DNA from: Methanospirillum hungatei
GTDB lineage: Archaea > Halobacteriota > Methanomicrobia > Methanomicrobiales > Methanospirillaceae
Direction of reading: 5' to 3'
Length of the DNA stretch: 64,000 nucleotides
NCBI RefSeq assembly: GCF_019263745.1
Contig: NZ_CP077107.1
Location: 1,054,001 to 1,118,000 of the forward strand
Shown here: piece by piece, positions 1-64,000 of the stretch
Position numbering within the stretch: position 1 is the stretch's first letter
Layout of the letters: every line of letters begins with the position of its first letter
Position numbers and translations under genes: made by a program
Notes under the pieces: generated by a model
What the model saw: only the letters and a program-made list of their open reading frames with translations
Database searches by the model: none
What the model was told of the DNA's origin: nothing

Positions 1-465
1 GAAGCACAAACACTTTTTCAGGCGATGAACAGCGGTCACACAACAATCTCCACCCTCCATGCCGGAACAATTGAGGAGGCGTTAAACCGTCTCACCAATG
101 AACCAATAAACGTCCCTCCAGCCATGTTTGGTGCATTGAATCTTATGGTAATTCAGACATTCCATTATCGAAAGGGGCAAATGATTCGCCGATGTGATGC
201 CGTTCATGAGATCATCTTGAAGGAAGGGGATAAACTTGGTTGGAATACCCTCTATGAATATAATCCCAGCACAGATGGCTTTGACCGGAAGTATGCAGAG
301 TCAAAAACTCTTGAGAATATCAGATACATGCATAACTGGACCAGATATGAACTTGAATATCAGCTAAAGATACGCAAGGAATTTTTGAATCGTATCAATA
401 ATCAATCAAAATATGATCCTACCCATTTGATGCAGTTAATAACCCGTCTCCGGAGAATGGCATGA
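1..465 (+). CDS. Type IV pilus/secretion ATPase, C-terminal part (cut by window edge)
   Basis: The frame is open from base 1, so the gene begins outside the window and only about 154 C-terminal residues are seen. The motif MNSGHTTISTLHA followed by EEALNRL is the typical end of the core of archaeal GspE/FlaI/TadA-type secretion ATPases, which hydrolyse ATP at the inner face of the membrane to drive pilin assembly. The remaining part is the usual C-terminal helical tail. Its stop overlaps the start of the next gene by an ATGA, so the two are translationally coupled. The membrane platform and two pilin-like genes that follow support a pilus or archaellum-like machine. Which pilus it is cannot be told from this fragment. 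Confidence 0.85.
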   Translation, partial: EAQTLFQAMNSGHTTISTLHAGTIEEALNRLTNEPINVPPAMFGALNLMVIQTFHYRKGQMIRRCDAVHEIILKEGDKLGWNTLYEYNPSTDGFDRKYAESKTLENIRYMHNWTRYELEYQLKIRKEFLNRINNQSKYDPTHLMQLITRLRRMA

Positions 466-2321
466 GTATTTTCAGACCTGAGCAGGTTGATGAGTGGCTT
501 GAAGGAACGACCATCAGGAAATCCCTTAGGGCTGCCCATCTCCCTTATTCCCAATATTCCTTTTTTCTTCTCATGGTTAGAGCATCCCTTATTTCTACCA
601 GCATTTTTGTTGTTCTCGCCTGTTATCTTTTCATCACCGAAACATCCTTTATCCCAAATTTCGAACCCTGGATAAATATTCTTCTCCTCTTTATTTTTCT
701 AATTCCGGGAGTAATTTTGGGGATATATACCTACCCTGCAAGTATTGCAAACGGACGGAAAACATCAATCGACCTTGAGCTGCCATATACGATAACCTAC
801 ATGCAGGCCTTGTCTACAACAATGACGCTCTACAATGTCATCCGTCGTGTGTATGAAGCAGAAGATCTATTCGGGGAAGTTTCACGGGAGTTTGGGCTTA
901 TTGTCCGCGATGTTGAGGTCTTTGGTGATGACCTTTATTCCGCAATTGGGAACCTCCAAAAGGTAACCCCCTCTCATAACCTAGAGGATTTTCTCAACGA
1001 TCTGCTTCTTCTTTCAGGAAGCGGTGGTGATGTGACGAACTTTCTTTCATCACGATCGGCTTATTTTAGGGAAGCTGCAGCCAGGGAATTGGATCAGATT
1101 CTTAAAACGATTGAGGTCATGGCTGAGGTATATGTTACTGCTTTTGTTGCAGGCCCTATTACGATGATCATCATCATTGTCGCCCAGAACCTGGGAGGAA
1201 AATCTGAACTTTCGGGATATATTCCGATGATCATCTTTGGCCTGATAGCTGGATCGCTTGGGATGATCTATATCCTGTACCTCATGCTCCCGAAGATTAA
1301 GATGGATATCACCCGAAAACCAATAGGGGATTCTGAATTTATCGGAATAGAAATTTCCAAGGATGAATTTTCCAGAGTGGACCAGAAATTTCTCAAAGAG
1401 GTCGAGGCCAAACGAAAACGATACAAACTTGAGAACCTTATTAAAAATCCATTCCGAACATTTATCTCTGATTTTAACATAGGATTTGGGATCGGGATTG
1501 TTGCTACACTGCTTGTAACTCTGCTGTACCTGAATGGAAATCTGGGCATTTGGTTTCCGATTAATACATTTGAGATATTTATCTGCCTCTCGGTCATCGC
1601 CTGTATGATCCCAATTACTCTAGCATATGAGGGTCGGAACTGGTTTGTCAATAATGTAGAGAAACATACTCCGGAGTTTCTACGCCAGCTTGTTGATATG
1701 AAAGACATTGGCGTTACTTTGCAGGCGGCAATCGGCCTTATCTCAAACTCAAAACTAGGAGTATTATCTCAGGAGCTGGTGATAACCACCGAAGAAATAA
1801 AACGGGGAGAGACTACCGTGAACGCCCTGGTCCGGATGGAAGAGCGGATAGGGCTTGTATCTGTAAAACGAGCCATGTCCCTCCTTGTTAAAGCGAGTCA
1901 AGTGACCGATTCAATCAAGGACGTTCTTATCATTGCTATTAATGACTTCGAACACTACCTAAAATTGAAAAAAGACCGGTTTAATATCTCAATTACCTAT
2001 GTCATGATCATCTACCTTGCCGTAGGGATATACTATTATACAGCATATTCACTCAATGTCTCATTTGTCTCGTCTTTTACGAATTTTAATATCAGTTTTG
2101 ATACCGCCGGGAACCTCACCGACATGTTCAGAATAGGAATTGTACTTGCATTATTTTCTGGACTGATGGCGGGTCAGTTATCTGCAAACAGCATTCTTGC
2201 CGGGTTTAAGCACGCAATCCTCCTGTTATTAGGGGCGATAATCCTGTTTGATTATGTAATTCCATACCAGATTGAACTTTCAACAGAAGCAGCGAAAGCG
2301 GCATTGGAAGGGACTGTATGA
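462..2321 (+). CDS. Archaeal type II/IV secretion membrane platform protein (TadC/FlaJ-like)
   Basis: A 619-residue integral membrane protein with about nine hydrophobic segments in two blocks (residues about 34-92 and 218-275, then 338-390 and 505-606). The cytoplasmic loops carry two T2SSF-like repeats, seen at TYMQALSTTMTLYNVI and again at EFLRQLVDMKDIGVTL. Proteins of this kind form the membrane platform on which the upstream ATPase acts to extrude pilins. The start is set by the ATGA overlap with the ATPase, and the stop overlaps the first pilin-like gene in the same way, so the four genes form one operon. The tandem double-domain layout is usual for archaeal TadB/TadC-like fusions. Confidence 0.88.
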   Translation: MSIFRPEQVDEWLEGTTIRKSLRAAHLPYSQYSFFLLMVRASLISTSIFVVLACYLFITETSFIPNFEPWINILLLFIFLIPGVILGIYTYPASIANGRKTSIDLELPYTITYMQALSTTMTLYNVIRRVYEAEDLFGEVSREFGLIVRDVEVFGDDLYSAIGNLQKVTPSHNLEDFLNDLLLLSGSGGDVTNFLSSRSAYFREAAARELDQILKTIEVMAEVYVTAFVAGPITMIIIIVAQNLGGKSELSGYIPMIIFGLIAGSLGMIYILYLMLPKIKMDITRKPIGDSEFIGIEISKDEFSRVDQKFLKEVEAKRKRYKLENLIKNPFRTFISDFNIGFGIGIVATLLVTLLYLNGNLGIWFPINTFEIFICLSVIACMIPITLAYEGRNWFVNNVEKHTPEFLRQLVDMKDIGVTLQAAIGLISNSKLGVLSQELVITTEEIKRGETTVNALVRMEERIGLVSVKRAMSLLVKASQVTDSIKDVLIIAINDFEHYLKLKKDRFNISITYVMIIYLAVGIYYYTAYSLNVSFVSSFTNFNISFDTAGNLTDMFRIGIVLALFSGLMAGQLSANSILAGFKHAILLLLGAIILFDYVIPYQIELSTEAAKAALEGTV

Positions 2322-2725
2322 AAGACGATGCAGTATCTTCGGTGGTTAGTGAGATGCTCCTCATTACCTTAGTTTTAATTCTGATACCTTCAGTAACAAT
2401 CACTCTGATGAACCAGTTACCAGGTGAGCGGGTACCCACCGTGAATATCAAAATGGGGCCGATTGATGAAGGGATGGTGACAATGTATCATAAAGGAGGG
2501 GATTACCTTTTACAAAATGATCTCATGATTGTTGTCCACCATCGAAATACTATGAATTCAGAATCAAAAGGAGGAATTGAATTAAATTTTCATTCATTAT
2601 CAAATTCAAAAACAATCTTTGATTTAGGTGATTCTGTGGATTGCAACTTTGCATCGTTGCAATCCGGAGACCAAATTCAAGTGATTTCTACGAAAACCGT
2701 AATATTTTCTGGAATAGTGCCATGA
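2318..2725 (+). CDS. Archaeal type IV pilin-like protein
   Basis: A 135-residue protein that starts with a short charged leader (MKDD) followed by AVSSVVSEMLLI and a long hydrophobic helix. This is the class III (prepilin peptidase) signal layout of archaeal pilins. The rest is a small beta-rich domain with no motif that I recognise. It overlaps its upstream platform gene and its downstream pilin-like partner by four bases each, so it is probably a minor or major subunit of the pilus assembled by this operon. Whether it is the main structural subunit cannot be decided here. Confidence 0.75.
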   Translation: MKDDAVSSVVSEMLLITLVLILIPSVTITLMNQLPGERVPTVNIKMGPIDEGMVTMYHKGGDYLLQNDLMIVVHHRNTMNSESKGGIELNFHSLSNSKTIFDLGDSVDCNFASLQSGDQIQVISTKTVIFSGIVP

Positions 2726-3600
2726 AAGATTCTGCCGTATCAGTTGTTATTGCGTACATGATTCTCCTGGTTATTACCGTCTCATTTATTGCTCTTCTTA
2801 ATGCTATATGGATCCCCCAGATGAAGATTCAGGCTGAAGTGGAACATTTATCAGAGATTGGAGAGAGTTTTTCGAAATTATCAGCGGATATTGAACGACT
2901 AATTGTTTTTGGACAAGATGGCACCATAAAAGAAGAGATATCTCTTGGCGGGGGTGATGTATTATTTTCCGCAGTTCGCTCCTCAGGATATGTGAAGGTA
3001 ACAGATTTGGGCCAATGGATAAGCATTGTGATATCTGGTGAATCATCAAATCTTCACATTTCATCAATTAAATATCAACCTATTGACAATTTTTGGATAA
3101 ATCAAAGTTATTACTGGAAAAATGGAATAATATCAATAGAAAAGCCAAAAAGAACGACATTCTTATATTATTTTTCTGATGAAGATGCTTATTACTATGA
3201 GAAGAATTTTCTACAAAATTGTTATCAGGTAAATAATATAACCAAAAATGGAACAAATATTTCTGATTTTTCAATTATTGTTACGAATATTACCCCACAC
3301 ACAGATAAAGAATCATTTGGAGGTAATGGTTTAGGAACAATTATTCTTGATATGGATTTTCATAAGGGAAAAAAATATTATCCAAATATTGAAGGCTTTT
3401 CAATTGTGATTAATCCATCCAATCTCTATTCCGACAGTATTTGCTCTTCATTGTATGCAAAAACCACAGAAATACTTGATTGTTCAAACATTCTTATTAC
3501 TCCATCAACTCATGGATTTAACATTCAAAAAAAAAGCAGTGATTCACATCCTGTTAATGTTACAATCGAAACGCAAACCATGAATATCGGCATTGAGTAG
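2722..3600 (+). CDS. Archaeal pilin-like protein with large extracellular domain
   Basis: I take the start at 2722, where ATG overlaps the previous stop (ATGA). An upstream in-frame start at 2641 would add 27 residues lying inside the previous gene and before the signal. The 292-residue product begins MKDSAVSVVIAYMILL, a class III pilin-type signal with one hydrophobic helix. A long polar domain rich in Asn, Ser and Tyr follows (NISDFSIIVTN, NVTIETQTMN) with several NxS/T sequons, as expected for a glycosylated surface protein. It is larger than most archaeal pilins and could be a tip or adhesive minor pilin. The base composition of the second half is clearly AT-rich. Confidence 0.7.
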   Translation: MKDSAVSVVIAYMILLVITVSFIALLNAIWIPQMKIQAEVEHLSEIGESFSKLSADIERLIVFGQDGTIKEEISLGGGDVLFSAVRSSGYVKVTDLGQWISIVISGESSNLHISSIKYQPIDNFWINQSYYWKNGIISIEKPKRTTFLYYFSDEDAYYYEKNFLQNCYQVNNITKNGTNISDFSIIVTNITPHTDKESFGGNGLGTIILDMDFHKGKKYYPNIEGFSIVINPSNLYSDSICSSLYAKTTEILDCSNILITPSTHGFNIQKKSSDSHPVNVTIETQTMNIGIE

Positions 3601-3661
3601 TAATATGCATACTTTTTTCATCAATTTTTTGAAATAGGTATGAATGTATGGAGAAATCAAT

Positions 3662-4330
3662 ATGAATATGACACACGAGCATTATCTTAACCGCATCACT
3701 CAGTACGACACAAACCTCTTTCGTATCCTTCCCAATGCTGAACTCTTCTTTACCACATGTCTTTCATTCATTCCACACCAGAAGATCTCTATTATGGAAC
3801 TTGGTTCAGGAACCGGCTATTTCACCGCACTCATGCTGAGCCAATATCCTGAATACCAGATCACCTGTATCGATAAATCTCCGGAGATGCTGGAACTAGC
3901 AAAAAGAAAAGAAGAAATATCTCGGTGCACTTTCATCGAGGGTGACATCACTACAGGCCTGCCTGAAGGAACCTTTGACTGTATCATATCAACACTCACC
4001 CTTCATCACATCTCTGATAGTTCCAGAGAAAAACTCATTGATGAGATATATCAGAAACTAAACCCGGGCGGTGTTTTCATCTGCGGGGATGTCATGAGAC
4101 CTGAAGAGGATTGGATTGAATCGATATACCGAAGCAGATGGGAGAACCATATGAGAAAGACCGGCATGCCTGAAAATCAGATTCGTGAGACAGTATCCGG
4201 AAGAGAACAGGCATGGCCCCTTCTTGACACAAAACATGGTTTCTACAGAAAAATGAAAGCCGCAGGTTTTGCCCGAATCCTTTCATCATTCCAGTATGAT
4301 ATGTTTGGAGTTTTTATTGGATGGAAATGA
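3662..4330 (+). CDS. Class I SAM-dependent methyltransferase
   Basis: A 222-residue protein with the Rossmann-type SAM-binding motif I (MELGSGTGYF) and acidic motif II (CIDKSPEMLELA), then GDI and a post-I FDCIISTLTLHH region. The substrate cannot be named from sequence. I chose the ATG at 3662 because GGAG lies at 3650-3653, eight bases upstream. An alternative ATG at 3644 would put that element inside the gene. It stands alone between the pilus operon and a pseudogene. Three other stand-alone or fused class I methyltransferases occur in the window beside metal-type transporters, but this one has no such neighbour. Confidence 0.8.
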   Translation: MNMTHEHYLNRITQYDTNLFRILPNAELFFTTCLSFIPHQKISIMELGSGTGYFTALMLSQYPEYQITCIDKSPEMLELAKRKEEISRCTFIEGDITTGLPEGTFDCIISTLTLHHISDSSREKLIDEIYQKLNPGGVFICGDVMRPEEDWIESIYRSRWENHMRKTGMPENQIRETVSGREQAWPLLDTKHGFYRKMKAAGFARILSSFQYDMFGVFIGWK

Positions 4331-4446
4331 TGAACGGGGAGAGCCAAAAAATCCGGAACTATTTTACGCATACATGGGGTAGATATATTAATACAGGCAT
4401 CTGGTATAAGTTCAATTTTTAACGTGATTAAAAGTTTTCAACTGAT

Positions 4447-5006
4447 TTGCAGGATCCGGTCCTCAAATTATGGGATGCAATGAAAGAGGAACTTGGTATT
4501 AAACGCGAAGACTTTACTGAATTGAAAAAAATCGTTCTGGATTTAGCCAAGGCGCCAAAGGAGACGGATAGGTCAATAAAACATTTGTCAGATACCATAG
4601 ATTTAAGAACGGAGGACTTGGAAGGCGATGGGGAATTGATTCTGAAAAATCATTTAGAAATGGCCTCGCGGAAATCCTTGCAGGTACCGGGTATAGCGTA
4701 CAGAATTTTGTTACATCTGATACCAAAGGAGTAGTATTTGGCCGTCCGGCAGAGATAGATATTGACGTTATCATAAAGGGTGACCGGACAATCGTGGTAG
4801 AGATCAAATCTTCAGTAAGTAAGAGTGATGTGTTCATCTTTCTGAAAAAAGTAGATTTTTACCGCCAGATTTCGGGAAAACAAGTAGATAATATTCTCAT
4901 GATCACCCCCTACATCGATGATGCAGCACGTGATATCGCCTGCCAATATAATATCATCGTATGTGATACTCTGTCCGATATTAAACCATCAATCCAAAAA
5001 GCCTGA
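4447..5006 (+). pseudogene. Frameshifted DUF3782/PD-(D/E)XK nuclease-like gene
   Basis: The first frame (from a TTG at 4447 or ATG at 4480) reads a helical LKKIVLDLAKAPKETDRS segment typical of COG5493/DUF3782 proteins up to DLEG near 4626. The next frame continues smoothly as RWGIDSEKSFRNGLAEIL and then DIDVIIKGD and VVEIKSS, ending at 5006. The D...ExK pattern (DIDV, then EIKSS) is the PD-(D/E)XK nuclease-fold active site. Together the two pieces give one protein of about 185 residues with a single missing base at about 4627-4632. Unless this is a sequencing error, the gene is broken. These proteins are common in archaea and their job is not established. Confidence 0.75.
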
Positions 5007-5019
5007 GTAACGATAAGGT

Positions 5020-5544
5020 TCAATATTCTATCCCTCTTCTCGCTTTCACCCCCGTATCAAAATAATGTTTCACCTTTTTCATCTCGGTGACCAGATCTGC
5101 AGCTTCAATCAACTCATGTGGAGCCTTTCTTCCGGTGAGAATCACTTCCACCCATGGTTTTCGGGATCGAAGCATGGAGATTATCTCTTCAACGTTGATT
5201 AACTGGTAAAAGACACTCAGGATTATCTCATCAAGGACGACCAGGTCAAAATAACCGGATAAAATCACGCTTTTGCAATGTTCAAACCCTTGTCTGGCCT
5301 GCTTTCGGTCCTCTTCAGTGGGATTATTGGTAATGAACTTCCCTGTTCCATACTGTTCCATCACAAAGGTATCAAAAAGCGAACACAAACCCATTTCAGC
5401 TGTCTCTGATCCTTTACAAAACTGGGCAAAATACACTGACCCTCCAGAGAGAAGAGTCCGGAGGGAAAGACCCAATGCAGCGGTTGTTTTCCCCTTTCCG
5501 TTTCCACAATAAACCTGAATGTATCCTTTCCTATCTTTGTGCAT
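5020..5544 (-). CDS. cobO: Cob(I)alamin / corrinoid adenosyltransferase (CobA/CobO/BtuR family)
   Basis: A 174-residue protein of the usual length for the family. The P-loop GNGKGKTT (residues 14-21) binds ATP in the reversed orientation typical of CobA. The segments FAQFCKG and VVLDEI and the C-terminal GVKARRGIEY are family landmarks. The enzyme transfers the 5'-deoxyadenosyl group of ATP to Co(I) corrinoids (cobinamide or cobyrinic acid diamide) in the cytoplasm. It is monocistronic here and converges with the pseudogene on its right-hand side. Together with the CbiZ gene at 26.8-28.0 kb it indicates corrinoid salvage in this organism. Confidence 0.92.
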   Translation of the reverse strand: MHKDRKGYIQVYCGNGKGKTTAALGLSLRTLLSGGSVYFAQFCKGSETAEMGLCSLFDTFVMEQYGTGKFITNNPTEEDRKQARQGFEHCKSVILSGYFDLVVLDEIILSVFYQLINVEEIISMLRSRKPWVEVILTGRKAPHELIEAADLVTEMKKVKHYFDTGVKARRGIEY

Positions 5545-5634
5545 GCGCTTTTAATCCCCATTAGGATTTCCTTCTTCTGAATGAAAACTCAGAATTACAT
5601 TCGAAAAAAGTAAGAGAAATAAGAGTTTGAGCAT

Positions 5635-6000
5635 TCAGGCAGGTGAGAGTTGAATCTCTTTTTCTTGTCCGATAGCCCAGATGATAAATTCATCAGGTGA
5701 TGAAAATGACCTAGCAGGATATTCATTCTCAAGGACGGTATCTGTTCCAAGCCGGACCACCTTTGACTCTTCCGTAGGATGGTATGTATAGAGAACTTCA
5801 AACTCATTCTCTCTGCCATGAAGTTTTGTAATACCCATCTGGTTAAATCCCACAGCTAGTTTCCATTCATCCTCCATGATGTCAACAAAAACCCTCCCAA
5901 CGAGGGATTTGTTATTTCTACGGATTAGAAGTTTGTTTTCAAAATCTTCGGCTACCTTTGCTGTCTTGGGCTTTGGTTCATAACCAACAAATTTTGACAT
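5635..6000 (-). CDS. Conserved-looking hypothetical protein, 121 residues
   Basis: No family recognised. The 121-residue product is soluble and mixed alpha/beta, with a basic N-terminus (FVGYEPKPKTAKVAEDFENK) and an acidic, aromatic C-terminal half. It has no signal peptide, no membrane segment and no cysteine. It is transcribed away from the small gene at 6226, and the 216-base divergent gap is AT-rich with poly-T and poly-A runs that suit promoters. Coding status rests on length, codon-like composition and the clean intergenic flanks. Confidence 0.55.
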   Translation of the reverse strand: MSKFVGYEPKPKTAKVAEDFENKLLIRRNNKSLVGRVFVDIMEDEWKLAVGFNQMGITKLHGRENEFEVLYTYHPTEESKVVRLGTDTVLENEYPARSFSSPDEFIIWAIGQEKEIQLSPA

Positions 6001-6225
6001 AGATCAAAATATATTGTTCATAAAGAAATACTTTACGGTACTACCGGAGGGGGATAAATTAAATGGAAGTCGGGGCCGAATAAATAAAACGGATGAGTTA
6101 CGATTTTTTACGTGAAGTTTTTTGATTTTTTACAATTATATAGAAAATAAACAATGTTTTTGTCAAACCCAAAAAAATTCTGCGGATTATTATCATCTCG
6201 CATAACGTAAGCATCATTGGTGGTC

Positions 6226-6402
6226 ATGATGTATGCAAACCTGACCGGACAAAAGCTGGAGATAATTCAGCAACTGGAGAAAGAGCTTGGTGTTTACCTC
6301 CTGGCAGAACCGTACTATGCGAACCTGTCACCGGATGACCTCAAGTCCATCAAGAACCTTGAAGGTAAACTTGGAGCTGTTCTTGTAGCATACGAAGCCT
6401 GA
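6226..6402 (+). CDS. Small hypothetical protein (about 58 residues)
   Basis: Short ORF with an internal pseudo-symmetry: KLEIIQQLEKELGVYLLA is echoed by LKSIKNLEGKLGAVLVA. This suggests two helix-strand units. The ATGs at 6226 and 6229 are both possible starts. GGTGG at 6219-6223 lies just upstream and favours 6229 or 6226 over the TTG at 6217. No function can be assigned. The helix-strand repeat and the lack of overlap with any better ORF make it a believable small protein. Confidence 0.5.
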   Translation: MMYANLTGQKLEIIQQLEKELGVYLLAEPYYANLSPDDLKSIKNLEGKLGAVLVAYEA

Positions 6403-6440
6403 AATCTCATTCAGGCATTATATTTTCATGAACTCTTTAA

Positions 6441-7322
6441 TCACCTATTCATTTCTAAAATTCTTCCCTCCCTCATTAGCCGTTCCCTCAGCTGCGGCGG
6501 CATATGTACCGGATATTCCTGCCCACTCTTCGTTCCTGATGACTGGGGTTGTACCTGTCCATCCGGAGTATTGATGCTGATATCAAGGGTTGCATACCCC
6601 CCGGATAGCAAGACTTTGAAGTCTCCTTCTTTATAGACAAAGAATTCTTTTTCCTTTTCACTACTGAACTCACGGTTATATCCATCTTCATGCAGAATAT
6701 TCAGGAACGGATCCTGAACCGTGATTCTTGCCCAGGAAACAAGAGGAGTACTTATCGGATGTACCGTGTACCTCACCGAAAACGGTCCCTTTTCCGCATG
6801 AATTTTCAGTTCTTTGAGGGTTGAGTTTAAGGGTATACCAGATGCAGTATACACAGGATATAAGTTCACAGGCCCTTTGTGCGAAGTATTATGAGAGAAA
6901 TAAATAGAAGAACGGGAAGGGATGAATGCATCTTCAGACAAGGTATCACCAAGCCGGGTGACAAACGATGTGGGTGTTGGTACCGGTGTGTGAGTCAATG
7001 GTGTGTTTATGTCCTGGGTCTTTTCTCCAGAGGAGGGAAGTCGACCCTGCCTTATCAACTGCTCCCTAAGTTGTGGAGGCATATTTGGTGGGAATGACTG
7101 ATCTGTTACCTTATAACCTTTTGAGGACTGATCCGAACCAGGAATAACTGTGGGCGAGGATAATTCTCCCACATTATGAGATACAGGCGGGAGGTCTGTA
7201 TTTTCATCCCTGGATGATGATACCTGCATACAACCAGCTGTGATGAGGAGCAGTAATAATACTATTACCAAGAGGAAAAGTTCTATATTTACTGTATTTA
7301 TAAAATTGGAATTCGTTTTCAT
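6441..7322 (-). CDS. Putative surface lipoprotein with repeated PPQLRE motif
   Basis: A 293-residue protein. Residues 15-30 are strongly hydrophobic and end in the lipobox-like LITAGC, so Cys31 is the likely lipidated residue and the protein is probably anchored outside the membrane. A Ser/Thr/Pro-rich linker follows, then a beta-rich domain (residues about 130-260). The motif MPPQLREQLIRQGRL (residues 81-95) recurs at the very C-terminus as MPPQLRERLMREGRI (274-288). I recognise no enzyme family. The repeated segment might be a binding or assembly element. Confidence 0.65.
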   Translation of the reverse strand: MKTNSNFINTVNIELFLLVIVLLLLLITAGCMQVSSSRDENTDLPPVSHNVGELSSPTVIPGSDQSSKGYKVTDQSFPPNMPPQLREQLIRQGRLPSSGEKTQDINTPLTHTPVPTPTSFVTRLGDTLSEDAFIPSRSSIYFSHNTSHKGPVNLYPVYTASGIPLNSTLKELKIHAEKGPFSVRYTVHPISTPLVSWARITVQDPFLNILHEDGYNREFSSEKEKEFFVYKEGDFKVLLSGGYATLDISINTPDGQVQPQSSGTKSGQEYPVHMPPQLRERLMREGRILEMNR

Positions 7323-7697
7323 GGGTGCTTATGTGGAGTAGGGGTAAGGGACGGGTATTGTAAGGTATGCAAAGTATTTTGCTACATCAACTTTTCTTTT
7401 TTAAACATAAAGAAAGTTTAGTTAATGATGGTCAGGTCACATAAAATCGTGAATTCATTTCATGAGAATATATCACGAAAATCAAATATCATATAGTCAT
7501 TATGGTTTTTCTCTTTCACCCAAATCGAGAGGTATATGCGTGTTCTTACTCATGATTGTTAATCCATTCAGTATTGCTTTTTCCTAGAGAGTATACAATA
7601 GTATGCCATCTGACGATAGCAAATTATATTTTCTTATAGCAAAAAAAATTACTTTAGCTAAGAAAAGATTTTCTTAGCACAAAATAATTGAGATGAA
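7323..7697. promoter_or_regulatory. Non-coding 375-bp region with perfect palindrome before pilin genes
   Basis: No ORF is supported here. At 7657-7678 the sequence GCTAAGAAAA is followed after two bases by its exact reverse complement, giving a perfect 10-2-10 inverted repeat that ends 19 bases before the pilin start at 7698. A related block, TTTTCTTATAGC, lies at 7629-7640. The position suits an operator or a 5' leader hairpin controlling the pilin pair. The left part is AT-rich and presumably holds the promoter of the lipoprotein gene. Confidence 0.5.
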
Positions 7698-8324
7698 ATG
7701 ATGATAAAGAATATTATTGAAAGGACTGAATCGGCAGTCTCTCCAGTCATCGGTGTCCTCCTCATGCTCGTGGTGACGATTATTATCGCTGCAATAGTGA
7801 GCGGATTTGCCGGAGGTATGGCAGGCGGTGAAAAAGAGGCCCCACAGGCTGCAATTTCTGTTACATTTCCATACAATGAAACAAGTGGCATGGGTAATGT
7901 AAATAGTCCCATTTATTTTAAACTTATGAGCGGAAACCCGATTTCGACAAAGGATCTCTCTATTATAACATACTTTACCAACAGTAGTGGTTACACGTAT
8001 AAACACGAACAAACAGCCAGCAGTGATCTGGTTGACGTATATCCTGGCTATAATTACAATACACGGGTCCCTTACCTGCAAAATTTAGGAAAAGGTTGGG
8101 CAAATGAAGCAAATATGCATTTTGGTAACTTTACCTGGGCAGTTGGGGATATATTAACAACCGGCACTAATCCTGGCTCTGCAAGCCTTCTGGGAATGCT
8201 GGATTATTATACCGAAAAAGGAACATTGGATCCGGATTTAAAAACCGGAAGTATCGTGGAAATCAAAATCAAACATATTCCAAGCAATAAATTCATCTAT
8301 GACAAGGAGGTCATGTTATCATGA
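7698..8324 (+). CDS. Archaeal type IV pilin (DUF1628-type N-terminus)
   Basis: A 208-residue protein. A short leader (MMIKNIIERT) precedes ESAVSPVIGVLLMLVVTIII, the signature N-terminus of archaeal pilins, in which the leader is cut by the PibD/EppA-type peptidase. The helix is followed by SGFAGGMAGG and a beta-rich outer domain with sequons such as NETS and NSS. The ATG at 7701 is an equally possible start. The stop overlaps the next pilin gene by ATGA, so they are co-expressed. No ATPase or platform is adjacent, so they may rely on machinery encoded elsewhere, for instance at the left edge of the window. Confidence 0.85.
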   Translation: MMIKNIIERTESAVSPVIGVLLMLVVTIIIAAIVSGFAGGMAGGEKEAPQAAISVTFPYNETSGMGNVNSPIYFKLMSGNPISTKDLSIITYFTNSSGYTYKHEQTASSDLVDVYPGYNYNTRVPYLQNLGKGWANEANMHFGNFTWAVGDILTTGTNPGSASLLGMLDYYTEKGTLDPDLKTGSIVEIKIKHIPSNKFIYDKEVMLS

Positions 8325-8929
8325 AAACTATTACAAATGAAGCTGTATCTCCGGTAATTGGAGTTTTACTTATGCTCGTAGTTACCATTATAATCGCTGC
8401 GGTGGTTAGTGCTTTTGCCGGAGGTCTGTCTTCTGAACAATCAAAGGCACCACAGGTTTCATTTACTGTCAAACCAGAGATTGTCAATATATCTGATACA
8501 AATACAGGAAATTATAATCCTGATCATGATAGCGGGTACACTGCAGCAAATGGAATTCTCTTTGAGCATAAAGGAGGGGATTCTATCTCATTGAATGAGA
8601 TTGCAATTCATCTTGAGGATAAGGGTGTCAGTATGATTGTTACGGGAAGTGACAAATTAAGTACCACATATAACGTCCTTCCTTCAGACATTACCGATGG
8701 GGGATATTTCGCAAAAGTTGGAAATGATGTATCTGATAAAATCATCGAACCTGGTGACAAGTTCATGATGTATGCTGATGACAATTATATCAGCCAGGGA
8801 ACGAAGTATTTGATCTGGGAATTTCCTACAGGAAGGGGATATGCACCGGTTAATGATAAAATAAAATATACGGTGATTGACCGGAGATCGAATAAGGCCA
8901 TATGTAACGGCGAATTCGTGTTGAAATAA
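8321..8929 (+). CDS. Archaeal type IV pilin (second of pair)
   Basis: A 202-residue protein beginning MKTITNEAVSPVIGVLLML, then a hydrophobic helix and SAFAGGLSSEQ. This is the same class III signal and helix layout as its upstream partner. The outer domain contains EHKGGDSISLNEI and WEFPTGRGY, a pattern (GGD...L followed later by W) also seen in the other pilins of this window. It overlaps the upstream gene by four bases. It was probably formed by an old duplication of its neighbour, now well diverged. Confidence 0.85.
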   Translation: MKTITNEAVSPVIGVLLMLVVTIIIAAVVSAFAGGLSSEQSKAPQVSFTVKPEIVNISDTNTGNYNPDHDSGYTAANGILFEHKGGDSISLNEIAIHLEDKGVSMIVTGSDKLSTTYNVLPSDITDGGYFAKVGNDVSDKIIEPGDKFMMYADDNYISQGTKYLIWEFPTGRGYAPVNDKIKYTVIDRRSNKAICNGEFVLK

Positions 8930-8982
8930 TTGTAATGGACTTCAAAAATTTTTCTACAGATTTCTGAGTATTGAGGAATTTT

Positions 8983-8996
8983 ACCCATGTATGGGT
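8983..8996. other. 14-bp palindrome between convergent genes
   Basis: ACCCAT-GT-ATGGGT is a perfect 6-2-6 inverted repeat between the pilin stop (8929) and the stop of the leftward nucleotidase gene (9029). The loop is too short for a strong hairpin unless the inner pair opens. It could serve as a bidirectional transcription end, but that is weakly supported. Confidence 0.3.
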
Positions 8997-9028
8997 CAAA
9001 TAATGACCAGACATGGTACCAATTTCCT

Positions 9029-10816
9029 CTACGTTTTTTTATTGTTTTCCTCAACCACCCGGCTATCATCGATCAAATTAAAAGGAACTGGTAACTTCCT
9101 AAAATATGACTCCAGGGCATCGATATCAGCCGGACCGATAGTAACATTCACTCCCGAGTCCCACCCTGGTGTAAACTCTCCCATCCCATATGCCATGTAA
9201 TAATTCATCGCTACCGAATACGTGGCATTGTGACTAATTTCATTACCATTCACCCATATCCGGGTTACCTTGTCTCCAACAGGTCGTGAAAGATTATACC
9301 AGTATACCAAACCTGATACGGACAGGTTCTCTTCTGGTTTCGGCTCTTCCCATTGACGTTCCAGGATATCTTTGATTTGCGATCCGTTCAGCTCACGCGA
9401 TGCAACCCGTGGACGGCTGTACCATCCTCCATACTCCTCGGCCATCGATGCATCCGGTGGAAGCACCCTCTCAAGATCTGCCCAGGTGATAATCCCTGCC
9501 GGAATATCTGCATGAAGAGAGCCGGCAAGTTCTCCCGAGGTTACAAACGCAATCTCCGTACCCATGGCATCCCGTTGTGAATCAGCAACCAGATTTCCAA
9601 GCGATGATTCACCCTTTTTATTCTGTATACGGCTAATATTTATTATCGTAGTCGAGATGAACTCTGATTCCACCTGACTTACAGTATCCTGTACATCCTC
9701 TAGCAGTCTTTGGATGTCCGGATCAGGTTCCACCCCAGCCTGATCTGCATAAACCGGAACGATAATCGCGGATTTACTTATTATATCCCTGCTTCGTCGG
9801 TCAATAGATACATTTACATCTGCATATGCCTTTCCATACGAGTATGCCTGCACAACCAGGACATCTTTCTTACCAGTGTTTGGCAGATAAGCATTGGTAA
9901 AATCATGTGAGTGAGATGCAAGAACAACATCAACATCAGGGTCAAGTTGAGCCGTAATATTTTCGACCGGACCGGTTACATTACATCCCGTTCGGGTCGG
10001 CCCTTCATATGACTCCTGGTTTCCACCTTCATGTAAAAGAACGACAAATGCATGAACTCCCTGTTCCTGCAGGGATGGAATGTACCTGTTAATCCCATCT
10101 GATTCATTGAGAAATTTTACCATCTCCACATTCATGGGCAATTCAAGGATGGGGGTCTCGATAGATACCGCACCGATAAAGGCAACCGGAATCCCCTCGA
10201 TGTACCGGATAGTATATGGCGGAAATAATGGTGTATCATTTTCTTTCCAGACAACATTGGCACAAATTACATCAGCAGCCATACCAGGATAAGGATCAAC
10301 GATATGAGGAATATCTGAAGAACCATTCCCTCCCTTGACCTTCCTGAATAATTCATCAGGACCATTGTTGAACTCATGGTTTCCAGGGATTGAAATAACA
10401 TTACAATAGTCATGTTTCTTTTCTTTCCTTCCCATGCAATTTTCATTTGCAAAGATATTGAAGAAAAGAACTGTTGGTTCATCAAGAAGGAGAGCCGAAT
10501 ACCGTGGTGAAGCCCCGACTGTATCTCCAGTCAGTGTAAGAATGACATTACCATTGCCAGGTGTATTCATCACTGCTTTCAGAGACGAAGCAAGAAACGG
10601 AGCACCTCCTGCTGAACGATTATGCTGGTCATGCCCGGGAAACAGGTGTCCATGAAAATCATTTACTGCCAGAATCTGCAGATGAACCGGAGATGATGTT
10701 TCATTATAAATAATCCCAGTAAAGAAAGAACTGATGATAATTATCGCCAGGATAACTGACATAATACAAAAAAAACTGAGCCATTTCATAAATAGATACC
10801 AGATAGTATTACTCAT
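9029..10816 (-). CDS. Membrane-anchored 5'-nucleotidase / 2',3'-cyclic phosphodiesterase (UshA family)
   Basis: A 595-residue protein with an N-terminal hydrophobic anchor (residues about 12-37) that places the enzyme outside the cell. The metallophosphatase motifs are all present in order: VNDFHGHLFPG, LTGDTVGASP, IPGNHEFNNGPDEL and LASHSHDF, which bind two metal ions. The C-terminal half carries the 5'-nucleotidase substrate domain (GNLVADSQRDAMGTEIAFVTSG). The family hydrolyses extracellular nucleotides to nucleosides and phosphate. An alternative start is the ATG at 10789. It is divergent from the CobN gene and shares a 107-base AT-rich gap with it. Confidence 0.9.
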   Translation of the reverse strand: MSNTIWYLFMKWLSFFCIMSVILAIIIISSFFTGIIYNETSSPVHLQILAVNDFHGHLFPGHDQHNRSAGGAPFLASSLKAVMNTPGNGNVILTLTGDTVGASPRYSALLLDEPTVLFFNIFANENCMGRKEKKHDYCNVISIPGNHEFNNGPDELFRKVKGGNGSSDIPHIVDPYPGMAADVICANVVWKENDTPLFPPYTIRYIEGIPVAFIGAVSIETPILELPMNVEMVKFLNESDGINRYIPSLQEQGVHAFVVLLHEGGNQESYEGPTRTGCNVTGPVENITAQLDPDVDVVLASHSHDFTNAYLPNTGKKDVLVVQAYSYGKAYADVNVSIDRRSRDIISKSAIIVPVYADQAGVEPDPDIQRLLEDVQDTVSQVESEFISTTIINISRIQNKKGESSLGNLVADSQRDAMGTEIAFVTSGELAGSLHADIPAGIITWADLERVLPPDASMAEEYGGWYSRPRVASRELNGSQIKDILERQWEEPKPEENLSVSGLVYWYNLSRPVGDKVTRIWVNGNEISHNATYSVAMNYYMAYGMGEFTPGWDSGVNVTIGPADIDALESYFRKLPVPFNLIDDSRVVEENNKKT

Positions 10817-10923
10817 ATGAATTATGTATCTTTTTTTAACTTAAATAAAAAAATCTTTATCTATTATCGATGACGTTAATTCAGTATTAAGATACAAAGA
10901 GCACCCTACTGGAGGACATACAG

Positions 10924-13900
10924 GTGAAAATATTCTATATCAGCGCTGGAACGGGTGAAAATCCCTGGATTATGAATGCCGCATCCACATGCAGGGAGAA
11001 TGGAAGAAGCGTAGATGCATTTCAGGCTACATCCGAACTGATTGATTCAGAAGAAAAGGAATTTGCAAGAATTCTAAATGAATTATATGATACACATCTC
11101 CTTCTGATAGATAATCATGGAAGTGCGACCTATTTCAAAAAATTTGACCGTTTAATTGCGAAGGCCAAAGACCTTCATATTCCAACCTTCGTCTGCAGTT
11201 CGGTTCCGGAGGAGATGAAAGACTTCCGTATCCTCTTTCCTTTTAGCACAGATGATTATGAGTTTGTTCATTCCTGCCTGGAACTGAGTGGGCTTGAAAA
11301 TACAATCTCTCTCATTCTTTGGGCCTGCAAAACCATCGGAGGAGAAAATATTGAGATCCCTCCTCTCCTGTATCCTCCGACAGAAGGATTCTATCATCCG
11401 TCGCTTCCTGAAATCTACGACTATCCATCCCATGAAAAGAGGCTGGATAAGGAAAAACCAACTATAGGAATTCTTCTCCACCAGTTTTATTATATCAGAA
11501 AAAATCTGCTCCCCATCAATGCTCTCATTTCATCTTTAGAAGCTAAAGGGATGAATGCCCTCCCTTTCTTCCTGGTTACCAGTCCGAATGAAGTCACCGG
11601 TGCAATTGGAATCAGGAAATTTATTGAAAAATACCTGATCAGGGATGGAAAACCCATCATTGGTGTCCTGATCATTAACATGTCATTTTCCCAGATATCC
11701 CTCTCTGATCCTGGTGATGGGACGAAAAACGGACCAGTTTATAATTTTTTCATCGATCTGAATGTCCCCCTGCTCCAGACCATAACCATGTACCGATCAT
11801 ACGAAACCTGGTCTCAGGATGACCAGGGCTTATCGGTTATGGAGATCTCATCAGGAGTGATCTGGCCTGAATTTGACGGACAGATTATTGCAATTCCCCT
11901 CGGGTCAACCGGTGAATATGAAGGCAGAAAGAATGTGAGTATTCCCATACCAGGACGTGTTGACCGGATTGCAGAAATGGCCCTTCGCTGGTCCATCCTG
12001 AAAAGAACCCCGAACAATGAGAGAAAGATTGCTATCCTCCTGTACCAGTACACCGGAGAGACTGAAGCCCTTGGTGATGCAGGAGGTCTTGATACCCCGC
12101 AGAGTGTCATCGGAATCCTGCGAAGATTAAAGGATACTGGTTATATCGTAGATCATATTCCGGAGACAGGAAATGAACTGATAGAGGGGATGATTGCCGG
12201 CCTTACCAACGACACCCGCTGGATATCTGATAAGCAGATGCAGGAGCGATCCGTTGATCTGGTCTGTCCTGAATTATACTTTGAATGGTTTACAAAAATC
12301 CCAATGAAGAACCAGGAGAAGATATCAGCAGACTGGGGTCAGGCACCTGGTGAGATTCTGGTATCAGGCGGGGATTTTTGCATTCCTGGCCAAGTAAACG
12401 GAAATATCTTCATCGGCATCCAGCCTCCCCGTGGGCTGTTTGAAAAGGTCGAGTCATTAATTCACTCAAATGATATGGTCATGCCCCACCAGTATCTTGC
12501 TTATTACAGGTGGATGAAACATGTCTTCGGTGCCCATGCGATAATCCATATGGGCACTCACGGAACCCTTGAATGGCTCCCCGGAAAGGGAAATGCGTTG
12601 TCAGAGGAGTGCTATCCGGATGTCATTCTCGAAGATATGCCCCATGTCTATCCCTACATTATGAATGATCCCGGTGAGGGAATTCAGGCAAAAAGGAGGA
12701 GCTGGTCAGTCCTGCTTGACCACCTGGTCCCGGCGATGATGAGAGCAGAGGGATATGGAGATCTCTTGCAGCTTGATACCATTCTTCAGGATTATATCAG
12801 GGCGAAAAGAGGCGGAGAGGAGCAGAAAGCAACCGACCTGATCACAGAAGTCCAGACCATTGTTCTTGCCAGAAACCTGACAAATGACCTAAATATTCCA
12901 GTAGACGCAGGAATTGAAGCCATCGCTGACAATGCGGAACGTCTCTACGATTATATTTGTGAAGTGCGGGATGTTATCATCAAGGACGGTCTGCATATCT
13001 TTGGACAGCCCCCGGTTGATGAACGTTTCCTGGAGATGATCTATGCCCTCACCCGGCTTGAAAATGGGAAAAACCCATCACTGCGGGAATCAGTCGCTGA
13101 AACATTTGATCTCTCTCTTCAGGATCTTTTGGATAATCCATCAGGCTTTCATGAACATCATGGATTAACTAACGGAGCTCTTGTTGACTTGATAGACACC
13201 CGTTGCCAACAGTTGATCGGGAAGATGGCTGAATTTGAATTTGACAAAGAACAGGTAATTTCTCATATTAGAAAAGAGTATGGAGAGGATTATAAGGATC
13301 TTGAAACATGTTGCACGTTCATCTGTGACGATGTGGTGACTCGGTTAAACCAGACAACCGATGAACTCACAAATATGATACGAGGGCTTGATGCAGGATA
13401 TGTTCCACCCGGCCCTTGTGGCGACCCGACAAGAGGGAATGTCCACCTTCTCCCTACGGGAAGGAACTGTTTCTCCATTGATCCGGCTACAATACCGACA
13501 CCAGCAGCATGGAAGACCGGGAAAGACATGGCTGACCAGATGATCGAGCGGTATATCACCGAAAAAGGAGAATACCCGCAGAAAGTCGGTATCGTTGTAT
13601 GGGCCACGGACACTATGCGGACCGGTGGTGATGACATAGCCTATATCTTCTGGCTTATGGGATTACGGCCAGTATGGTCTTCCCGTGGCGGAGCAGTGAC
13701 CGGTCTTGAGGTAATCCCTGCAAAAGAACTGGGCAGACCACGCATTGATGTAACTCTCCGGATAAGCGGCCTGTTCCGGGACAGCTACCCCAATCTTGTA
13801 CAGCTGATTGATGAAGGCGTTGAGACCATAGCAACCCTCGATGAATCAGAAGAGGTCAATTACCTCTCATCACACTTAAAGCAGGACATGTTGGCAAAAT

Positions 13901-14676
13901 TAAAAGAAGGACTCTCAGAACAGGAGGCCAGGGATATGGCACTGATTCGTATATTCGGTGATCCTCCCGGAAATCATGGATGTGCTGTAGGTGAAGTTGT
14001 CCATGCATCTTCCTGGCAGGACAGGAAAGACCTGGCCGATGTATATACCACCTGGGGTGCCCATGCCTATGGCAGAAAATTCAGGGGAGAAAAAGTCCCT
14101 GAAATCTTCAAAGAACAGTTTGCACAATTGGATGTGACGGTGAAAAACCGAGTATCTCGTGAATTTGATATCCTTGATGTTGATGATGATTACATCTTCC
14201 TTGGCGGGATGAATGCCTGTGTGAAGGCATATGGGAATAAAGATCCAGTATCGGTAATCGGGGAAGCTTCAGATCCTAAAAATGTCAAAACCCGTCTGCT
14301 TGATGAAGAGATCAGGTTTATTTTCCGGAGCAGAGTCCTCAATCCCCGCTGGATAGACGGTTTAAAACCCCACGGTTTCAGAGGTGTGCAGGAGGTCATG
14401 AACACCATCGAGTATACGTTTGGGTGGGATGTGACCTCCGATGCCGTCGATGACTGGGAGTATCAGGCTGCTGCAGAACATTTTCTCTTTGATGAAGAAA
14501 ACCGAAAGTGGATTGAAGAGAATAATCCATATGCCATGCATAACATCGTAGGAAGGCTCCTTGAAGCATATGAACGGGGATTCTGGGAGACTGACGATGA
14601 GACAATAAAAAAATTACAAGATATATACCTCGAGTCAGAGGAGTATCTTGAACGGATGGGGGATTTAAATGAATAA
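10924..14676 (+). CDS. cobN: CobN/BchH-type metallochelatase large subunit
   Basis: A 1,250-residue protein of the length expected for CobN. The family block HMGTHGTLEWLPGK starts at residue 542 and is followed by IMNDPGEGIQAKRR. Later come WSSRGGAVTGLEVIPAKE and DVTLRISGLFRDSYPN, all hallmarks of the tetrapyrrole-binding large subunit of ATP-dependent cobalt or magnesium chelatases. It works with AAA+ subunits of BchI/BchD type, and such genes lie on the opposite strand at 23.9-26.8 kb. The GTG start is supported by GGAGG at 10911-10915, eight bases upstream. Which metal and which macrocycle it handles cannot be read from sequence. In methanogens a cobN-like gene is often not part of cobalamin synthesis, where CbiK or CbiX inserts cobalt early. 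Confidence 0.92.
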   Translation: MKIFYISAGTGENPWIMNAASTCRENGRSVDAFQATSELIDSEEKEFARILNELYDTHLLLIDNHGSATYFKKFDRLIAKAKDLHIPTFVCSSVPEEMKDFRILFPFSTDDYEFVHSCLELSGLENTISLILWACKTIGGENIEIPPLLYPPTEGFYHPSLPEIYDYPSHEKRLDKEKPTIGILLHQFYYIRKNLLPINALISSLEAKGMNALPFFLVTSPNEVTGAIGIRKFIEKYLIRDGKPIIGVLIINMSFSQISLSDPGDGTKNGPVYNFFIDLNVPLLQTITMYRSYETWSQDDQGLSVMEISSGVIWPEFDGQIIAIPLGSTGEYEGRKNVSIPIPGRVDRIAEMALRWSILKRTPNNERKIAILLYQYTGETEALGDAGGLDTPQSVIGILRRLKDTGYIVDHIPETGNELIEGMIAGLTNDTRWISDKQMQERSVDLVCPELYFEWFTKIPMKNQEKISADWGQAPGEILVSGGDFCIPGQVNGNIFIGIQPPRGLFEKVESLIHSNDMVMPHQYLAYYRWMKHVFGAHAIIHMGTHGTLEWLPGKGNALSEECYPDVILEDMPHVYPYIMNDPGEGIQAKRRSWSVLLDHLVPAMMRAEGYGDLLQLDTILQDYIRAKRGGEEQKATDLITEVQTIVLARNLTNDLNIPVDAGIEAIADNAERLYDYICEVRDVIIKDGLHIFGQPPVDERFLEMIYALTRLENGKNPSLRESVAETFDLSLQDLLDNPSGFHEHHGLTNGALVDLIDTRCQQLIGKMAEFEFDKEQVISHIRKEYGEDYKDLETCCTFICDDVVTRLNQTTDELTNMIRGLDAGYVPPGPCGDPTRGNVHLLPTGRNCFSIDPATIPTPAAWKTGKDMADQMIERYITEKGEYPQKVGIVVWATDTMRTGGDDIAYIFWLMGLRPVWSSRGGAVTGLEVIPAKELGRPRIDVTLRISGLFRDSYPNLVQLIDEGVETIATLDESEEVNYLSSHLKQDMLAKLKEGLSEQEARDMALIRIFGDPPGNHGCAVGEVVHASSWQDRKDLADVYTTWGAHAYGRKFRGEKVPEIFKEQFAQLDVTVKNRVSREFDILDVDDDYIFLGGMNACVKAYGNKDPVSVIGEASDPKNVKTRLLDEEIRFIFRSRVLNPRWIDGLKPHGFRGVQEVMNTIEYTFGWDVTSDAVDDWEYQAAAEHFLFDEENRKWIEENNPYAMHNIVGRLLEAYERGFWETDDETIKKLQDIYLESEEYLERMGDLNE

Positions 14677-14733
14677 TCCGACGAGATTCTTATTAAAAAC
14701 TTATGTTTCCACTTTTCGGAGTGATGCTGATTC

Positions 14734-15690
14734 ATGGTAGCAATACAGACAGAAAACCTGACTAAAAATTTCGGAGCTCTGTGTGCTGTAGATGATCTAA
14801 CACTAGAGGCTGACAAAGAGATATTCGGTCTTCTTGGACCGAACGGATCCGGGAAAACCACAACCGTCCTGATGCTGACAACGCTTCTTGCCCAGACAAA
14901 GGGTCAGGCATGGATCTGCGGGTATGATACCAGAAAGGAACCGGATAAAGTCAGGAGTTCCCTCAGTTATGTTCCTCAGGATATGGCCATTGACACCAAC
15001 CTGACCGGACGGGAAAACATGATGATCTTTGCAAAATTGTACGGTATTTCACATCCAAAGGAACGGGTCGATGAGATACTTGGTGTCATGGAGTTATCTG
15101 ACCGTGCAGACGACCAGGCTAAGACATATTCCGGAGGGATGAGAAGGAGACTAGAACTGGCAGAGGCCCTTGTTCATGAACCTGATGTTATCTTTCTTGA
15201 CGAACCTACACTTGGGCTTGATGTCGGAGCCAGAAAAATAATCTGGGAACATATTCATGCCCTGAACCGGAAAGGAATGACAATATTTGTAACCACCCAT
15301 TACATGGACGAGGCTGATCACTTCTGCGACCGGGTCGGAATCATCAATCATGGGAAAATCGCAGCCCTCGGGAAACCATCAGACCTGAAATCACTTCTGA
15401 TGAAAGATATTATTTCTGTCACTATAGAGGGCGAATACCATCCAATAGAAGAGGAAAACATTATTTTTGTTGGCCAGTCGGATAATGAGATCTCATTTAC
15501 CGCTGAAAATGGACGTGAAGCCCTCGCAATTCTTGCTGATGCCCTTACTCGTTCAGGAAACAGGATAAAATCTATGGAACTTCGTGAACCTTCCCTTGAT
15601 GATGTCTTTCTGCAATCCGTGGGTAGGCAGGAAGAACCGCAGGGATTTGAAGAGTGGAAATACCGGATGATGCTTCGGAGGAGAACATGA
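14734..15690 (+). CDS. ABC-2 type exporter ATPase (DrrA/CcmA-like)
   Basis: A 318-residue ATPase with Walker A GPNGSGKTT, signature TYSGGMRRRLELA, Walker B VIFLDEPTLGLD and the switch His in FVTTHYMDEAD. The C-terminal 80 residues (IKSMELREPSLDDVFL) are typical of DrrA-like drug or polysaccharide exporters. The start at 14734 has GGAGTGAT eight bases upstream. It lies 57 bases after the CobN-like gene in the same direction and overlaps its permease by ATGA. This hints that a product or intermediate of the chelatase locus is exported, or that the pump protects the cell. That link is inference. Confidence 0.9.
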   Translation: MVAIQTENLTKNFGALCAVDDLTLEADKEIFGLLGPNGSGKTTTVLMLTTLLAQTKGQAWICGYDTRKEPDKVRSSLSYVPQDMAIDTNLTGRENMMIFAKLYGISHPKERVDEILGVMELSDRADDQAKTYSGGMRRRLELAEALVHEPDVIFLDEPTLGLDVGARKIIWEHIHALNRKGMTIFVTTHYMDEADHFCDRVGIINHGKIAALGKPSDLKSLLMKDIISVTIEGEYHPIEEENIIFVGQSDNEISFTAENGREALAILADALTRSGNRIKSMELREPSLDDVFLQSVGRQEEPQGFEEWKYRMMLRRRT

Positions 15691-16412
15691 AAGGAGTACT
15701 CACATATATTGAAAGGGATTTCATCAGGTGGATCCGGTACCGGGTTGGGGTAATCTCAAGCCTTGTCCTCCCTGCTGCATGGCTGCTCTTTGTCGGGCTT
15801 GCCCTGCCGGTCCAGTTTACCGGAAATTACCTGGATTTTATTACTCCCGGCATCCTTGTTATGACCATTCTGACTGCCGGAATATCCAGTGGTTCTCTTC
15901 TCATGTTTGATAAAATGCTTGGATTTTTAAATAAATTCCTTGCCATGCCAGTACCCCGTGAAAGTATCCTTATCAGTAAAATTCTCTTCATCACGTTCCG
16001 GGGGATCATTCAGACAAGTATTATTCTCATCCTTGCGACCCTTATCGGTGCCTCTCTATTAAACCCGGTCCAGTATGGCATGATTTATCTCATACTTTTC
16101 CTGTTTGGTGTTTTCATCGCTGCATTTTCAACGACGGTAGCCCTGTACCTCGATGATCATGACTCATTTGCCGCATTTACTGCTATGGTCACCATGCCCT
16201 TATTTTTTACTTCAAGTGCGCTGATGCCCTATGAGGTGATGCCGGACTGGCTTCGCATGATTGCTCAGGTAAATCCACTCAGTTATGCAATTGATGCAAT
16301 ACGGGAGTTAGGAACCGGTATCATCCCAGTGGTTCCGATTTTTGTTCTTACCTTGTTTGCTGCATTTATTGTGGTAATTTCCGGATATGTATTCAGAAGA
16401 GTAACAGTTTAG
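15687..16412 (+). CDS. ABC-2 type exporter permease
   Basis: A 241-residue membrane protein with about six hydrophobic segments and the ABC-2 motifs NKFLAMPVPRESILISK and FFTSSALMPYEVMPDWLR, followed by NPLSYAIDAIRE. I start it at 15687, where ATG overlaps the ATPase stop. The longer reading from 15654 would lie within the ATPase gene. It forms the membrane channel for the preceding ATPase, probably as a dimer. The substrate is unknown. The two genes with cobN look like one transcript. Confidence 0.88.
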   Translation: MKGVLTYIERDFIRWIRYRVGVISSLVLPAAWLLFVGLALPVQFTGNYLDFITPGILVMTILTAGISSGSLLMFDKMLGFLNKFLAMPVPRESILISKILFITFRGIIQTSIILILATLIGASLLNPVQYGMIYLILFLFGVFIAAFSTTVALYLDDHDSFAAFTAMVTMPLFFTSSALMPYEVMPDWLRMIAQVNPLSYAIDAIRELGTGIIPVVPIFVLTLFAAFIVVISGYVFRRVTV

Positions 16413-16429
16413 AAAAAAATAGTGCTAAT

Positions 16430-16879
16430 TTATTGAAATAGTAATGAGATTCCATCAATATTTTTAAAATCTGAATCAAAGGATGCCAAGGACTGAATAT
16501 TATTTTCCATACAGGTGGCAATAATGAGAGCATCACCAGACAAAAGATGATATTTCGCTGCAATTTGTGATATCAATAACGTATTTGTGCTATCGGCATA
16601 GATTGTAAAATCCATAAACAAAATATTAAGGCGTTCGATAAAATCCAAAAGACAATCGTATCCGTTTTTCCGTATAAATTTGCGGACAGCAGCGACAGAT
16701 TCAATCCCACAACGTTCACGGAGTAATATTTTTGTTCCGACATGCAGAGCTTCCTGATATATTATTGGGGATACGACGAGTCGGTTTAGAGACGTTTCAA
16801 TAAACCCGCGAATTGTATCAGAATCAGGGGTTTCAATTATCGCGGGGACGATTATTGAGGTATCTATAAAGGTATCCAT
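16430..16879 (-). CDS. PIN-domain toxin (VapC-like)
   Basis: A 149-residue PIN-domain protein. The acidic residues expected to hold Mg2+ are visible at D6 (FIDTS), E43 (YQEAL), D116 (LSGDALIIA) and D135 (ASFDSDF). The family consists of ribonucleases that act as toxins in toxin-antitoxin pairs. Its start overlaps the small DUF104-type gene upstream by 16 bases, which is the usual antitoxin-toxin order. The pair sits between the ABC-2 permease and the nitrogenase-like genes and separates the two transcripts of the tetrapyrrole locus. Confidence 0.85.
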   Translation of the reverse strand: MDTFIDTSIIVPAIIETPDSDTIRGFIETSLNRLVVSPIIYQEALHVGTKILLRERCGIESVAAVRKFIRKNGYDCLLDFIERLNILFMDFTIYADSTNTLLISQIAAKYHLLSGDALIIATCMENNIQSLASFDSDFKNIDGISLLFQ

Positions 16880-17055
16880 GATTCGTCCCGAAGTGACCGG
16901 ATGTATTCGCGACTAACAGGTGTTTGAATTTTAATTGTTTCGAAAGGTAATTTTTTCTCTATATGTACAACTACCCGCTCTCCTTCTTTTAAATTTAAAG
17001 GTTTTATGGGCCTGAGAACGGTCCCCGAATAAATGCATTCGATTGTTTCTGACAT
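16864..17055 (-). CDS. DUF104 / AF2212-like antitoxin
   Basis: A 63-residue protein with the family pattern CIYSGTVLRPIKPLNLKEGERVVV, here split as YSGTVLRP and LKEGERV. DUF104 proteins are small beta-barrel-like antitoxins found directly upstream of PIN toxins in archaea. The C-terminal half (REYIRSLRDESW) probably folds onto the toxin. It overlaps the PIN gene by 16 bases. The upstream AT-rich gap to 17114 (58 bases) presumably contains its promoter. Confidence 0.8.
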   Translation of the reverse strand: MSETIECIYSGTVLRPIKPLNLKEGERVVVHIEKKLPFETIKIQTPVSREYIRSLRDESWIPL

Positions 17056-17113
17056 GATTCTTAATACTACATTATATTATTGACATTATAACCTCTCCTA
17101 TTTTTTGGAAACA

Positions 17114-18391
17114 CTATTTGTATCGAATCGTATCGAAAATAAAATCAAGTAACCATAACGCCCCGGTTCCTCCAAGAAAGGTTCTTTCGGTGAAATAAAT
17201 ATCATTTGTCGTCCGGTTAAACAGTTCCACCGACTTCACACATCTACCGGAGAGTTCAAGATCTTTACCGGTCAGACTATCACCAAAATAGAGGTGAAAT
17301 GGCACATCTCCTGCATCTGCCTGAAAGCAACAGGACAATTGGTAAAACTCTAAAAATTTTTTCAGGGATTGAACCATCTCGCCATCTTTTCCATCAGTAC
17401 AATTCACAGATACCGGTAACATACCAAGATATTCATACAGCCACGTAGTTAAGGGATACACGAAAGAAGAATCTCCCCGAACGGAAAAGGTAGCCCCTTT
17501 CGGATACCCTGCCTCATGGTGATACCGCGATAACTGGTGAAATGCATGAGTCCGTTTTTTTCGAAGATATGCAAGTGCAGGTGCAGGATCCTGTCCCGTT
17601 GCCTCTGCAACCGTGTTAATCCATACTTCTGTGGGGCCAAAACCCACCGGTGCTCCGGATGGTGAGGTTACAAATGGGATCCCAAATTCTTCTTTGTAAA
17701 ATTCCGCCGTTTTTCGGGAATATTCCGGATGGATCATAAGATTACAGGAAGCGGTAGTCGATTCACGAAGTTCTGCTACACAGGAACCTCCCCCTGGCAC
17801 TGAAACAACACAAAGACCCATCAGTTCACAAAGGTGCATAATTTCAGCAATATTACCCTGCCAGTATTTCTGGTACATTGAAAACCCAAGAAGATTAACC
17901 CGGTTTTTTATCCGGGGGAGCCGGTTGAGCTGTAACCAGCGAAGAATAGCAGCAATAGTTAAATCAAAACCATATGAAAAAGGATGGGAATAGGGAGCCC
18001 CTTCAATAGCCATACACCGATCATCAAGAGATGCATCTTTGAGGAACCGGTTTATATCATCACCAATAAGTGAAGCCCCAGGGGAATTTACAACCGCAAG
18101 AAAAGCATCTCCTTTATCGGCCACAAGAGGAAGAACTGCCTTAAGTTTTTCTGCACATCCCAGAATATAGTCATCACGGTCAAGATATGTACAGGGAATC
18201 CTGGATTGTCCAAAGAAAAAGGGCTCTTCAAAGGAACGCCGGTTCAGGGAATTTTCTCGTGGAAAATGTCGGTCTGAAAAATAGGCAGGATTGCCTCTGC
18301 ATCCGGTGGGACCGTTCATAACTGCACGTGCATCCGCTATTCCCTCAATGGCAAGGAGAGTCCCGATAAAGCCATCCGGATCAAGAATCAT
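17114..18391 (-). CDS. Nitrogenase-like component 1 subunit (NifK/BchB-like)
   Basis: A 425-residue protein of the oxidoreductase/nitrogenase component 1 family. The N-terminal region has NGPTGC (Cys31), IPCTYLDRDDYILGC (Cys67, Cys79) and then VNSPGASLIGDD, where Ser103 stands at the position usually held by Cys in TTC...IGDD. Further on, PGGGSCVAELRE and PSGAPVGFGPT match the later alpha/beta domains. It overlaps the preceding NifH-NifD fusion by four bases, so it is probably the second half of a BchNB- or NifDK-like heterotetramer. Full nitrogenase is excluded by its small size and lack of NifE/N/B genes nearby. A tetrapyrrole or related ring reductase is the most plausible role. Confidence 0.85.
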   Translation of the reverse strand: MILDPDGFIGTLLAIEGIADARAVMNGPTGCRGNPAYFSDRHFPRENSLNRRSFEEPFFFGQSRIPCTYLDRDDYILGCAEKLKAVLPLVADKGDAFLAVVNSPGASLIGDDINRFLKDASLDDRCMAIEGAPYSHPFSYGFDLTIAAILRWLQLNRLPRIKNRVNLLGFSMYQKYWQGNIAEIMHLCELMGLCVVSVPGGGSCVAELRESTTASCNLMIHPEYSRKTAEFYKEEFGIPFVTSPSGAPVGFGPTEVWINTVAEATGQDPAPALAYLRKKRTHAFHQLSRYHHEAGYPKGATFSVRGDSSFVYPLTTWLYEYLGMLPVSVNCTDGKDGEMVQSLKKFLEFYQLSCCFQADAGDVPFHLYFGDSLTGKDLELSGRCVKSVELFNRTTNDIYFTERTFLGGTGALWLLDFIFDTIRYK

Positions 18392-20592
18392 GTGATACCA
18401 TCTCCATCAAGTTTCCACCCCTCGATTACAGGTACCTTCATCTGATCAATCCACATCATTGCTCGATCAATACCTGCCAGGAATCCAAATCCCGGACAAT
18501 ATGGAATGTGGGCACTTCTTGCATAATCAGAGCGACGGAGTGATGGATATGTCAATAAAACCAGGTCTGGTTTCAGATCCCTGATGTCATCAGATCTCAT
18601 TTCCAGGGTATAATTATGAACGATTGGAAAACGAGTTGAATAACGTGAGATAAATTCTTCTGAGAACGGCGAATAGGTAAGGCCGATCTTGAGAATCGAC
18701 ATTCCAAGGTCATAGGCAAGATCACACACCCAGTCTACAGATTTGGGGTATGTCGAGATGAGAATAGTTTTTCTCTCCAGATCCGGTTTGAGAAGTTCAA
18801 TCTTTTTCTTGTATTTTATCTCTTCCGCCTCAATTATTTCACGAGCCTTTTCTTCCATGTCAAAAACACGGGCTACAGCCATAAGCCACTCTTTTGTCTC
18901 AAAAAAACCTGTTGGAAGAGGCATATCCAGAAACGGGACTGATGATACCGGTGCAAGTAATGTTTTGATACTCGCCACCGTATCATCACGGTCAGCGGGA
19001 AGGTTCAGAGATGCCTCGTTAAATCGTATCAACGACCGGCTGTCAGAATGAATCAAAAAACGGCAATTTATCCCAATCCCAAGCCTATCAAGTAACTCCA
19101 GGACCGCCTTGATACTCTGCTCTTCATTCTCTGCAAGCCACTTTTCTGCGATAATATTTACAAGCGGTGTCTGTCCCGAGGAAATATCTTTCTCTACCAG
19201 GCTGATTACTGCATTATGGGCATCCATAACACCCTGCACATAATCCCCTACAAGGTTTCCGTCAACTTTGATCGGAACAATCCGGATAGCATCATGCTGT
19301 TTTGTGACTCCAGCAATCACTTTATCGATATCATCACCAATAATTCCCGGAGGGCAGGTTGTTACAATAAAAATCAGGCTGAAACCATCCGAAATTACAG
19401 ATTCAAGGGTTTCTTTTAATTTTGTCTCCCCACCAAAGATAAAATCCTCGTCAGCCATATCTGTGGAGTACAATCTTTTGGTAAGGTTTTTTCGGTATTC
19501 ATGACCAAACCGGATTGAGGAATTTTGTAAGGTATCAAGAAGTTTTTCATACATCATCAGGGTACAACTTCGGGGACCATGCATAACGGTGGCAGCATCA
19601 GTTACCTGAGATGATGCGGAAACCGCTCCTGCAAAGGCACAACCTATCAGCGGACGCTTGTTTTTTACCGATACTGAAAGTGTCTTTTGAACGGATTTTG
19701 TATTATGAGGATGAAAAATAAATTTTGTATTTGGAACTATTTCATTTCGCATCAGGACAATACACTCCAGATCAGTATCGCTCAGTGGAGCGGCAGGGTA
19801 CAGAAGACCGCCATTATCTGGATGAAGAATCATTGTATGTTGAGCAAATTTATGAAAGAGCACCGCTTCAGGAGAATCCGGGTATCGTTGAATAACAGTA
19901 CATCCATCTTTTTCTGACTTGGCAAAAATATCACTTCTCGGTATTTGAATAACCACCGGCAGGCTGACAGCATCTGCAAAACGCTTCACCCGTAGATCTT
20001 CTTCCAGATCACCCCGTGCATTATGAATAATTCCGGCAATTCTGTTCTTGGTTTCTGTAAAATTCCGTATCCCCTTCAGAATATTGTTAGCTGCATACAG
20101 GGACATAAATTCCCCGGAAGTTATGATATACACTGCATCAGCATATTCACTTCTGATAGGAACGGCAAATCCTCCACAGACAACATCACCAAGAACATCA
20201 TACAGGGTAACATCAAACAGGGATGATTGCACGCCTAGTTCTTCCAGGAGTTCGAATGTCGTAATTACCCCCCTACCTGCACATCCCACTCCGGGCTCTG
20301 GTCCACCGGATTCAACACAGGCAACATCACCAAATCCCCGGAACACAATATCTTCAGCCTTCCGTTCAGACGGGTCATGTGTTTTGATATATTCAAGAAC
20401 GGTCATGGGAATCTTCCCCCCTAACAGGAGTCTGGTTGAATCATGCTTGGGATCGCATCCGACCTGGAGAATCCGATACCCGTTCATGGCAAGGGCAGCT
20501 GAAGTATTCGCTGAGATCGTGGATTTTCCAATTCCTCCCTTTCCATATATGGCAATCTTAATTTGGATCCCCTCCCGGCTTCCTGAATCCAT
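18388..20592 (-). CDS. Fused NifH/BchL-like reductase and NifD/BchN-like protein
   Basis: A 734-residue fusion. Residues about 11-265 are a NifH/BchL/CfbC-type ATPase with P-loop YGKGGIGKST (16-25) and both cysteines that would bridge the [4Fe-4S] cluster (Cys104 in VGCAGRG, Cys139 in VVCGGF). Residues about 315-734 are a component-1 domain with three cysteines in the cluster positions: Cys318 (IGCAF), Cys343 (GPRSC) and Cys413 (TTCPPG-IIGDD). Electron donor and acceptor are normally separate proteins, so this fusion is unusual. The ATG at 20592 lacks a clear ribosome site. The family's normal N-terminus (xKIAIYGKGG) would begin at an ATT at 20562 that follows a GGGAGGGG, so the true start is uncertain. 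It overlaps the importer ATPase and its partner subunit. Confidence 0.88.
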   Translation of the reverse strand: MDSGSREGIQIKIAIYGKGGIGKSTISANTSAALAMNGYRILQVGCDPKHDSTRLLLGGKIPMTVLEYIKTHDPSERKAEDIVFRGFGDVACVESGGPEPGVGCAGRGVITTFELLEELGVQSSLFDVTLYDVLGDVVCGGFAVPIRSEYADAVYIITSGEFMSLYAANNILKGIRNFTETKNRIAGIIHNARGDLEEDLRVKRFADAVSLPVVIQIPRSDIFAKSEKDGCTVIQRYPDSPEAVLFHKFAQHTMILHPDNGGLLYPAAPLSDTDLECIVLMRNEIVPNTKFIFHPHNTKSVQKTLSVSVKNKRPLIGCAFAGAVSASSQVTDAATVMHGPRSCTLMMYEKLLDTLQNSSIRFGHEYRKNLTKRLYSTDMADEDFIFGGETKLKETLESVISDGFSLIFIVTTCPPGIIGDDIDKVIAGVTKQHDAIRIVPIKVDGNLVGDYVQGVMDAHNAVISLVEKDISSGQTPLVNIIAEKWLAENEEQSIKAVLELLDRLGIGINCRFLIHSDSRSLIRFNEASLNLPADRDDTVASIKTLLAPVSSVPFLDMPLPTGFFETKEWLMAVARVFDMEEKAREIIEAEEIKYKKKIELLKPDLERKTILISTYPKSVDWVCDLAYDLGMSILKIGLTYSPFSEEFISRYSTRFPIVHNYTLEMRSDDIRDLKPDLVLLTYPSLRRSDYARSAHIPYCPGFGFLAGIDRAMMWIDQMKVPVIEGWKLDGDGIT

Positions 20593-21598
20593 GAATTTTT
20601 TCTACAAGATGCTGAATACTACAGCAGTTTTCAATACAATCAGAATGAGAGATCTGCCATGTTGTCCCCTCCGGAAAATTCTGAACACGAACAATAAAAT
20701 CAGGTATTGATCCTTCAGCCGGGATATATCCTATCCGTTCCAGGGCATATAAAGTCCATATCCGCTGAACTGATTCGGAACCCTCAATCTGAAAAGTTCC
20801 CCTCTTTTCAACCGGAATTGAAAACTCTCCCCGGTGTGGATCAAAATGTACTCCATCTATCTCAAATGCAGATCCAAAGATACCGGATAGGACAAGGTCT
20901 TCAGGTGTGCCTGCTATCATCGTTCCTGTTTTGTTCATAATCCAGAGTTGGTCTGCACACCTGATGGCAAGGTTCAGATCATGGGTTGAGAATAGTATTG
21001 ACTTTCCGGATTTTTGTGCAACCTGTCGAAGGATCCGCATGGTTTCGATTTTATGAGGAAGATCAAGGAATGCAGTAGGTTCGTCAAGCACCATAAGTTC
21101 AGGCTCCTGGGCAAGTGCCCGGGCAATCATCACCTTCTGACGTTCCCCATCACTCATCTCATGAATAAACCGGTTTGAAAGGGTGGCTGCACCGACCGAT
21201 GTAAGAGCAGTCGATACAATATGCCGATCTGACTGGGTCAGCCTTCCAGCCCAGTTTGTGTATGGAAACCGGCCAAGCGCTACAATGTCAAAAGCAGTCA
21301 TGTACCCGGTCTGGACCGGTGTAGTAAGAACAACACTGAGTGTCTTTGCCTTTTCTGCAGAACTGAACTCATCTATACTCTTTCCCTGGAGCAAGACATT
21401 ACCCTGAAGTGAAGGTTGTATACCAGTAATTGTCCTGATAAGCGTGGATTTTCCAGAACCATTCGGACCGATCAGGCATACAAGTTCTCTTCGGTTCAGT
21501 GTCAGGTTCAGATCTTTTGAAACCTCTTTTACTGTTGATTTTTGATTTCTGTACCCTATGGTAAGATTTTTACAGGTAAGGACAGGTGTATTGTTCAT
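20558..21598 (-). CDS. BtuD/FecE-type importer ATPase with C-terminal extension
   Basis: A 346-residue ATPase. Walker A is GPNGSGKST, the signature is MSDGERQKVMIARAL, Walker B is LMVLDEPTAFLD and the switch is FSTHDLNLA, as in cobalamin and ferric-siderophore importers. I start it at 21598, where ATG overlaps the permease stop. About 100 residues after the ATPase core (EIDGVHFDPHRGEFSIP onward, ending in DCIENCCSIQHLV) are not part of the usual BtuD. They contain a repeated-strand layout and three close cysteines, and could be a regulatory domain. The gene ends inside the NifH-NifD fusion start, so uptake and reduction are coupled in one operon. Confidence 0.88.
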   Translation of the reverse strand: MNNTPVLTCKNLTIGYRNQKSTVKEVSKDLNLTLNRRELVCLIGPNGSGKSTLIRTITGIQPSLQGNVLLQGKSIDEFSSAEKAKTLSVVLTTPVQTGYMTAFDIVALGRFPYTNWAGRLTQSDRHIVSTALTSVGAATLSNRFIHEMSDGERQKVMIARALAQEPELMVLDEPTAFLDLPHKIETMRILRQVAQKSGKSILFSTHDLNLAIRCADQLWIMNKTGTMIAGTPEDLVLSGIFGSAFEIDGVHFDPHRGEFSIPVEKRGTFQIEGSESVQRIWTLYALERIGYIPAEGSIPDFIVRVQNFPEGTTWQISHSDCIENCCSIQHLVEKIHGFRKPGGDPN

Positions 21599-22668
21599 GA
21601 GATAACCCCTCTTCCAAATCTGGTCCCCCTGACAATTACCCAGATAACTACCGGAGCACCGAAGAGAGCAGTAATTGCATTCAGGGGAAGAACAATGTCC
21701 GTTCCTGGGAGGTGCGAGATGAGATCGGTACACAGGGCAATGATTCCTCCTACGAGGATACACCCGGGAACAAGGATCCGGTGGTCAGCAGTCACAAATA
21801 TTGCCCTGCAAAAATGAGGTATAGCAATCCCAAGAAATCCAATTGGTCCACAAAATGCAGTCACAACCCCTGCCATAAGAGCCGTTGTTATGATGATACC
21901 ATATCTGATACCATTATAATTCATCCCCATACTTTCTGCATACTGCTCTCCTAGCAGAAGAGCGTTCAATGGCTTTACCAGGCAAATGGAAAGAATATAA
22001 CCGATGAGGAGAAGGAACACCATAAACGGGAGCTGACTCCAGGTTACTCCGGAAAAACTTCCGAATGTCCAGAATGAATACGAGTGCATGGCCGATTCAT
22101 CAGAAAACTGTAGCAGTATGGTCACTATTGCACTGCTGATATATGATACCATTATTCCCAGGATAAGGATCGTAATATTACTCTGAATTTTTCCAGATAT
22201 CAAAAGAATTAGCAGCAATACCAAAAAAGCTCCGACAATTGCAGCCACAGAAATACTGAGATCCCCGATAAACCCAACACTGGCAAATATCGTTCCGGCT
22301 CCAAAAATACCTGCAGATAACATTACAAATGCCACACCAAGTGAAGCTCCCGAACTTATACCAAGAATATACGGATCGGCAAGCGGATTTCTGAAAAACG
22401 TCTGCATCAATAATCCTGAAAGCGCTAGAGCTCCACCTGCAAAAAGTGCCGTGATAGCTTTTGGCATTCTCCAGTCCCAGAATATGTTCATCCAGGTCTC
22501 TTTCACTTCTCCACCAGTGATTATCCTGACTAATGCATCAGGAGGGATGTTCACTGATCCGATAATCAGGTCAAGCAGGAAAAGAAATAAGAGAATTCCT
22601 ATGATAGCCGGGAGTACAACATAAAATCTTTTCAGACTGTCTCCCGTTTCATTACCATCCATATCCAT
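21595..22668 (-). CDS. BtuC/FecCD-type importer permease
   Basis: A 357-residue permease with about ten membrane helices. The typical FecCD pattern WDWRMPKAITALFAGGALAL, then LSGLLMQTFFRNPLADPY and GISSGASLG, is present, followed near the end by CGPIGFLGIAIPHFCR. The family carries corrinoids, heme or ferric siderophores across the membrane with a BtuF-type binding protein. It begins 14 bases after the binding-protein gene and overlaps the ATPase gene by ATGA. Within this operon it sits between chelatase-type AAA+ genes and the nitrogenase-like genes. Confidence 0.9.
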   Translation of the reverse strand: MDMDGNETGDSLKRFYVVLPAIIGILLFLFLLDLIIGSVNIPPDALVRIITGGEVKETWMNIFWDWRMPKAITALFAGGALALSGLLMQTFFRNPLADPYILGISSGASLGVAFVMLSAGIFGAGTIFASVGFIGDLSISVAAIVGAFLVLLLILLISGKIQSNITILILGIMVSYISSAIVTILLQFSDESAMHSYSFWTFGSFSGVTWSQLPFMVFLLLIGYILSICLVKPLNALLLGEQYAESMGMNYNGIRYGIIITTALMAGVVTAFCGPIGFLGIAIPHFCRAIFVTADHRILVPGCILVGGIIALCTDLISHLPGTDIVLPLNAITALFGAPVVIWVIVRGTRFGRGVIS

Positions 22669-22682
22669 AAACCGCTTCCTCG

Positions 22683-23858
22683 TCAGGTTGCATTGATATG
22701 CTGGTAGTAATACAGGTCATGATAAGACAGCAGATCCGGCTGAAGGATTTTTACCAAATCGACCAGGACAACATCAGGGCTGATTATTCCAGACTGCCAG
22801 TAATCATTCCCTCCATACTCATTTACCCGGGCATTATAGTGATAAATCCTGTTCTCCTGGAATGCCTTGAATTTCTGATACCGCTGATCAAGGGCAAGGA
22901 GTTCATCTATATTGTCAGCATATCCAATATTTATCCAGTAATCTGCTGCCTGTGCCTTGTCATACACCGATTCAAAATCGAGAGTTTTGTCACCTCTGTC
23001 ATTCCCATCTCCAAGCAGGTAATTGCCACCAGCATCCCGGAAGAATGCAGCCACGTAACTACTCCCGCCCGGAGCATACCAGGAACCCTGGTAATCAATT
23101 CCAGAGAATATAGTTGGTTTTTGAGAGATGTTTTGGACTTTTTCTTTCGTTTCGAGGTAATTCTTTTTTACCTGATCAAAAACCTGGTTTGCGGTTTTTT
23201 CCTTGTTATAAAACAGGGAGAAGAATTTGATCCATTCAGCACGTCCAAGAGGGCTTTCTTCCATCCATTCAGCAGAAATTACCGGTTTTAATCCAGCTTC
23301 CTGGAGTTTATAGTGATTATCGTACTCTTTATTTCCATTAGCTACACAAAAAACCGCATCTGGTTCAAGTTCTATTAAATCTTCCATTTTAAGCATGGTA
23401 CCCATTGAAAGCTCCCCACTTCCAATCTCTATGATATCCCCTTTCTGTACCAGCTGTATAAATTCAGGATCCTGAACAAGATTTACTCCATTGTGACCCG
23501 TAATTGTTGCAATTTCTCCAAGTTTACTAATAAACGGAATCTGGACAGCACCAAGTGTTACCACGTTCTCTAACGGGATAAAAAAAACCTTCGCATTGGG
23601 ATAACCAGCAGGTACCTCCTCACCCCGCTGAACCAGAAGGTAGGTATAATTTTCAGTATCTCTTCCCCAGGGATCATGAATATGAATCACCTTGTATGTG
23701 TCGTGATATTCAACAGAAAAACCCTTTGCAAATTCAGGATTTACCTTATCAGGGAATAATCCACCGGATTCTCCCAGAACGATACACGGGAGGCAGATAG
23801 TCAATGCAATCGCTATGAATAAAAAAATATACAATTTTTTCAGAATTTTCTCAGTCAT
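22683..23858 (-). CDS. BtuF/FepB-like substrate-binding protein
   Basis: A protein of about 391 residues with an N-terminal signal peptide (basic MTEKILKK, hydrophobic run, LGESGG). The two-lobed periplasmic-binding fold of the iron/B12 type is visible: VIHIHDPWGRD at the start, then DLIELEPDAVFCV and the long linking helix, ending with FQENRIYHYNA. I place the start at the ATG at 23858 because AGGTGAT, a full match to the archaeal anti-Shine-Dalgarno, ends four bases upstream. A GTG at 23867 is possible. It would catch the ligand outside the cell and hand it to the permease. It resembles methanogen binding proteins linked to metal-chelate uptake rather than E. coli BtuF, and is about 100 residues longer. 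Confidence 0.85.
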   Translation of the reverse strand: MTEKILKKLYIFLFIAIALTICLPCIVLGESGGLFPDKVNPEFAKGFSVEYHDTYKVIHIHDPWGRDTENYTYLLVQRGEEVPAGYPNAKVFFIPLENVVTLGAVQIPFISKLGEIATITGHNGVNLVQDPEFIQLVQKGDIIEIGSGELSMGTMLKMEDLIELEPDAVFCVANGNKEYDNHYKLQEAGLKPVISAEWMEESPLGRAEWIKFFSLFYNKEKTANQVFDQVKKNYLETKEKVQNISQKPTIFSGIDYQGSWYAPGGSSYVAAFFRDAGGNYLLGDGNDRGDKTLDFESVYDKAQAADYWINIGYADNIDELLALDQRYQKFKAFQENRIYHYNARVNEYGGNDYWQSGIISPDVVLVDLVKILQPDLLSYHDLYYYQHINAT

Positions 23859-23863
23859 GTTCA

Positions 23864-25735
23864 TCACCTTTCAGAATACATCAATTCGTTAACACAGCCG
23901 GCAAGGCCATGAATACTCAAATCTTCAAGTCGGAAATAAGATCCATTCAGATCACGTGCAAGAATACGTGCCCTGTCAAGTCGGGGAAATCCGGACTCTG
24001 TATCTACTACCACAAACCTGACACCAGTCCCGGTGATTTTTCGGGCAATTAAAGCCAGCTCTTCTCCGGGGGCTTTATTAGTAAGAGGCATATTTCCCCT
24101 CCCATCAGTCAGAAGAACAATGGATTTATTCTCACCGGGTGCTGCATACTTACCACGAGTAAGCAGCAGGTATCCTTCAGTTAAACCCTTTAGAAGGGGA
24201 GTTTTCCCACCGGTTGGAATTGCTTTCAGCAATTTTGCTGCAAGCTCCGGGCTTCGTGTTGGAGGAAGAAGAAGATCTGCAGAATCACCCCTAAAGATCA
24301 TAAGACCAACCCTATCACGTTTCTGGTATGCATCGTTGAGCAATGATAAAATTGCACCTTTTACTGCCACCATACGTTTCTGCACCCCCATCGAGCCGCT
24401 GGCATCAACAAGAAACAGAATCGTATGTGCAATTTTCTTTTCCCTGACTTTCTCTCTGATGTCGGTTTTTTTCACAGATATTGCAAGCCCGTTTCTGTTC
24501 CGTATCCTTTGATACGGAGCTGCTGCACGAATGGTTGCATCAACCGCAATATCATTTCTGCATCTTCCGGGATACCGGAATGAACGATAATGACCTGATG
24601 AATCAGAACTGATTACCCTGCTTCTCCGGCCGCTTTTTTGTTTCTGTGTCACCTGCCAGGTATTTTCATCCAGGTACCTGATTACCTCAAAGGGAGATCC
24701 AATATCAAAATAGCGGTCAGGAGGGGGAGTAGGGATTTGATTTTTTTCCTGGTTTTTCTTGTCCTGCTCACCAATCTGATCATCTGACCTCGTATCAGGC
24801 TGATTTTGTTTTTCTGATCTATTTTTATCGGAATCCTGCTCAGGTCTCTCCTCTTTTTCAGAATGGGGCGGATGAGGAGGCCGATCCTGGCGGTCACCTC
24901 TCCGGTGCTCTAGAGCAAAAAGGGCAGCAAGTTTGATGTCATCGAATATTACCTCATCTCTCCGGTCAAGTGCTGCAAGAGCTTTTGCAGTCCTGGCAAC
25001 AGCAATATCCCCCCGATATCCTTGTACTGCCAGTTCGATACAGAGTGATGATATCAGATCTGCATGACCATCAGGGATGCTTACATAGAGAAACCGTTCC
25101 TTTGCGGCCTGGATATTTTTTTTTAGATCATCCGTTTCCTTTTCACATCCAAGGACAAAGGCATCAGGAGAATGTTCAAAACTAAGAGCTTTACGGATTA
25201 TTTCTGCCCGCATTCCGGTTTCGGTTATCTGATCAGTTCTGATACAGAGGTCAAACCGATCCATCTGACCAGAAGACAATTCTCCTTCCGCAGGATCCAT
25301 ACTTGCCAGAAAGGTAAACCGGGTTGAAATCATCCGGGATAACCCTTCCCGCTCAAGCAGATACTGACCGGTTTCAGATGTCGAGAGAATACTCTGAATG
25401 ACTCCTTCATCCATCAGGTTGATATCATCTGCATACAGGATCTGGTTATTCCCTTCCTGTAAGATTCCTGGATGGACATGCATATTACCACTGGTAATCA
25501 CTTTTTCCAGGTCAATGGTCCCTAAAAGCCGGTCATAGGTTACATTCTGGGGAATCGTGATGACCTTTTTCCTATCCGTAAGAGTCTCAACCGACCGTAC
25601 CAGAGCAGACTTGGCCGTTCCCGGATTTCCCAGAATGAGAATACTGCGGATATCATCACAAACAAGAGCACATAACAGTGCTTTTTTGGCATGTTCCTGC
25701 CCGGTTATTTCGGTAAAAGGGAAAAGATGATTCAT
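23864..25735 (-). CDS. BchD/CobT-like chelatase subunit (AAA plus VWA domains)
   Basis: A 623-residue protein. The N-terminal AAA+ module has Walker [10 protein letters not shown] and sensor features like [20 protein letters not shown] long Glu/Lys/Gln/Asp-rich linker in the middle ([14 protein letters not shown] region) is typical of BchD. The C-terminal von Willebrand A domain has the MIDAS motif DASGSMG plus the Thr and Asp partners ([15 protein letters not shown]). With BchI and a CobN/BchH-like large subunit it makes an ATP-driven metal chelatase. The ATG at 25735 overlaps the BchI-like stop, and a longer reading from 25750 is less likely. It runs to within five bases of the binding-protein gene. 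Confidence 0.88.
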
Positions 25736-26775
25736 GAGCTTTCGTAACAACTCTCAATTATCCCACGAACAGCAGCGAAATCCATAGAACTCTCTTCAAA
25801 TGGCCTTCTTCTCATCCGGTGTGGGAGTGAAAGTCCTGCAGCTTTTATTACATCGTTACAATTCACTACTTTTCTTCCATCAAGTGCAGCAAAAGCTAAA
25901 GCAGTCTTTACCAGAGTAATATCAGACCGATGCCCATCAACACCCAGGGAGAGAGAAATTTTTACAGCGGTATTTATCAGGAGATCATCAGGCCGTAATT
26001 CAGCGATGATCTGTTTGGCCCTGATAATATGGTCCCGGATTGCCTGCTGTTCGGCCTGAAAGGAAGTACAAAACACAACAGGATCACGTTCAAAATTAAG
26101 CCTTCGTTTTACGATCTCCGACCGTTCCCTGTTATCCTTTTCACCTTCAACATCAACCACCAGACCGAACCGATCTAGAAGCTGAGGGCGAAGATCTCCT
26201 TCTTCAGGATTCATCGTTCCAACAAGAAGGAACCGTGCAGGGTGGGAATATGAAATTCCTTCACGCTCAACAAAATTTACTCCCATCGCTGCTGCATCAA
26301 GGAGAAGATCAACAATATGATCATCGAGAAGGTTCACTTCATCAACATAGAGAATATTGCCGTTTGCCATCGCAAGTACTCCAGGTTCAAATTTTTTGAT
26401 TCCCTTGGTAATGGCATGTTCAATATCAAGAGTACCTGCAACCCGGTCTTCTGTGGCACAGAGAGGAAGTTCCACAACCCGCATACGAGTATATTCAGAG
26501 ACTGGGTTTTCACCCTGAGCAATCTTTTCACGGCATGTTTCACACAGATTTCTAGGATCCCTGATCTCACAACGAAATATACATCCTTTCATCACCTCTC
26601 GTTCAGGAAGAAGATCAGCAGCAGCTCTGACGGTTGTTGATTTCGCCGTCCCTTTCTCCCCCCGGATGAGCACCCCACCAATGGACGGATAGATGATATT
26701 TGCGAGCAATGCATCTTTCATATCCTGCTGCCCGACTATGGCTGAAAAGGGGAATACAATTATCTCATCTTTCAT
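25732..26775 (-). CDS. BchI/ChlI-like AAA+ chelatase subunit
   Basis: A 347-residue AAA+ ATPase with Walker [10 protein letters not shown] (39-47), Walker B ILYVDEVN (residues 141-148), sensor [20 protein letters not shown] and the second-region motif HRSDITL. This is the motor subunit of magnesium or cobalt chelatases. An insert after the P-loop carries four cysteines (65, 69, 78, 81) in a CxxxC-x8-CxxC pattern, which may bind metal or be redox sensitive. It overlaps CbiZ and the BchD-like gene by four bases each. It is probably the partner of the CobN-like protein encoded on the opposite strand. Confidence 0.9.
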
Positions 26776-27956
26776 ACGTTATTTCCTGAAAACCCACATT
26801 TTACACACCATGCAGAGAGCCGCACCCAATTCTCAATGATACTATTTCTTTCATCAATAATAGCGTTAAAATCCGGTTTTTTCTGTGTATTGACCACATC
26901 CGGAAGAGTCTTCATCACCGAAATGGCCGCACTTTTCCCAGCCAGTTCAGGAATAAGTCCCCAGCTCACTTCATCTACAATATGGAGGAGGGAAGAGACC
27001 ATTGCAACCACAGTGGGCGTTTTAGAGAAGTTACGAAGATTCCGGATAAATAGATCTCTTTTATTCTCACCCTCAAGGGAAGCAGCAACCTCCCAGTATT
27101 TCTTCTCATCTATCCCGAACCGATCAAGTCGAACCAGCATATCCCTCTGAGAATCCGGAGTCAGATTGGTCTGTTTTGCTAATGCTTCGGTCGTTGCATC
27201 AATGACACACCTGGCAACCAGTTCACCAAGTTTGGAATGTTTTCCAGCCCAGGTGATCACATGCGGACTTTCCAAATTCGAGATGACACAAATCTGGTCT
27301 GTCCCTGAACCGGTTGCAATGCCCGTAGAATATTTACTCGGGGCCATTAACTGCTGAATTGCGACAGTTTTTGCTTCAGTAGCGGTCATGATCACACGGG
27401 TCAGAGTATGAGCAGGAAGGCAGCAGTTGACAAGGATGATGGTATTAATGGTCCCACCAACATAGATCGTTTGTCCTTCTTCCTCATGCCATGAGGCAGG
27501 ATCCCCTGCCCTCCCCCCGTTTACCTCAATTCCCGCCGTTACTATCGAGGTTACTTCCAGGTTCCGGAATGAACGCGTTGAAATCGCAGCATTCTTCATC
27601 TTTGCTGCGGTCATCATGGCTGCAGTGGTATCTGGGTCAAGACCAAGCCGACGGGAATGGATACCAATATAGGCCTCTACACTCCCTCCTTCAAGGTCAT
27701 GGGAACAATGTCCCTTTGTGGGTTTTGGTTCATGGTTGAAGACAGATGTAAGATCTTCCTGGTACCCGCCATTCACATACGAGGTGGTTACTGCATTTCG
27801 CTTTCCAGGAAATCTGACAACAATAGAATTTTCATTCCGAAATACCTCCTCACCGCTGCTCGTTTTATAAATCATCTGCAGAGTTGTGCACTGATCAACC
27901 GAGTTATTTTCATTTTTTTCCAAAATTTTAACTCCAAAATTTTTTAGTCTTATCAA
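26772..27956 (-). CDS. cbiZ: Adenosylcobinamide amidohydrolase CbiZ with C-terminal extension
   Basis: A 394-residue protein. Residues about 40-262 match the CbiZ family ([29 protein letters not shown]-like [30 protein letters not shown]). CbiZ hydrolyses the amide bond of adenosylcobinamide or pseudo-B12, removing the aminopropanol arm so that archaea can salvage foreign corrinoids. Typical CbiZ proteins stop near residue 230-260. Here about 130 further residues (263-394) form a helical domain of unknown role with two cysteines near the end. The listed start is a TTG with no clear ribosome site. An internal ATG at 27875 would still keep the whole CbiZ core. It is the first gene of the gapless operon. 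Confidence 0.85.
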
Positions 27957-28023
27957 TAATATTTGATAAAATTTTGTCGCTTATTGTAAAATTAATTTTC
28001 GTTTCAGACCAAAACCTCGATAG

Positions 28024-28042
28024 TCAGGATAAGAAATCCTGA
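28024..28042. promoter_or_regulatory. Inverted repeat between cbiK-like gene and operon
   Basis: TCAGGAT-AAGAA-ATCCTGA is a perfect 7-5-7 inverted repeat in the 138-base gap between the CbiK-like stop (28095) and the CbiZ start. On the leftward transcript it could form a hairpin that attenuates readthrough, or it could be an operator. No T-run follows it, so it is not a standard intrinsic terminator. Confidence 0.4.
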
Positions 28043-28094
28043 ACGCTAAAATAAATCCCGTATGGGCTTCTGAGGAGGGATAGCGAAAAAAAGG

Positions 28095-28940
28095 TTATTT
28101 AAGGAAACTATGAGAGTCCGCCGTTCTTTTCAGCCGGTTCATGAATAGTTCTATGACCAGATCATATTCTCCTAATCCTTTGGTTTCAACCGTCACCGTA
28201 CAGCCAATAGACTCTAACTGTTTCTGCCATGACTGATTATTTGCATCGCCGGAAAGTTCTATCCATGCATGAATTCCGGGAACAATGGTGAGAGGTACCA
28301 GTTTTACTTTCTTTGCCCCGATATGAGAAAGGCGTGTTTTCACCTTTTCAAAGTCCGGATATCCATTCACTGTTCCGATGATGATCTGACCACTATGTGA
28401 GATGTCGTCCAAAATCATCTGTAATTGGCAGAGTGCAGGTTCGGCTCCCCCTTCTGCTGTAGGGGATACCAGGACAACTGCCTCATCTTTTTCTTTCGGA
28501 GAATAGATTGACTCGATTGCTTTCGCAGTGTCTGCATAATCTTCGGGGTTCATAAGGAGTGAGGAACTGATGAGGATACCATCAAAGCCGACTGCTCCAT
28601 GTGCCCCGGCTAGTTCATTGAGGGCAGTGATAATTGGATATAATTCATGGTACCGTGCCCCTGATGTTATAAATAACGGCTGCACAACAACCTGTGAATG
28701 CCCTTTATCAAGAAGGGACGTAATTGCTGCCAGAGGTCCCTGGATATATTCATTCTGTTCCCGCAGGACTAATCTGACCGGTTCGGATGTGAATGAATAC
28801 GCAACCTCTGCTTTTGGGTACGATGTCTGAATTCGCTTAACACAGGAGTCAATTACTGCTCTTCCTTCTGCCTGGGTTGTTCCGATGGAGACCAGTAATA
28901 CTGCTCCATGACTCTCGATTTTTTTGCCATGACCTTTCAT
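28095..28940 (-). CDS. CbiK-like protein lacking the usual chelatase ligands
   Basis: A 281-residue protein alignable along its length to CbiK, the anaerobic sirohydrochlorin cobaltochelatase: LLVSIGTTQAEGR at the N-terminus, SFTSEPVRLVL, SGARYHEL, GTVNGYPDFEKV and the final KGLGEYD. The family motif MGHGTxH, which supplies a metal-ligand His, is replaced by SPTAEGGAEP (residues 159-168), and GTVEG is GTVNG (Asn192). Only the His of PGIHAW (His224) remains. It therefore may bind a tetrapyrrole without classic cobalt insertion, or act in another way. It lies upstream of CbiZ in the same direction with a 138-base gap. The AT-rich region before it holds TATA-like sequence around 28990-29000. Confidence 0.75.
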   Translation of the reverse strand: MKGHGKKIESHGAVLLVSIGTTQAEGRAVIDSCVKRIQTSYPKAEVAYSFTSEPVRLVLREQNEYIQGPLAAITSLLDKGHSQVVVQPLFITSGARYHELYPIITALNELAGAHGAVGFDGILISSSLLMNPEDYADTAKAIESIYSPKEKDEAVVLVSPTAEGGAEPALCQLQMILDDISHSGQIIIGTVNGYPDFEKVKTRLSHIGAKKVKLVPLTIVPGIHAWIELSGDANNQSWQKQLESIGCTVTVETKGLGEYDLVIELFMNRLKRTADSHSFLK

Positions 28941-29949
28941 AATAATCTACCATTATCTTTATAAGTTAATATTTGTATAATATTTTAAGTTTATAAATAT
29001 ATTTATTCAATTAAATTTATATTATAAATAATATAATAAAATATTCCTAATAGAGATAAAATTGAGTGTGAATGAAACCAAATTGTCCCATAAAGGTAGA
29101 AGAATTACATCTTTAAAAATTAGTATCAAAAAGTTGATTATATAAATTTATGTTTTTATCAATCCGACATACATTTCTCCTCTCATTCAATCTCCACAAT
29201 ATCCATTAATTATTTGATAAAGGAAAGATTTTAAGGGAAATAAATTCATATTTCGGTGAAATATCAATACTAATTTATTCATTCCCATTCCGCATTAGTC
29301 ATACCCCCATGATAAAATCTCTTCATAGCCACATCACAGGGGTCATGGAGTCGGTTCACACCGTTTTATTAAAAAAAACAATTTTTTCTCCAGACGATCT
29401 CTAGCCAGCATTATGATTACACCAATGGTCACTATTGGCGGATTTTATCATAACCAGGTTACACATCATCTCCTTCAACCATTTAAACAGCAGGCGTTTA
29501 TTAAATTGATTTCCGTCGCAATTATCTCATTACAAGCCTAAATTTCACTCCGTTAAATTCATTAAATTCATTCTATGCAATAATATACAATTTAACCTTA
29601 ATTTCTAAAAACAGGCAAGTAAATATCCATATGACTTCACTGTAATTATTCTATTTCTCTTAAGAAACCATACATTCCTTCCAGAAATTGAATACTTTTA
29701 GAATATTTTGGCACGAAATAAGGAAAACTCAACCAGACATAATAAATTCTGAATTTTGGAGAAAGGACATATTGATACGATTAAATCTTATTAATTTTAA
29801 AATATTTAACAATAAGTAAAAATATTTAAATGCTTTTATCATACATATTCACTCACATCAACAGCCTATTAACCCAGTAATACAAAATTTTTGTAGTGAA
29901 TTAAATTTTATTTTAATAGTGAATTTTTTATTTAGTCAGGAGAACAGAA
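28941..29949. other. 1-kb AT-rich non-coding region
   Basis: No convincing ORF on either strand. The left 120 bases are very AT-rich (TTTATAAATATA near 28990) and probably contain the promoter of the leftward CbiK-like gene. The right 130 bases contain ATATTTAAA near 29822 and probably the promoter of the rightward chemoreceptor gene. The middle part, about 29300-29450, is less AT-rich and contains an inverted-repeat-bounded segment listed separately. I found no tRNA or obvious riboswitch. Confidence 0.6.
29309..29451. repeat. 143-bp segment bounded by 11-bp inverted repeats
   Basis: ATGATAAAATC at 29309-29319 is matched exactly in reverse complement at 29441-29451. Inside lie two small hairpins, CGGT-TCAC-ACCG at 29352-29363 followed by TTTT, and CCAAT-7nt-ATTGG at 29422-29438. 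The segment is less AT-rich than the surrounding DNA. It could be a small non-autonomous element, a structured RNA, or chance in AT-rich sequence. Confidence 0.3.
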
Positions 29950-32412
29950 ATGTCAATATTTCAACTAAATTCTATTCAAAAAAAGATAGCAATATCTTCA
30001 GCATGTTGTATGATCCTTATTGGATTATGCGTAATCATTTTCTCAGGGTTCAGTTTATCAGCGCTTGCCCTTCAATCAGCTGAAGAACTGCTGTTAACCC
30101 ATAGTACTTTGGAATCAACAAAAATACAGGAAAAAATAGGTGAAGGACTCCTGGTTGCCAACCTGCTTTCCACATATTTTTCATTAGATAATCAGAATCA
30201 TCATCTCTCCCGTGATGAAACAATAGAATTCCTAAAACAAATAATCATTACAAATCCTGAATATTTTGGATTTTTGATAGCCTTTGAACCAGATTCATTT
30301 GATGGAAAAGATACACTCCATATTCATGATGTGACCAGTGACGGGACCGGTAGGTTTCTTGCCGATGTAATGAGAGAAAACGGGAATTGGGTCATTGAAT
30401 CATATTCAGACATTGAAAACGAAATATTCTATCGTATTCCGAAAACTACACACAAACCTTTTGTTTCTGCCCCATATTTGGATGTTAATACCATGATTGT
30501 TTCTGTTTCAGTCCCAATTATTACAGAAAACGGAATTGCGGGCGTTGTCGGAACAGAAATACCATTGACGTCTCTACAAAAGGATGCAGATAGTTTCCAT
30601 TCTTTTGAAGATAAGGGAAAGATGACAATTTTTGATTCAGAAGGTATGATACTCGCTGCAACAGGTAATTCTGAATTAATTGGCACGGTTACTCAGGATA
30701 AACAAATTATTGCAGCTCTCTCATCAGTGAATCAGGGGGGAAAAATAATCATCAGATCAGAAGGAAATTTTTTACTTTTGTCACCTTTTTTAATAAATGG
30801 ATCAGATAAACCCTGGATAATTGCTTTATCGGTCCCTGAATCTGTTATCATGAATGAAGAATTGAGAAATATTCTATCAATTGGTATCATTGTGAGCGTT
30901 CTAACAATACTTGGGATATTACTTATGTTTTGGATATCAGGGAAGGTTTCACGACCCATTCATGAATTGACCCATATTTCAGAAGAGATAGCAAAAGGGA
31001 ATTTACGAGTCACTATTTCAAATGGAGAAAAGGATGAAACCGGCCGATTAGCTGAATCATTTAGGAAAATGGTTGAATCATTCCAACAAAAAGCTGAAAT
31101 AATACATTGCATGTCGGAAGGAAATTTTCAGAATGACATTCCTTTTGCCTCATATAATGACTACCTTGCTGCATCCCTTACCAGAATGAGAATAAATTTC
31201 ATGCAGCTCCTTGAAAATATCACTCTTCTTGGAAAAAACACTACTGAAGGGAATTTGAAATATCGTTGCCCAGTCGATACTGCCAAGGGAACATTTCAGG
31301 AATGCCTAACTGCCCTAAACAAGGCACTGGACCAGATCCAAAAACCATTAGAGGCAGCGATTTCCCTTTCATCTCAATACTCATCGTGCAATTTCTCAGC
31401 ATCTTTTGATGAGAGGATCGGAGTATCTGGAAATTTTGTTTCATTTAAACAATCACTCAATACTATTGGAATAGAAGTTTCAAAGGCAGTGGCTGAGGTT
31501 ACCAAAGCCATGGACAATTTAAATCTCAAAACGAATGAAACAGAAAAAAATGCTGAATTTGTATTGTCATCAGCTCATACCCTTACAGAATCAGTGTATA
31601 ACATCCAAAAAAATAGTGAGACTAATTTTGATATAATCAGGCAGATTAGAAAAGGAATGGAAGATTTAAATCTTGCAGTAAGTAGCGTTGCATCCCAGAC
31701 AGAAAAACTCAGTACTACATCGATTAAAACGGAGGATATAACAAAAAGAGGTATTACCAGAATTCATGAAACTGCAGGATCTATCCACTTAATTACCAAG
31801 TCTACCGAAGAATTGGGATTGATTATTAGAGATTTAAGAATTAAAATGGATGACATCGGAAAAATCACAGACCTGATTCGTGATGTCTCTGATCAGATCA
31901 ATCTTCTATCTTTAAATGCAGCAATCGAGGCAGCACGTGCTGGAGAAGCAGGCAGGGGTTTTTCAGTGGTAGCAGAAGAAGTCAAATCTCTAGCGAATAA
32001 GACATTTACTTCAGCCGAAGAGATATCAATCCTTATTGGAGGTTTACAGAATCAGTCATTAACCGTCACGGGAGTTATGGAAAAAACAATTAATAATGCT
32101 TTATCCGGACAAAAAAGTATGACGGATACTTTACAGGATTTTGATGAAATATACGATCAGTTATCCCGTTTACACCAGCAAATATCGATAATTGCTGGAG
32201 AATCAGAAGAACAGGCTGCTGCAGTTGAAGAGATTACTGCAAATATTCAGGAATTTGAAGAAACATTAAAAGATACACGATCTGAAGTTGAATTAATATC
32301 AGAACAGACTACTGTTTCATATAAAGCCGGGGAGGAGATATCCAGATCTGTTTCAGAGATGATTGATGGAATCAGGGTGGTTCTGAAAAACCTTTCCCGG
32401 TTTCAGATCTGA
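29950..32412 (+). CDS. Methyl-accepting chemotaxis protein with Cache sensor
   Basis: An 820-residue chemoreceptor. A first membrane helix (about residues 14-36) is followed by a large outer sensor domain of Cache type (residues about 37-300, with FLIAFEPDSFDGKDT and AGVVGTEIPL), a second helix (about 305-330), HAMP (SRPIHELTHISEEIAKGNL) and a long helical linker. The signalling tip reads LLSLNAAIEAARAGEAGRG, the conserved hairpin that contacts CheA and CheW. No CheA or CheW gene is close by. It ends five bases before a REC-PAS histidine kinase, so these two may signal together. Confidence 0.92.
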   Translation: MSIFQLNSIQKKIAISSACCMILIGLCVIIFSGFSLSALALQSAEELLLTHSTLESTKIQEKIGEGLLVANLLSTYFSLDNQNHHLSRDETIEFLKQIIITNPEYFGFLIAFEPDSFDGKDTLHIHDVTSDGTGRFLADVMRENGNWVIESYSDIENEIFYRIPKTTHKPFVSAPYLDVNTMIVSVSVPIITENGIAGVVGTEIPLTSLQKDADSFHSFEDKGKMTIFDSEGMILAATGNSELIGTVTQDKQIIAALSSVNQGGKIIIRSEGNFLLLSPFLINGSDKPWIIALSVPESVIMNEELRNILSIGIIVSVLTILGILLMFWISGKVSRPIHELTHISEEIAKGNLRVTISNGEKDETGRLAESFRKMVESFQQKAEIIHCMSEGNFQNDIPFASYNDYLAASLTRMRINFMQLLENITLLGKNTTEGNLKYRCPVDTAKGTFQECLTALNKALDQIQKPLEAAISLSSQYSSCNFSASFDERIGVSGNFVSFKQSLNTIGIEVSKAVAEVTKAMDNLNLKTNETEKNAEFVLSSAHTLTESVYNIQKNSETNFDIIRQIRKGMEDLNLAVSSVASQTEKLSTTSIKTEDITKRGITRIHETAGSIHLITKSTEELGLIIRDLRIKMDDIGKITDLIRDVSDQINLLSLNAAIEAARAGEAGRGFSVVAEEVKSLANKTFTSAEEISILIGGLQNQSLTVTGVMEKTINNALSGQKSMTDTLQDFDEIYDQLSRLHQQISIIAGESEEQAAAVEEITANIQEFEETLKDTRSEVELISEQTTVSYKAGEEISRSVSEMIDGIRVVLKNLSRFQI

Positions 32413-32417
32413 TCGCC

Positions 32418-34796
32418 ATGTACTCTATCCTGTATGTTGATGATGAACCGATATTCCGGGATCTCATCAGTTTATTTCTTCCGAAATTTGGTGAATTTTC
32501 AATTGACTTGGCTGAAGATCCTGATACCGGTCTGATAATGCATCAGGAAAAGAAATATGATGCGATTATTTCAGATTTTGAAATGCCGGGATCAAATGGC
32601 ATAACCTTCTTGATTAATATTCGATCTACAGGAGATAAGACACCATTTATCCTTTTTACCGGCAAGAGCAGGGAAGAGATGGCAGTTGAAGCCCTCAACT
32701 GGGGTGCAGATCATTATCTTCATAAAAGTGGATGTACAGATCAATTTCGTGAACTTGCCCATGTAACGGTTCGTGCGATCCAACGCCATCAATCCATTGA
32801 AGAGGTTAAACGATCTAGACAGGAGATGAAAGATATTATCAGCCATCTTCCGGATCCAACGTTTGCTATCAATTCAAACGGTACGGTAATCGCCTGGAAT
32901 GAAGCAATGGTTGAATTAACTGGTGTAAATGCAGAATCCATGCTGGGTACAGGGGATTATACATACTCAATCCCTTTTTTTGGAAAGAAAAGACCACTCT
33001 TATTAGATTACCTTCTCACTCATGACCTTCCGGAACCTGAAAAATACCAGAAAATTGTGCGAAATCATACAGGTATAACCGGTACCTGCTCTATTCAGAT
33101 GGATGGAATAGAGAGAATATTCTGGATTAAAGCTACTGTCCTTCGGGATTCTGAAGGGAGTATTACCGGAGCGATAGAATCTCTCCGGGATACTACTGAG
33201 CGGGTTCGGCTTCTCCGGTCAATGCGGGATTCAAGAAAAAATTTAGAGAATATTATCAATCATCTTCCAGATGCAGCGTTTGTAATTAATCATACAGGAA
33301 CGGTAATTGCATGGAATAAAGAGATGGAACGAATTACCGGAGTCCCTCAGGGTGCTGCCATTGGAAATCGTGATGGTATTCATGCATTATCTCTCTATGG
33401 TGACAGACAAAAGACACTGGCAGATCATTTGTTATCAGGTTCTCATCCCATTCCAGAGGATTATGAATTCCTAAATTACATCGAGAGTAGTATAACCGGA
33501 TTATCAGACGGACGTTTTCTCAACAAGGAATCAGATTCATACCTGAAAACTGCTTCAGTCCTTCATACAACAACCGGAGAACTTTTTGGTGTTATAGAAA
33601 CGATTCGCGATGTAACGAAATTGAGAACTATGGAAAAGGAACTTCAAAGACAGCAGGAAGCCCTTACACAGTCATATGAAGAACTTGAACTTGCCCAGGA
33701 AGAACTACGGGAGAGTTACCAGACTCTTGCCGAATGGCAACGGGCACTTGAGGAGAGTGAACTGAAATATCGCACTCTTGTTGAAAACAGTAATGATGGT
33801 ATTTTCATCATCCAGGATTACCGGATACTCTATATGAATCCGACATGTGCAGAAATGACCGGGTATGGAGAAGGAGATCTCTACCGGATAGATTTATGGG
33901 ACATAATTCTTCCGGATGATAGAAAGTCCATGATCCAGGAGATGGTAACTTCACTCAAAGAGAAAAAACAAACTTTCAGACATACAGCAAGGGTATTATC
34001 ACGTACAGGAGATATAAAAACAATAGAATTTGCTTTTGGAATTGTGGAATACAAGGGGAAAGAAGCCCTGCTGGGAAGAGGAAGGAACATTTCTGAAAAA
34101 ATCAGAATTGAACAGGCACTCGAAAGGGCAAATAAAAAACTCCATCTCATGTCTGGTATAACACGCCATGACATTAAAAATCACCTGACATCACTGCTGG
34201 GTGCACTCTCTCTTGCTGGAGAATCAGATCTGAATGCAGAAACCCAGCATCTTATTAATCTAGCCTTGAATGCAGCAAAATTCATTGATCGCGACATCTC
34301 ATTCACTTCAACATACCAGAATATTGGTTCCACTGCTCCGGAGTGGATGTCTGTTCAAAAAGAGTTTTTAGCACTGTCATCACTTATACAATCACAAGGG
34401 ATCACATTTTTTTCGACAATACCAGAATCTATCGAGATCTATGTAGATTCATTGTTTCCAAAAGTCTGCTATAATCTAATAGAGAATGCGATCCGCCATG
34501 GAGATATCTCACAGATCACGCTCTCTTCGGAAGAAAAAAACGGTTCATTATTCATTTATGTGAGCGATGACGGTACCGGCATTCCGGAAGAGGAGAAATC
34601 TAAGATTTTCCTCAGGAGTCATGGAAAAAATACCGGAATGGGATTATTTCTTACCCGCGACATTCTCGACATTACGGGTATTTCCATATATGAGATTGGG
34701 AAGGAGGGGTGTGGAGCCATGTTTCAACTCAGTATTCCACCCGGGGGATTCCGATATGTAGAGGAGATTCTTGCCATGACTGATGGAAAAAACTGA
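32418..34796 (+). CDS. REC-PAS-PAS-PAS histidine kinase
   Basis: A 792-residue cytoplasmic signalling protein with no membrane segment. Residues 1-120 are a receiver domain (acidic pair D8/D9, phospho-acceptor D53 in ISDFEMPG, Lys in FTGKS). Three PAS domains follow (from about 137, 270 and 445), with a coiled coil at about 400-445. The kinase core has the histidine in RHDIKNHL near residue 583, N-box ENAIRHGD and ATP-lid DDGTGIP. This arrangement is frequent in Methanomicrobiales. The tight spacing to the chemoreceptor suggests cotranscription. No partner output protein is visible. Confidence 0.9.
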   Translation: MYSILYVDDEPIFRDLISLFLPKFGEFSIDLAEDPDTGLIMHQEKKYDAIISDFEMPGSNGITFLINIRSTGDKTPFILFTGKSREEMAVEALNWGADHYLHKSGCTDQFRELAHVTVRAIQRHQSIEEVKRSRQEMKDIISHLPDPTFAINSNGTVIAWNEAMVELTGVNAESMLGTGDYTYSIPFFGKKRPLLLDYLLTHDLPEPEKYQKIVRNHTGITGTCSIQMDGIERIFWIKATVLRDSEGSITGAIESLRDTTERVRLLRSMRDSRKNLENIINHLPDAAFVINHTGTVIAWNKEMERITGVPQGAAIGNRDGIHALSLYGDRQKTLADHLLSGSHPIPEDYEFLNYIESSITGLSDGRFLNKESDSYLKTASVLHTTTGELFGVIETIRDVTKLRTMEKELQRQQEALTQSYEELELAQEELRESYQTLAEWQRALEESELKYRTLVENSNDGIFIIQDYRILYMNPTCAEMTGYGEGDLYRIDLWDIILPDDRKSMIQEMVTSLKEKKQTFRHTARVLSRTGDIKTIEFAFGIVEYKGKEALLGRGRNISEKIRIEQALERANKKLHLMSGITRHDIKNHLTSLLGALSLAGESDLNAETQHLINLALNAAKFIDRDISFTSTYQNIGSTAPEWMSVQKEFLALSSLIQSQGITFFSTIPESIEIYVDSLFPKVCYNLIENAIRHGDISQITLSSEEKNGSLFIYVSDDGTGIPEEEKSKIFLRSHGKNTGMGLFLTRDILDITGISIYEIGKEGCGAMFQLSIPPGGFRYVEEILAMTDGKN

Positions 34797-34810
34797 ACGA
34801 TTATCAAAAC

Positions 34811-35785
34811 ATGAAAGAAATTATTAATATTTCAGGCTATTCCATAGATTTGGAACGGTATAACAACTCCTGGGAAGATGTCAGGAGTTTTGTTCATAAA
34901 ATGGAATGTTCGGGGGTTGAACTCCTGATGGGGGGTGAATATGACGAAACGATTCCCCGGGATCTTATTTCATCAGTTCACCTCCCCGGCTGGCTTGGAT
35001 GGATACGACTTTGGCGGGAACCTGAAACAGTACCTGCTGCATGTGATCCATTCAAACAGGCATATTATTATGGAGCAGCAACACCTGAGGCTCTCGTCCG
35101 GACATTTTGTGATAATCTGGATAAAGCAGCAAACCTTGGTGCAGCATACGCCGTCTTTCATATCACCCACATTGAACTGGACGAATTTTTTACCCGGAAT
35201 CACCGGTATTCCCACCATGAAGTTCTCTCCTCTGCGGCCTCATTTCTGAATACTGTCTGTATGAATTATCCCGGTGGAGAGCCACCGGTGACCATCGGGT
35301 TTGAAAACCTTTGGTGGCCGGGTCTGACATTCTTATCACAGGATGAAGTGGATTTTTTTACAGAACAACTCGAATTTGATAACTGGATCTTTGTCCTTGA
35401 TACCGGACATATGATGAATGCAGGAGATATCAGGACAGAAAAGGGTGGAATTATGTATGTCATATCTGCACTGGACGGGTTATCGGAGAGCACCATAAAA
35501 CGGATGAAGGCAATACACTTCCAATGCAGTACATCCGGAGTATATCAAAGAGAAAACTTTTTCAGGAAACCTCCATCCGGTTTTTCAAGTCTCTCATATG
35601 GGGATCAAATTTCTCTGCTCATGCCTATGGTTTCAAAACTTGATGAACACCGGCCCTTCTCAGATCCATGGTGTAAAAAAATAATCGAAGTAATAAAACC
35701 AGATTACCTGGTTCATGAATTTACGAGTAAATCAAAAGAAGAATTTGTAGGAAAGATCAAAACACAGAAGAACACTTTAAGTTAG
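34811..35785 (+). CDS. TIM-barrel protein of xylose isomerase/AP endonuclease-2 type
   Basis: A 324-residue protein with the fold pattern of sugar phosphate isomerases/epimerases: GVELLMGG, AVFHITHIELDEF, TIGFENLWWPG, FVLDTGHMMNAGD and KAIHFQCS. The Glu, Asp/His and His in these strands are where the family binds its divalent metal. Substrate unknown. In related methanogen genomes I believe similar genes neighbour BtuFCD-type transporters, but I cannot check this. It begins 14 bases after the kinase gene and converges with the following binding-protein gene, with only six bases between the two stops. Confidence 0.75.
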   Translation: MKEIINISGYSIDLERYNNSWEDVRSFVHKMECSGVELLMGGEYDETIPRDLISSVHLPGWLGWIRLWREPETVPAACDPFKQAYYYGAATPEALVRTFCDNLDKAANLGAAYAVFHITHIELDEFFTRNHRYSHHEVLSSAASFLNTVCMNYPGGEPPVTIGFENLWWPGLTFLSQDEVDFFTEQLEFDNWIFVLDTGHMMNAGDIRTEKGGIMYVISALDGLSESTIKRMKAIHFQCSTSGVYQRENFFRKPPSGFSSLSYGDQISLLMPMVSKLDEHRPFSDPWCKKIIEVIKPDYLVHEFTSKSKEEFVGKIKTQKNTLS

Positions 35786-35791
35786 AGGAAA

Positions 35792-36757
35792 TTATAACCC
35801 TCTGATCTTTGGAGCAATTTCTTCTAACAGATCCCACAGACGTGGCCCGGCCCGGTCTGCAACACTGCTCTCAACAGTTATGATATTATCTGATGTTATG
35901 GCAGATAGCCCAGACAACCGGGGTTCAGTTTTAAAATACTCAATTATCTCGGAAGAGTTGCCTCCCATACCGCTCCCGGAATTAATCATGAGAATATCCG
36001 GGTTTTTATTGATAAATTCCTCAATATTTGCAATCGCATGTGACTGTTTATCTGAAAATGCGTTGACTCCTCCAGCAATCTGAATGAGTTCGTCCTGGAA
36101 TGTATCTTTTCCACTCACATAAATGGGATCATACCAGATAACGTGCGCAACAACCGGCTTATCTGAAAGAGATGCTCCTGCTTCCCGAACCTTTTCTTCA
36201 CGTTCCTTTAATGAGGATACGATTTTTAAAGCCTTATCCGAAGTCCCTGTAATAAATCCAAGGTTTTCAAAATTCCTATATATTCCATCGAGGTTTTCTG
36301 CATCAGCATAATACACCGGAATGCCAAGTTCCTTTACCCGATCAATCGTTTCCTGGTTATTGCCTGATGATGACACGACTAGATCCGGTTCTAGAGCTAT
36401 AACTTTCTCAATACTGACGGTTGAAAACCCTCCGATTTTACTTTTTTCAAGAGCTTGCTGTGGATAATCACAATAATCGGTAACTCCCACGATCCGATCA
36501 TCAAGACCCAGAGCAAACAAAACTTCGGTATTGGATGGGGCAAGAGAGACAATTCGTTCTGGTGGGGATTGTATGATAACCGCCTGTTGTTGATCATCCT
36601 GGATATTCCGCGGCCATGGCGTAGAAGGATCATTCTGTAGTTCACCATATACGGGAATGATACAGAAGGAGAGGATAATTACAAGAGAAATCATCCACGG
36701 CAATGTTTTTCGTTTATTTTTTTCCTCGTTGTTAGAGAGGACCCACTGGTTCATCAT
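35792..36757 (-). CDS. BtuF-like substrate-binding protein
   Basis: A 321-residue exported binding protein: hydrophobic signal segment at about residues 20-38 (MISLVIILSFCIIPVYG), then the class III binding fold beginning RIVSLAPSNTEVLFALGLDD and VGVTDYCDYP, as in cobalamin and siderophore-binding proteins. The second lobe begins near KPVVAHVIWYDP and ends DRAGPRLWDLLEEI. It is transcribed away from its permease and ATPase, with which it shares a gap of only 36 bases containing a perfect palindrome. The ligand is not known. Confidence 0.88.
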   Translation of the reverse strand: MMNQWVLSNNEEKNKRKTLPWMISLVIILSFCIIPVYGELQNDPSTPWPRNIQDDQQQAVIIQSPPERIVSLAPSNTEVLFALGLDDRIVGVTDYCDYPQQALEKSKIGGFSTVSIEKVIALEPDLVVSSSGNNQETIDRVKELGIPVYYADAENLDGIYRNFENLGFITGTSDKALKIVSSLKEREEKVREAGASLSDKPVVAHVIWYDPIYVSGKDTFQDELIQIAGGVNAFSDKQSHAIANIEEFINKNPDILMINSGSGMGGNSSEIIEYFKTEPRLSGLSAITSDNIITVESSVADRAGPRLWDLLEEIAPKIRGL

Positions 36758-36760
36758 AAC

Positions 36761-36772
36761 ATAAGTACTTAT
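36761..36772. promoter_or_regulatory. 12-bp palindrome in divergent promoter gap
   Basis: ATAAGTACTTAT is a perfect palindrome centred in the 36-base gap (36758-36793) between the leftward binding-protein gene and the rightward permease gene. The gap is too short for two separate promoters with leaders, so the transcripts probably start at or near the start codons. A single bound regulator could control both sides. Confidence 0.45.
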
Positions 36773-36793
36773 CTTTCGTTAGGTAAAAATTAT

Positions 36794-37783
36794 TTGAAAA
36801 CAGTCTCCTCTGATCCTATGAATACCATACGAAGTTCTCTCATTCTAATTGTTCTTGGCTGTGCTGTTCTGATTGCCGTTCTGGTATCAGTTATCACCGG
36901 TCCGGTGCAGGTATCTATCATTGATTTTTTAACTGGAACGCTGACTGACAAAACCCACTATCAGATTTTGTTTGATATCAGGTTACCGAGAGCAATTGCC
37001 GCTGCACTCGTCGGGGCCGGACTTGCTTGTGCCGGGGCTGCAATGCAGACACTCTTTCGCAATGATCTGGCAGACCCCTACACCCTAGGAACCTCCGCAG
37101 GTGGTGCAGTGGGCGTATCACTGGCGATAATTGCTGGAATGGCTCTTCTCGTGCCAGTGGCAGCGTTTTTTGGTGCAATCGGATCAGCATTTCTGGTCTA
37201 TATTCTTGCTGCACAAAACAGGCGTATCTCCACAGGAAATCTTCTCCTTACCGGAATAGCAGTATCCATGTTTTTTTCCTCAGTAGTATCCGTATGTCTT
37301 GTCTTTTCCGGAAATAACATGCATCAGATCATGTTCTGGCTTATGGGTGGATTATGGAATGCATCATGGGCTGATATTCCCCTGTTGCTTATCACCTTGA
37401 TACCAGCAGGAATACTAATTCTTTTCTCCCGGGATCTCAACATTATGTCCTGTGGAGAGGCAGAGACACGAACCCTCGGTATAGATCCGGAAAAAACAAA
37501 GATCCTTCTTCTTGGAGTATCAGCAGGAATTACCGGCCTTGCAGTCTCTGTATCTGGATCAATCGGATTTATCGGTCTGGTCGCTCCCCATATCATGAGG
37601 ATTATTACCGGTCCGGATCACAGGATTCTTATTCCAGCATCACTTGGATGTGGTGCACTGCTCTTGATCTGTGCCGACACCGTATCACGAACATGGCTTG
37701 GAGATCTTCCGGTCGGGATTGTGACCGCATTTTTTGGTGCACCTTTCTTTCTCATGTTGATTCGCCGGAGGTCGGATTTATGA
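36794..37783 (+). CDS. BtuC/FecCD-type importer permease
   Basis: A 329-residue permease with about nine to ten helices. Family motifs are FDIRLPRAIAAALVGAGLA, then MQTLFRNDLADPYTLG, TSAGGAVG, and SGSIGFIGLVAPHIMR near the end. It serves with the divergent binding protein and the following ATPase to import a corrinoid, heme or metal-siderophore-like compound. The reading frame opens with a TTG at 36794. The ATG at 36818 (MNTIRSSLIL) is an equally good start and would give the usual short N-terminus. The stop overlaps the ATPase start. Confidence 0.9.
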   Translation: MKTVSSDPMNTIRSSLILIVLGCAVLIAVLVSVITGPVQVSIIDFLTGTLTDKTHYQILFDIRLPRAIAAALVGAGLACAGAAMQTLFRNDLADPYTLGTSAGGAVGVSLAIIAGMALLVPVAAFFGAIGSAFLVYILAAQNRRISTGNLLLTGIAVSMFFSSVVSVCLVFSGNNMHQIMFWLMGGLWNASWADIPLLLITLIPAGILILFSRDLNIMSCGEAETRTLGIDPEKTKILLLGVSAGITGLAVSVSGSIGFIGLVAPHIMRIITGPDHRILIPASLGCGALLLICADTVSRTWLGDLPVGIVTAFFGAPFFLMLIRRRSDL

Positions 37784-39054
37784 ATAATACCATCCTGGAT
37801 ATTAACTCCCTCTGTGCTGGATATGAACAAGAGGATATTCTCAAAGAAATATCATTGAAAATTGACGAACAGAGTTTTATTGGTATTATTGGCCCAAATG
37901 GTTCAGGGAAAAGTACCTTTATGCAGGTGATAGCCCGATCCCTTTCATTCCGAAATGGAGAAGTGGTATTATTGGGAAATTCCCTTGAGTCCTATTCATT
38001 CCGTGATTTTGGAAAACATGTGGGGTATGTGCCCCAGGAGTGTGAGATAAAATTCAGATACCCGGTATATGAGGTTGTTATGATGGGAAGAAATCCACAT
38101 ATAGACCGGTTTCAATCTCCATCACAAGAAGATCATGATGCAGTAAGAAGAGCACTTCTAGTTACAGGCACTGATTCTTTAGCAGACCGACCAGTTACAG
38201 AACTTTCCGGAGGTGAACGACAAAGAGTCATGATCGCCCGTGTGCTTGCCCAGGATCCAATTCTTCTGCTCCTTGATGAACCCTTCGCCCATATTGACAT
38301 TCATCACCAGTATGAACTCATCAGGATTATTCGTGAGACTTCACGAGATAAAAGAGCCGTAATTGGGATTTTTCACGATATTAACCTGGCTGCTGCATAC
38401 TGTGATCAGATTGTGCTCATGTATGAGGGCAGGATACGGGCATACGGAAAACCTGAGGAAGTTCTGACCACCGAACTCATACACGAGGTATTCAAGATAC
38501 AACCGGTTATCGATATCAACCCTGCAACCGGGACACCCTATATGTATGTCGAGGAAGAGTGGAAAAAATCAGATATTCATAAACCCAGGATTCACCTGAT
38601 TTCCGGTGGGGGGACAGGATCGTACCTTATCTCAATTTTGAGCAGATCCGGATATCCACTCAGTTGTGGAGTATTGGGTGAAAATGATTCAGACTGCCTG
38701 ATTGCAAGAAAATATGATATTCCAACTCTTGCAGAACCACCATTTTCCCGTATTTCCCTCGAAATGGAAGAAAAACTGACCGAACTGATTCAAAAAACCG
38801 ATTTTGTCATAGTTACTTCTATGCCGGTTGGGTGGGGGAATTATCCGAATATCAGGATTCTTGAACAGATTGATCCAAAAAAGATAATCTGTATTCTTCC
38901 TTCTTCAGGACCATATCTTCCGGATTTTACAGGCGGAGTTGCGACAGATACCATAAAAAGACTCTTGTCATCAGGTGCCCAGATTGTATCAGGCCCGGGT
39001 GAACTTCTGAAGATCATCCAATCAAAAGATTACTCCAACGATACAATGCAATAA
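37780..39054 (+). CDS. BtuD-type importer ATPase fused to a C-terminal nucleotide-binding-like domain
   Basis: A 424-residue protein starting at 37780 by ATGA overlap. The first 245 residues are a standard importer ATPase (GPNGSGKST, LSGGERQRVMIARVL, LLLLDEPFAHID, FHDINLA). The last 170 residues start with IHLISGGGTGSY and continue with a Rossmann-like pattern (VLGENDSDCLIARKY, FVIVTSMPVGWGN). Ordinary BtuD/FecE proteins lack this. The glycine-rich turn suggests nucleotide or cofactor binding, perhaps to sense or modify the imported compound. The role is not known. Confidence 0.87.
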   Translation: MNNTILDINSLCAGYEQEDILKEISLKIDEQSFIGIIGPNGSGKSTFMQVIARSLSFRNGEVVLLGNSLESYSFRDFGKHVGYVPQECEIKFRYPVYEVVMMGRNPHIDRFQSPSQEDHDAVRRALLVTGTDSLADRPVTELSGGERQRVMIARVLAQDPILLLLDEPFAHIDIHHQYELIRIIRETSRDKRAVIGIFHDINLAAAYCDQIVLMYEGRIRAYGKPEEVLTTELIHEVFKIQPVIDINPATGTPYMYVEEEWKKSDIHKPRIHLISGGGTGSYLISILSRSGYPLSCGVLGENDSDCLIARKYDIPTLAEPPFSRISLEMEEKLTELIQKTDFVIVTSMPVGWGNYPNIRILEQIDPKKIICILPSSGPYLPDFTGGVATDTIKRLLSSGAQIVSGPGELLKIIQSKDYSNDTMQ

Positions 39055-39086
39055 TGGTGCACCATTATACCTGAGAGTTTTTCACC

Positions 39087-39398
39087 ATGAAAACGACACC
39101 GGACATTACTCTTCAACAAGCTGCTAAATTACTTGGATTTTCTGATAAAGCCAGCATGATAGAGATCAGGAAAAGATACCATGAATTAGTCAGGGAATGG
39201 CACCCGGATGTATCTGCACATGAACCTGACCAATCCCATGAGATGATGATCCGGTATAAAGAGGCATATGAAATTCTTGTCGATTACTGTATGAATTACC
39301 AGGTTACCTTTCCAGATGAAGGAGATAAAAAACGGCATATCTCCCGATCAATGGATTACTGGCAGGAGCATTTTGGTGATGATCCGATTTGGGGATAA
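39087..39398 (+). CDS. J-domain protein (DnaJ-like, 103 residues)
   Basis: Nearly the whole protein is a J-domain: TLQQAAKLLGF, then IRKRYHELVREWHPD with the HPD triad at residues 39-41, and YKEAYEILVDY. J-domains stimulate Hsp70 ATPase. The protein lacks the Gly/Phe, zinc-finger and C-terminal client domains of DnaJ, so it is a type III minimal form. It follows the importer ATPase by 32 bases in the same direction and might be cotranscribed. A link to cofactor or iron-sulfur assembly is suggested by the nearby cysteine desulfurase but is inference. Confidence 0.85.
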   Translation: MKTTPDITLQQAAKLLGFSDKASMIEIRKRYHELVREWHPDVSAHEPDQSHEMMIRYKEAYEILVDYCMNYQVTFPDEGDKKRHISRSMDYWQEHFGDDPIWG

Positions 39399-39420
39399 CA
39401 GACTCTTGCAAGGAATATTT

Positions 39421-40023
39421 TCAGACTATGTCTCCTTTATGAAATGTCAGAATACAAAATCCGAGTCTGCAATCGACTGATACGAGATCAAATCCGGTCC
39501 TGGTGATCATGCGAATCACCTCATCATGATTATAAAACCTGGCCTGAGAGAGAAACCTTCCCTTATCCGGATGGATAAGATATCGCTCTGCAATAATCCC
39601 TCCTTTTTCAATAAATGCAACAAGAAGCTTCCCATCATGCATGAAAATCCGATGAACCTCACGAAAGGTTTCTTCAGGTTTTTTCAGAAAACAGAGAACG
39701 GTAATCATAACGACCATCCGGAAGATTGAAGATTGAACAGGAACTGCTTCTCCCACAGCACGAATAACCTCAATTCCTCTATCTTTCGCCATTACACCAA
39801 GTGCCCAGGACGGTTCAATACCAAACCGAATACCCAGCGGCTCTGCAAACCGTCCACTGCCAACCCCGATTTCAAGAGCAGGAGAAGGGATATCACCGAT
39901 GGCCTGCCTGATCCGTCTTAATTCATCCAGATAGATCTCGCGGTTATAAGAGAACCACTGATCATACTCCTCAGCATACTCTTCAAAAACGGTGAGAGGC
40001 ATGAAATCAGGATTTATTTCCAT
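39421..40023 (-). CDS. Class I SAM-dependent methyltransferase
   Basis: A 200-residue methyltransferase of the Methyltransf_11 type: N-terminal FEEYAEEYDQWF, motif I ALEIGVGSGRFAEPLG, then GEAVPVQSSIFRMVVMITVLCFL and a post-motif (EVHRIFMHDGKLLVAFI). The first residues are typical of small-molecule methyltransferases of the UbiE/arsenite kind, but no arsenic-site cysteines are seen. Its start overlaps the preceding gene (40007-40381) by 17 bases, giving an operon of cysteine desulfurase, small protein and methyltransferase. Confidence 0.85.
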   Translation of the reverse strand: MEINPDFMPLTVFEEYAEEYDQWFSYNREIYLDELRRIRQAIGDIPSPALEIGVGSGRFAEPLGIRFGIEPSWALGVMAKDRGIEVIRAVGEAVPVQSSIFRMVVMITVLCFLKKPEETFREVHRIFMHDGKLLVAFIEKGGIIAERYLIHPDKGRFLSQARFYNHDEVIRMITRTGFDLVSVDCRLGFCILTFHKGDIV

Positions 40024-40381
40024 GTAACCGGGTTTTCACACGCTCCATAAGAGCAGCATCACGACGGTTTAATGTGGTGTAGTCAGGTTTGCCATTCTGG
40101 TAACAGTACAGTATTGAATAGAGAAAATCAGAGGTGAACTCCATCACTTCTTTTTTAAATCGCACTTCAAAACTTGATTCGTTCAGAAAACCCTTGATCG
40201 AAAAACAATCAGTCTTTTCAAATTTATAAAAGCCCTCTCCTAGACCGGGGAGCATCTCGAGACTTCCGTAGTGTTTTAAAAATTCGAGAAATACAGGAGT
40301 GACTTCTGTGTCTAGAATAAATTCTTTCATAAACGAACCGTCAGCACAATATTTATGGCGATTAGATCTGAGAATCCGCAT
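40007..40381 (-). CDS. Hypothetical protein in cysteine desulfurase operon
   Basis: I place the start at the ATG at 40381, which has AAGGAG ten bases upstream. An earlier TTG at 40390 is also in frame. The 124-residue product has no recognised domain. It is predicted to be a compact alpha/beta protein (EFILDTEVTPVFLEFLKHYG, then EVRFKKEVMEFTSDFLYSIL) with a basic C-terminal end. It overlaps the desulfurase by 20 bases and the methyltransferase by 17, so its function is probably tied to them. Confidence 0.7.
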   Translation of the reverse strand: MRILRSNRHKYCADGSFMKEFILDTEVTPVFLEFLKHYGSLEMLPGLGEGFYKFEKTDCFSIKGFLNESSFEVRFKKEVMEFTSDFLYSILYCYQNGKPDYTTLNRRDAALMERVKTRLHGNKS

Positions 40382-41525
40382 GGTGGGCAATCTCCTTTAT
40401 AGCATCTGCTGCTATCTGGCATTCTTCATCAGTCGTAAACCATGAAGGACTGATTCGTACACATCCTGCTCCATCATCAATTGTCTTATGCAGCAATGGA
40501 GCACAATGAAGACCGGTTCTGACAACGATATTGTCCTTTCTGGCAAGGATATAACCCACATCATCATTATCCAGTCCGATGATGTTGCAAGCAATAATCG
40601 GAAGATCAGGCTCAGGATTATAGATGGTAATCCCTGGTTCTGATGAGAGTTCTTTCATGAAAAACTCAATTTGACGATCTGATCTCCTCCGAAGAGCATC
40701 CATCCCGATCGTCTGGAGGAACGAAATTCCTGCAATCAGGGACGCAACACCCGGATAGTTGTGAGTTCCTATCTCATATCGCTCAGGCAGATCGATCGGT
40801 TGATCAAGAGATCCGGAATCAGTGCCGGTCCCTCCCATCCGGACCGGAAGAACAGGATCGGGATTTCGAATGCAAAAACCTCCAATACCCGGCATTCCAT
40901 AAAGACCTTTATGCCCGGTAAACACAAAGGCATCCAATTCCAGGGAGGAGAGGTTCAGGGGAATATGTCCGGCGGTTTGTGATCCGTCAACGATAAAGAA
41001 AATATCTTTATCATGCAGATACTCCCCAACGGCACGGATGTCCTGAACCGATCCAAGGACATTGCTCCCATGATTCATTACCACCAGACGGGTTTTATCA
41101 GTCACCGCTTCCATGATGGATTCAGGATTTACCTGTGTATTGGAAAAGGGGATATGATCCAGTTCTATCGCACCGGTTTTTTCCAGATGATGAAGGGGCC
41201 TTAGCACCGAATTATGCTCAAGAGTGGTCGTTATTACATGGAATTTTTCGGTTTGTGATGCAGCAAATCCATGAATGAGAGTATTTAAGGCATCGGTTGC
41301 ATTCGACGAGAAGACGATTTTATCCGGGGAATCTTCTCCAAAGAAATGTGCTACCGTTTCCCGTCCTTCGGTCAGATAATCTCTTTGGGCTTTGCCGGTT
41401 CCTCTTCCACCCCCACCAAAGGGTAGTTCCAATGATTCCTGAACGGCTTGAATTACTTCCGGCGGTTTTGGCCAGCTGGTTGCAGCGTTATTCAGATAGA
41501 TAAGGGGGTTTTCTTGTTTCAACAT
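40362..41525 (-). CDS. Class V aminotransferase / SufS-like cysteine desulfurase
   Basis: A 387-residue PLP enzyme. The PLP-binding lysine is K206 in FTGHKGLYG, the ring-contacting Asp is D180 (VDGSQTAGH), and the active-site cysteine is C341 in RTGLHCAP, as in SufS/CsdA-type (group II) desulfurases. It takes sulfur from cysteine (or selenium from selenocysteine) and holds it as persulfide. GGGGRGTGKAQ at residues 37-47 is characteristic of the group of archaeal and clostridial enzymes. There is no SufE or IscU gene close by, so the partner protein may be the small overlapping downstream product. Confidence 0.9.
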   Translation of the reverse strand: MLKQENPLIYLNNAATSWPKPPEVIQAVQESLELPFGGGGRGTGKAQRDYLTEGRETVAHFFGEDSPDKIVFSSNATDALNTLIHGFAASQTEKFHVITTTLEHNSVLRPLHHLEKTGAIELDHIPFSNTQVNPESIMEAVTDKTRLVVMNHGSNVLGSVQDIRAVGEYLHDKDIFFIVDGSQTAGHIPLNLSSLELDAFVFTGHKGLYGMPGIGGFCIRNPDPVLPVRMGGTGTDSGSLDQPIDLPERYEIGTHNYPGVASLIAGISFLQTIGMDALRRRSDRQIEFFMKELSSEPGITIYNPEPDLPIIACNIIGLDNDDVGYILARKDNIVVRTGLHCAPLLHKTIDDGAGCVRISPSWFTTDEECQIAADAIKEIAHHADSQI

Positions 41526-41816
41526 TACATACTAAGCGAGAAGGTCGCAAAAAGGTTTTGCAAAGTGAAAATTTCAAATCAATGTCACAATTGAGATAAT
41601 TACCTCAATATGAATTTTTGATCGGGTGGTTTTTTCATAGGGTTACTGTTCGTTACAAACGAATAGATATCTGAAAAAAAATGTAATCATAAATGTTCTT
41701 AATGGTGTCACAGCCCCATCTGAATAATCAGTTACTTCAATTTAAGATGACAGTATTAGGGCTAAAAAATAATAATTCGCCTTATTGGATTATGTAACAC
41801 TCGAAACAACCTTTGG
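41526..41816. promoter_or_regulatory. Non-coding gap with near-palindrome upstream of cysteine desulfurase
   Basis: About 290 bases without a supported gene. At 41591-41608 TTGAGATAATTACCTCAA is an 18-base palindrome with one mismatched pair, lying 66 bases upstream of the desulfurase start. At about 41650-41664 TTCGT-5nt-ACGAA is another short inverted repeat. Either could be an operator. The right part, before the CooT-like stop, shows nothing clear. Confidence 0.4.
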
Positions 41817-42017
41817 TTAACTCAACTTCCTAAGAATCAACTCCTGTTTCATCGTACTCACCGATTCGATGTATACGTTCTCAACGACCTGAGAATTTCC
41901 CAGAACATCCATGAGAGTAACAGAGTTGTCTTTTTTTATTGCACCAACAATATTCCGGGTTATCTTCTCCTGCTCTTCAGAATCTGCGTTTTTTACATAT
42001 ACGGTGAATTCGCACAT
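41817..42017 (-). CDS. CooT-like small protein (putative nickel binding)
   Basis: I start this at 42017: the product then begins MCEFTVYV, and GGAGGGT lies four bases upstream. The longer frame from 42086 would place this perfect ribosome site inside the gene. The 66-residue protein matches the CooT/COG1532 pattern: Cys at position 2, a beta strand, NIVGAIKKDN, then VTLMDVLGNSQVVENVYIESVS. In CooT of Rhodospirillum the N-terminal cysteine helps bind Ni(II) for CO dehydrogenase maturation. In this methanogen it may sense or buffer nickel. It is divergent from the MarR-methyltransferase gene. Confidence 0.8.
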   Translation of the reverse strand: MCEFTVYVKNADSEEQEKITRNIVGAIKKDNSVTLMDVLGNSQVVENVYIESVSTMKQELILRKLS

Positions 42018-42120
42018 ATGACCCTCCTGTTTTCTATCATATGGATCTTGTAATATTCCAATGTTTTCATGATTTTTTTCTGCCAAGTATGAGAACTTGA
42101 ATATATGATTTCAGACACTC

Positions 42121-42164
42121 ATTACGGCCACCCGTAATATTTATATCATTACGGATATCCTAAT
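42121..42164 (+). promoter_or_regulatory. Pair of MarR-type operators around a TATA box
   Basis: ATTACGG-CCAC-CCGTAAT at 42121-42138 is a perfect 7-4-7 inverted repeat. ATTACGGATATCCTAAT at 42148-42164 is a second, slightly imperfect copy of the same half-site pattern. Between them TTTATAT (about 42140-42146) is a good archaeal TATA box about 25 bases from the ATG at 42168, so transcription would start at the start codon (leaderless). A bound MarR dimer at either site would block TBP or RNA polymerase, which predicts autorepression. Confidence 0.65.
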
Positions 42165-42167
42165 TAT

Positions 42168-43409
42168 ATGCAGATGGATCCAACATCCAGATTACGGCTC
42201 TCCCTGGGATTTGTTTCAACGGTCGTGAGTATGATCTTTGGAACAAATAAAGGGAGAAAAAACCTTCTCAGTCCGGGGGCGATTGAGATACTCTACTCAT
42301 CATATTTTTCCAGGATTTGTATGGGAGATATTGCAGGGATGCTTGAAATATCCCCCAGCTCTGCAACAGATCTGGTCAATTATCTTGAACGTGAGGGATA
42401 TGTCAAAAGGGCTCCTGATTCAGAGAACAGACGGAGTATTCAGGTGATACCTACTGAGAAAGGTGAGGAATGGGTCCTTTCTACTGAAGAAAAGATCTAT
42501 GGATTTCTCGAATCCGGTCTTTCCAGGTTAACACCCGATGAACAAAAACAGTTTGCTGACCTCTGTGCACGGTTTTCAGGCGTACATGATACTGCCAGTT
42601 TTACTTCGTCGATGAGATCATTCCGGGAAACGGGAACCCAGAACCGTATCCCGCTCATACAAAGGCGAAATGGCAGACTGCTCAGGTTAGAAGAAGTTGT
42701 TGATACACGATATGCACATCACCGTGAAACAGACATAAAAGAGGAACACATGACAGTAAAACCCAGAATACCAGAAACATCAGACGGAATTCAGGATGAA
42801 ATAACCGTAGAGCAGTATGACCATATGCAAAGAGGGCTTCGGGATGACGGCCACCTCCCGGTTGAAGAACTTGTCCGGACAACAAAAGCAGGAGATAATG
42901 CCCTTGAAATTGGTCCGGGGCCTGGATACTTCGGTCTTGAATGGCTCAAGCATACCACAGGAACCTTCCTGACCGGTCTGGAGATCAGCTCCGCAATGAT
43001 TCGCCTGGCAGAGAAGAACAGCCATGAATATAATCTTTCGGAACGTGTCATCTATAAGGAAGGAAATGCTCTTTCGATGCCATTCGAGGACAATGCTTTT
43101 GATCGTGCATTTTCAAACGGATCCATGCATGAATGGGAAGATCCGGAGAAAGTTTTTTCTGAGATATTCCGGGTTTTAAAGCCAGGCAGTACATTCAGTG
43201 TAAGTGATCTCCGAAGGGATCTGTCACTGGAGATCTATCAATTCATGCTGGGTAGTTGTCAGGGCCCTGAAATAAAAAAGGGCTTTCAGACATCAGTTCA
43301 GGCAGCGTATACCAAAGATGAATTAGAGATTCTATTACAGGATATCGGGTTCACCTGGGTACAGGTTATTGCTCATCCATATGGACTAATTGTGGTGGGT
43401 AAAAAATAA
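42168..43409 (+). CDS. Fusion of MarR-family regulator and class I SAM methyltransferase
   Basis: A 413-residue protein. Residues about 20-150 are a MarR-type winged helix: GDIAGMLEISPSSATDLVNYLE is the recognition helix-turn-helix (split MGDIAGMLEIS and SSATDLVNYLE), then the wing KRAPDSENRRSIQVIPT. After a linker, residues about 205-413 are a methyltransferase with motif I ALEIGPGPGYFG (near 245), SMPFEDNAFD and EIFRVLKPG. The fusion implies that transcription control and methylation respond to the same ligand. Operator-like palindromes lie directly upstream. ATG at 42174 is an alternative start. The substrate is unknown, and nearby metal-transport genes suggest a metal-chelate or heteroatom compound. 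Confidence 0.88.
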   Translation: MQMDPTSRLRLSLGFVSTVVSMIFGTNKGRKNLLSPGAIEILYSSYFSRICMGDIAGMLEISPSSATDLVNYLEREGYVKRAPDSENRRSIQVIPTEKGEEWVLSTEEKIYGFLESGLSRLTPDEQKQFADLCARFSGVHDTASFTSSMRSFRETGTQNRIPLIQRRNGRLLRLEEVVDTRYAHHRETDIKEEHMTVKPRIPETSDGIQDEITVEQYDHMQRGLRDDGHLPVEELVRTTKAGDNALEIGPGPGYFGLEWLKHTTGTFLTGLEISSAMIRLAEKNSHEYNLSERVIYKEGNALSMPFEDNAFDRAFSNGSMHEWEDPEKVFSEIFRVLKPGSTFSVSDLRRDLSLEIYQFMLGSCQGPEIKKGFQTSVQAAYTKDELEILLQDIGFTWVQVIAHPYGLIVVGKK

Positions 43410-43421
43410 TTTGTCATGAAA

Positions 43422-43445
43422 AACCCGGTCAACTAAGATCGGGTT
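43422..43445 (-). terminator. Hairpin terminator after IS110 transposase (copy A)
   Basis: On the leftward strand AACCCGATC-TTAGTT-GACCGGGTT forms a 9-base-pair stem (one G-T pair) followed by TTTTC. It overlaps the transposase stop codon at 43444. It looks like an intrinsic terminator, and it may also be part of the element's end. Confidence 0.55.
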
Positions 43446-44688
43446 AACCAGTTTCTGGGTCTGGTTCTTTAAGAATTACTGCTGCCTCACTTAATAATCG
43501 TAAAACTTCCTCAATCGAAGTTTTTTTCGGAACCTTAATATAGACTTTTTTTGACTGCTTCATTGATTGATACTGAGTGTCTTCGTAAATTTCATCATTC
43601 GTCAAAAGATGCCAGATAATGACTACCATCTTTCTTGCGACACTAACAATAGCTTTCCCTGCACCAATAATGTCCTTTTTTGAGGAATAGAACGTTTTGA
43701 GATCGTTATCCCTTGACTTGACTGCTGCATGTGCTGCTTGAATAAGGATCCATCTAGCAATCTTCGAACCCCGCTTAGTGATTGATCCGGTCCGAAGTTT
43801 ATCAGCAGATTGGTATACTCTGGGTACCATCCCTAACCAACTTGATAATTTATCACCTGAGGAAAAATCTCTTACATCTCCAATTTCTGCAAGAAGGGTG
43901 ATTGCAACAATATCTCCAATTCCTGGAACGGATTTAAGTATTCCAAATTCCCTTGGAAAATTAGTTACTGCATAGCTCGTTGAAATTTTTGTTAAACTGG
44001 CAATTTCCTCATTCAGAATCTTTATTATCTGAAGACATGAAGCAAGTCGTTCTAGTGCACCTTCAGAGAGTGTAGTTTCTAAAACTTCTCTTAATGCTTC
44101 TTCTTTCTTCGTAACTGATGCAGGGAGAAGACTCACAATGTCGTCAATTGCAATATTATTGAGAATCCCTCTCATGATTAAACTACCCGATTTACCAAAA
44201 ATGTCCGATAAAACTGAAGAGAGTCGGAATAACTCTGAATCAAGAATATGATGAATTTCATTCTTGATGGATGAACGCTTTTGAACTAATTTATGTCTTA
44301 ATCGAATCGTTGAACGAAATTCACGATGTTCTCGTGGAAATATTCGAGAGGGATGAATCATTCCTTTCAGAGTAATTGTAGCAATAAACTCAGAATCGAT
44401 CTTATCTGTTTTTTTATGTGAGAGAGCTTTCATGTCCCGTGCATTTCCAACAATCACATCACAGATTGGACTTAGAAGATCGTAAATCTGAATCCAATAA
44501 TCACTTGTTGATTCACATCCTACTGCCTGAACATTATGGGTCACGATCCAATTCTTTAATGCCATTAATCCAGGCTGTGTTCGGTTAAAGCGGTCAACAA
44601 TTTTTTCGCCAGTTAATGTCAGGATTGTGGCAATTAGAAAAGACTTGTGAAGGTCAAGACCAGCGGCTATATGAAGTTGCTCAGTCAT
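43444..44688 (-). CDS. IS110-family DEDD transposase, copy A
   Basis: A 414-residue recombinase. I start at MTEQLHIAAGLDLHKS (44688). A longer frame from 44739 adds 17 residues lying in the presumed non-coding end. The RuvC-like DEDD residues are D12 (GLDLHKS), E59 (GCEST), D95 and D98 (KTDKIDSE). The C-terminal domain has a helix-hairpin-helix segment (LKSVPGIGDIVA) and the catalytic serine in TKRGSKIARW (Ser308). These proteins move their element with a guide (bridge) RNA made from the element's non-coding end. The protein differs from copy B at two residues (a Leu/Phe change in the DNDxKTFY segment and Val/Ile in the KxPKK segment). Confidence 0.93.
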   Translation of the reverse strand: MTEQLHIAAGLDLHKSFLIATILTLTGEKIVDRFNRTQPGLMALKNWIVTHNVQAVGCESTSDYWIQIYDLLSPICDVIVGNARDMKALSHKKTDKIDSEFIATITLKGMIHPSRIFPREHREFRSTIRLRHKLVQKRSSIKNEIHHILDSELFRLSSVLSDIFGKSGSLIMRGILNNIAIDDIVSLLPASVTKKEEALREVLETTLSEGALERLASCLQIIKILNEEIASLTKISTSYAVTNFPREFGILKSVPGIGDIVAITLLAEIGDVRDFSSGDKLSSWLGMVPRVYQSADKLRTGSITKRGSKIARWILIQAAHAAVKSRDNDLKTFYSSKKDIIGAGKAIVSVARKMVVIIWHLLTNDEIYEDTQYQSMKQSKKVYIKVPKKTSIEEVLRLLSEAAVILKEPDPETG

Positions 44689-44890
44689 AGTTATCACTGA
44701 TAATGGGCAGATGAATTGCCTAACAGGCCAATTTGTCATCCGCGATCAAAGTCGCACTTTAGCCTGCGAGAGCAATTTAACGGTTAGTTTTTTTCCCAGG
44801 ATTATATCCTAAAATTTGAACAGCCTGCTCTGCCCATTATTCTGTAAAGCTCGGTACCTTAACTGTTTTTCATAGGTTGAGCCTGATGGC
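44689..44890 (-). ncRNA. Candidate IS110 bridge RNA region, copy A
   Basis: About 200 bases upstream of the transposase start are non-coding and kept in both copies with one change (44878). In IS110-type elements this end encodes the bridge RNA that specifies target and donor. Several short complementary blocks are visible (GCCTGCGAG and CTGCTCTGCCC areas), but I cannot fold it reliably. The assignment rests on position and family knowledge. Confidence 0.4.
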
Positions 44891-44908
44891 TACATCATGT
44901 CGTTTTTT

Positions 44909-45436
44909 TCAGGGTTGAATTAATACTTCTGATCTGGCGATGAGATTTCGGTCATAATAAAATTCGAGATAGAAGGTATTCCCTATCGAACTTTCTTCCA
45001 GAAAATCTACTCCAGGAGGCTGAATTTTTTGATCAATATCATCATTTGTCCCGGAAATAACATGGATGTCCCCAGCATGCATGGATGAGATCCCTTCAGC
45101 CCAGGACTTATCTGAACTGGTATTTAATTTGATATTTTCCCGATCCAATTCTTTTATCGTTCCATATCCACAGGAAAATGTCTTAGAAGGACGAATAATA
45201 AGATTCACACAACAGGTTGGCAGAGGATCCCCTGATATATGATGTATGGTAAGATTCCATTTCTTTCCATCTTCACGGTGAAATTCTGACTGAAGTGTTA
45301 CTACGGGAGATTTATCTTTTGTATGCATTAAACCCCCGGCAAAACTATTCACTATCGCTGCAATAATGAGAGTTAACGTCAGCATAAGCAGAACCCCTAT
45401 TACCGGAGAAACCGCTGACTCTGCTTTCATCAGCAT
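44909..45436 (-). CDS. Archaeal type IV pilin, duplicated pair member B (copy A)
   Basis: A 175-residue pilin: leader MLMK, then AESAVSPVIGVLLMLTLTLII and NSFAGGLMHTKDKSP, followed by a beta-rich outer domain with paired cysteines (PTCCVNLI, FSCGYG). It overlaps the upstream pilin gene by seven bases. The copy at 47793-48320 is identical in protein sequence. Together with its partner it resembles the pair at 7698-8929 in layout but is clearly diverged. The transcript points toward the IS110 gene, which follows in the same direction. Confidence 0.85.
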   Translation of the reverse strand: MLMKAESAVSPVIGVLLMLTLTLIIAAIVNSFAGGLMHTKDKSPVVTLQSEFHREDGKKWNLTIHHISGDPLPTCCVNLIIRPSKTFSCGYGTIKELDRENIKLNTSSDKSWAEGISSMHAGDIHVISGTNDDIDQKIQPPGVDFLEESSIGNTFYLEFYYDRNLIARSEVLIQP

Positions 45437-46029
45437 TCACCCACTATTACCTGCTGATCATAAATCGTACTTTGAGATGGTAGATGAATGAACCGAATGC
45501 GAAAAGGATCGCCGGTACCCAGATCTTCGTAATCCTCTCCAAGAAATCCAGCTCGGGAGTCTGTACTATTAATGAACATTCGGGTTCCTCCAAGAAGGGT
45601 GTAATTTCCAAAATGATCGGAACCTTCTGACCCTTTTATACCTGGACCTAATCCGGTAGGGTAGATACCTGATGTTCCAAAGGTCGAATTCCCATGATTC
45701 GTTCCCCAGGATGTAATAACTTTGATATCCTTTGTTGGAATTCCATCTCCTGCCGATAAAACCATCATAGTCACATTTAAATTCGGAGATCTACACGCCT
45801 CGGTTTGCATAACTAACTGGGGTGGTTGACTTTTGGTCTCTGACATCCCTCCGACATATCCGCTGATTATGGCTCCAAGAATTACGGTGACAATAAGCAT
45901 AAGCATTATTCCAATAACCGGAGAAACAGCCGATTCTGCTATTGGGTTCTCTTTTCTGTAGGTTTGGTAAGATCTCGAACAATATTTTATAAATACCCGT
46001 TCTTTATGTATCAGGCTGAAATAATTCAT
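45430..46029 (-). CDS. Archaeal type IV pilin, duplicated pair member A (copy A)
   Basis: A 199-residue pilin with an unusually long leader of about 33 residues before AESAVSPVIGIMLMLIVTVIL. There is no internal methionine, so the ATG at 46029 is the only clear start, though a non-ATG start nearer the signal cannot be excluded. After the helix comes SGYVGGMSETKSQPP and an outer domain with sequons (NVTM, NSTF, NYT). The protein is identical to the copy at 48314-48913. Its upstream region (46030-46170) is the non-coding DNA between it and fmdE and should hold the promoter. Confidence 0.82.
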   Translation of the reverse strand: MNYFSLIHKERVFIKYCSRSYQTYRKENPIAESAVSPVIGIMLMLIVTVILGAIISGYVGGMSETKSQPPQLVMQTEACRSPNLNVTMMVLSAGDGIPTKDIKVITSWGTNHGNSTFGTSGIYPTGLGPGIKGSEGSDHFGNYTLLGGTRMFINSTDSRAGFLGEDYEDLGTGDPFRIRFIHLPSQSTIYDQQVIVGEC

Positions 46030-46170
46030 GTTGTGTAACCACGTATTAATCTCAGTTATTTTGTATTAGGAAAAAATAAATTTAATTGAGAGTCAATCAG
46101 GAAATACTTTGAAAAATTTAAGAACGAGGATTAAGAGAATATCAAAAATTGATAAATTATTAAGGGAGAA

Positions 46171-46296
46171 CTATGAGTTGGTTGCTGAAATATAACACGG
46201 CATGCACACACGCTTCCCATTAAGTTCATGGGTTTTTGCATCAGCAACCATTTCACCACAACATTCACAGGGTATTGACTTGAATATCCGGGCTTT
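46171..46296 (-). pseudogene. Truncated 3' fragment of fmdE
   Basis: The last 41 codons of the FmdE-family gene (including the zinc-finger end, ...CMPCYISATNS) are present, then the match stops at 46296 where the second duplicated unit begins. It has no start or promoter of its own and is a by-product of the tandem duplication. The intact gene is at 49055-49687. Confidence 0.9.
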
Positions 46297-46305
46297 GTCA
46301 TGAAA

Positions 46306-46329
46306 AACCCGGTCAACTAAGATCGGGTT
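46306..46329 (-). terminator. Hairpin terminator after IS110 transposase (copy B)
   Basis: Same 9-base-pair hairpin with T-run as at 43422-43445, overlapping the stop of the second transposase. Confidence 0.55.
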
Positions 46330-47572
46330 AACCAGTTTCTGGGTCTGGTTCTTTAAGAATTACTGCTGCCTCACTTAATAATCGTAAAACTTCCTCAATC
46401 GAAGTTTTTTTCGGAATCTTAATATAAACTTTTTTTGACTGCTTCATTGATTGATACTGAGTGTCTTCGTAAATTTCATCATTCGTCAAAAGATGCCAGA
46501 TAATGACTACCATCTTTCTTGCGACACTAACAATAGCTTTCCCTGCACCAATAATGTCCTTTTTTGAGGAATAGAACGTTTTGAAATCGTTATCCCTTGA
46601 CTTGACTGCTGCATGTGCTGCTTGAATAAGGATCCATCTAGCAATCTTCGAACCCCGCTTAGTGATTGATCCGGTCCGAAGTTTATCAGCAGATTGGTAT
46701 ACTCTGGGTACCATCCCTAACCAACTTGATAATTTATCACCTGAGGAAAAATCTCTTACATCTCCAATTTCTGCAAGAAGGGTGATTGCAACAATATCTC
46801 CAATTCCTGGAACGGATTTAAGTATTCCAAATTCCCTTGGAAAATTAGTTACTGCATAGCTCGTTGAAATTTTTGTTAAACTGGCAATTTCCTCATTCAG
46901 AATCTTTATTATCTGAAGACATGAAGCAAGTCGTTCTAGTGCACCTTCAGAGAGTGTAGTTTCTAAAACTTCTCTTAATGCTTCTTCTTTCTTCGTAACT
47001 GATGCAGGGAGAAGACTCACAATGTCGTCAATTGCAATATTATTGAGAATCCCTCTCATGATTAAACTACCCGATTTACCAAAAATGTCCGATAAAACTG
47101 AAGAGAGTCGGAATAACTCTGAATCAAGAATATGATGAATTTCATTCTTGATGGATGAACGCTTTTGAACTAATTTATGTCTTAATCGAATCGTTGAACG
47201 AAATTCACGATGTTCTCGTGGAAATATTCGAGAGGGATGAATCATTCCTTTCAGAGTAATTGTAGCAATAAACTCAGAATCGATCTTATCTGTTTTTTTA
47301 TGTGAGAGAGCTTTCATGTCCCGTGCATTTCCAACAATCACATCACAGATTGGACTTAGAAGATCGTAAATCTGAATCCAATAATCACTTGTTGATTCAC
47401 ATCCTACTGCCTGAACATTATGGGTCACGATCCAATTCTTTAATGCCATTAATCCAGGCTGTGTTCGGTTAAAGCGGTCAACAATTTTTTCGCCAGTTAA
47501 TGTCAGGATTGTGGCAATTAGAAAAGACTTGTGAAGGTCAAGACCAGCGGCTATATGAAGTTGCTCAGTCAT
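46328..47572 (-). CDS. IS110-family DEDD transposase, copy B
   Basis: Identical to copy A except for two residues (Phe for Leu in the DNDxKTFY segment, and Ile for Val in KxPKK). All DEDD residues and the C-terminal catalytic serine are intact, so both copies look functional. I use the same start (47572, MTEQLHIAAG). The two amino-acid changes, while the neighbouring pilins are unchanged, suggest that the IS part has exchanged sequence with other copies or is under less constraint. Confidence 0.93.
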   Translation of the reverse strand: MTEQLHIAAGLDLHKSFLIATILTLTGEKIVDRFNRTQPGLMALKNWIVTHNVQAVGCESTSDYWIQIYDLLSPICDVIVGNARDMKALSHKKTDKIDSEFIATITLKGMIHPSRIFPREHREFRSTIRLRHKLVQKRSSIKNEIHHILDSELFRLSSVLSDIFGKSGSLIMRGILNNIAIDDIVSLLPASVTKKEEALREVLETTLSEGALERLASCLQIIKILNEEIASLTKISTSYAVTNFPREFGILKSVPGIGDIVAITLLAEIGDVRDFSSGDKLSSWLGMVPRVYQSADKLRTGSITKRGSKIARWILIQAAHAAVKSRDNDFKTFYSSKKDIIGAGKAIVSVARKMVVIIWHLLTNDEIYEDTQYQSMKQSKKVYIKIPKKTSIEEVLRLLSEAAVILKEPDPETG

Positions 47573-47774
47573 AGTTATCACTGATAATGGGCAGATGAAT
47601 TGCCTAACAGGCCAATTTGTCATCCGCGATCAAAGTCGCACTTTAGCCTGCGAGAGCAATTTAACGGTTAGTTTTTTTCCCAGGATTATATCCTAAAATT
47701 TGAACAGCCTGCTCTGCCCATTATTCTGTAAAGCTCGGTACCTTAACTGTTTTTCATAGGTCGAGCCTGATGGC
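47573..47774 (-). ncRNA. Candidate IS110 bridge RNA region, copy B
   Basis: Non-coding end of the second element, identical to copy A except at one base (47762). Same reasoning and limits as for copy A. Confidence 0.4.
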
Positions 47775-47792
47775 TACATCATGTCGTTTTTT

Positions 47793-48320
47793 TCAGGGTT
47801 GAATTAATACTTCTGATCTGGCGATGAGATTTCGGTCATAATAAAATTCGAGATAGAAGGTATTCCCTATCGAACTTTCTTCCAGAAAATCTACTCCAGG
47901 AGGCTGAATTTTTTGATCAATATCATCATTTGTCCCGGAAATAACATGGATGTCCCCAGCATGCATGGATGAGATCCCTTCAGCCCAGGACTTATCTGAA
48001 CTGGTATTTAATTTGATATTTTCCCGATCCAATTCTTTTATCGTTCCATATCCACAGGAAAATGTCTTAGAAGGACGAATAATAAGATTCACACAACAGG
48101 TTGGCAGAGGATCCCCTGATATATGATGTATGGTAAGATTCCATTTCTTTCCATCTTCACGGTGAAATTCTGACTGAAGTGTTACTACGGGAGATTTATC
48201 TTTTGTATGCATTAAACCCCCGGCAAAACTATTCACTATCGCTGCAATAATGAGAGTTAACGTCAGCATAAGCAGAACCCCTATTACCGGAGAAACCGCT
48301 GACTCTGCTTTCATCAGCAT
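47793..48320 (-). CDS. Archaeal type IV pilin, duplicated pair member B (copy B)
   Basis: Protein identical to 44909-45436: leader MLMK, AESAVSPVIGVLLML helix, cysteine pairs in the outer domain. Being the copy next to the intact fmdE gene, it is likely the ancestral position. Two identical expressed copies would raise gene dosage of this pilin or provide material for antigenic divergence. Confidence 0.85.
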   Translation of the reverse strand: MLMKAESAVSPVIGVLLMLTLTLIIAAIVNSFAGGLMHTKDKSPVVTLQSEFHREDGKKWNLTIHHISGDPLPTCCVNLIIRPSKTFSCGYGTIKELDRENIKLNTSSDKSWAEGISSMHAGDIHVISGTNDDIDQKIQPPGVDFLEESSIGNTFYLEFYYDRNLIARSEVLIQP

Positions 48321-48913
48321 TCACCCACTATTACCTGCTGATCATAAATCGTACTTTGAGATGGTAGATGAATGAACCGAATGCGAAAAGGATCGCCGGT
48401 ACCCAGATCTTCGTAATCCTCTCCAAGAAATCCAGCTCGGGAGTCTGTACTATTAATGAACATTCGGGTTCCTCCAAGAAGGGTGTAATTTCCAAAATGA
48501 TCGGAACCTTCTGACCCTTTTATACCTGGACCTAATCCGGTAGGGTAGATACCTGATGTTCCAAAGGTCGAATTCCCATGATTCGTTCCCCAGGATGTAA
48601 TAACTTTGATATCCTTTGTTGGAATTCCATCTCCTGCCGATAAAACCATCATAGTCACATTTAAATTCGGAGATCTACACGCCTCGGTTTGCATAACTAA
48701 CTGGGGTGGTTGACTTTTGGTCTCTGACATCCCTCCGACATATCCGCTGATTATGGCTCCAAGAATTACGGTGACAATAAGCATAAGCATTATTCCAATA
48801 ACCGGAGAAACAGCCGATTCTGCTATTGGGTTCTCTTTTCTGTAGGTTTGGTAAGATCTCGAACAATATTTTATAAATACCCGTTCTTTATGTATCAGGC
48901 TGAAATAATTCAT
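48314..48913 (-). CDS. Archaeal type IV pilin, duplicated pair member A (copy B)
   Basis: Protein identical to 45430-46029, with the same long leader before AESAVSPVIG. It overlaps the following pilin by seven bases. It lies 141 bases downstream of the fmdE stop, in the same direction. The promoter is presumably in that gap. Confidence 0.82.
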   Translation of the reverse strand: MNYFSLIHKERVFIKYCSRSYQTYRKENPIAESAVSPVIGIMLMLIVTVILGAIISGYVGGMSETKSQPPQLVMQTEACRSPNLNVTMMVLSAGDGIPTKDIKVITSWGTNHGNSTFGTSGIYPTGLGPGIKGSEGSDHFGNYTLLGGTRMFINSTDSRAGFLGEDYEDLGTGDPFRIRFIHLPSQSTIYDQQVIVGEC

Positions 48914-49054
48914 GTTGTGTAACCACGTATTAATCTCAGTTATTTTGTATTAGGAAAAAATAAATTTAATTGAGAGTCAATCAGGAAATACTTTGAAAAA
49001 TTTAAGAACGAGGATTAAGAGAATATCAAAAATTGATAAATTATTAAGGGAGAA

Positions 49055-49687
49055 CTATGAGTTGGTTGCTGAAATATAACACGGCATGCACACACGCTTC
49101 CCATTAAGTTCATGGGTTTTTGCATCAGCAACCATTTCACCACAACATTCACAGGGTATTGACTTGAATATCCGGGCTTTTTTCGGAGGTTCCATATCTA
49201 TAAATGTAATTTTTATAATTTTTTCTTCCGGAGCATGAAGGATTGCATCTGAAGCCTGATCAGATAATGTTTGAAACTGTTTCATCTCTTCTTCAGTAGC
49301 CTGCCCTGAAAAGACCTTTGGTCGTAATGCATCCATCTCTTTTCTTGGTAACACATCATCAAGATTTGTAACAACACGTACCGCTTTGTCACTTCTTCGA
49401 CAGTAAAATGTGAATGCATGTTTTCCATAATCATGAATAATAAGATTCCCTTTGCCAGCCGTACATCCGGTGACCATCTGAATAGCATCCACACCACAGG
49501 CGTCAGTCTCTGCAATAGCAACTAACTCTTCATCTTTTGGGCGTTCAACCCCGAGTGCCTTCATGGCAGCAATGGCAACACGATACCCGGATGAAAGCCC
49601 TCCACATGAATGTCCATGAAACCTGACTGCTTCTTCGTAGGTAATGAACTCTCCTTTTGGTTCCTGTACTGATTGAGGTGAACACAT
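49055..49687 (-). CDS. fmdE: FmdE-family protein with C-terminal zinc finger
   Basis: A 210-residue protein of the FmdE family, named from the molybdenum formylmethanofuran dehydrogenase operon. The N-terminal domain has VRFHGHSCGGLSSGYR (His24, His26, Cys28) and AETDACGVDAIQ, the metal-site region seen in the family. The C-terminal zinc ribbon has Cys179/Cys182 and Cys200/Cys203. The precise role is not established. A part in metal or cofactor delivery to formylmethanofuran dehydrogenase has been proposed from its operon. TATA-like GCATATAAG at 49711-49720 lies about 28 bases upstream, consistent with a leaderless transcript. It is divergent from the exported FmdE-like gene. Confidence 0.88.
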   Translation of the reverse strand: MCSPQSVQEPKGEFITYEEAVRFHGHSCGGLSSGYRVAIAAMKALGVERPKDEELVAIAETDACGVDAIQMVTGCTAGKGNLIIHDYGKHAFTFYCRRSDKAVRVVTNLDDVLPRKEMDALRPKVFSGQATEEEMKQFQTLSDQASDAILHAPEEKIIKITFIDMEPPKKARIFKSIPCECCGEMVADAKTHELNGKRVCMPCYISATNS

Positions 49688-49991
49688 ACACTTACGTTAT
49701 CCTGAAGGATTCTTATATGCATCGAAATACTGTTCTTGAGTATGATGTGAATCATTATTTATTCAGATTTTTACAACAATAATTGAAAAATTATCAATAT
49801 TATCATCACAATTGTAACAAAATAATTGATCATTTTCAAAAGTTATAAATTTCATAGCAATAGTATAACTAAATGGGATGTGGTTTTCAAGAATATTGCG
49901 ACATAACATGTATGTTTCATTCATGATGCAATCTTGGAAAAACATCTAAACGGCATTAAAAGACAATCATTCCGGATGAATGAGGAATCGC
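49688..49991. promoter_or_regulatory. Divergent promoter region between fmdE and exported FmdE-like gene
   Basis: About 300 bases with no supported gene. It holds the TATA-like box for fmdE (49711-49720) on the left, and AT-rich stretches with GTTATAAATTTC near 49841 that may serve the rightward gene, though that is about 145 bases from its start and implies a long leader. I see no perfect palindrome. Confidence 0.45.
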
Positions 49992-51086
49992 ATGAAACGA
50001 ATGTATACCCTCCTACTGGCATTTTGCTGCCTATTACTCCCTATTTCAGCTCTTGCTGAAGATGATCTTATGTATGATCTCGGGTCGCGGGCTGCAGAAG
50101 TAGGAATGGATCTTCTAAATTTTGAGCCAGGAGCAGACAACATCCTGGGTCTTACCAATGCAGGTCATGCAATGGTAAAGGGAAAAACCACTGAACATGC
50201 ACTTACGGGGATAACCGATGTTTCCAGGCTATCCAATGGTAACAATAATCTCTTCCAGGTAAACAGACCAAACTGGAAACCACTCTGGTTCTATTTCTTT
50301 AACAAGGATTCAGGGATGGCTGCATATATGGAGCCGGATGCTGCTTTTTACTCCATGAGTACCGAAGACCGCAAATCTCTTGCTGCTGATAAGGCCTTCT
50401 CACAGATTTCACTCATGCAGGTGGATCTAGATAAGATGCTTGCTAATCCGAATGAAGGAAATACGACATTTAACAAGAAAAAATTCAGCGGAAATGAATT
50501 TTCCCTTATCGGTATTTCCAATGTCTGGGCTGCTGGCGCAGGATATGACTTTATGAACGCAGCTGCATTTCATGACCACCTCTGCCCTGGTGTTACCAGC
50601 GGATATATGATCATAAAATATGTTGAAAAGGTCATGCCAATTACAAATCAGTCTGCGGAGACCTATATTGATATTGGATGTCCGAACTGGTGTAAGGAAG
50701 ATGCATACCAAATGATCTGGGACAGTACTCCAGGTAAAAACAGTATGTATGTCATGGCTTTAAGTCCTGAAGATGAGGCAGCAGTAAAAGCAAAGTATGG
50801 CATTCGTCCTGCAGGAATTATTGTCAAATGGAATAGTGTTTCATTAAAAGGTAAGGGTATTGCCCTCGGATTTGATTTTGATACAATCAGTCAAGAATTG
50901 GGGGTTGCGAACTGGACCGGACCTGCATGGGCTCCAAAACTGGTTCAGGATATTGGCATGATGGATTATGTCGACAAACCTGAAAGTGCCATAAAAACCC
51001 TCAAAGAATTTGAGGTTGATGAAAAACTTTTAACTGAATTAAAGACAGCGGGAAACAACCCGTACAAAGTTCTGGGAATGATTTGA
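49992..51086 (+). CDS. Exported FmdE-family protein
   Basis: A 364-residue protein starting at 49992 (GAGG six bases upstream). The ATG at 49980 would add four residues. A signal peptide (MKRMYTLLLAF, hydrophobic core, ALA then EDD) sends it out of the cell. The C-terminal half is an FmdE domain: FHDHLCPGVTSGY (His194, His196, Cys198) and IDIGCPNWCKEDA (Cys230, Cys234) correspond to the metal-site motifs of the cytosolic protein encoded next door. About 150 residues between have no known match. It leads directly into a binding protein and BtuCD-type importer, so it probably handles the imported metal or metal cofactor outside the membrane. Confidence 0.82.
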   Translation: MKRMYTLLLAFCCLLLPISALAEDDLMYDLGSRAAEVGMDLLNFEPGADNILGLTNAGHAMVKGKTTEHALTGITDVSRLSNGNNNLFQVNRPNWKPLWFYFFNKDSGMAAYMEPDAAFYSMSTEDRKSLAADKAFSQISLMQVDLDKMLANPNEGNTTFNKKKFSGNEFSLIGISNVWAAGAGYDFMNAAAFHDHLCPGVTSGYMIIKYVEKVMPITNQSAETYIDIGCPNWCKEDAYQMIWDSTPGKNSMYVMALSPEDEAAVKAKYGIRPAGIIVKWNSVSLKGKGIALGFDFDTISQELGVANWTGPAWAPKLVQDIGMMDYVDKPESAIKTLKEFEVDEKLLTELKTAGNNPYKVLGMI

Positions 51087-51140
51087 GAATACTGGAGTTA
51101 GGGAAAATATTACCTATAATTTTTTTATGTGAGTGAAAAC

Positions 51141-52271
51141 ATGACACAAATCAAGACATTCTTCTTAGCATGTATGCTGCTAATTTCTCTTCTTGCAATA
51201 CCAGCATGGGCAGCCGAAACAACAGGACCAGAAAAGACCATTACAGACGGATATGGCAGATCAGTAACCATTCCTGCTGAAGTCAAAGAAGTATTGTGTT
51301 CCGGCTCTGGATGCCTGAGATACCTTACTTATCTTGGAGGACAGGATCTCATTGTTGGTGTCGATAGTATTGAAAAAGAACCACAGACCATGGATGCCCG
51401 GGGATATGCTCTACTCAATCCTCAATTTAAGGATTACCCGTTATTTGGTGAATTTAGAGGGAAAGATGATCCTGAAAAAATTATTGGGATTGCTCCACAG
51501 CTTGTCTTTAAAACCGGTCTTACCGGCTCTGGAACAACTGCCACTACAAATGCAGAAGAAGGAAACAAACTGACTGAAAAGACAAAAATTCCTGTTGTAA
51601 TGATTCCCTACGGATCACTTCGTGACGCAAAGGAACAGGCAGAGATGTTCAGTGCTCTTCGGATTATGGGCGATGTAATCGGGAAGAAAGAACGGGCTGA
51701 TGAACTCATCACCTATATCGAAGAAACTATTTCTGATCTTGAAACCCGGACAAAAGATATTCCGGAATCTGAACAGAAAACCGCTTATGTTGGGGGTGTC
51801 AGTTATGCAGGAGCTCATGGGATCATCTCTACGGAACCAGCCTATCCACCATTCATTTGGACACATGTAAAGAATGTTGCCGGGAAAATGGGTACTCAAC
51901 ATGCTGACGTTGCCAAAGAAGCAATTGTTGACTGGGATCCTGAATACCTGTTTATGGATGTTGGAACACTCCAGATGGACAGTGAAGGCGGGATTGGCGA
52001 ACTGAAGAATGATCCTGCATTACAGGGATTGTCTGCAATAAAGAACGGGAATGTATATGGAGTTCTTCCATACAACTTCTATAACACTAATTACGAAAAT
52101 GTCCTAGCAGATGCCTACTTTATTGGAAAAACGGTCTATCCAGACAAGTTTGCAGATATTGATCTGGAAAAGAAAACAGATGAGATTATGACTAAATTCC
52201 TTGGTGCTTCTCCACTCAAGCAGATTAATTCCCAGTATAAAAACATGGGATTTACTCAAATCTCTCTTTGA
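51141..52271 (+). CDS. BtuF/FepB-like substrate-binding protein
   Basis: A 376-residue exported binding protein. I use the ATG at 51141. A GTG at 51129 is possible. The signal peptide ends near PAWAAET. The mature part begins ITDGYGRSVTIPAEVKEVLC, the entry motif of iron-siderophore/cobalamin binding proteins, followed by CSGSGCLRYLTYLGGQD, where paired cysteines are close to the ligand cleft. It is in one operon with the exported FmdE-like gene, the permease and the ATPase. The ligand is unknown; a nickel or molybdenum/tungsten chelate or a tetrapyrrole are the main options. Confidence 0.88.
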   Translation: MTQIKTFFLACMLLISLLAIPAWAAETTGPEKTITDGYGRSVTIPAEVKEVLCSGSGCLRYLTYLGGQDLIVGVDSIEKEPQTMDARGYALLNPQFKDYPLFGEFRGKDDPEKIIGIAPQLVFKTGLTGSGTTATTNAEEGNKLTEKTKIPVVMIPYGSLRDAKEQAEMFSALRIMGDVIGKKERADELITYIEETISDLETRTKDIPESEQKTAYVGGVSYAGAHGIISTEPAYPPFIWTHVKNVAGKMGTQHADVAKEAIVDWDPEYLFMDVGTLQMDSEGGIGELKNDPALQGLSAIKNGNVYGVLPYNFYNTNYENVLADAYFIGKTVYPDKFADIDLEKKTDEIMTKFLGASPLKQINSQYKNMGFTQISL

Positions 52272-52318
52272 TGCTACTATGAACACTCATTTTACTTTTT
52301 TTCCCAGAGGTGACAAAC

Positions 52319-53389
52319 ATGCATGTCGCTGATGGAGAAGTCCCTGCGGATTACCTTGGATATGTCCGGGTAAAATTCCTATGGATTATGTTTGGAGTTA
52401 TACTTTTATTCATCCTGTTTATCCTTTCAATATCAGTGGGTGCGGTCGCCATCCCGCCTTATGATGTACTTATGACCCTGCTCGGTCAGAATGTAAATCA
52501 CAAGTATGATGCCATAATCTGGAATATCCGACTCCCACAAGCAATTACGGCTATTGTTGCAGGAGTAGGACTTTCAGTTGCCGGCGTAACCATGCAATCC
52601 ATTCTTCGTAATCCTCTTGGCTCTCCTTTTACCTTAGGTATCTCCAATGCGGGTGCATTTGGTGCTGCAGTCTCGGTTATTTTTTTTGGAGCAGGAAAAA
52701 TACAGTCAACGATAGCAAATCCAATTACAATAAATAATCCTTATGTCACGACTATTTCGGCTTTTATCTTCTGCATGATTGCAACCGCAATAATTCTCCT
52801 GATATCACGGATCAGGGGTGCATCTCCGGAAGTAATGGTTCTCACTGGTGTTGCCCTTTCATCCCTGTTTACTGCCGGAACTATGTTTTTACAGTACTTT
52901 GCATCAGACACCCAACTCGCAGCAGTCGTCTTCTGGACTTTTGGTGATGTCAGCAGGGCAGGTTGGTCTGAACTTGCCCTGATGACTGTGATTGTTGTCC
53001 TTTCGTGTATCTATTTCCTCTGCAATCGATGGAACTACAATGCCATTGATGCTGGGAATGAAACTGCAAAGGGGCTAGGTGTGAATGTTGAACGGATAAG
53101 GTTATTTGGGATGACCCTTTCTGCACTAGTTACAGCCGTTCTCGTGGCATTTCTTGGAGTAATAGGATTTGTCGGTCTTGTTTGCCCCCATATGGTTAGA
53201 AGAATTATCGGGGATGATCAGCGGTATCTTATTCCCGGATCCTGTGTTATGGGGGGCGTTCTCCTTCTTGCTTCAGATACAGTTGCACGTCTTATCGTAG
53301 CTCCATACGTGCTTCCTGTGGCAGTTCTTACCGCATTTATGGGAGCACCGGTTTTCATTTACCTGATTATCAGGGGGTATAAACGATGA
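52319..53389 (+). CDS. BtuC/FecCD-type importer permease
   Basis: A 356-residue permease with about ten helices and the family motifs NIRLPQAITAIVAGVGLSV, TMQSILRNPLGSPFTLG and GVIGFVGLVCPHMVRR. The start at 52319 is backed by AGAGGTGA ending five bases upstream, while a GTG at 52310 would lie within that element. It pairs with the previous binding protein and overlaps the ATPase by ATGA. Confidence 0.9.
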   Translation: MHVADGEVPADYLGYVRVKFLWIMFGVILLFILFILSISVGAVAIPPYDVLMTLLGQNVNHKYDAIIWNIRLPQAITAIVAGVGLSVAGVTMQSILRNPLGSPFTLGISNAGAFGAAVSVIFFGAGKIQSTIANPITINNPYVTTISAFIFCMIATAIILLISRIRGASPEVMVLTGVALSSLFTAGTMFLQYFASDTQLAAVVFWTFGDVSRAGWSELALMTVIVVLSCIYFLCNRWNYNAIDAGNETAKGLGVNVERIRLFGMTLSALVTAVLVAFLGVIGFVGLVCPHMVRRIIGDDQRYLIPGSCVMGGVLLLASDTVARLIVAPYVLPVAVLTAFMGAPVFIYLIIRGYKR

Positions 53390-54159
53390 TTCTGAATGTT
53401 CAGGAACTCGGATTTTTGTACCGGAATCATGATGTACTTCATGATATTGCATTTGAAGTAAATCATGGTGAAATTATTGCGATTCTCGGTCCAAACGGAG
53501 TTGGAAAAACCACACTACTCAAATGTCTAAATAAAATACTAAAAGCAAAAAAAGGTCAGATTTATTTAGACGGATCAGAGATTAAAAGCCTTGATACTCT
53601 AGAAATTGCACGAAGGGCAGGGTATGTCCCGCAGCGGGTTGAAACAGGGAGATTGACTGCTTTTGATGCAGTCCTTCTGGGCAGAAGACCACACATCTCC
53701 TGGGATGTCAGTGAACGGGATCTTCGAATAGTTGATGCCATTTTCACCCGTCTTTCCATGGATCATCTTCGTCTCTCTTATATTGATGAGATGAGCGGCG
53801 GGGAACTTCAAAAGATTGCTATTGCACGGGCTTTAGTCCAGGAACCACGCATTCTCCTTCTTGATGAGCCTACCAGTAGTCTTGATTTGAAGAACCAGGT
53901 GGAAATTTTGTCAACTATTGTTGGAATTGTCAGAGAACATGGAATTGCAGCCGTTATGACGATGCATGACCTGAATCAGGCATTACGATATGCAGATCGG
54001 TTTATCTTTTTAAAAGATGGAAATGTTCACTTTCATGGCGATTTCAGTGAGGTTACACCTGCAATAATCGAAGATGTGTATGGACTTCCAGTCATGATGG
54101 GGACGGTTGGAGGAGTAAGGTGTATTGTGCCCGGCCTTCAACCTATGAAGGCATCCTGA
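53386..54159 (+). CDS. BtuD/FecE-type importer ATPase
   Basis: A 257-residue ATPase of ordinary length: Walker A GPNGVGKTT, signature MSGGELQKIAIARAL, Walker B ILLLDEPTSSLD and switch MTMHDLNQA. Unlike the other two importer ATPases of this type in the window it has no C-terminal extra domain. The start is fixed by the four-base overlap with the permease. It completes the exported-FmdE transporter operon and is followed after 64 bases by a methyltransferase gene. Confidence 0.92.
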   Translation: MILNVQELGFLYRNHDVLHDIAFEVNHGEIIAILGPNGVGKTTLLKCLNKILKAKKGQIYLDGSEIKSLDTLEIARRAGYVPQRVETGRLTAFDAVLLGRRPHISWDVSERDLRIVDAIFTRLSMDHLRLSYIDEMSGGELQKIAIARALVQEPRILLLDEPTSSLDLKNQVEILSTIVGIVREHGIAAVMTMHDLNQALRYADRFIFLKDGNVHFHGDFSEVTPAIIEDVYGLPVMMGTVGGVRCIVPGLQPMKAS

Positions 54160-54223
54160 TAACACAAATCGTTTTCAATTTTCAGGACTTATTTTGAGAA
54201 TTTACGAATAAACGGAGTATTAC

Positions 54224-55060
54224 ATGACAGACTGGGCAAAAGTATGGACAGAACAATATGAAGCAGGGAGTCGGTTTAAACAAGTCGGTGATTGTGCATC
54301 TCTCTGGGAATCAAAAGAACGAGCTCTTGAATTTCTAAATATGTCCAGAGAGAATCCTGAACGAATTGAACAGGTATTATCCCGACTTCCGATTACGAAT
54401 TCCAGCAGGATTCTTGATATCGGAGCAGGTCCTGGAACACTTGCGATTCCATTCGCAGAACGGGCTCTACACGTCACTGCGGTAGAGCCATCTCCTGGAA
54501 TGGTTGCAGTAATGGAAGATCTAGCTCGAGAAAAAAACCTATCCAACCTGACCATTGTGCAGAAACGATGGGAAGATATCAATCCTGAATTAGACCTGAC
54601 CGGACTATTTGACATTATTATTGCATCATATTCACTTGGAATGCCAGACATCAATACAGCGATTGATAAGATGAATATGGTATCAAACGGGCAGATTTGG
54701 CTTTTCTGGTTTGCGGGAACAACACCCTGGGAACAACACATGGAGCGGTTATGGCCAAAAATCCACAATGACTCATACCAACACGGACCTAAAGCGGATG
54801 TATTATATAATGTCCTCTACCAGAAGGGAATTTACCCGAATATGACCGTGCATGAGATGAAATATAAAAAAAAGTACTCATCACTTGACCACATGATTTC
54901 AGATATGAGAAAGCAGGTAGGGTGCTCAGAAAAATATGATCCTCTCATCAGGTCTTATATTTCTGATAAAATCAGAATCGATGGAGATTCAATCATGGAG
55001 AGCGGTGATACAATCCGGGTATGCCTGTGGTGGGATTCGAAACAGTTTCCCAAAGTATGA
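54224..55060 (+). CDS. Class I SAM-dependent methyltransferase in transporter operon
   Basis: A 278-residue protein with motif I ILDIGAGPGTLAIPFA, acidic loop AVEPSPGMVAVM and the later WLFWFAGTTPWE segment. It belongs to a group of archaeal methyltransferases that start DWAKVWTEQYE. The C-terminal 100 residues are helical with several aromatic residues, and may close over a hydrophobic ligand. It follows the BtuFCD-type genes in the same direction and precedes a Dpp/Nik-type importer by 223 bases, so it might act on the imported compound. Substrate unknown. Confidence 0.85.
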   Translation: MTDWAKVWTEQYEAGSRFKQVGDCASLWESKERALEFLNMSRENPERIEQVLSRLPITNSSRILDIGAGPGTLAIPFAERALHVTAVEPSPGMVAVMEDLAREKNLSNLTIVQKRWEDINPELDLTGLFDIIIASYSLGMPDINTAIDKMNMVSNGQIWLFWFAGTTPWEQHMERLWPKIHNDSYQHGPKADVLYNVLYQKGIYPNMTVHEMKYKKKYSSLDHMISDMRKQVGCSEKYDPLIRSYISDKIRIDGDSIMESGDTIRVCLWWDSKQFPKV

Positions 55061-55283
55061 CCAGGTATAGATGTTCCCACTCTTACATACTAAAGGTTGA
55101 ACGAATGAGCATGTTTGTGGAAAAAATGGCACAGGGGGAAGATTACTTAAACCGATCATCCTTCATAGCAATACGAGCAAGAGTGTCCATTCAAAAAAAA
55201 ATTTAAATTCAAGATAATAACTTTCTATAAAGAATATCATTTCACATATAATATATATGATAATTTTCTAAATTTGTATTACC

Positions 55284-56867
55284 ATGACGATGAGATCTAA
55301 TCGAAAGATAGTGATACTGATATCTATAGTCAGCATCCTTTCACTTTTTTGTTCCATATCTGTTCTGGCTGAAGAGAATACCCTACGAATTTCAACCACG
55401 AATGAAGTAAAATCACCGGCGTTTATTGGAGATTATACTCTTGGTCTCTTTAACCACATATCGAACCCGCCTCTTATGCAGATGGATCAGAATGGAAAAC
55501 TCATTGGTCTTCTGGCGGATCATTATGAAGTATCATCTGATAACACACAATGGACATTTTACATAAAAGAAAATCAGTTTTGGAGTGATGGTACTCCGGT
55601 TACTGGTGATGATGTAGCATTTTCTATTCAGATGTATGGAGAAAGTGTACCAAATGCAGGATGGATTGGAGAAACCCTGACTGATACCGTAGTAGATGGA
55701 AACAAGGTTACATTCACCTTTAACAAACCGTACACAAATCTGGCTCTCGAATTCACATCATACAGCATTCTGCCCAAACATATCTGGGAATCTATTGAAA
55801 ACCCGAATGAATACACCAGTACCGGTCCATATGTGGGTGCAGGGCCATTTTACCTGGATAACGTTGACCTGAATGCGGGAAAGGTAATTTTTAAGAGAAA
55901 TCCCAGCTGGAAGGGAACATCTCCAGCATATGATACCGTGGAGATCAGCTGGTTTAAGAATGAAGATGCAGCAGCAAAAGCTCTTGAAAGTGGGAATATG
56001 GATACCTACTGGAAATATGCATCATCCTATCCTTATGCTGCAATTGATTCAATAAAATCCTCAGGGAACTTTGATGTCCTGGAAAAACCCACTTCTGGAA
56101 TGACATTTTTAGGATTTAATCTGAAAAATGAACCATTATCAGACATATCATTCAGAGATGCTATAAGTTATGCCATTAATTATCAGGAAATGGTAAACAT
56201 TGCAACCCTGGGATATGGAAAAGTTCCAAACCGTGGGTTCATTCCCCCGGCAATGGATGGTTATACTAGCACCCCTGCAATGGAATACAATCCGGAAACT
56301 GCAAAGAAAAAACTTGAAACAGCAGGGTTTAAAGATTCAGATGGGAATGGAATTGTCGAAGGAAAGGATGGAAACGATGTAATCCTGGATCTCTTAATCA
56401 GGAATGCTTACAGCCGGGAAGCTGAACTTCTGAAAGAATATCTAGAAAAAGTAGGAATTGGTGTTGAGATCCGCTCAGTGGAAGACAATACCTGGTTTGA
56501 ATTAAAAGACAACTTTGAATATGACCTCACCCTGACCAGAACAACCCCCTGGGGTATGCTGATGCATGCGAACTGGGCAACCGGATACTTTGACAGCCGG
56601 AGAACCGGACAGGGAGTTCTTCATACTGTTGATGATCCGGTATTCCTAGAGCTCTGTGACAATATCCTGAGCACAACAGATCAGACCCTTTTAAGTGGAT
56701 ATGCACAAGAAGTCCAGAATTATTACGCAGATAACCTTCCAGGGATTCCACTCTACTGGAAGAATGACATTACCCCATACAACAAGAAGATCACCGGGTG
56801 GTATTCAAATCCACTCTATGGTATCATGAATGAATTTACCCTAACCAGTGTAAAACCTGTAGCCTGA
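55284..56867 (+). CDS. Peptide/nickel ABC transporter substrate-binding protein (SBP family 5)
   Basis: A 527-residue exported protein: signal peptide with cleavage near VLAEEN, no lipobox cysteine. Family 5 motifs are NPPLMQMDQNGKLIGLLADHYEVS, TFYIKENQFWSDGTPVTGDDVAFS and FLGFNLKNEPLSDISFRDAI. Members bind peptides, nickel or nickel-chelates (OppA/NikA). Nothing in the sequence alone fixes the ligand, but neighbouring FmdE, CooT-like and importer genes favour a metal-related one. It has an ATG at 55284 and another at 55290. The preceding 223-base gap is very AT-rich near 55240-55275 and likely holds the promoter for the five-gene importer operon. Confidence 0.9.
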   Translation: MTMRSNRKIVILISIVSILSLFCSISVLAEENTLRISTTNEVKSPAFIGDYTLGLFNHISNPPLMQMDQNGKLIGLLADHYEVSSDNTQWTFYIKENQFWSDGTPVTGDDVAFSIQMYGESVPNAGWIGETLTDTVVDGNKVTFTFNKPYTNLALEFTSYSILPKHIWESIENPNEYTSTGPYVGAGPFYLDNVDLNAGKVIFKRNPSWKGTSPAYDTVEISWFKNEDAAAKALESGNMDTYWKYASSYPYAAIDSIKSSGNFDVLEKPTSGMTFLGFNLKNEPLSDISFRDAISYAINYQEMVNIATLGYGKVPNRGFIPPAMDGYTSTPAMEYNPETAKKKLETAGFKDSDGNGIVEGKDGNDVILDLLIRNAYSREAELLKEYLEKVGIGVEIRSVEDNTWFELKDNFEYDLTLTRTTPWGMLMHANWATGYFDSRRTGQGVLHTVDDPVFLELCDNILSTTDQTLLSGYAQEVQNYYADNLPGIPLYWKNDITPYNKKITGWYSNPLYGIMNEFTLTSVKPVA

Positions 56868-56883
56868 TCTCTCAGGTTTTCCC

Positions 56884-57852
56884 ATGGGTACTTTATTTTT
56901 ATCGTTCCACTATCTTACACGAAAAATAATCAGATACATCTTCTCCTTTATCATAATACTCCTGGTGGTCTTTCTTCTACCACGGATGATGCCAGGAGAT
57001 CCGATCGCAAATATTGTCGGTGAAGATGTATATCTCTCTCCACAAAAAATACTCGAGCTTCGGAGTGCATTCGGCCTTGATTCTCCTTTACATGAACAAT
57101 TTTTTGTATATTGTTTGAAACTTACCCAACTGGATCTTGGATATTCCTTTCATATGCACGCACCGGTGAGTTCTCTTCTTATTGACCGGGCAGCCTGGAC
57201 ATTGCTCTATATCGGAATTGCAATATTTTGTGGAATGATCATCGGTATTGTGCTTGGAGAAAAAGCCGGATGGGAGAGTGAAAAATGGTGGGCTCATATC
57301 CTGTCTGCCGGGGCGGTAATCATATCTTCAACACCTCCGTATCTTCTCAGTCTTATCTTTCTGGTTATCTTCGTGTATCACTTTGGATGGTTTCCATTCA
57401 AGGGATTTTACGATACATTCAGTATAATCAGCATCATTCATCATCTTGTTCTTCCGATTTCAGTTTTGACACTCTTTTACGCATCACGGAATTTATTAAT
57501 CATGAGAGGAACAGTCCTCTCAGAAAAATCCTTACTATATCCGCAGTTTGTCAGATCGCTGGGAATATCTGAAAAAGACATAATATCAAGACATGTCAGA
57601 AAAAATGCCATAATCCCCCTTATTACACTCATTGCACTTGATTTTGGTTTCCTCTTCTCAGGTGCATTATTCATAGAGATTGTGTTTTCATTAAACGGGA
57701 TGGGAAGTCTTGTCTATGATGCCATTCTCCTTCGGGATTATCCCGTACTGACCGGATCCTTCTTAGTAATATCAGTATTCGTCATTCTCGCAAACATCCT
57801 ATCAGATATCCTCAGTATTATACTGGATCCCCGTGTCGGGAGGAATGAATGA
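56884..57852 (+). CDS. Dpp/NikB-type ABC permease
   Basis: A 322-residue permease with six helices. It begins with the MLRRL-like entry region, then VFLLPRMMPGDPIANIVG, and ends with IEIVFSLNGMGSLVYDAILLRDYPVL, which are hallmarks of the DppB/NikB family. The coupling helix RSLGISEKDIISRHVRKNAIIP contacts the ATPases. It starts 16 bases after the binding protein and overlaps the next permease by four bases. Together they form the membrane channel. Confidence 0.92.
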   Translation: MGTLFLSFHYLTRKIIRYIFSFIIILLVVFLLPRMMPGDPIANIVGEDVYLSPQKILELRSAFGLDSPLHEQFFVYCLKLTQLDLGYSFHMHAPVSSLLIDRAAWTLLYIGIAIFCGMIIGIVLGEKAGWESEKWWAHILSAGAVIISSTPPYLLSLIFLVIFVYHFGWFPFKGFYDTFSIISIIHHLVLPISVLTLFYASRNLLIMRGTVLSEKSLLYPQFVRSLGISEKDIISRHVRKNAIIPLITLIALDFGFLFSGALFIEIVFSLNGMGSLVYDAILLRDYPVLTGSFLVISVFVILANILSDILSIILDPRVGRNE

Positions 57853-58682
57853 GAGGGGAGGGATGTGAGAGACCCATTCAGGACGTCTCATTATACCTCT
57901 GTATCGGAGTTATTGCCATTTTTTTCATAGTTGCGGTGATCCCCGGAGTTTTCGCACCCTATACAGAAAATGAACGATTTATCCCGTACCAGCATCCGGA
58001 TATTGATCATTTTCTCGGAACCGATGATATGGGATATGATATCCTCAGCCTGCTTATCTATGCTGCACGTATCTCACTTCTTATCGGATTATGTGCGGGG
58101 GGCGTTTCCATTCTTATCGGAACCTCAATTGGCCTCATCAGTGGATATATCAGGGGATGGACTGATGACCTCCTTATGAGCGTTACCGACATTGTCCTCA
58201 CTATTCCAAAAATACCCGCAATTATCCTCATCTCTGCCTTCCTTAGACCAAGCATCTGGATTCTTATTCTCATCCTTGGATTCTTTTCATGGGAGACAAC
58301 AGCCCGGGTGGTCAGGGCAAGAACATTGCAGATCAGTACTTCCGGATATATCTTATCGGCACGATCTCTGGGATTTTCCTCGTACCAGGTACTTATCTCT
58401 GACATATTACCGGTCATGTATCCGGTTATTCTTCCCAAATTTATGCTCACGATTGCCGGAGCCATGATATCTGAAGCATCTCTCTCTTTTCTGGGACTTT
58501 CTGACCCTACGATGAATAGTTGGGGACGAATGATCTCTGATGCATTTACTCACGGTGGTTTTATCAGAGAGATGTGGTGGTGGTTTCTTCCTCCTGCCGT
58601 TTGCATTTGTGGGGTGATTATCTCTGTCATCAGGATCGGTATGGTTTATGAAAAGCCCGGACAGGAGTCAATGGTAGAATGA
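57849..58682 (+). CDS. Dpp/NikC-type ABC permease
   Basis: A 277-residue permease. HFLGTDDMGYDILSLLIYAARISL is the DppC/NikC signature near the first third, and ARSLGFSSYQVLISDILPVMYPVI is the coupling loop. LSFLGLSDPTMNSWGRMISDA near the C-terminus is typical of the family. It overlaps both the previous permease and the following ATPase gene by four bases, so all are translated together. Length is normal. Confidence 0.92.
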   Translation: MRGEGCERPIQDVSLYLCIGVIAIFFIVAVIPGVFAPYTENERFIPYQHPDIDHFLGTDDMGYDILSLLIYAARISLLIGLCAGGVSILIGTSIGLISGYIRGWTDDLLMSVTDIVLTIPKIPAIILISAFLRPSIWILILILGFFSWETTARVVRARTLQISTSGYILSARSLGFSSYQVLISDILPVMYPVILPKFMLTIAGAMISEASLSFLGLSDPTMNSWGRMISDAFTHGGFIREMWWWFLPPAVCICGVIISVIRIGMVYEKPGQESMVE

Positions 58683-59620
58683 ATAAGAACCCACTTCTCC
58701 AGGTATCTGATCTATCAGTTACATTTCGGACAAATGGCGACACTATTCAGGCGGTAACCGGTTTTTCATGCCAGCTGAACAATGGTATATGTACGGCAAT
58801 CATTGGAGAATCCGGGTGTGGTAAATCAGTAATCGCTCATGCAATCCTCAAAATTCTCCCAAAAACCGCATTGGTTTCAGGTTCGGTGCAGTTCAGGGGA
58901 ATGGAATTACATGATGTATCACCGGATGAGATGAATACCATTCGTGGAAGACAGATTGGCATCATATTTCAAAGTCCAGACCGGGCATTGAACCCAACCT
59001 ACCGGATTTTCAGGCAATTGGTAGAGCCATTACGAAACCATCGGGTAGTGCCGGAAGAAAATAGAAAAGAGCATATTATCACAACCTTACGAAAAGTAGG
59101 GTTTTCTCACCCGAAAGAGGCAGCTCTTCTTTTCCCCTGTAATTGCTCAGGAGGAATGAATCAACGTGCGGTTACTGCGGTTGTCCTTTCACTCCTTCCT
59201 GATCTGGTAATTGCTGATGAACCCACTAAGGGATTAGACTCATTTCGGGTGTCTGATGTAAAATCCTGTCTTATGGAAATTAAAGATGAAGGAAGGACAT
59301 TATTACTAGTAACCCATGACATTTCCCTTGCACGAGATCTCTCTGAAGAATTGCTGGTCATGTATGCTGGAGAAATTGTTGAATCCGGGAAAACACACGA
59401 TATTTTACAAAGCCCTATTCATCCATACACCAGTGGACTTCTCAAAAGCCTACCGGAGAACGGATTTATTCCGATCCCTGGTTCTGCTCCTTCCTACGCG
59501 AATATGCCATCAGGATGTCGATTTCAGGATCGGTGTGAGTATGCCACTGAAAAATGCAATCATAAACCAGAATGTATCCAAAAACATGGGAGGATGGTCA
59601 GATGTCATCTGTTCTGCTAG
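58679..59620 (+). CDS. Dpp/NikD-type ABC ATPase
   Basis: A 313-residue ATPase: Walker A GESGCGKSV, signature CSGGMNQRAVTAVVL, Walker B LVIADEPTKGLD, switch VTHDISLA. The C-terminus has the peptide-transporter tail GCRFQDRCEYATEKC with three regularly spaced cysteines, a motif that in some members binds an iron-sulfur cluster. The signature is preceded by an unusual cysteine pair (LFPCNCSGG). It overlaps the next ATPase gene by 19 bases. Confidence 0.92.
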   Translation: MNKNPLLQVSDLSVTFRTNGDTIQAVTGFSCQLNNGICTAIIGESGCGKSVIAHAILKILPKTALVSGSVQFRGMELHDVSPDEMNTIRGRQIGIIFQSPDRALNPTYRIFRQLVEPLRNHRVVPEENRKEHIITTLRKVGFSHPKEAALLFPCNCSGGMNQRAVTAVVLSLLPDLVIADEPTKGLDSFRVSDVKSCLMEIKDEGRTLLLVTHDISLARDLSEELLVMYAGEIVESGKTHDILQSPIHPYTSGLLKSLPENGFIPIPGSAPSYANMPSGCRFQDRCEYATEKCNHKPECIQKHGRMVRCHLFC

Positions 59621-60312
59621 AGGCACGAAACATCCAAAAAACATACCGGAAGGGACTTTTGGGAAAAACTCATAAGATATTGGATTCATGCTCTTTTACC
59701 CTTCAGGAAGGTGAAACTCTGGGATTATGCGGCCCTTCCGGATGCGGGAAAAGTACACTGGGTCGTCTTCTAGCAGGTCTGGAGCATCCTGATTCAGGGC
59801 AGATCTTTTTTCATGGAAAGAATATTTTTACTGCAGATAAGATTACAAAAAAGAGAATACGACAAAAAATCCAGATTCTTTTTCAAGATCCCCAGGGAAC
59901 ATTTCATCCGGTGAAAAAACTTGGCACCTCTTTGCATCGTGTTGTTGATTTGTATGATCTTCATCTGTCCGAGTCAGATATGACTACCATACTCTCAACC
60001 GTCGGGCTTCATCCTGAAATCCTTAACCGGTATCCACAAGAGATTTCAGGAGGTCAGGCACAGCGGCTCGCTCTTGCACGGATTTTGCTCCTTAAACCGG
60101 AGTTTATAATTCTTGATGAACCTACATCAGGTTTGGATATATCAGTACAGGCACAGATTCTCCATCTGTTGAAGGATCTAAAGAAAAAAGAAAAGATATC
60201 ATATCTCTTCATCTCTCATGACCGGAATGTGTTATCATTCATGTCAGATCGGATTGTATACATGACAGATGGTAAACTTCATCCGGATGAAAATCTCATG
60301 CAGAAGATATAA
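59602..60312 (+). CDS. Dpp/NikE-type ABC ATPase
   Basis: A 236-residue ATPase: Walker A GPSGCGKST, signature ISGGQAQRLALARIL, Walker B FIILDEPTSGLD, switch FISHDRNVL. I start at the ATG at 59602, about seven bases after GGGAGGATGG. The frame from 59572 would run well into the preceding gene and past that site. It lacks the cysteine tail of its partner, as usual for DppF/NikE. It is the last gene of the importer operon. Confidence 0.9.
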   Translation: MSSVLLEARNIQKTYRKGLLGKTHKILDSCSFTLQEGETLGLCGPSGCGKSTLGRLLAGLEHPDSGQIFFHGKNIFTADKITKKRIRQKIQILFQDPQGTFHPVKKLGTSLHRVVDLYDLHLSESDMTTILSTVGLHPEILNRYPQEISGGQAQRLALARILLLKPEFIILDEPTSGLDISVQAQILHLLKDLKKKEKISYLFISHDRNVLSFMSDRIVYMTDGKLHPDENLMQKI

Positions 60313-60343
60313 GTTCGAGAAAAAGAGGATTATTACTGAAATA

Positions 60344-61390
60344 TTAGGTTTTCAGTCCCAGGGTCTTTTTTACCTCTTCCATATCAGCACCGGATTTGAT
60401 TCTCCCACCGTAGAGTAATTTTATTGCTTCTTTGTCTAGATCAGACAATTCAGTATTCCGTGCCCCACCAACCTGGTAGAAGAAACTATCTTTTTCTGAA
60501 TAGGTTGTTCCATGCATCCCCATACTGTAAAGGATACCATAGAGCATGTAATAATGCCGATCTTCGGTATTGAGTGAATCAAGTAGATACAGGTGATCAT
60601 CAGCAACCATACCGATGAGCTTACCTTCCGGATCCTTAATGAGTCGTTCATTTGTTTTCCGGTCATCCTTGTAATCATCCAGCATTTTCTGCGGGATAAT
60701 CTTGATGTTATAGAAGTTATACGGAACATCGGCATAATTTGTTTTTAAAAATCCAAGTGCGAGTTCTTCATCCTCAAATTGGGTCGTGTCGGATAGAGAA
60801 TTCAACACCGGAGCCAGTTCAAGAAGGAATTTTGTATCATCAGCAGTGTAAAATGCATCCATCCAGAACTGATAATCCTTGTTTGATTTAAACTGAGTTA
60901 ATTTTGGATTATCATTTCCGAAAACAATATCTACAAGATGCTCGGCAACATCTGTTTTATCAAAGGTTTTTCCGGTTTTTTCTGTTCCCTTTTGAACATC
61001 AACAAGATCGCCCCGGAGGTACAACATTCGGGGAGAGACAATACCAATCAGGTCATTGTTTTCGTTATAAATTGGATATTCATCAGAGGTAATTTCTGTT
61101 TTCAGTTGTTCCAAATCAGCAGGGGCAACAATCTTGATGTTATAGAAATATCGATCATCCACACCTTTATCGGATATAACAGAATTGCTATCAGACGTCG
61201 CTATTTCTGTTGCTTTTGGACTGGTATCCTGGTTTTGCAATGCCGGTTTTTCTTCTTCAGTGACAGTTTTTTCATCATGATTTGTCTGTTCTGTCTCTGT
61301 TGTTATACTCTCTGCTGGCTGAGATATACATCCGGCACTGAACAGAACCAGGACAAAGAGTCCAATGCATAAAACTACATTCCACTTCAT
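60344..61390 (-). CDS. Lipoprotein resembling DUF2927-type secreted proteins (first of pair)
   Basis: A 348-residue protein with a lipobox (LFSAGC, Cys21) and a Thr/Glu-rich linker up to about residue 75, so it is anchored outside the cell. The rest has two similar halves: FYNIKIVAPADLEQLKTEI ... GIVSPRMLYLRGDL and FYNIKIIPQKMLDDYKDD ... GMVADDHLYLLDSL. The C-terminal YSMGMHG ... ELSDLDKEAIKLLYGGRIKSG resembles the end of DUF2927 domains, a group linked to secreted proteins with a metalloprotease-like fold. No HExxH motif is seen. It pairs with the next gene. Confidence 0.7.
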   Translation of the reverse strand: MKWNVVLCIGLFVLVLFSAGCISQPAESITTETEQTNHDEKTVTEEEKPALQNQDTSPKATEIATSDSNSVISDKGVDDRYFYNIKIVAPADLEQLKTEITSDEYPIYNENNDLIGIVSPRMLYLRGDLVDVQKGTEKTGKTFDKTDVAEHLVDIVFGNDNPKLTQFKSNKDYQFWMDAFYTADDTKFLLELAPVLNSLSDTTQFEDEELALGFLKTNYADVPYNFYNIKIIPQKMLDDYKDDRKTNERLIKDPEGKLIGMVADDHLYLLDSLNTEDRHYYMLYGILYSMGMHGTTYSEKDSFFYQVGGARNTELSDLDKEAIKLLYGGRIKSGADMEEVKKTLGLKT

Positions 61391-61525
61391 AATTTTTCAT
61401 ACCTTAATATTACAATGTTCTAACTATGTTACAAATATATTGTATTAAAACTACTTTTTTGATTGATTGTTGCCCTTTTTTTCCCATTGGAAATTTCCAT
61501 CTTTCACATAGGAAAAAATTTGGGA

Positions 61526-62470
61526 TTATTCGTCGTTATCAATCCCCAGGGCTTTTTTAATTGCATTCGTATCAAGACCTGATTGCAATCGTCCGCCATA
61601 CATCAATTCAATTGCCCCCTTATCAAGGTCAGAGAGTTCAGTGATTTTCGTATTATCTGGATTGAAAATACTGTCCGGCAGTGTACTTTCACCATGGAAA
61701 CCCATACTAAATAGTAATCCTCTTAGAAGGAAATGTTTCCGTTCATCTCCAGTCAGATCAGAAAGCAGGTAAAGATGGTTTTTTCTGACAATTCCTACGT
61801 TATTTTCATTTTTATCTTTTAACAATTGTTCGGTAGCACTATCACGGTCATCTAGTAATTCTTTAAACATATCTTTGTCTACTATACTAATCTTATAATA
61901 GAGATACTGAATCGGAACATAATTGGGTGTATATGATGGAAGAGCGATTTCTTCGTCTTCAAAAGTAATCGTTTGAGAGAGATCGTTTACAACATCAATA
62001 TATTCTCTTAAAGCTTCCACATCAGACTGTTGATACATTGCATCAATCCAGATCATATAATCCTGTGTGTTTTCAAAAAGATCTGTCTTGGCATTATCCC
62101 GACCAAATGTAATTTCTATTAGGTGCTTTCCAATTTTTTCCTTGACATTTTCCATTTCTTTATCAAGAACAGGAAATTCTTTTTCATTAAGATCACCTCG
62201 TAAATATACTACACCCGGAGTAATAACTCCAATAAAAAGACCTTTTTCAACTTTCAGAGGAATTCCTTCAGGTCCAATATTGGATATTACTGATTCCATC
62301 ATTTCCGGAGATACTATCCTGATCTCAAATAATCCTTTAAAATCTTTTGTATCGCTAATACTCCTAGATATACTTTCATTTTGAATTATCTCCCCAGCCC
62401 CCATGCAGGGAATCACAAAGAGAACAGTACATGTAAAAATTAATAAAAAAATTAAAAATTTTTTTATCAT
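61526..62470 (-). CDS. Secreted paralogue of the preceding lipoprotein
   Basis: A 314-residue protein with a signal peptide (MIKKFLIFLLIF, then CMGAGE). Its body is clearly related to the neighbour: GVITPGVVYLRGDLNE, TQDYMIWIDAMYQQSD and FSMGFHGES ... ELSDLDKGAIELMYGGRLQSG. Like it, two repeated halves are visible (VYLRGDL and LYLLSDL). It has no lipobox, although a Cys precedes the MGAGE, so it may be secreted or retained by that residue. The 135-base gap between them suggests separate or weakly linked transcription. Function unknown. Confidence 0.7.
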   Translation of the reverse strand: MIKKFLIFLLIFTCTVLFVIPCMGAGEIIQNESISRSISDTKDFKGLFEIRIVSPEMMESVISNIGPEGIPLKVEKGLFIGVITPGVVYLRGDLNEKEFPVLDKEMENVKEKIGKHLIEITFGRDNAKTDLFENTQDYMIWIDAMYQQSDVEALREYIDVVNDLSQTITFEDEEIALPSYTPNYVPIQYLYYKISIVDKDMFKELLDDRDSATEQLLKDKNENNVGIVRKNHLYLLSDLTGDERKHFLLRGLLFSMGFHGESTLPDSIFNPDNTKITELSDLDKGAIELMYGGRLQSGLDTNAIKKALGIDNDE

Positions 62471-62731
62471 TAGTGTATGGTACGAATTTCAGTATGTAAT
62501 AATTATCCCATAAGTATTCTATAGAACTATATTAAAATCAGAGACGTATGGTTTTCTCCCTGATGATGATTTCATACTCGCATGAGTACGATTATCTCGC
62601 ATCTGGTGACATACAAAGTATAATTTATATAACCTGATATATATTTAGCCTCAATTCGAAAATATAAGAATAATAAATTTCTTTAAAATGATTCCCACTA
62701 ATATAATTCACCAGTATGTAAAACGTTTATA
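62471..62731. other. AT-rich gap without gene
   Basis: About 260 bases, no supported ORF. The left part should hold the promoter of the secreted protein gene (TTATACTTTG-type AT-rich sequence near 62615-62640). No repeat or hairpin stands out. Confidence 0.5.
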
Positions 62732-63841
62732 CTAACTTCCGGACATTGTATCAACCTGAAAAAAAGGTGCCCCGGGGTTATGCAATATACTGGTGGTTCC
62801 TTTTTTATTTCGTCTTATTTTCAGAATATCCTCAATAAAAAGGAGACAATGTTTCAAAAATCGATGATCTACCGGGTTTTGAATACAGACCCCAGTAATA
62901 CGTTCGATTATCCTATCATCACCATCATGAGGCATATCCCTGAACCAATGATCTTTGTCGAGTATGACTATTCGACTAATGGAAGAATTTTTTTGCCTCA
63001 ATTTTGTTTCAAGGAAAAAAGCATTACTAACAGGTATGTCAAGGTCTCCTGATCCATGTAGGATAAGGCATGGAGCATCGAGGATAGAAAGAAGAGCAGA
63101 CGGAGATTTATTTTCTGAAAAAAAATCATCCGGCAGGTGAATACTCATTGTATTACCATTATCTTTTAGTTTTATCACTCCTTTCCCTTTTCTAGACGCC
63201 TGGAGTATCTTTCCAAGATTAGACATGATGATTTTTGTTTCCGGATCAAGTAATGGGATAATATTCTCTCCCCGTGAATTGATTCCATTATTTTTCAAAG
63301 GTAGATATTTTTGTGTAAGGATTGAATCAATATCAGTATACATACCACCTGCGATAATATATCCAGCCGGCTTAAGCCCGTATGAAACAATTTCACAGAG
63401 CATTCTACTTCCAAATCCATGACCAAACAAAATCGTTTTTTTGATCATGATGCCAGATTCCTTTGTTATGTCTTTTATTACAGAATATGTTCTGTGTATA
63501 TATGACGATGCCATTATTTCATCATCGGTTGGAATGTTTTGAAGATTGTCTGGTTCAAGAGAAAGGGTGGCAATACCATGGCCGTTGAAAAAGTCACAAA
63601 TTTCCTTTTCGAAAGAGATCTCTCTCTTCCAGGCATCATTCCGGCTTCCCGGACCACAAAATGGAAGTAATCCATATACCCAATTTGGGAAAAATATGAC
63701 CAGAGCTCCTGAATGTTCAATCGTTGGATGAGATATTTTCCATTGCAGAATACTATGATTGGATGTGTTATGAGGATTCATGTGATGATAAAGTAATCTC
63801 ATACCTATTAATACTTTCTTAATTTTTTGTAGCAAAGCCAC
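62732..63841 (-). CDS. Alpha/beta hydrolase-like protein with altered nucleophile
   Basis: A 369-residue protein with the alpha/beta hydrolase layout: ALVIFFPNWVYG near the start, the nucleophile elbow ILFGHGFGSRM (residues 137-147), LILHGSGDLDIPV (the acid strand) and ILDKDHWFRDM (the catalytic His). At the elbow the usual GxSxG serine is Gly142 (GHGFG), so a classical hydrolase mechanism is unlikely. It may bind a ligand without cutting it, or use another residue. The listed start is GTG at 63841 without a ribosome site. ATG at 63802 (MRLLYHH) is an alternative. No partner gene is visible before the window edge. Confidence 0.72.
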   Translation of the reverse strand: MALLQKIKKVLIGMRLLYHHMNPHNTSNHSILQWKISHPTIEHSGALVIFFPNWVYGLLPFCGPGSRNDAWKREISFEKEICDFFNGHGIATLSLEPDNLQNIPTDDEIMASSYIHRTYSVIKDITKESGIMIKKTILFGHGFGSRMLCEIVSYGLKPAGYIIAGGMYTDIDSILTQKYLPLKNNGINSRGENIIPLLDPETKIIMSNLGKILQASRKGKGVIKLKDNGNTMSIHLPDDFFSENKSPSALLSILDAPCLILHGSGDLDIPVSNAFFLETKLRQKNSSISRIVILDKDHWFRDMPHDGDDRIIERITGVCIQNPVDHRFLKHCLLFIEDILKIRRNKKGTTSILHNPGAPFFQVDTMSGS

Positions 63842-64000
63842 TTACAAAATTTACGTGAATTTAGATATGATATTGTATTTGTTGTAAATTTGATTGGTGT
63901 TACAAAAATAATGGAATTATAATCTCCATTTAGGTAAGACAAAATTATAATTTCGTAATAATTTTTTACTTAAAAACGAATATCATATTGGCAGGATTGA
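63842..64000. other. AT-rich window end
   Basis: About 160 bases with no supported gene. They contain repeated TTACAAAA blocks (63842 and about 63900) and probably the promoter of the leftward hydrolase-like gene. Confidence 0.4.

Follow-up and report, generated by a model that had tools for sequence, protein, structure and literature searches.

NflHD, a conserved NifH–NifD-like fusion protein of methanogens in a tetrapyrrole/corrinoid gene context

A gene of Methanospirillum hungatei, here termed nflHD, encodes a NifH-type ATPase and a NifD-like catalytic domain in a single polypeptide, and sequence comparisons show it to be a true and stable fusion among the nitrogenase-like reductases, set in a well-supported tetrapyrrole/corrinoid context. 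Together with its partner subunit NflK, NflHD is proposed to form a nitrogenase-like, ATP-dependent tetrapyrrole reductase that carries a single [4Fe-4S] cluster, assembles as H2:D2:K2 and most likely acts on an imported corrinoid, a reading to which we assign a probability of roughly 0.55. The analysed DNA, referred to as the window, is a stretch of 64,000 nucleotides from a host assembly that consists of a single 3.39-Mb contig. In the known nitrogenase-like enzymes, a separate Fe protein docks and leaves for each electron transferred. Two questions are central to their mechanism, namely whether this departure is obligatory and whether the two halves of the tetramer fire independently of each other. 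A fusion that occurs naturally and fixes the stoichiometry, present also in Methanosarcina-type genomes, constitutes a ready-made test object.

Domain architecture of NflHD

The features of the fusion gene and its neighbouring partner gene are as follows.

18388..20592, minus strand: nflHD, 734-aa NifH-type ATPase plus NifD-like domain (both Pfam domains) in a single open frame, fused in 32 loci
19831..20559, minus strand: NifH domain, residues 12–254, with P-loop GKGGIGKST and Cys104 and Cys139 as predicted bridging-cluster ligands (PF00142, 4e-89)
19642..19764, minus strand: linker, residues 277–317, a probable flexible tether enriched in P, S and K
18391..19641, minus strand: NifD-like domain, residues 318–734, with predicted ligands Cys318, Cys343 and Cys413 and without FeMo-co ligands (PF00148, 9e-59)
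17114..18391, minus strand: nflK, NifK/BchB-like partner, overlapping the nflHD stop by 4 nt (PF00148, 2e-42)

The frame contains no internal stop, and a Pfam search places both Fer4_NifH (PF00142, residues 12–253) and Oxidored_nitro (PF00148, residues 318–682) within it. A preliminary description of this DNA had proposed exactly this 734-residue chain, without naming the strand, and had located the junction near 19640–19700, close to where the linker is found (approximately 19642–19764).

Translation may instead begin at an AUU codon at 20562, leading to a protein of 724 aa. The codon aligning with the nflHD start is ATT in most Methanomicrobiales homologues (start regions of loci L014 and L070–L099), and the ATT overlaps the stop codon of btuD (in the window AATTAAG, 20558–20592), with a GGAGG-like site upstream. 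In-frame ATG, GTG and TTG codons are absent from the start region in L014, while the position is occupied by ATG in L071 and by TTG in L078. This pattern across the homologues suggests an AUU start of nflHD. In the Methanosarcina-type loci L095 and L096, the codon at this position is ATA.

Conservation and descent of the fusion

Beyond the window, 31 loci in 30 other methanogen genomes encode the fused nflHD as one continuous frame, giving 32 loci with that of the window. Within the taxonomic order, full-length, one-frame matches were obtained in eleven other genomes at 59–69% identity, as well as more divergent fused copies at 39–50%; a close relative, Methanospirillum stamsii, is 69% identical. 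The preliminary description had raised a stop or frameshift at the junction as a possibility; since the one-frame fusion recurs in many genomes, a sequencing error is excluded without re-sequencing.

When only the D domain was used to search 393 Halobacteriota genomes, 22 orthologues were retrieved (35–100% identity), every one of them fused in a single frame of 735–807 aa. Below these lay a clear gap in identity, followed by separate, split proteins at 34% or less, and no split orthologue of the D domain was found among the 393 genomes. The 22 genomes encoding NflHD include Methanosarcinaceae, the family names of the relatives' genomes being inferred from genome kinship, while most sampled relatives lack NflHDK. 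Homologues are fused throughout the clade, a point that the preliminary description had proposed to check.

In phylogenetic trees, the H domains of NflHD formed one clade (support 100/100), as did the D domains (99/98), and this monophyly fits a single origin of the fusion. The D domain falls with archaeal NflD proteins of the split kind, its sister being the unfused NflD encoded after cfbC in other Methanomicrobiales (support 88/97, and 83/98 in a second tree); the Bch branches were very long. No plasmid record covered 80% of the query at a single place, and no relative was found among viral contigs. Judged by these comparisons, the fusion is true, old, evolutionarily stable and common to many methanogens.

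A survey of gene fusions in archaea, published in 2024, devotes one sentence to a NifH–NifD/E fusion in Methanomassiliicoccales (cluster 443), of which both composite and split versions are recorded for Methanosarcinales and Methanomicrobiales (PMC11237513). This is probably the same fusion as NflHD, and the survey's sentence on the cluster gives neither operon, partner subunit, ligands nor function; its split forms may be the cfbC–nflD cluster seen here. Nitrogenase-like groups IV–VI have also been outlined, with group VI comprising putative tetrapyrrole enzymes (PMC9391474, citing Meheust et al. 2020). Searches of an open-access library yielded no account of the operon, of its cluster ligands or of a function for the fusion, and such absence is no proof.

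The NflK partner and the predicted cluster ligands

In all 32 loci nflHD is directly followed by nflK, a gene that the preliminary description did not mention, nor did it mention the operon that the two genes end. The five NflHD cysteines numbered there (Cys104, Cys139, Cys318, Cys343 and Cys413) proved correctly placed and are invariant in 32 of 32 homologues. In the H domain, Cys104 and Cys139 occur together with a P-loop, the features of a nitrogenase Fe protein. Alignment with NifD/K, BchN/B and BchY/Z puts Cys318, Cys343 and Cys413 at three D-side ligand positions, and Cys31 of NflK, according to the alignment and the solved BchB structures, at the position of the BchZ cysteine and of Asp36 in BchB. 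NflK Cys31 is likewise invariant, so that all four cysteines of the predicted catalytic cluster are kept in every sequence. The residues of NflHD and NflK thereby match the pattern of COR and DPOR, in which three ligands are located on the N/Y subunit and one on the B/Z subunit. Because NflK would supply the fourth ligand, NflHD alone is probably not a complete enzyme; the earlier suggestion that one chain unites the electron-donating ATPase and the catalytic component stands for the ATPase and for part of the catalytic component.

The six-cysteine set of a P-cluster (three on D, three on K) is only partly represented, since on the K side Cys31 alone is present and the other two NifK positions align with residues other than cysteine. 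Furthermore, the FeMo-co ligands Cys275 and His442 of NifD have no Cys or His counterpart in the aligned NflHD rows, although the alignment is uncertain near His442. The simplest reading of these residues is a single four-cysteine [4Fe-4S] cluster, as in chlorophyllide reductase, rather than a P-cluster or FeMo-co, and these ligands speak for an organic pi-system rather than N2 as substrate.

With two of the three K-side P-cluster cysteines and both FeMo-co ligands missing, N2 fixation by NflHD–NflK appears unlikely, and a role in nitrogen fixation was rejected. The broader idea of a relative of nitrogenase or methylthio-alkane reductase acting on small substrates (N2 or C–S bonds) draws on the shared fold family, yet it meets the same absence of ligands in the aligned homologues, and the genome already possesses its own NifH and NifDKEN-type set; we consider it very improbable.

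Linker and stoichiometry

The linker spans 40–119 aa in the homologues, is enriched in Pro, Ser and Lys, and shows a pairwise identity of 22%, compared to 67% for the H domain and 45% for the D domain. This variability, poor conservation and composition indicate that it is probably a flexible tether. The preliminary description had held that the fusion changes the docking cycle; this is only an inference, and the linker would fit a tether that lets the H dimer still dock and release, so that the cycle may well persist with a tied-on partner. Its further claim of a fixed stoichiometry is sound, as a 1:1 ratio of H to D follows directly from the fusion. As Fe proteins work as dimers, two NflHD chains would be required, which by simple arithmetic leads to a predicted (HD)2K2 assembly with one Fe-protein dimer per tetramer. 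AlphaFold models built from a two-sequence alignment reached a mean pLDDT of 37 and 33, and were discarded.

Operon and genomic surroundings

The operon on the minus strand runs in the order cbiK, cbiZ, chlI, chlD, btuF, btuC, btuD, nflHD and nflK, with cobN divergent. The genes surrounding nflHD and nflK are the following.

5020..5544, minus strand: CobA-type ATP:corrinoid adenosyltransferase (TIGR00708, 168 bits, just over the cut-off)
10924..14676, plus strand: CobN-type chelatase large subunit, divergent and syntenic (TIGR02257, 918 bits, above the 822-bit cut-off)
14734..16412, plus strand: ABC-2-type transporter (ATPase and permease) between cobN and nflK, often syntenic
20558..21598, minus strand: btuD-type ATPase of a FecCD/BtuCD-family importer, assigned with synteny (listed frame from 21763; start placed at 21598 on the basis of homologues)
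21595..22668, minus strand: btuC/FecCD-type permease (PF01032, 3e-80; best NCBIfam match BtuC, below the cut-off)
22683..23867, minus strand: btuF-type substrate-binding protein (PF01497)
23864..25750, minus strand: ChlD-like (AAA and VWA) class I chelatase subunit (TIGR02442, 536 bits, below the 779-bit cut-off)
25732..26775, minus strand: ChlI-like AAA+ class I chelatase subunit (TIGR02442/TIGR02030, below the cut-offs)
26772..27956, minus strand: CbiZ-family adenosylcobinamide amidohydrolase (PF01955, 194 bits, cut-off 27)
28095..28940, minus strand: CbiK-family chelatase (PF06180, 164 bits, cut-off 26)

The order cbiZ–(chlI–chlD)–btuFCD–nflHD–nflK is kept in Methanomicrobiales and several Methanosarcinaceae. 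Outside the Methanosarcina-type group, cbiZ is the most constant neighbour, being found near nflHD in 20 of 21 loci; for the single exception (L081), the retrieved stretch ends near the expected place of the gene. Methanosarcina-type genomes carry nflHD–nflK alone, with no cbiZ or transporter genes within a retrieved stretch of up to 20 kb, so that the pair does not strictly depend on its operon partners. Elsewhere, the M. hungatei genome encodes a second CobN, next to a full-length subunit of the ChlI/ChlD type (G000:C1:1147246-1152647; L101, L145), and a second CbiZ, and for this reason the copies in the operon look dedicated to it. No Rfam match was obtained in the window, and hence no recognised riboswitch.

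Three further observations concern other parts of the window. A second corrinoid-type importer (btuF, btuC, and btuD with an extra C-terminal domain) lies at 34811–39054, next to a TIM-barrel protein whose resemblance to CbiR was judged only by eye and whose AP_endonuc_2 match is weak and below the cut-off. At 49055–54159, two FmdE-family frames adjoin a third FecCD-type importer operon. Finally, 43444–46029 and 46328–48913 form a near-identical tandem duplication of approximately 2.9 kb, each with an IS110-family transposase frame and two pilin-like frames.

Proposed substrate and role

The joint presence of CbiZ and a BtuFCD-type importer is, at the level of family assignments, the combination of a corrinoid salvage system, and the gene neighbours favour a corrinoid as substrate. 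Against this reading, the pair stands without these neighbours in Methanosarcina-type genomes, most of the operon assignments lie under the curated equivalog cut-offs, and heme or siderophores are also among the cargo of FecCD-type importers. A possible alternative is that a non-corrinoid tetrapyrrole (heme, siroheme or an F430-type compound) is taken up, demetallated by CobN–ChlI–ChlD in the way HmuS treats heme, and then reduced at its ring or metal by NflHDK. Besides the promiscuity of the importer family, it has in its favour that HmuS, a CobN-family protein, is a de-chelatase that demetallates heme within the hmu uptake operon, and that the role of the archaeal CobN homologues was termed unclear by the authors of that work (PMC12583661). 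The most constant neighbour of nflHD, however, belongs to a family of corrinoid side-chain amidohydrolases, and we regard the alternative as rather unlikely. For the archaeal CobN-type chelatases themselves, the conserved operon offers a testable context.

It could also be that the cobalt of an imported corrinoid, not the ring, is reduced to Co(I), either for adenosylation by CobA or for handling by the chelatase. A cobA gene is present in the window, one adjoins an nflHD–nflK paralogue in L071 and another is contained in the L081 region; moreover, Co(I) requires a very low potential, which is within reach of ATP-driven Fe proteins. On the other hand, cobA lies outside the conserved operon, NflHDK is missing from the majority of the relatives sampled, and the known relatives of the family act on rings or small molecules, and this explanation is accordingly given a low, though appreciable, probability.

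A role in de novo corrinoid synthesis, as a stand-in for CbiJ, the cobalt-precorrin-6A reductase, could be imagined from the lack of CbiJ (TIGR00715) in a genome that does contain CbiD. CbiJ was, however, found in none of the 393 sampled Halobacteriota genomes, of which only 22 encode NflHD; the two distributions are not complementary, and replacement was rejected as a general explanation, its chances being slight at best. The precorrin-6A reductase of these archaea appears to be a gap in the pathway.

Under the preferred reading, that of a tetrapyrrole reductase acting on an imported corrinoid, the substrate would enter through the BtuFCD-type importer of the operon and be processed with CbiZ, the CobN–ChlI–ChlD chelatase and CbiK. 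Two NflHD chains would come together through their H domains, which would bind ATP and hold one [4Fe-4S] cluster between them by means of Cys104 and Cys139. Electrons would then pass to the catalytic [4Fe-4S] cluster, a single one whose ligands would be Cys318, Cys343 and Cys413 from NflHD and Cys31 from NflK, on the pattern of BchXYZ, and from there to the tetrapyrrole at the D–K interface, in what may be either a ring or a metal reduction. The fusion would fix H2:D2:K2, so that each heterotetramer has a single Fe-protein dimer where up to two would otherwise be available, and the flexible tether would raise the local concentration of the H dimer while still allowing docking and release. What the sequences show directly is the fusion with its conservation, the kept ligand residues and the operon; the type of cluster, the oligomer, the way the tether behaves, and both substrate and chemistry are proposals built on them. 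More speculatively, NflHD–NflK may be a permanently tethered Fe-protein/catalytic enzyme, forced into H2:D2:K2, in which one dimer must serve both D–K halves (or link tetramers), its reaction being a reductive step of corrinoid salvage that has no known enzyme; we put this forward as a tentative proposal.

Comparison with known systems

The closest parallel in ligand arrangement is COR (BchX with BchYZ), which acts on a tetrapyrrole (PMC7242693). Like the proposed NflHD–NflK enzyme, it has an ATP-driven Fe protein, three cysteines on one subunit and one on the other, and no FeMo-co ligands. In COR, however, BchX is a separate protein, whereas the H domain is fused in NflHD; the sequences are very distant, with long branches in the trees, and the neighbours of nflHD are corrinoid and chelatase genes rather than photosynthesis genes.

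CfbCD, the Ni-sirohydrochlorin a,c-diamide reductive cyclase of F430 synthesis, is likewise a tetrapyrrole reductase of methanogens, and CfbC is approximately 50% identical to the H domain of NflHD. NflHD nevertheless fell short of the NCBIfam cut-offs for both CfbC (317 vs 402 bits) and CfbD (35 vs 268 bits), and CfbD is a homodimer (PMC12176620), in contrast to NflHD with its K-type partner in all loci. In this genome, cfbC and cfbD are separate genes, with cfbC, and cfbD together with its neighbours, located elsewhere, and a role of NflHD in F430 synthesis was rejected.

The split cfbC–nflD–nflK cluster of other Methanomicrobiales (L133–L137, L140), followed in several cases by a frame of approximately 140 aa, contains the NflD that is sister to the fused D domain, but differs in being unfused, in following cfbC and in an NflK that keeps three P-cluster-type cysteines. 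The M. hungatei genome has cfbC and the approximately 140-aa frame (L138) without nflD–nflK. Lastly, the HmuS system resembles the nflHD operon in placing a CobN-family protein within a tetrapyrrole uptake operon; it differs in that HmuS uses NADH and heme, while the nflHD operon additionally encodes ChlI, ChlD, CbiZ and a nitrogenase-like reductase.
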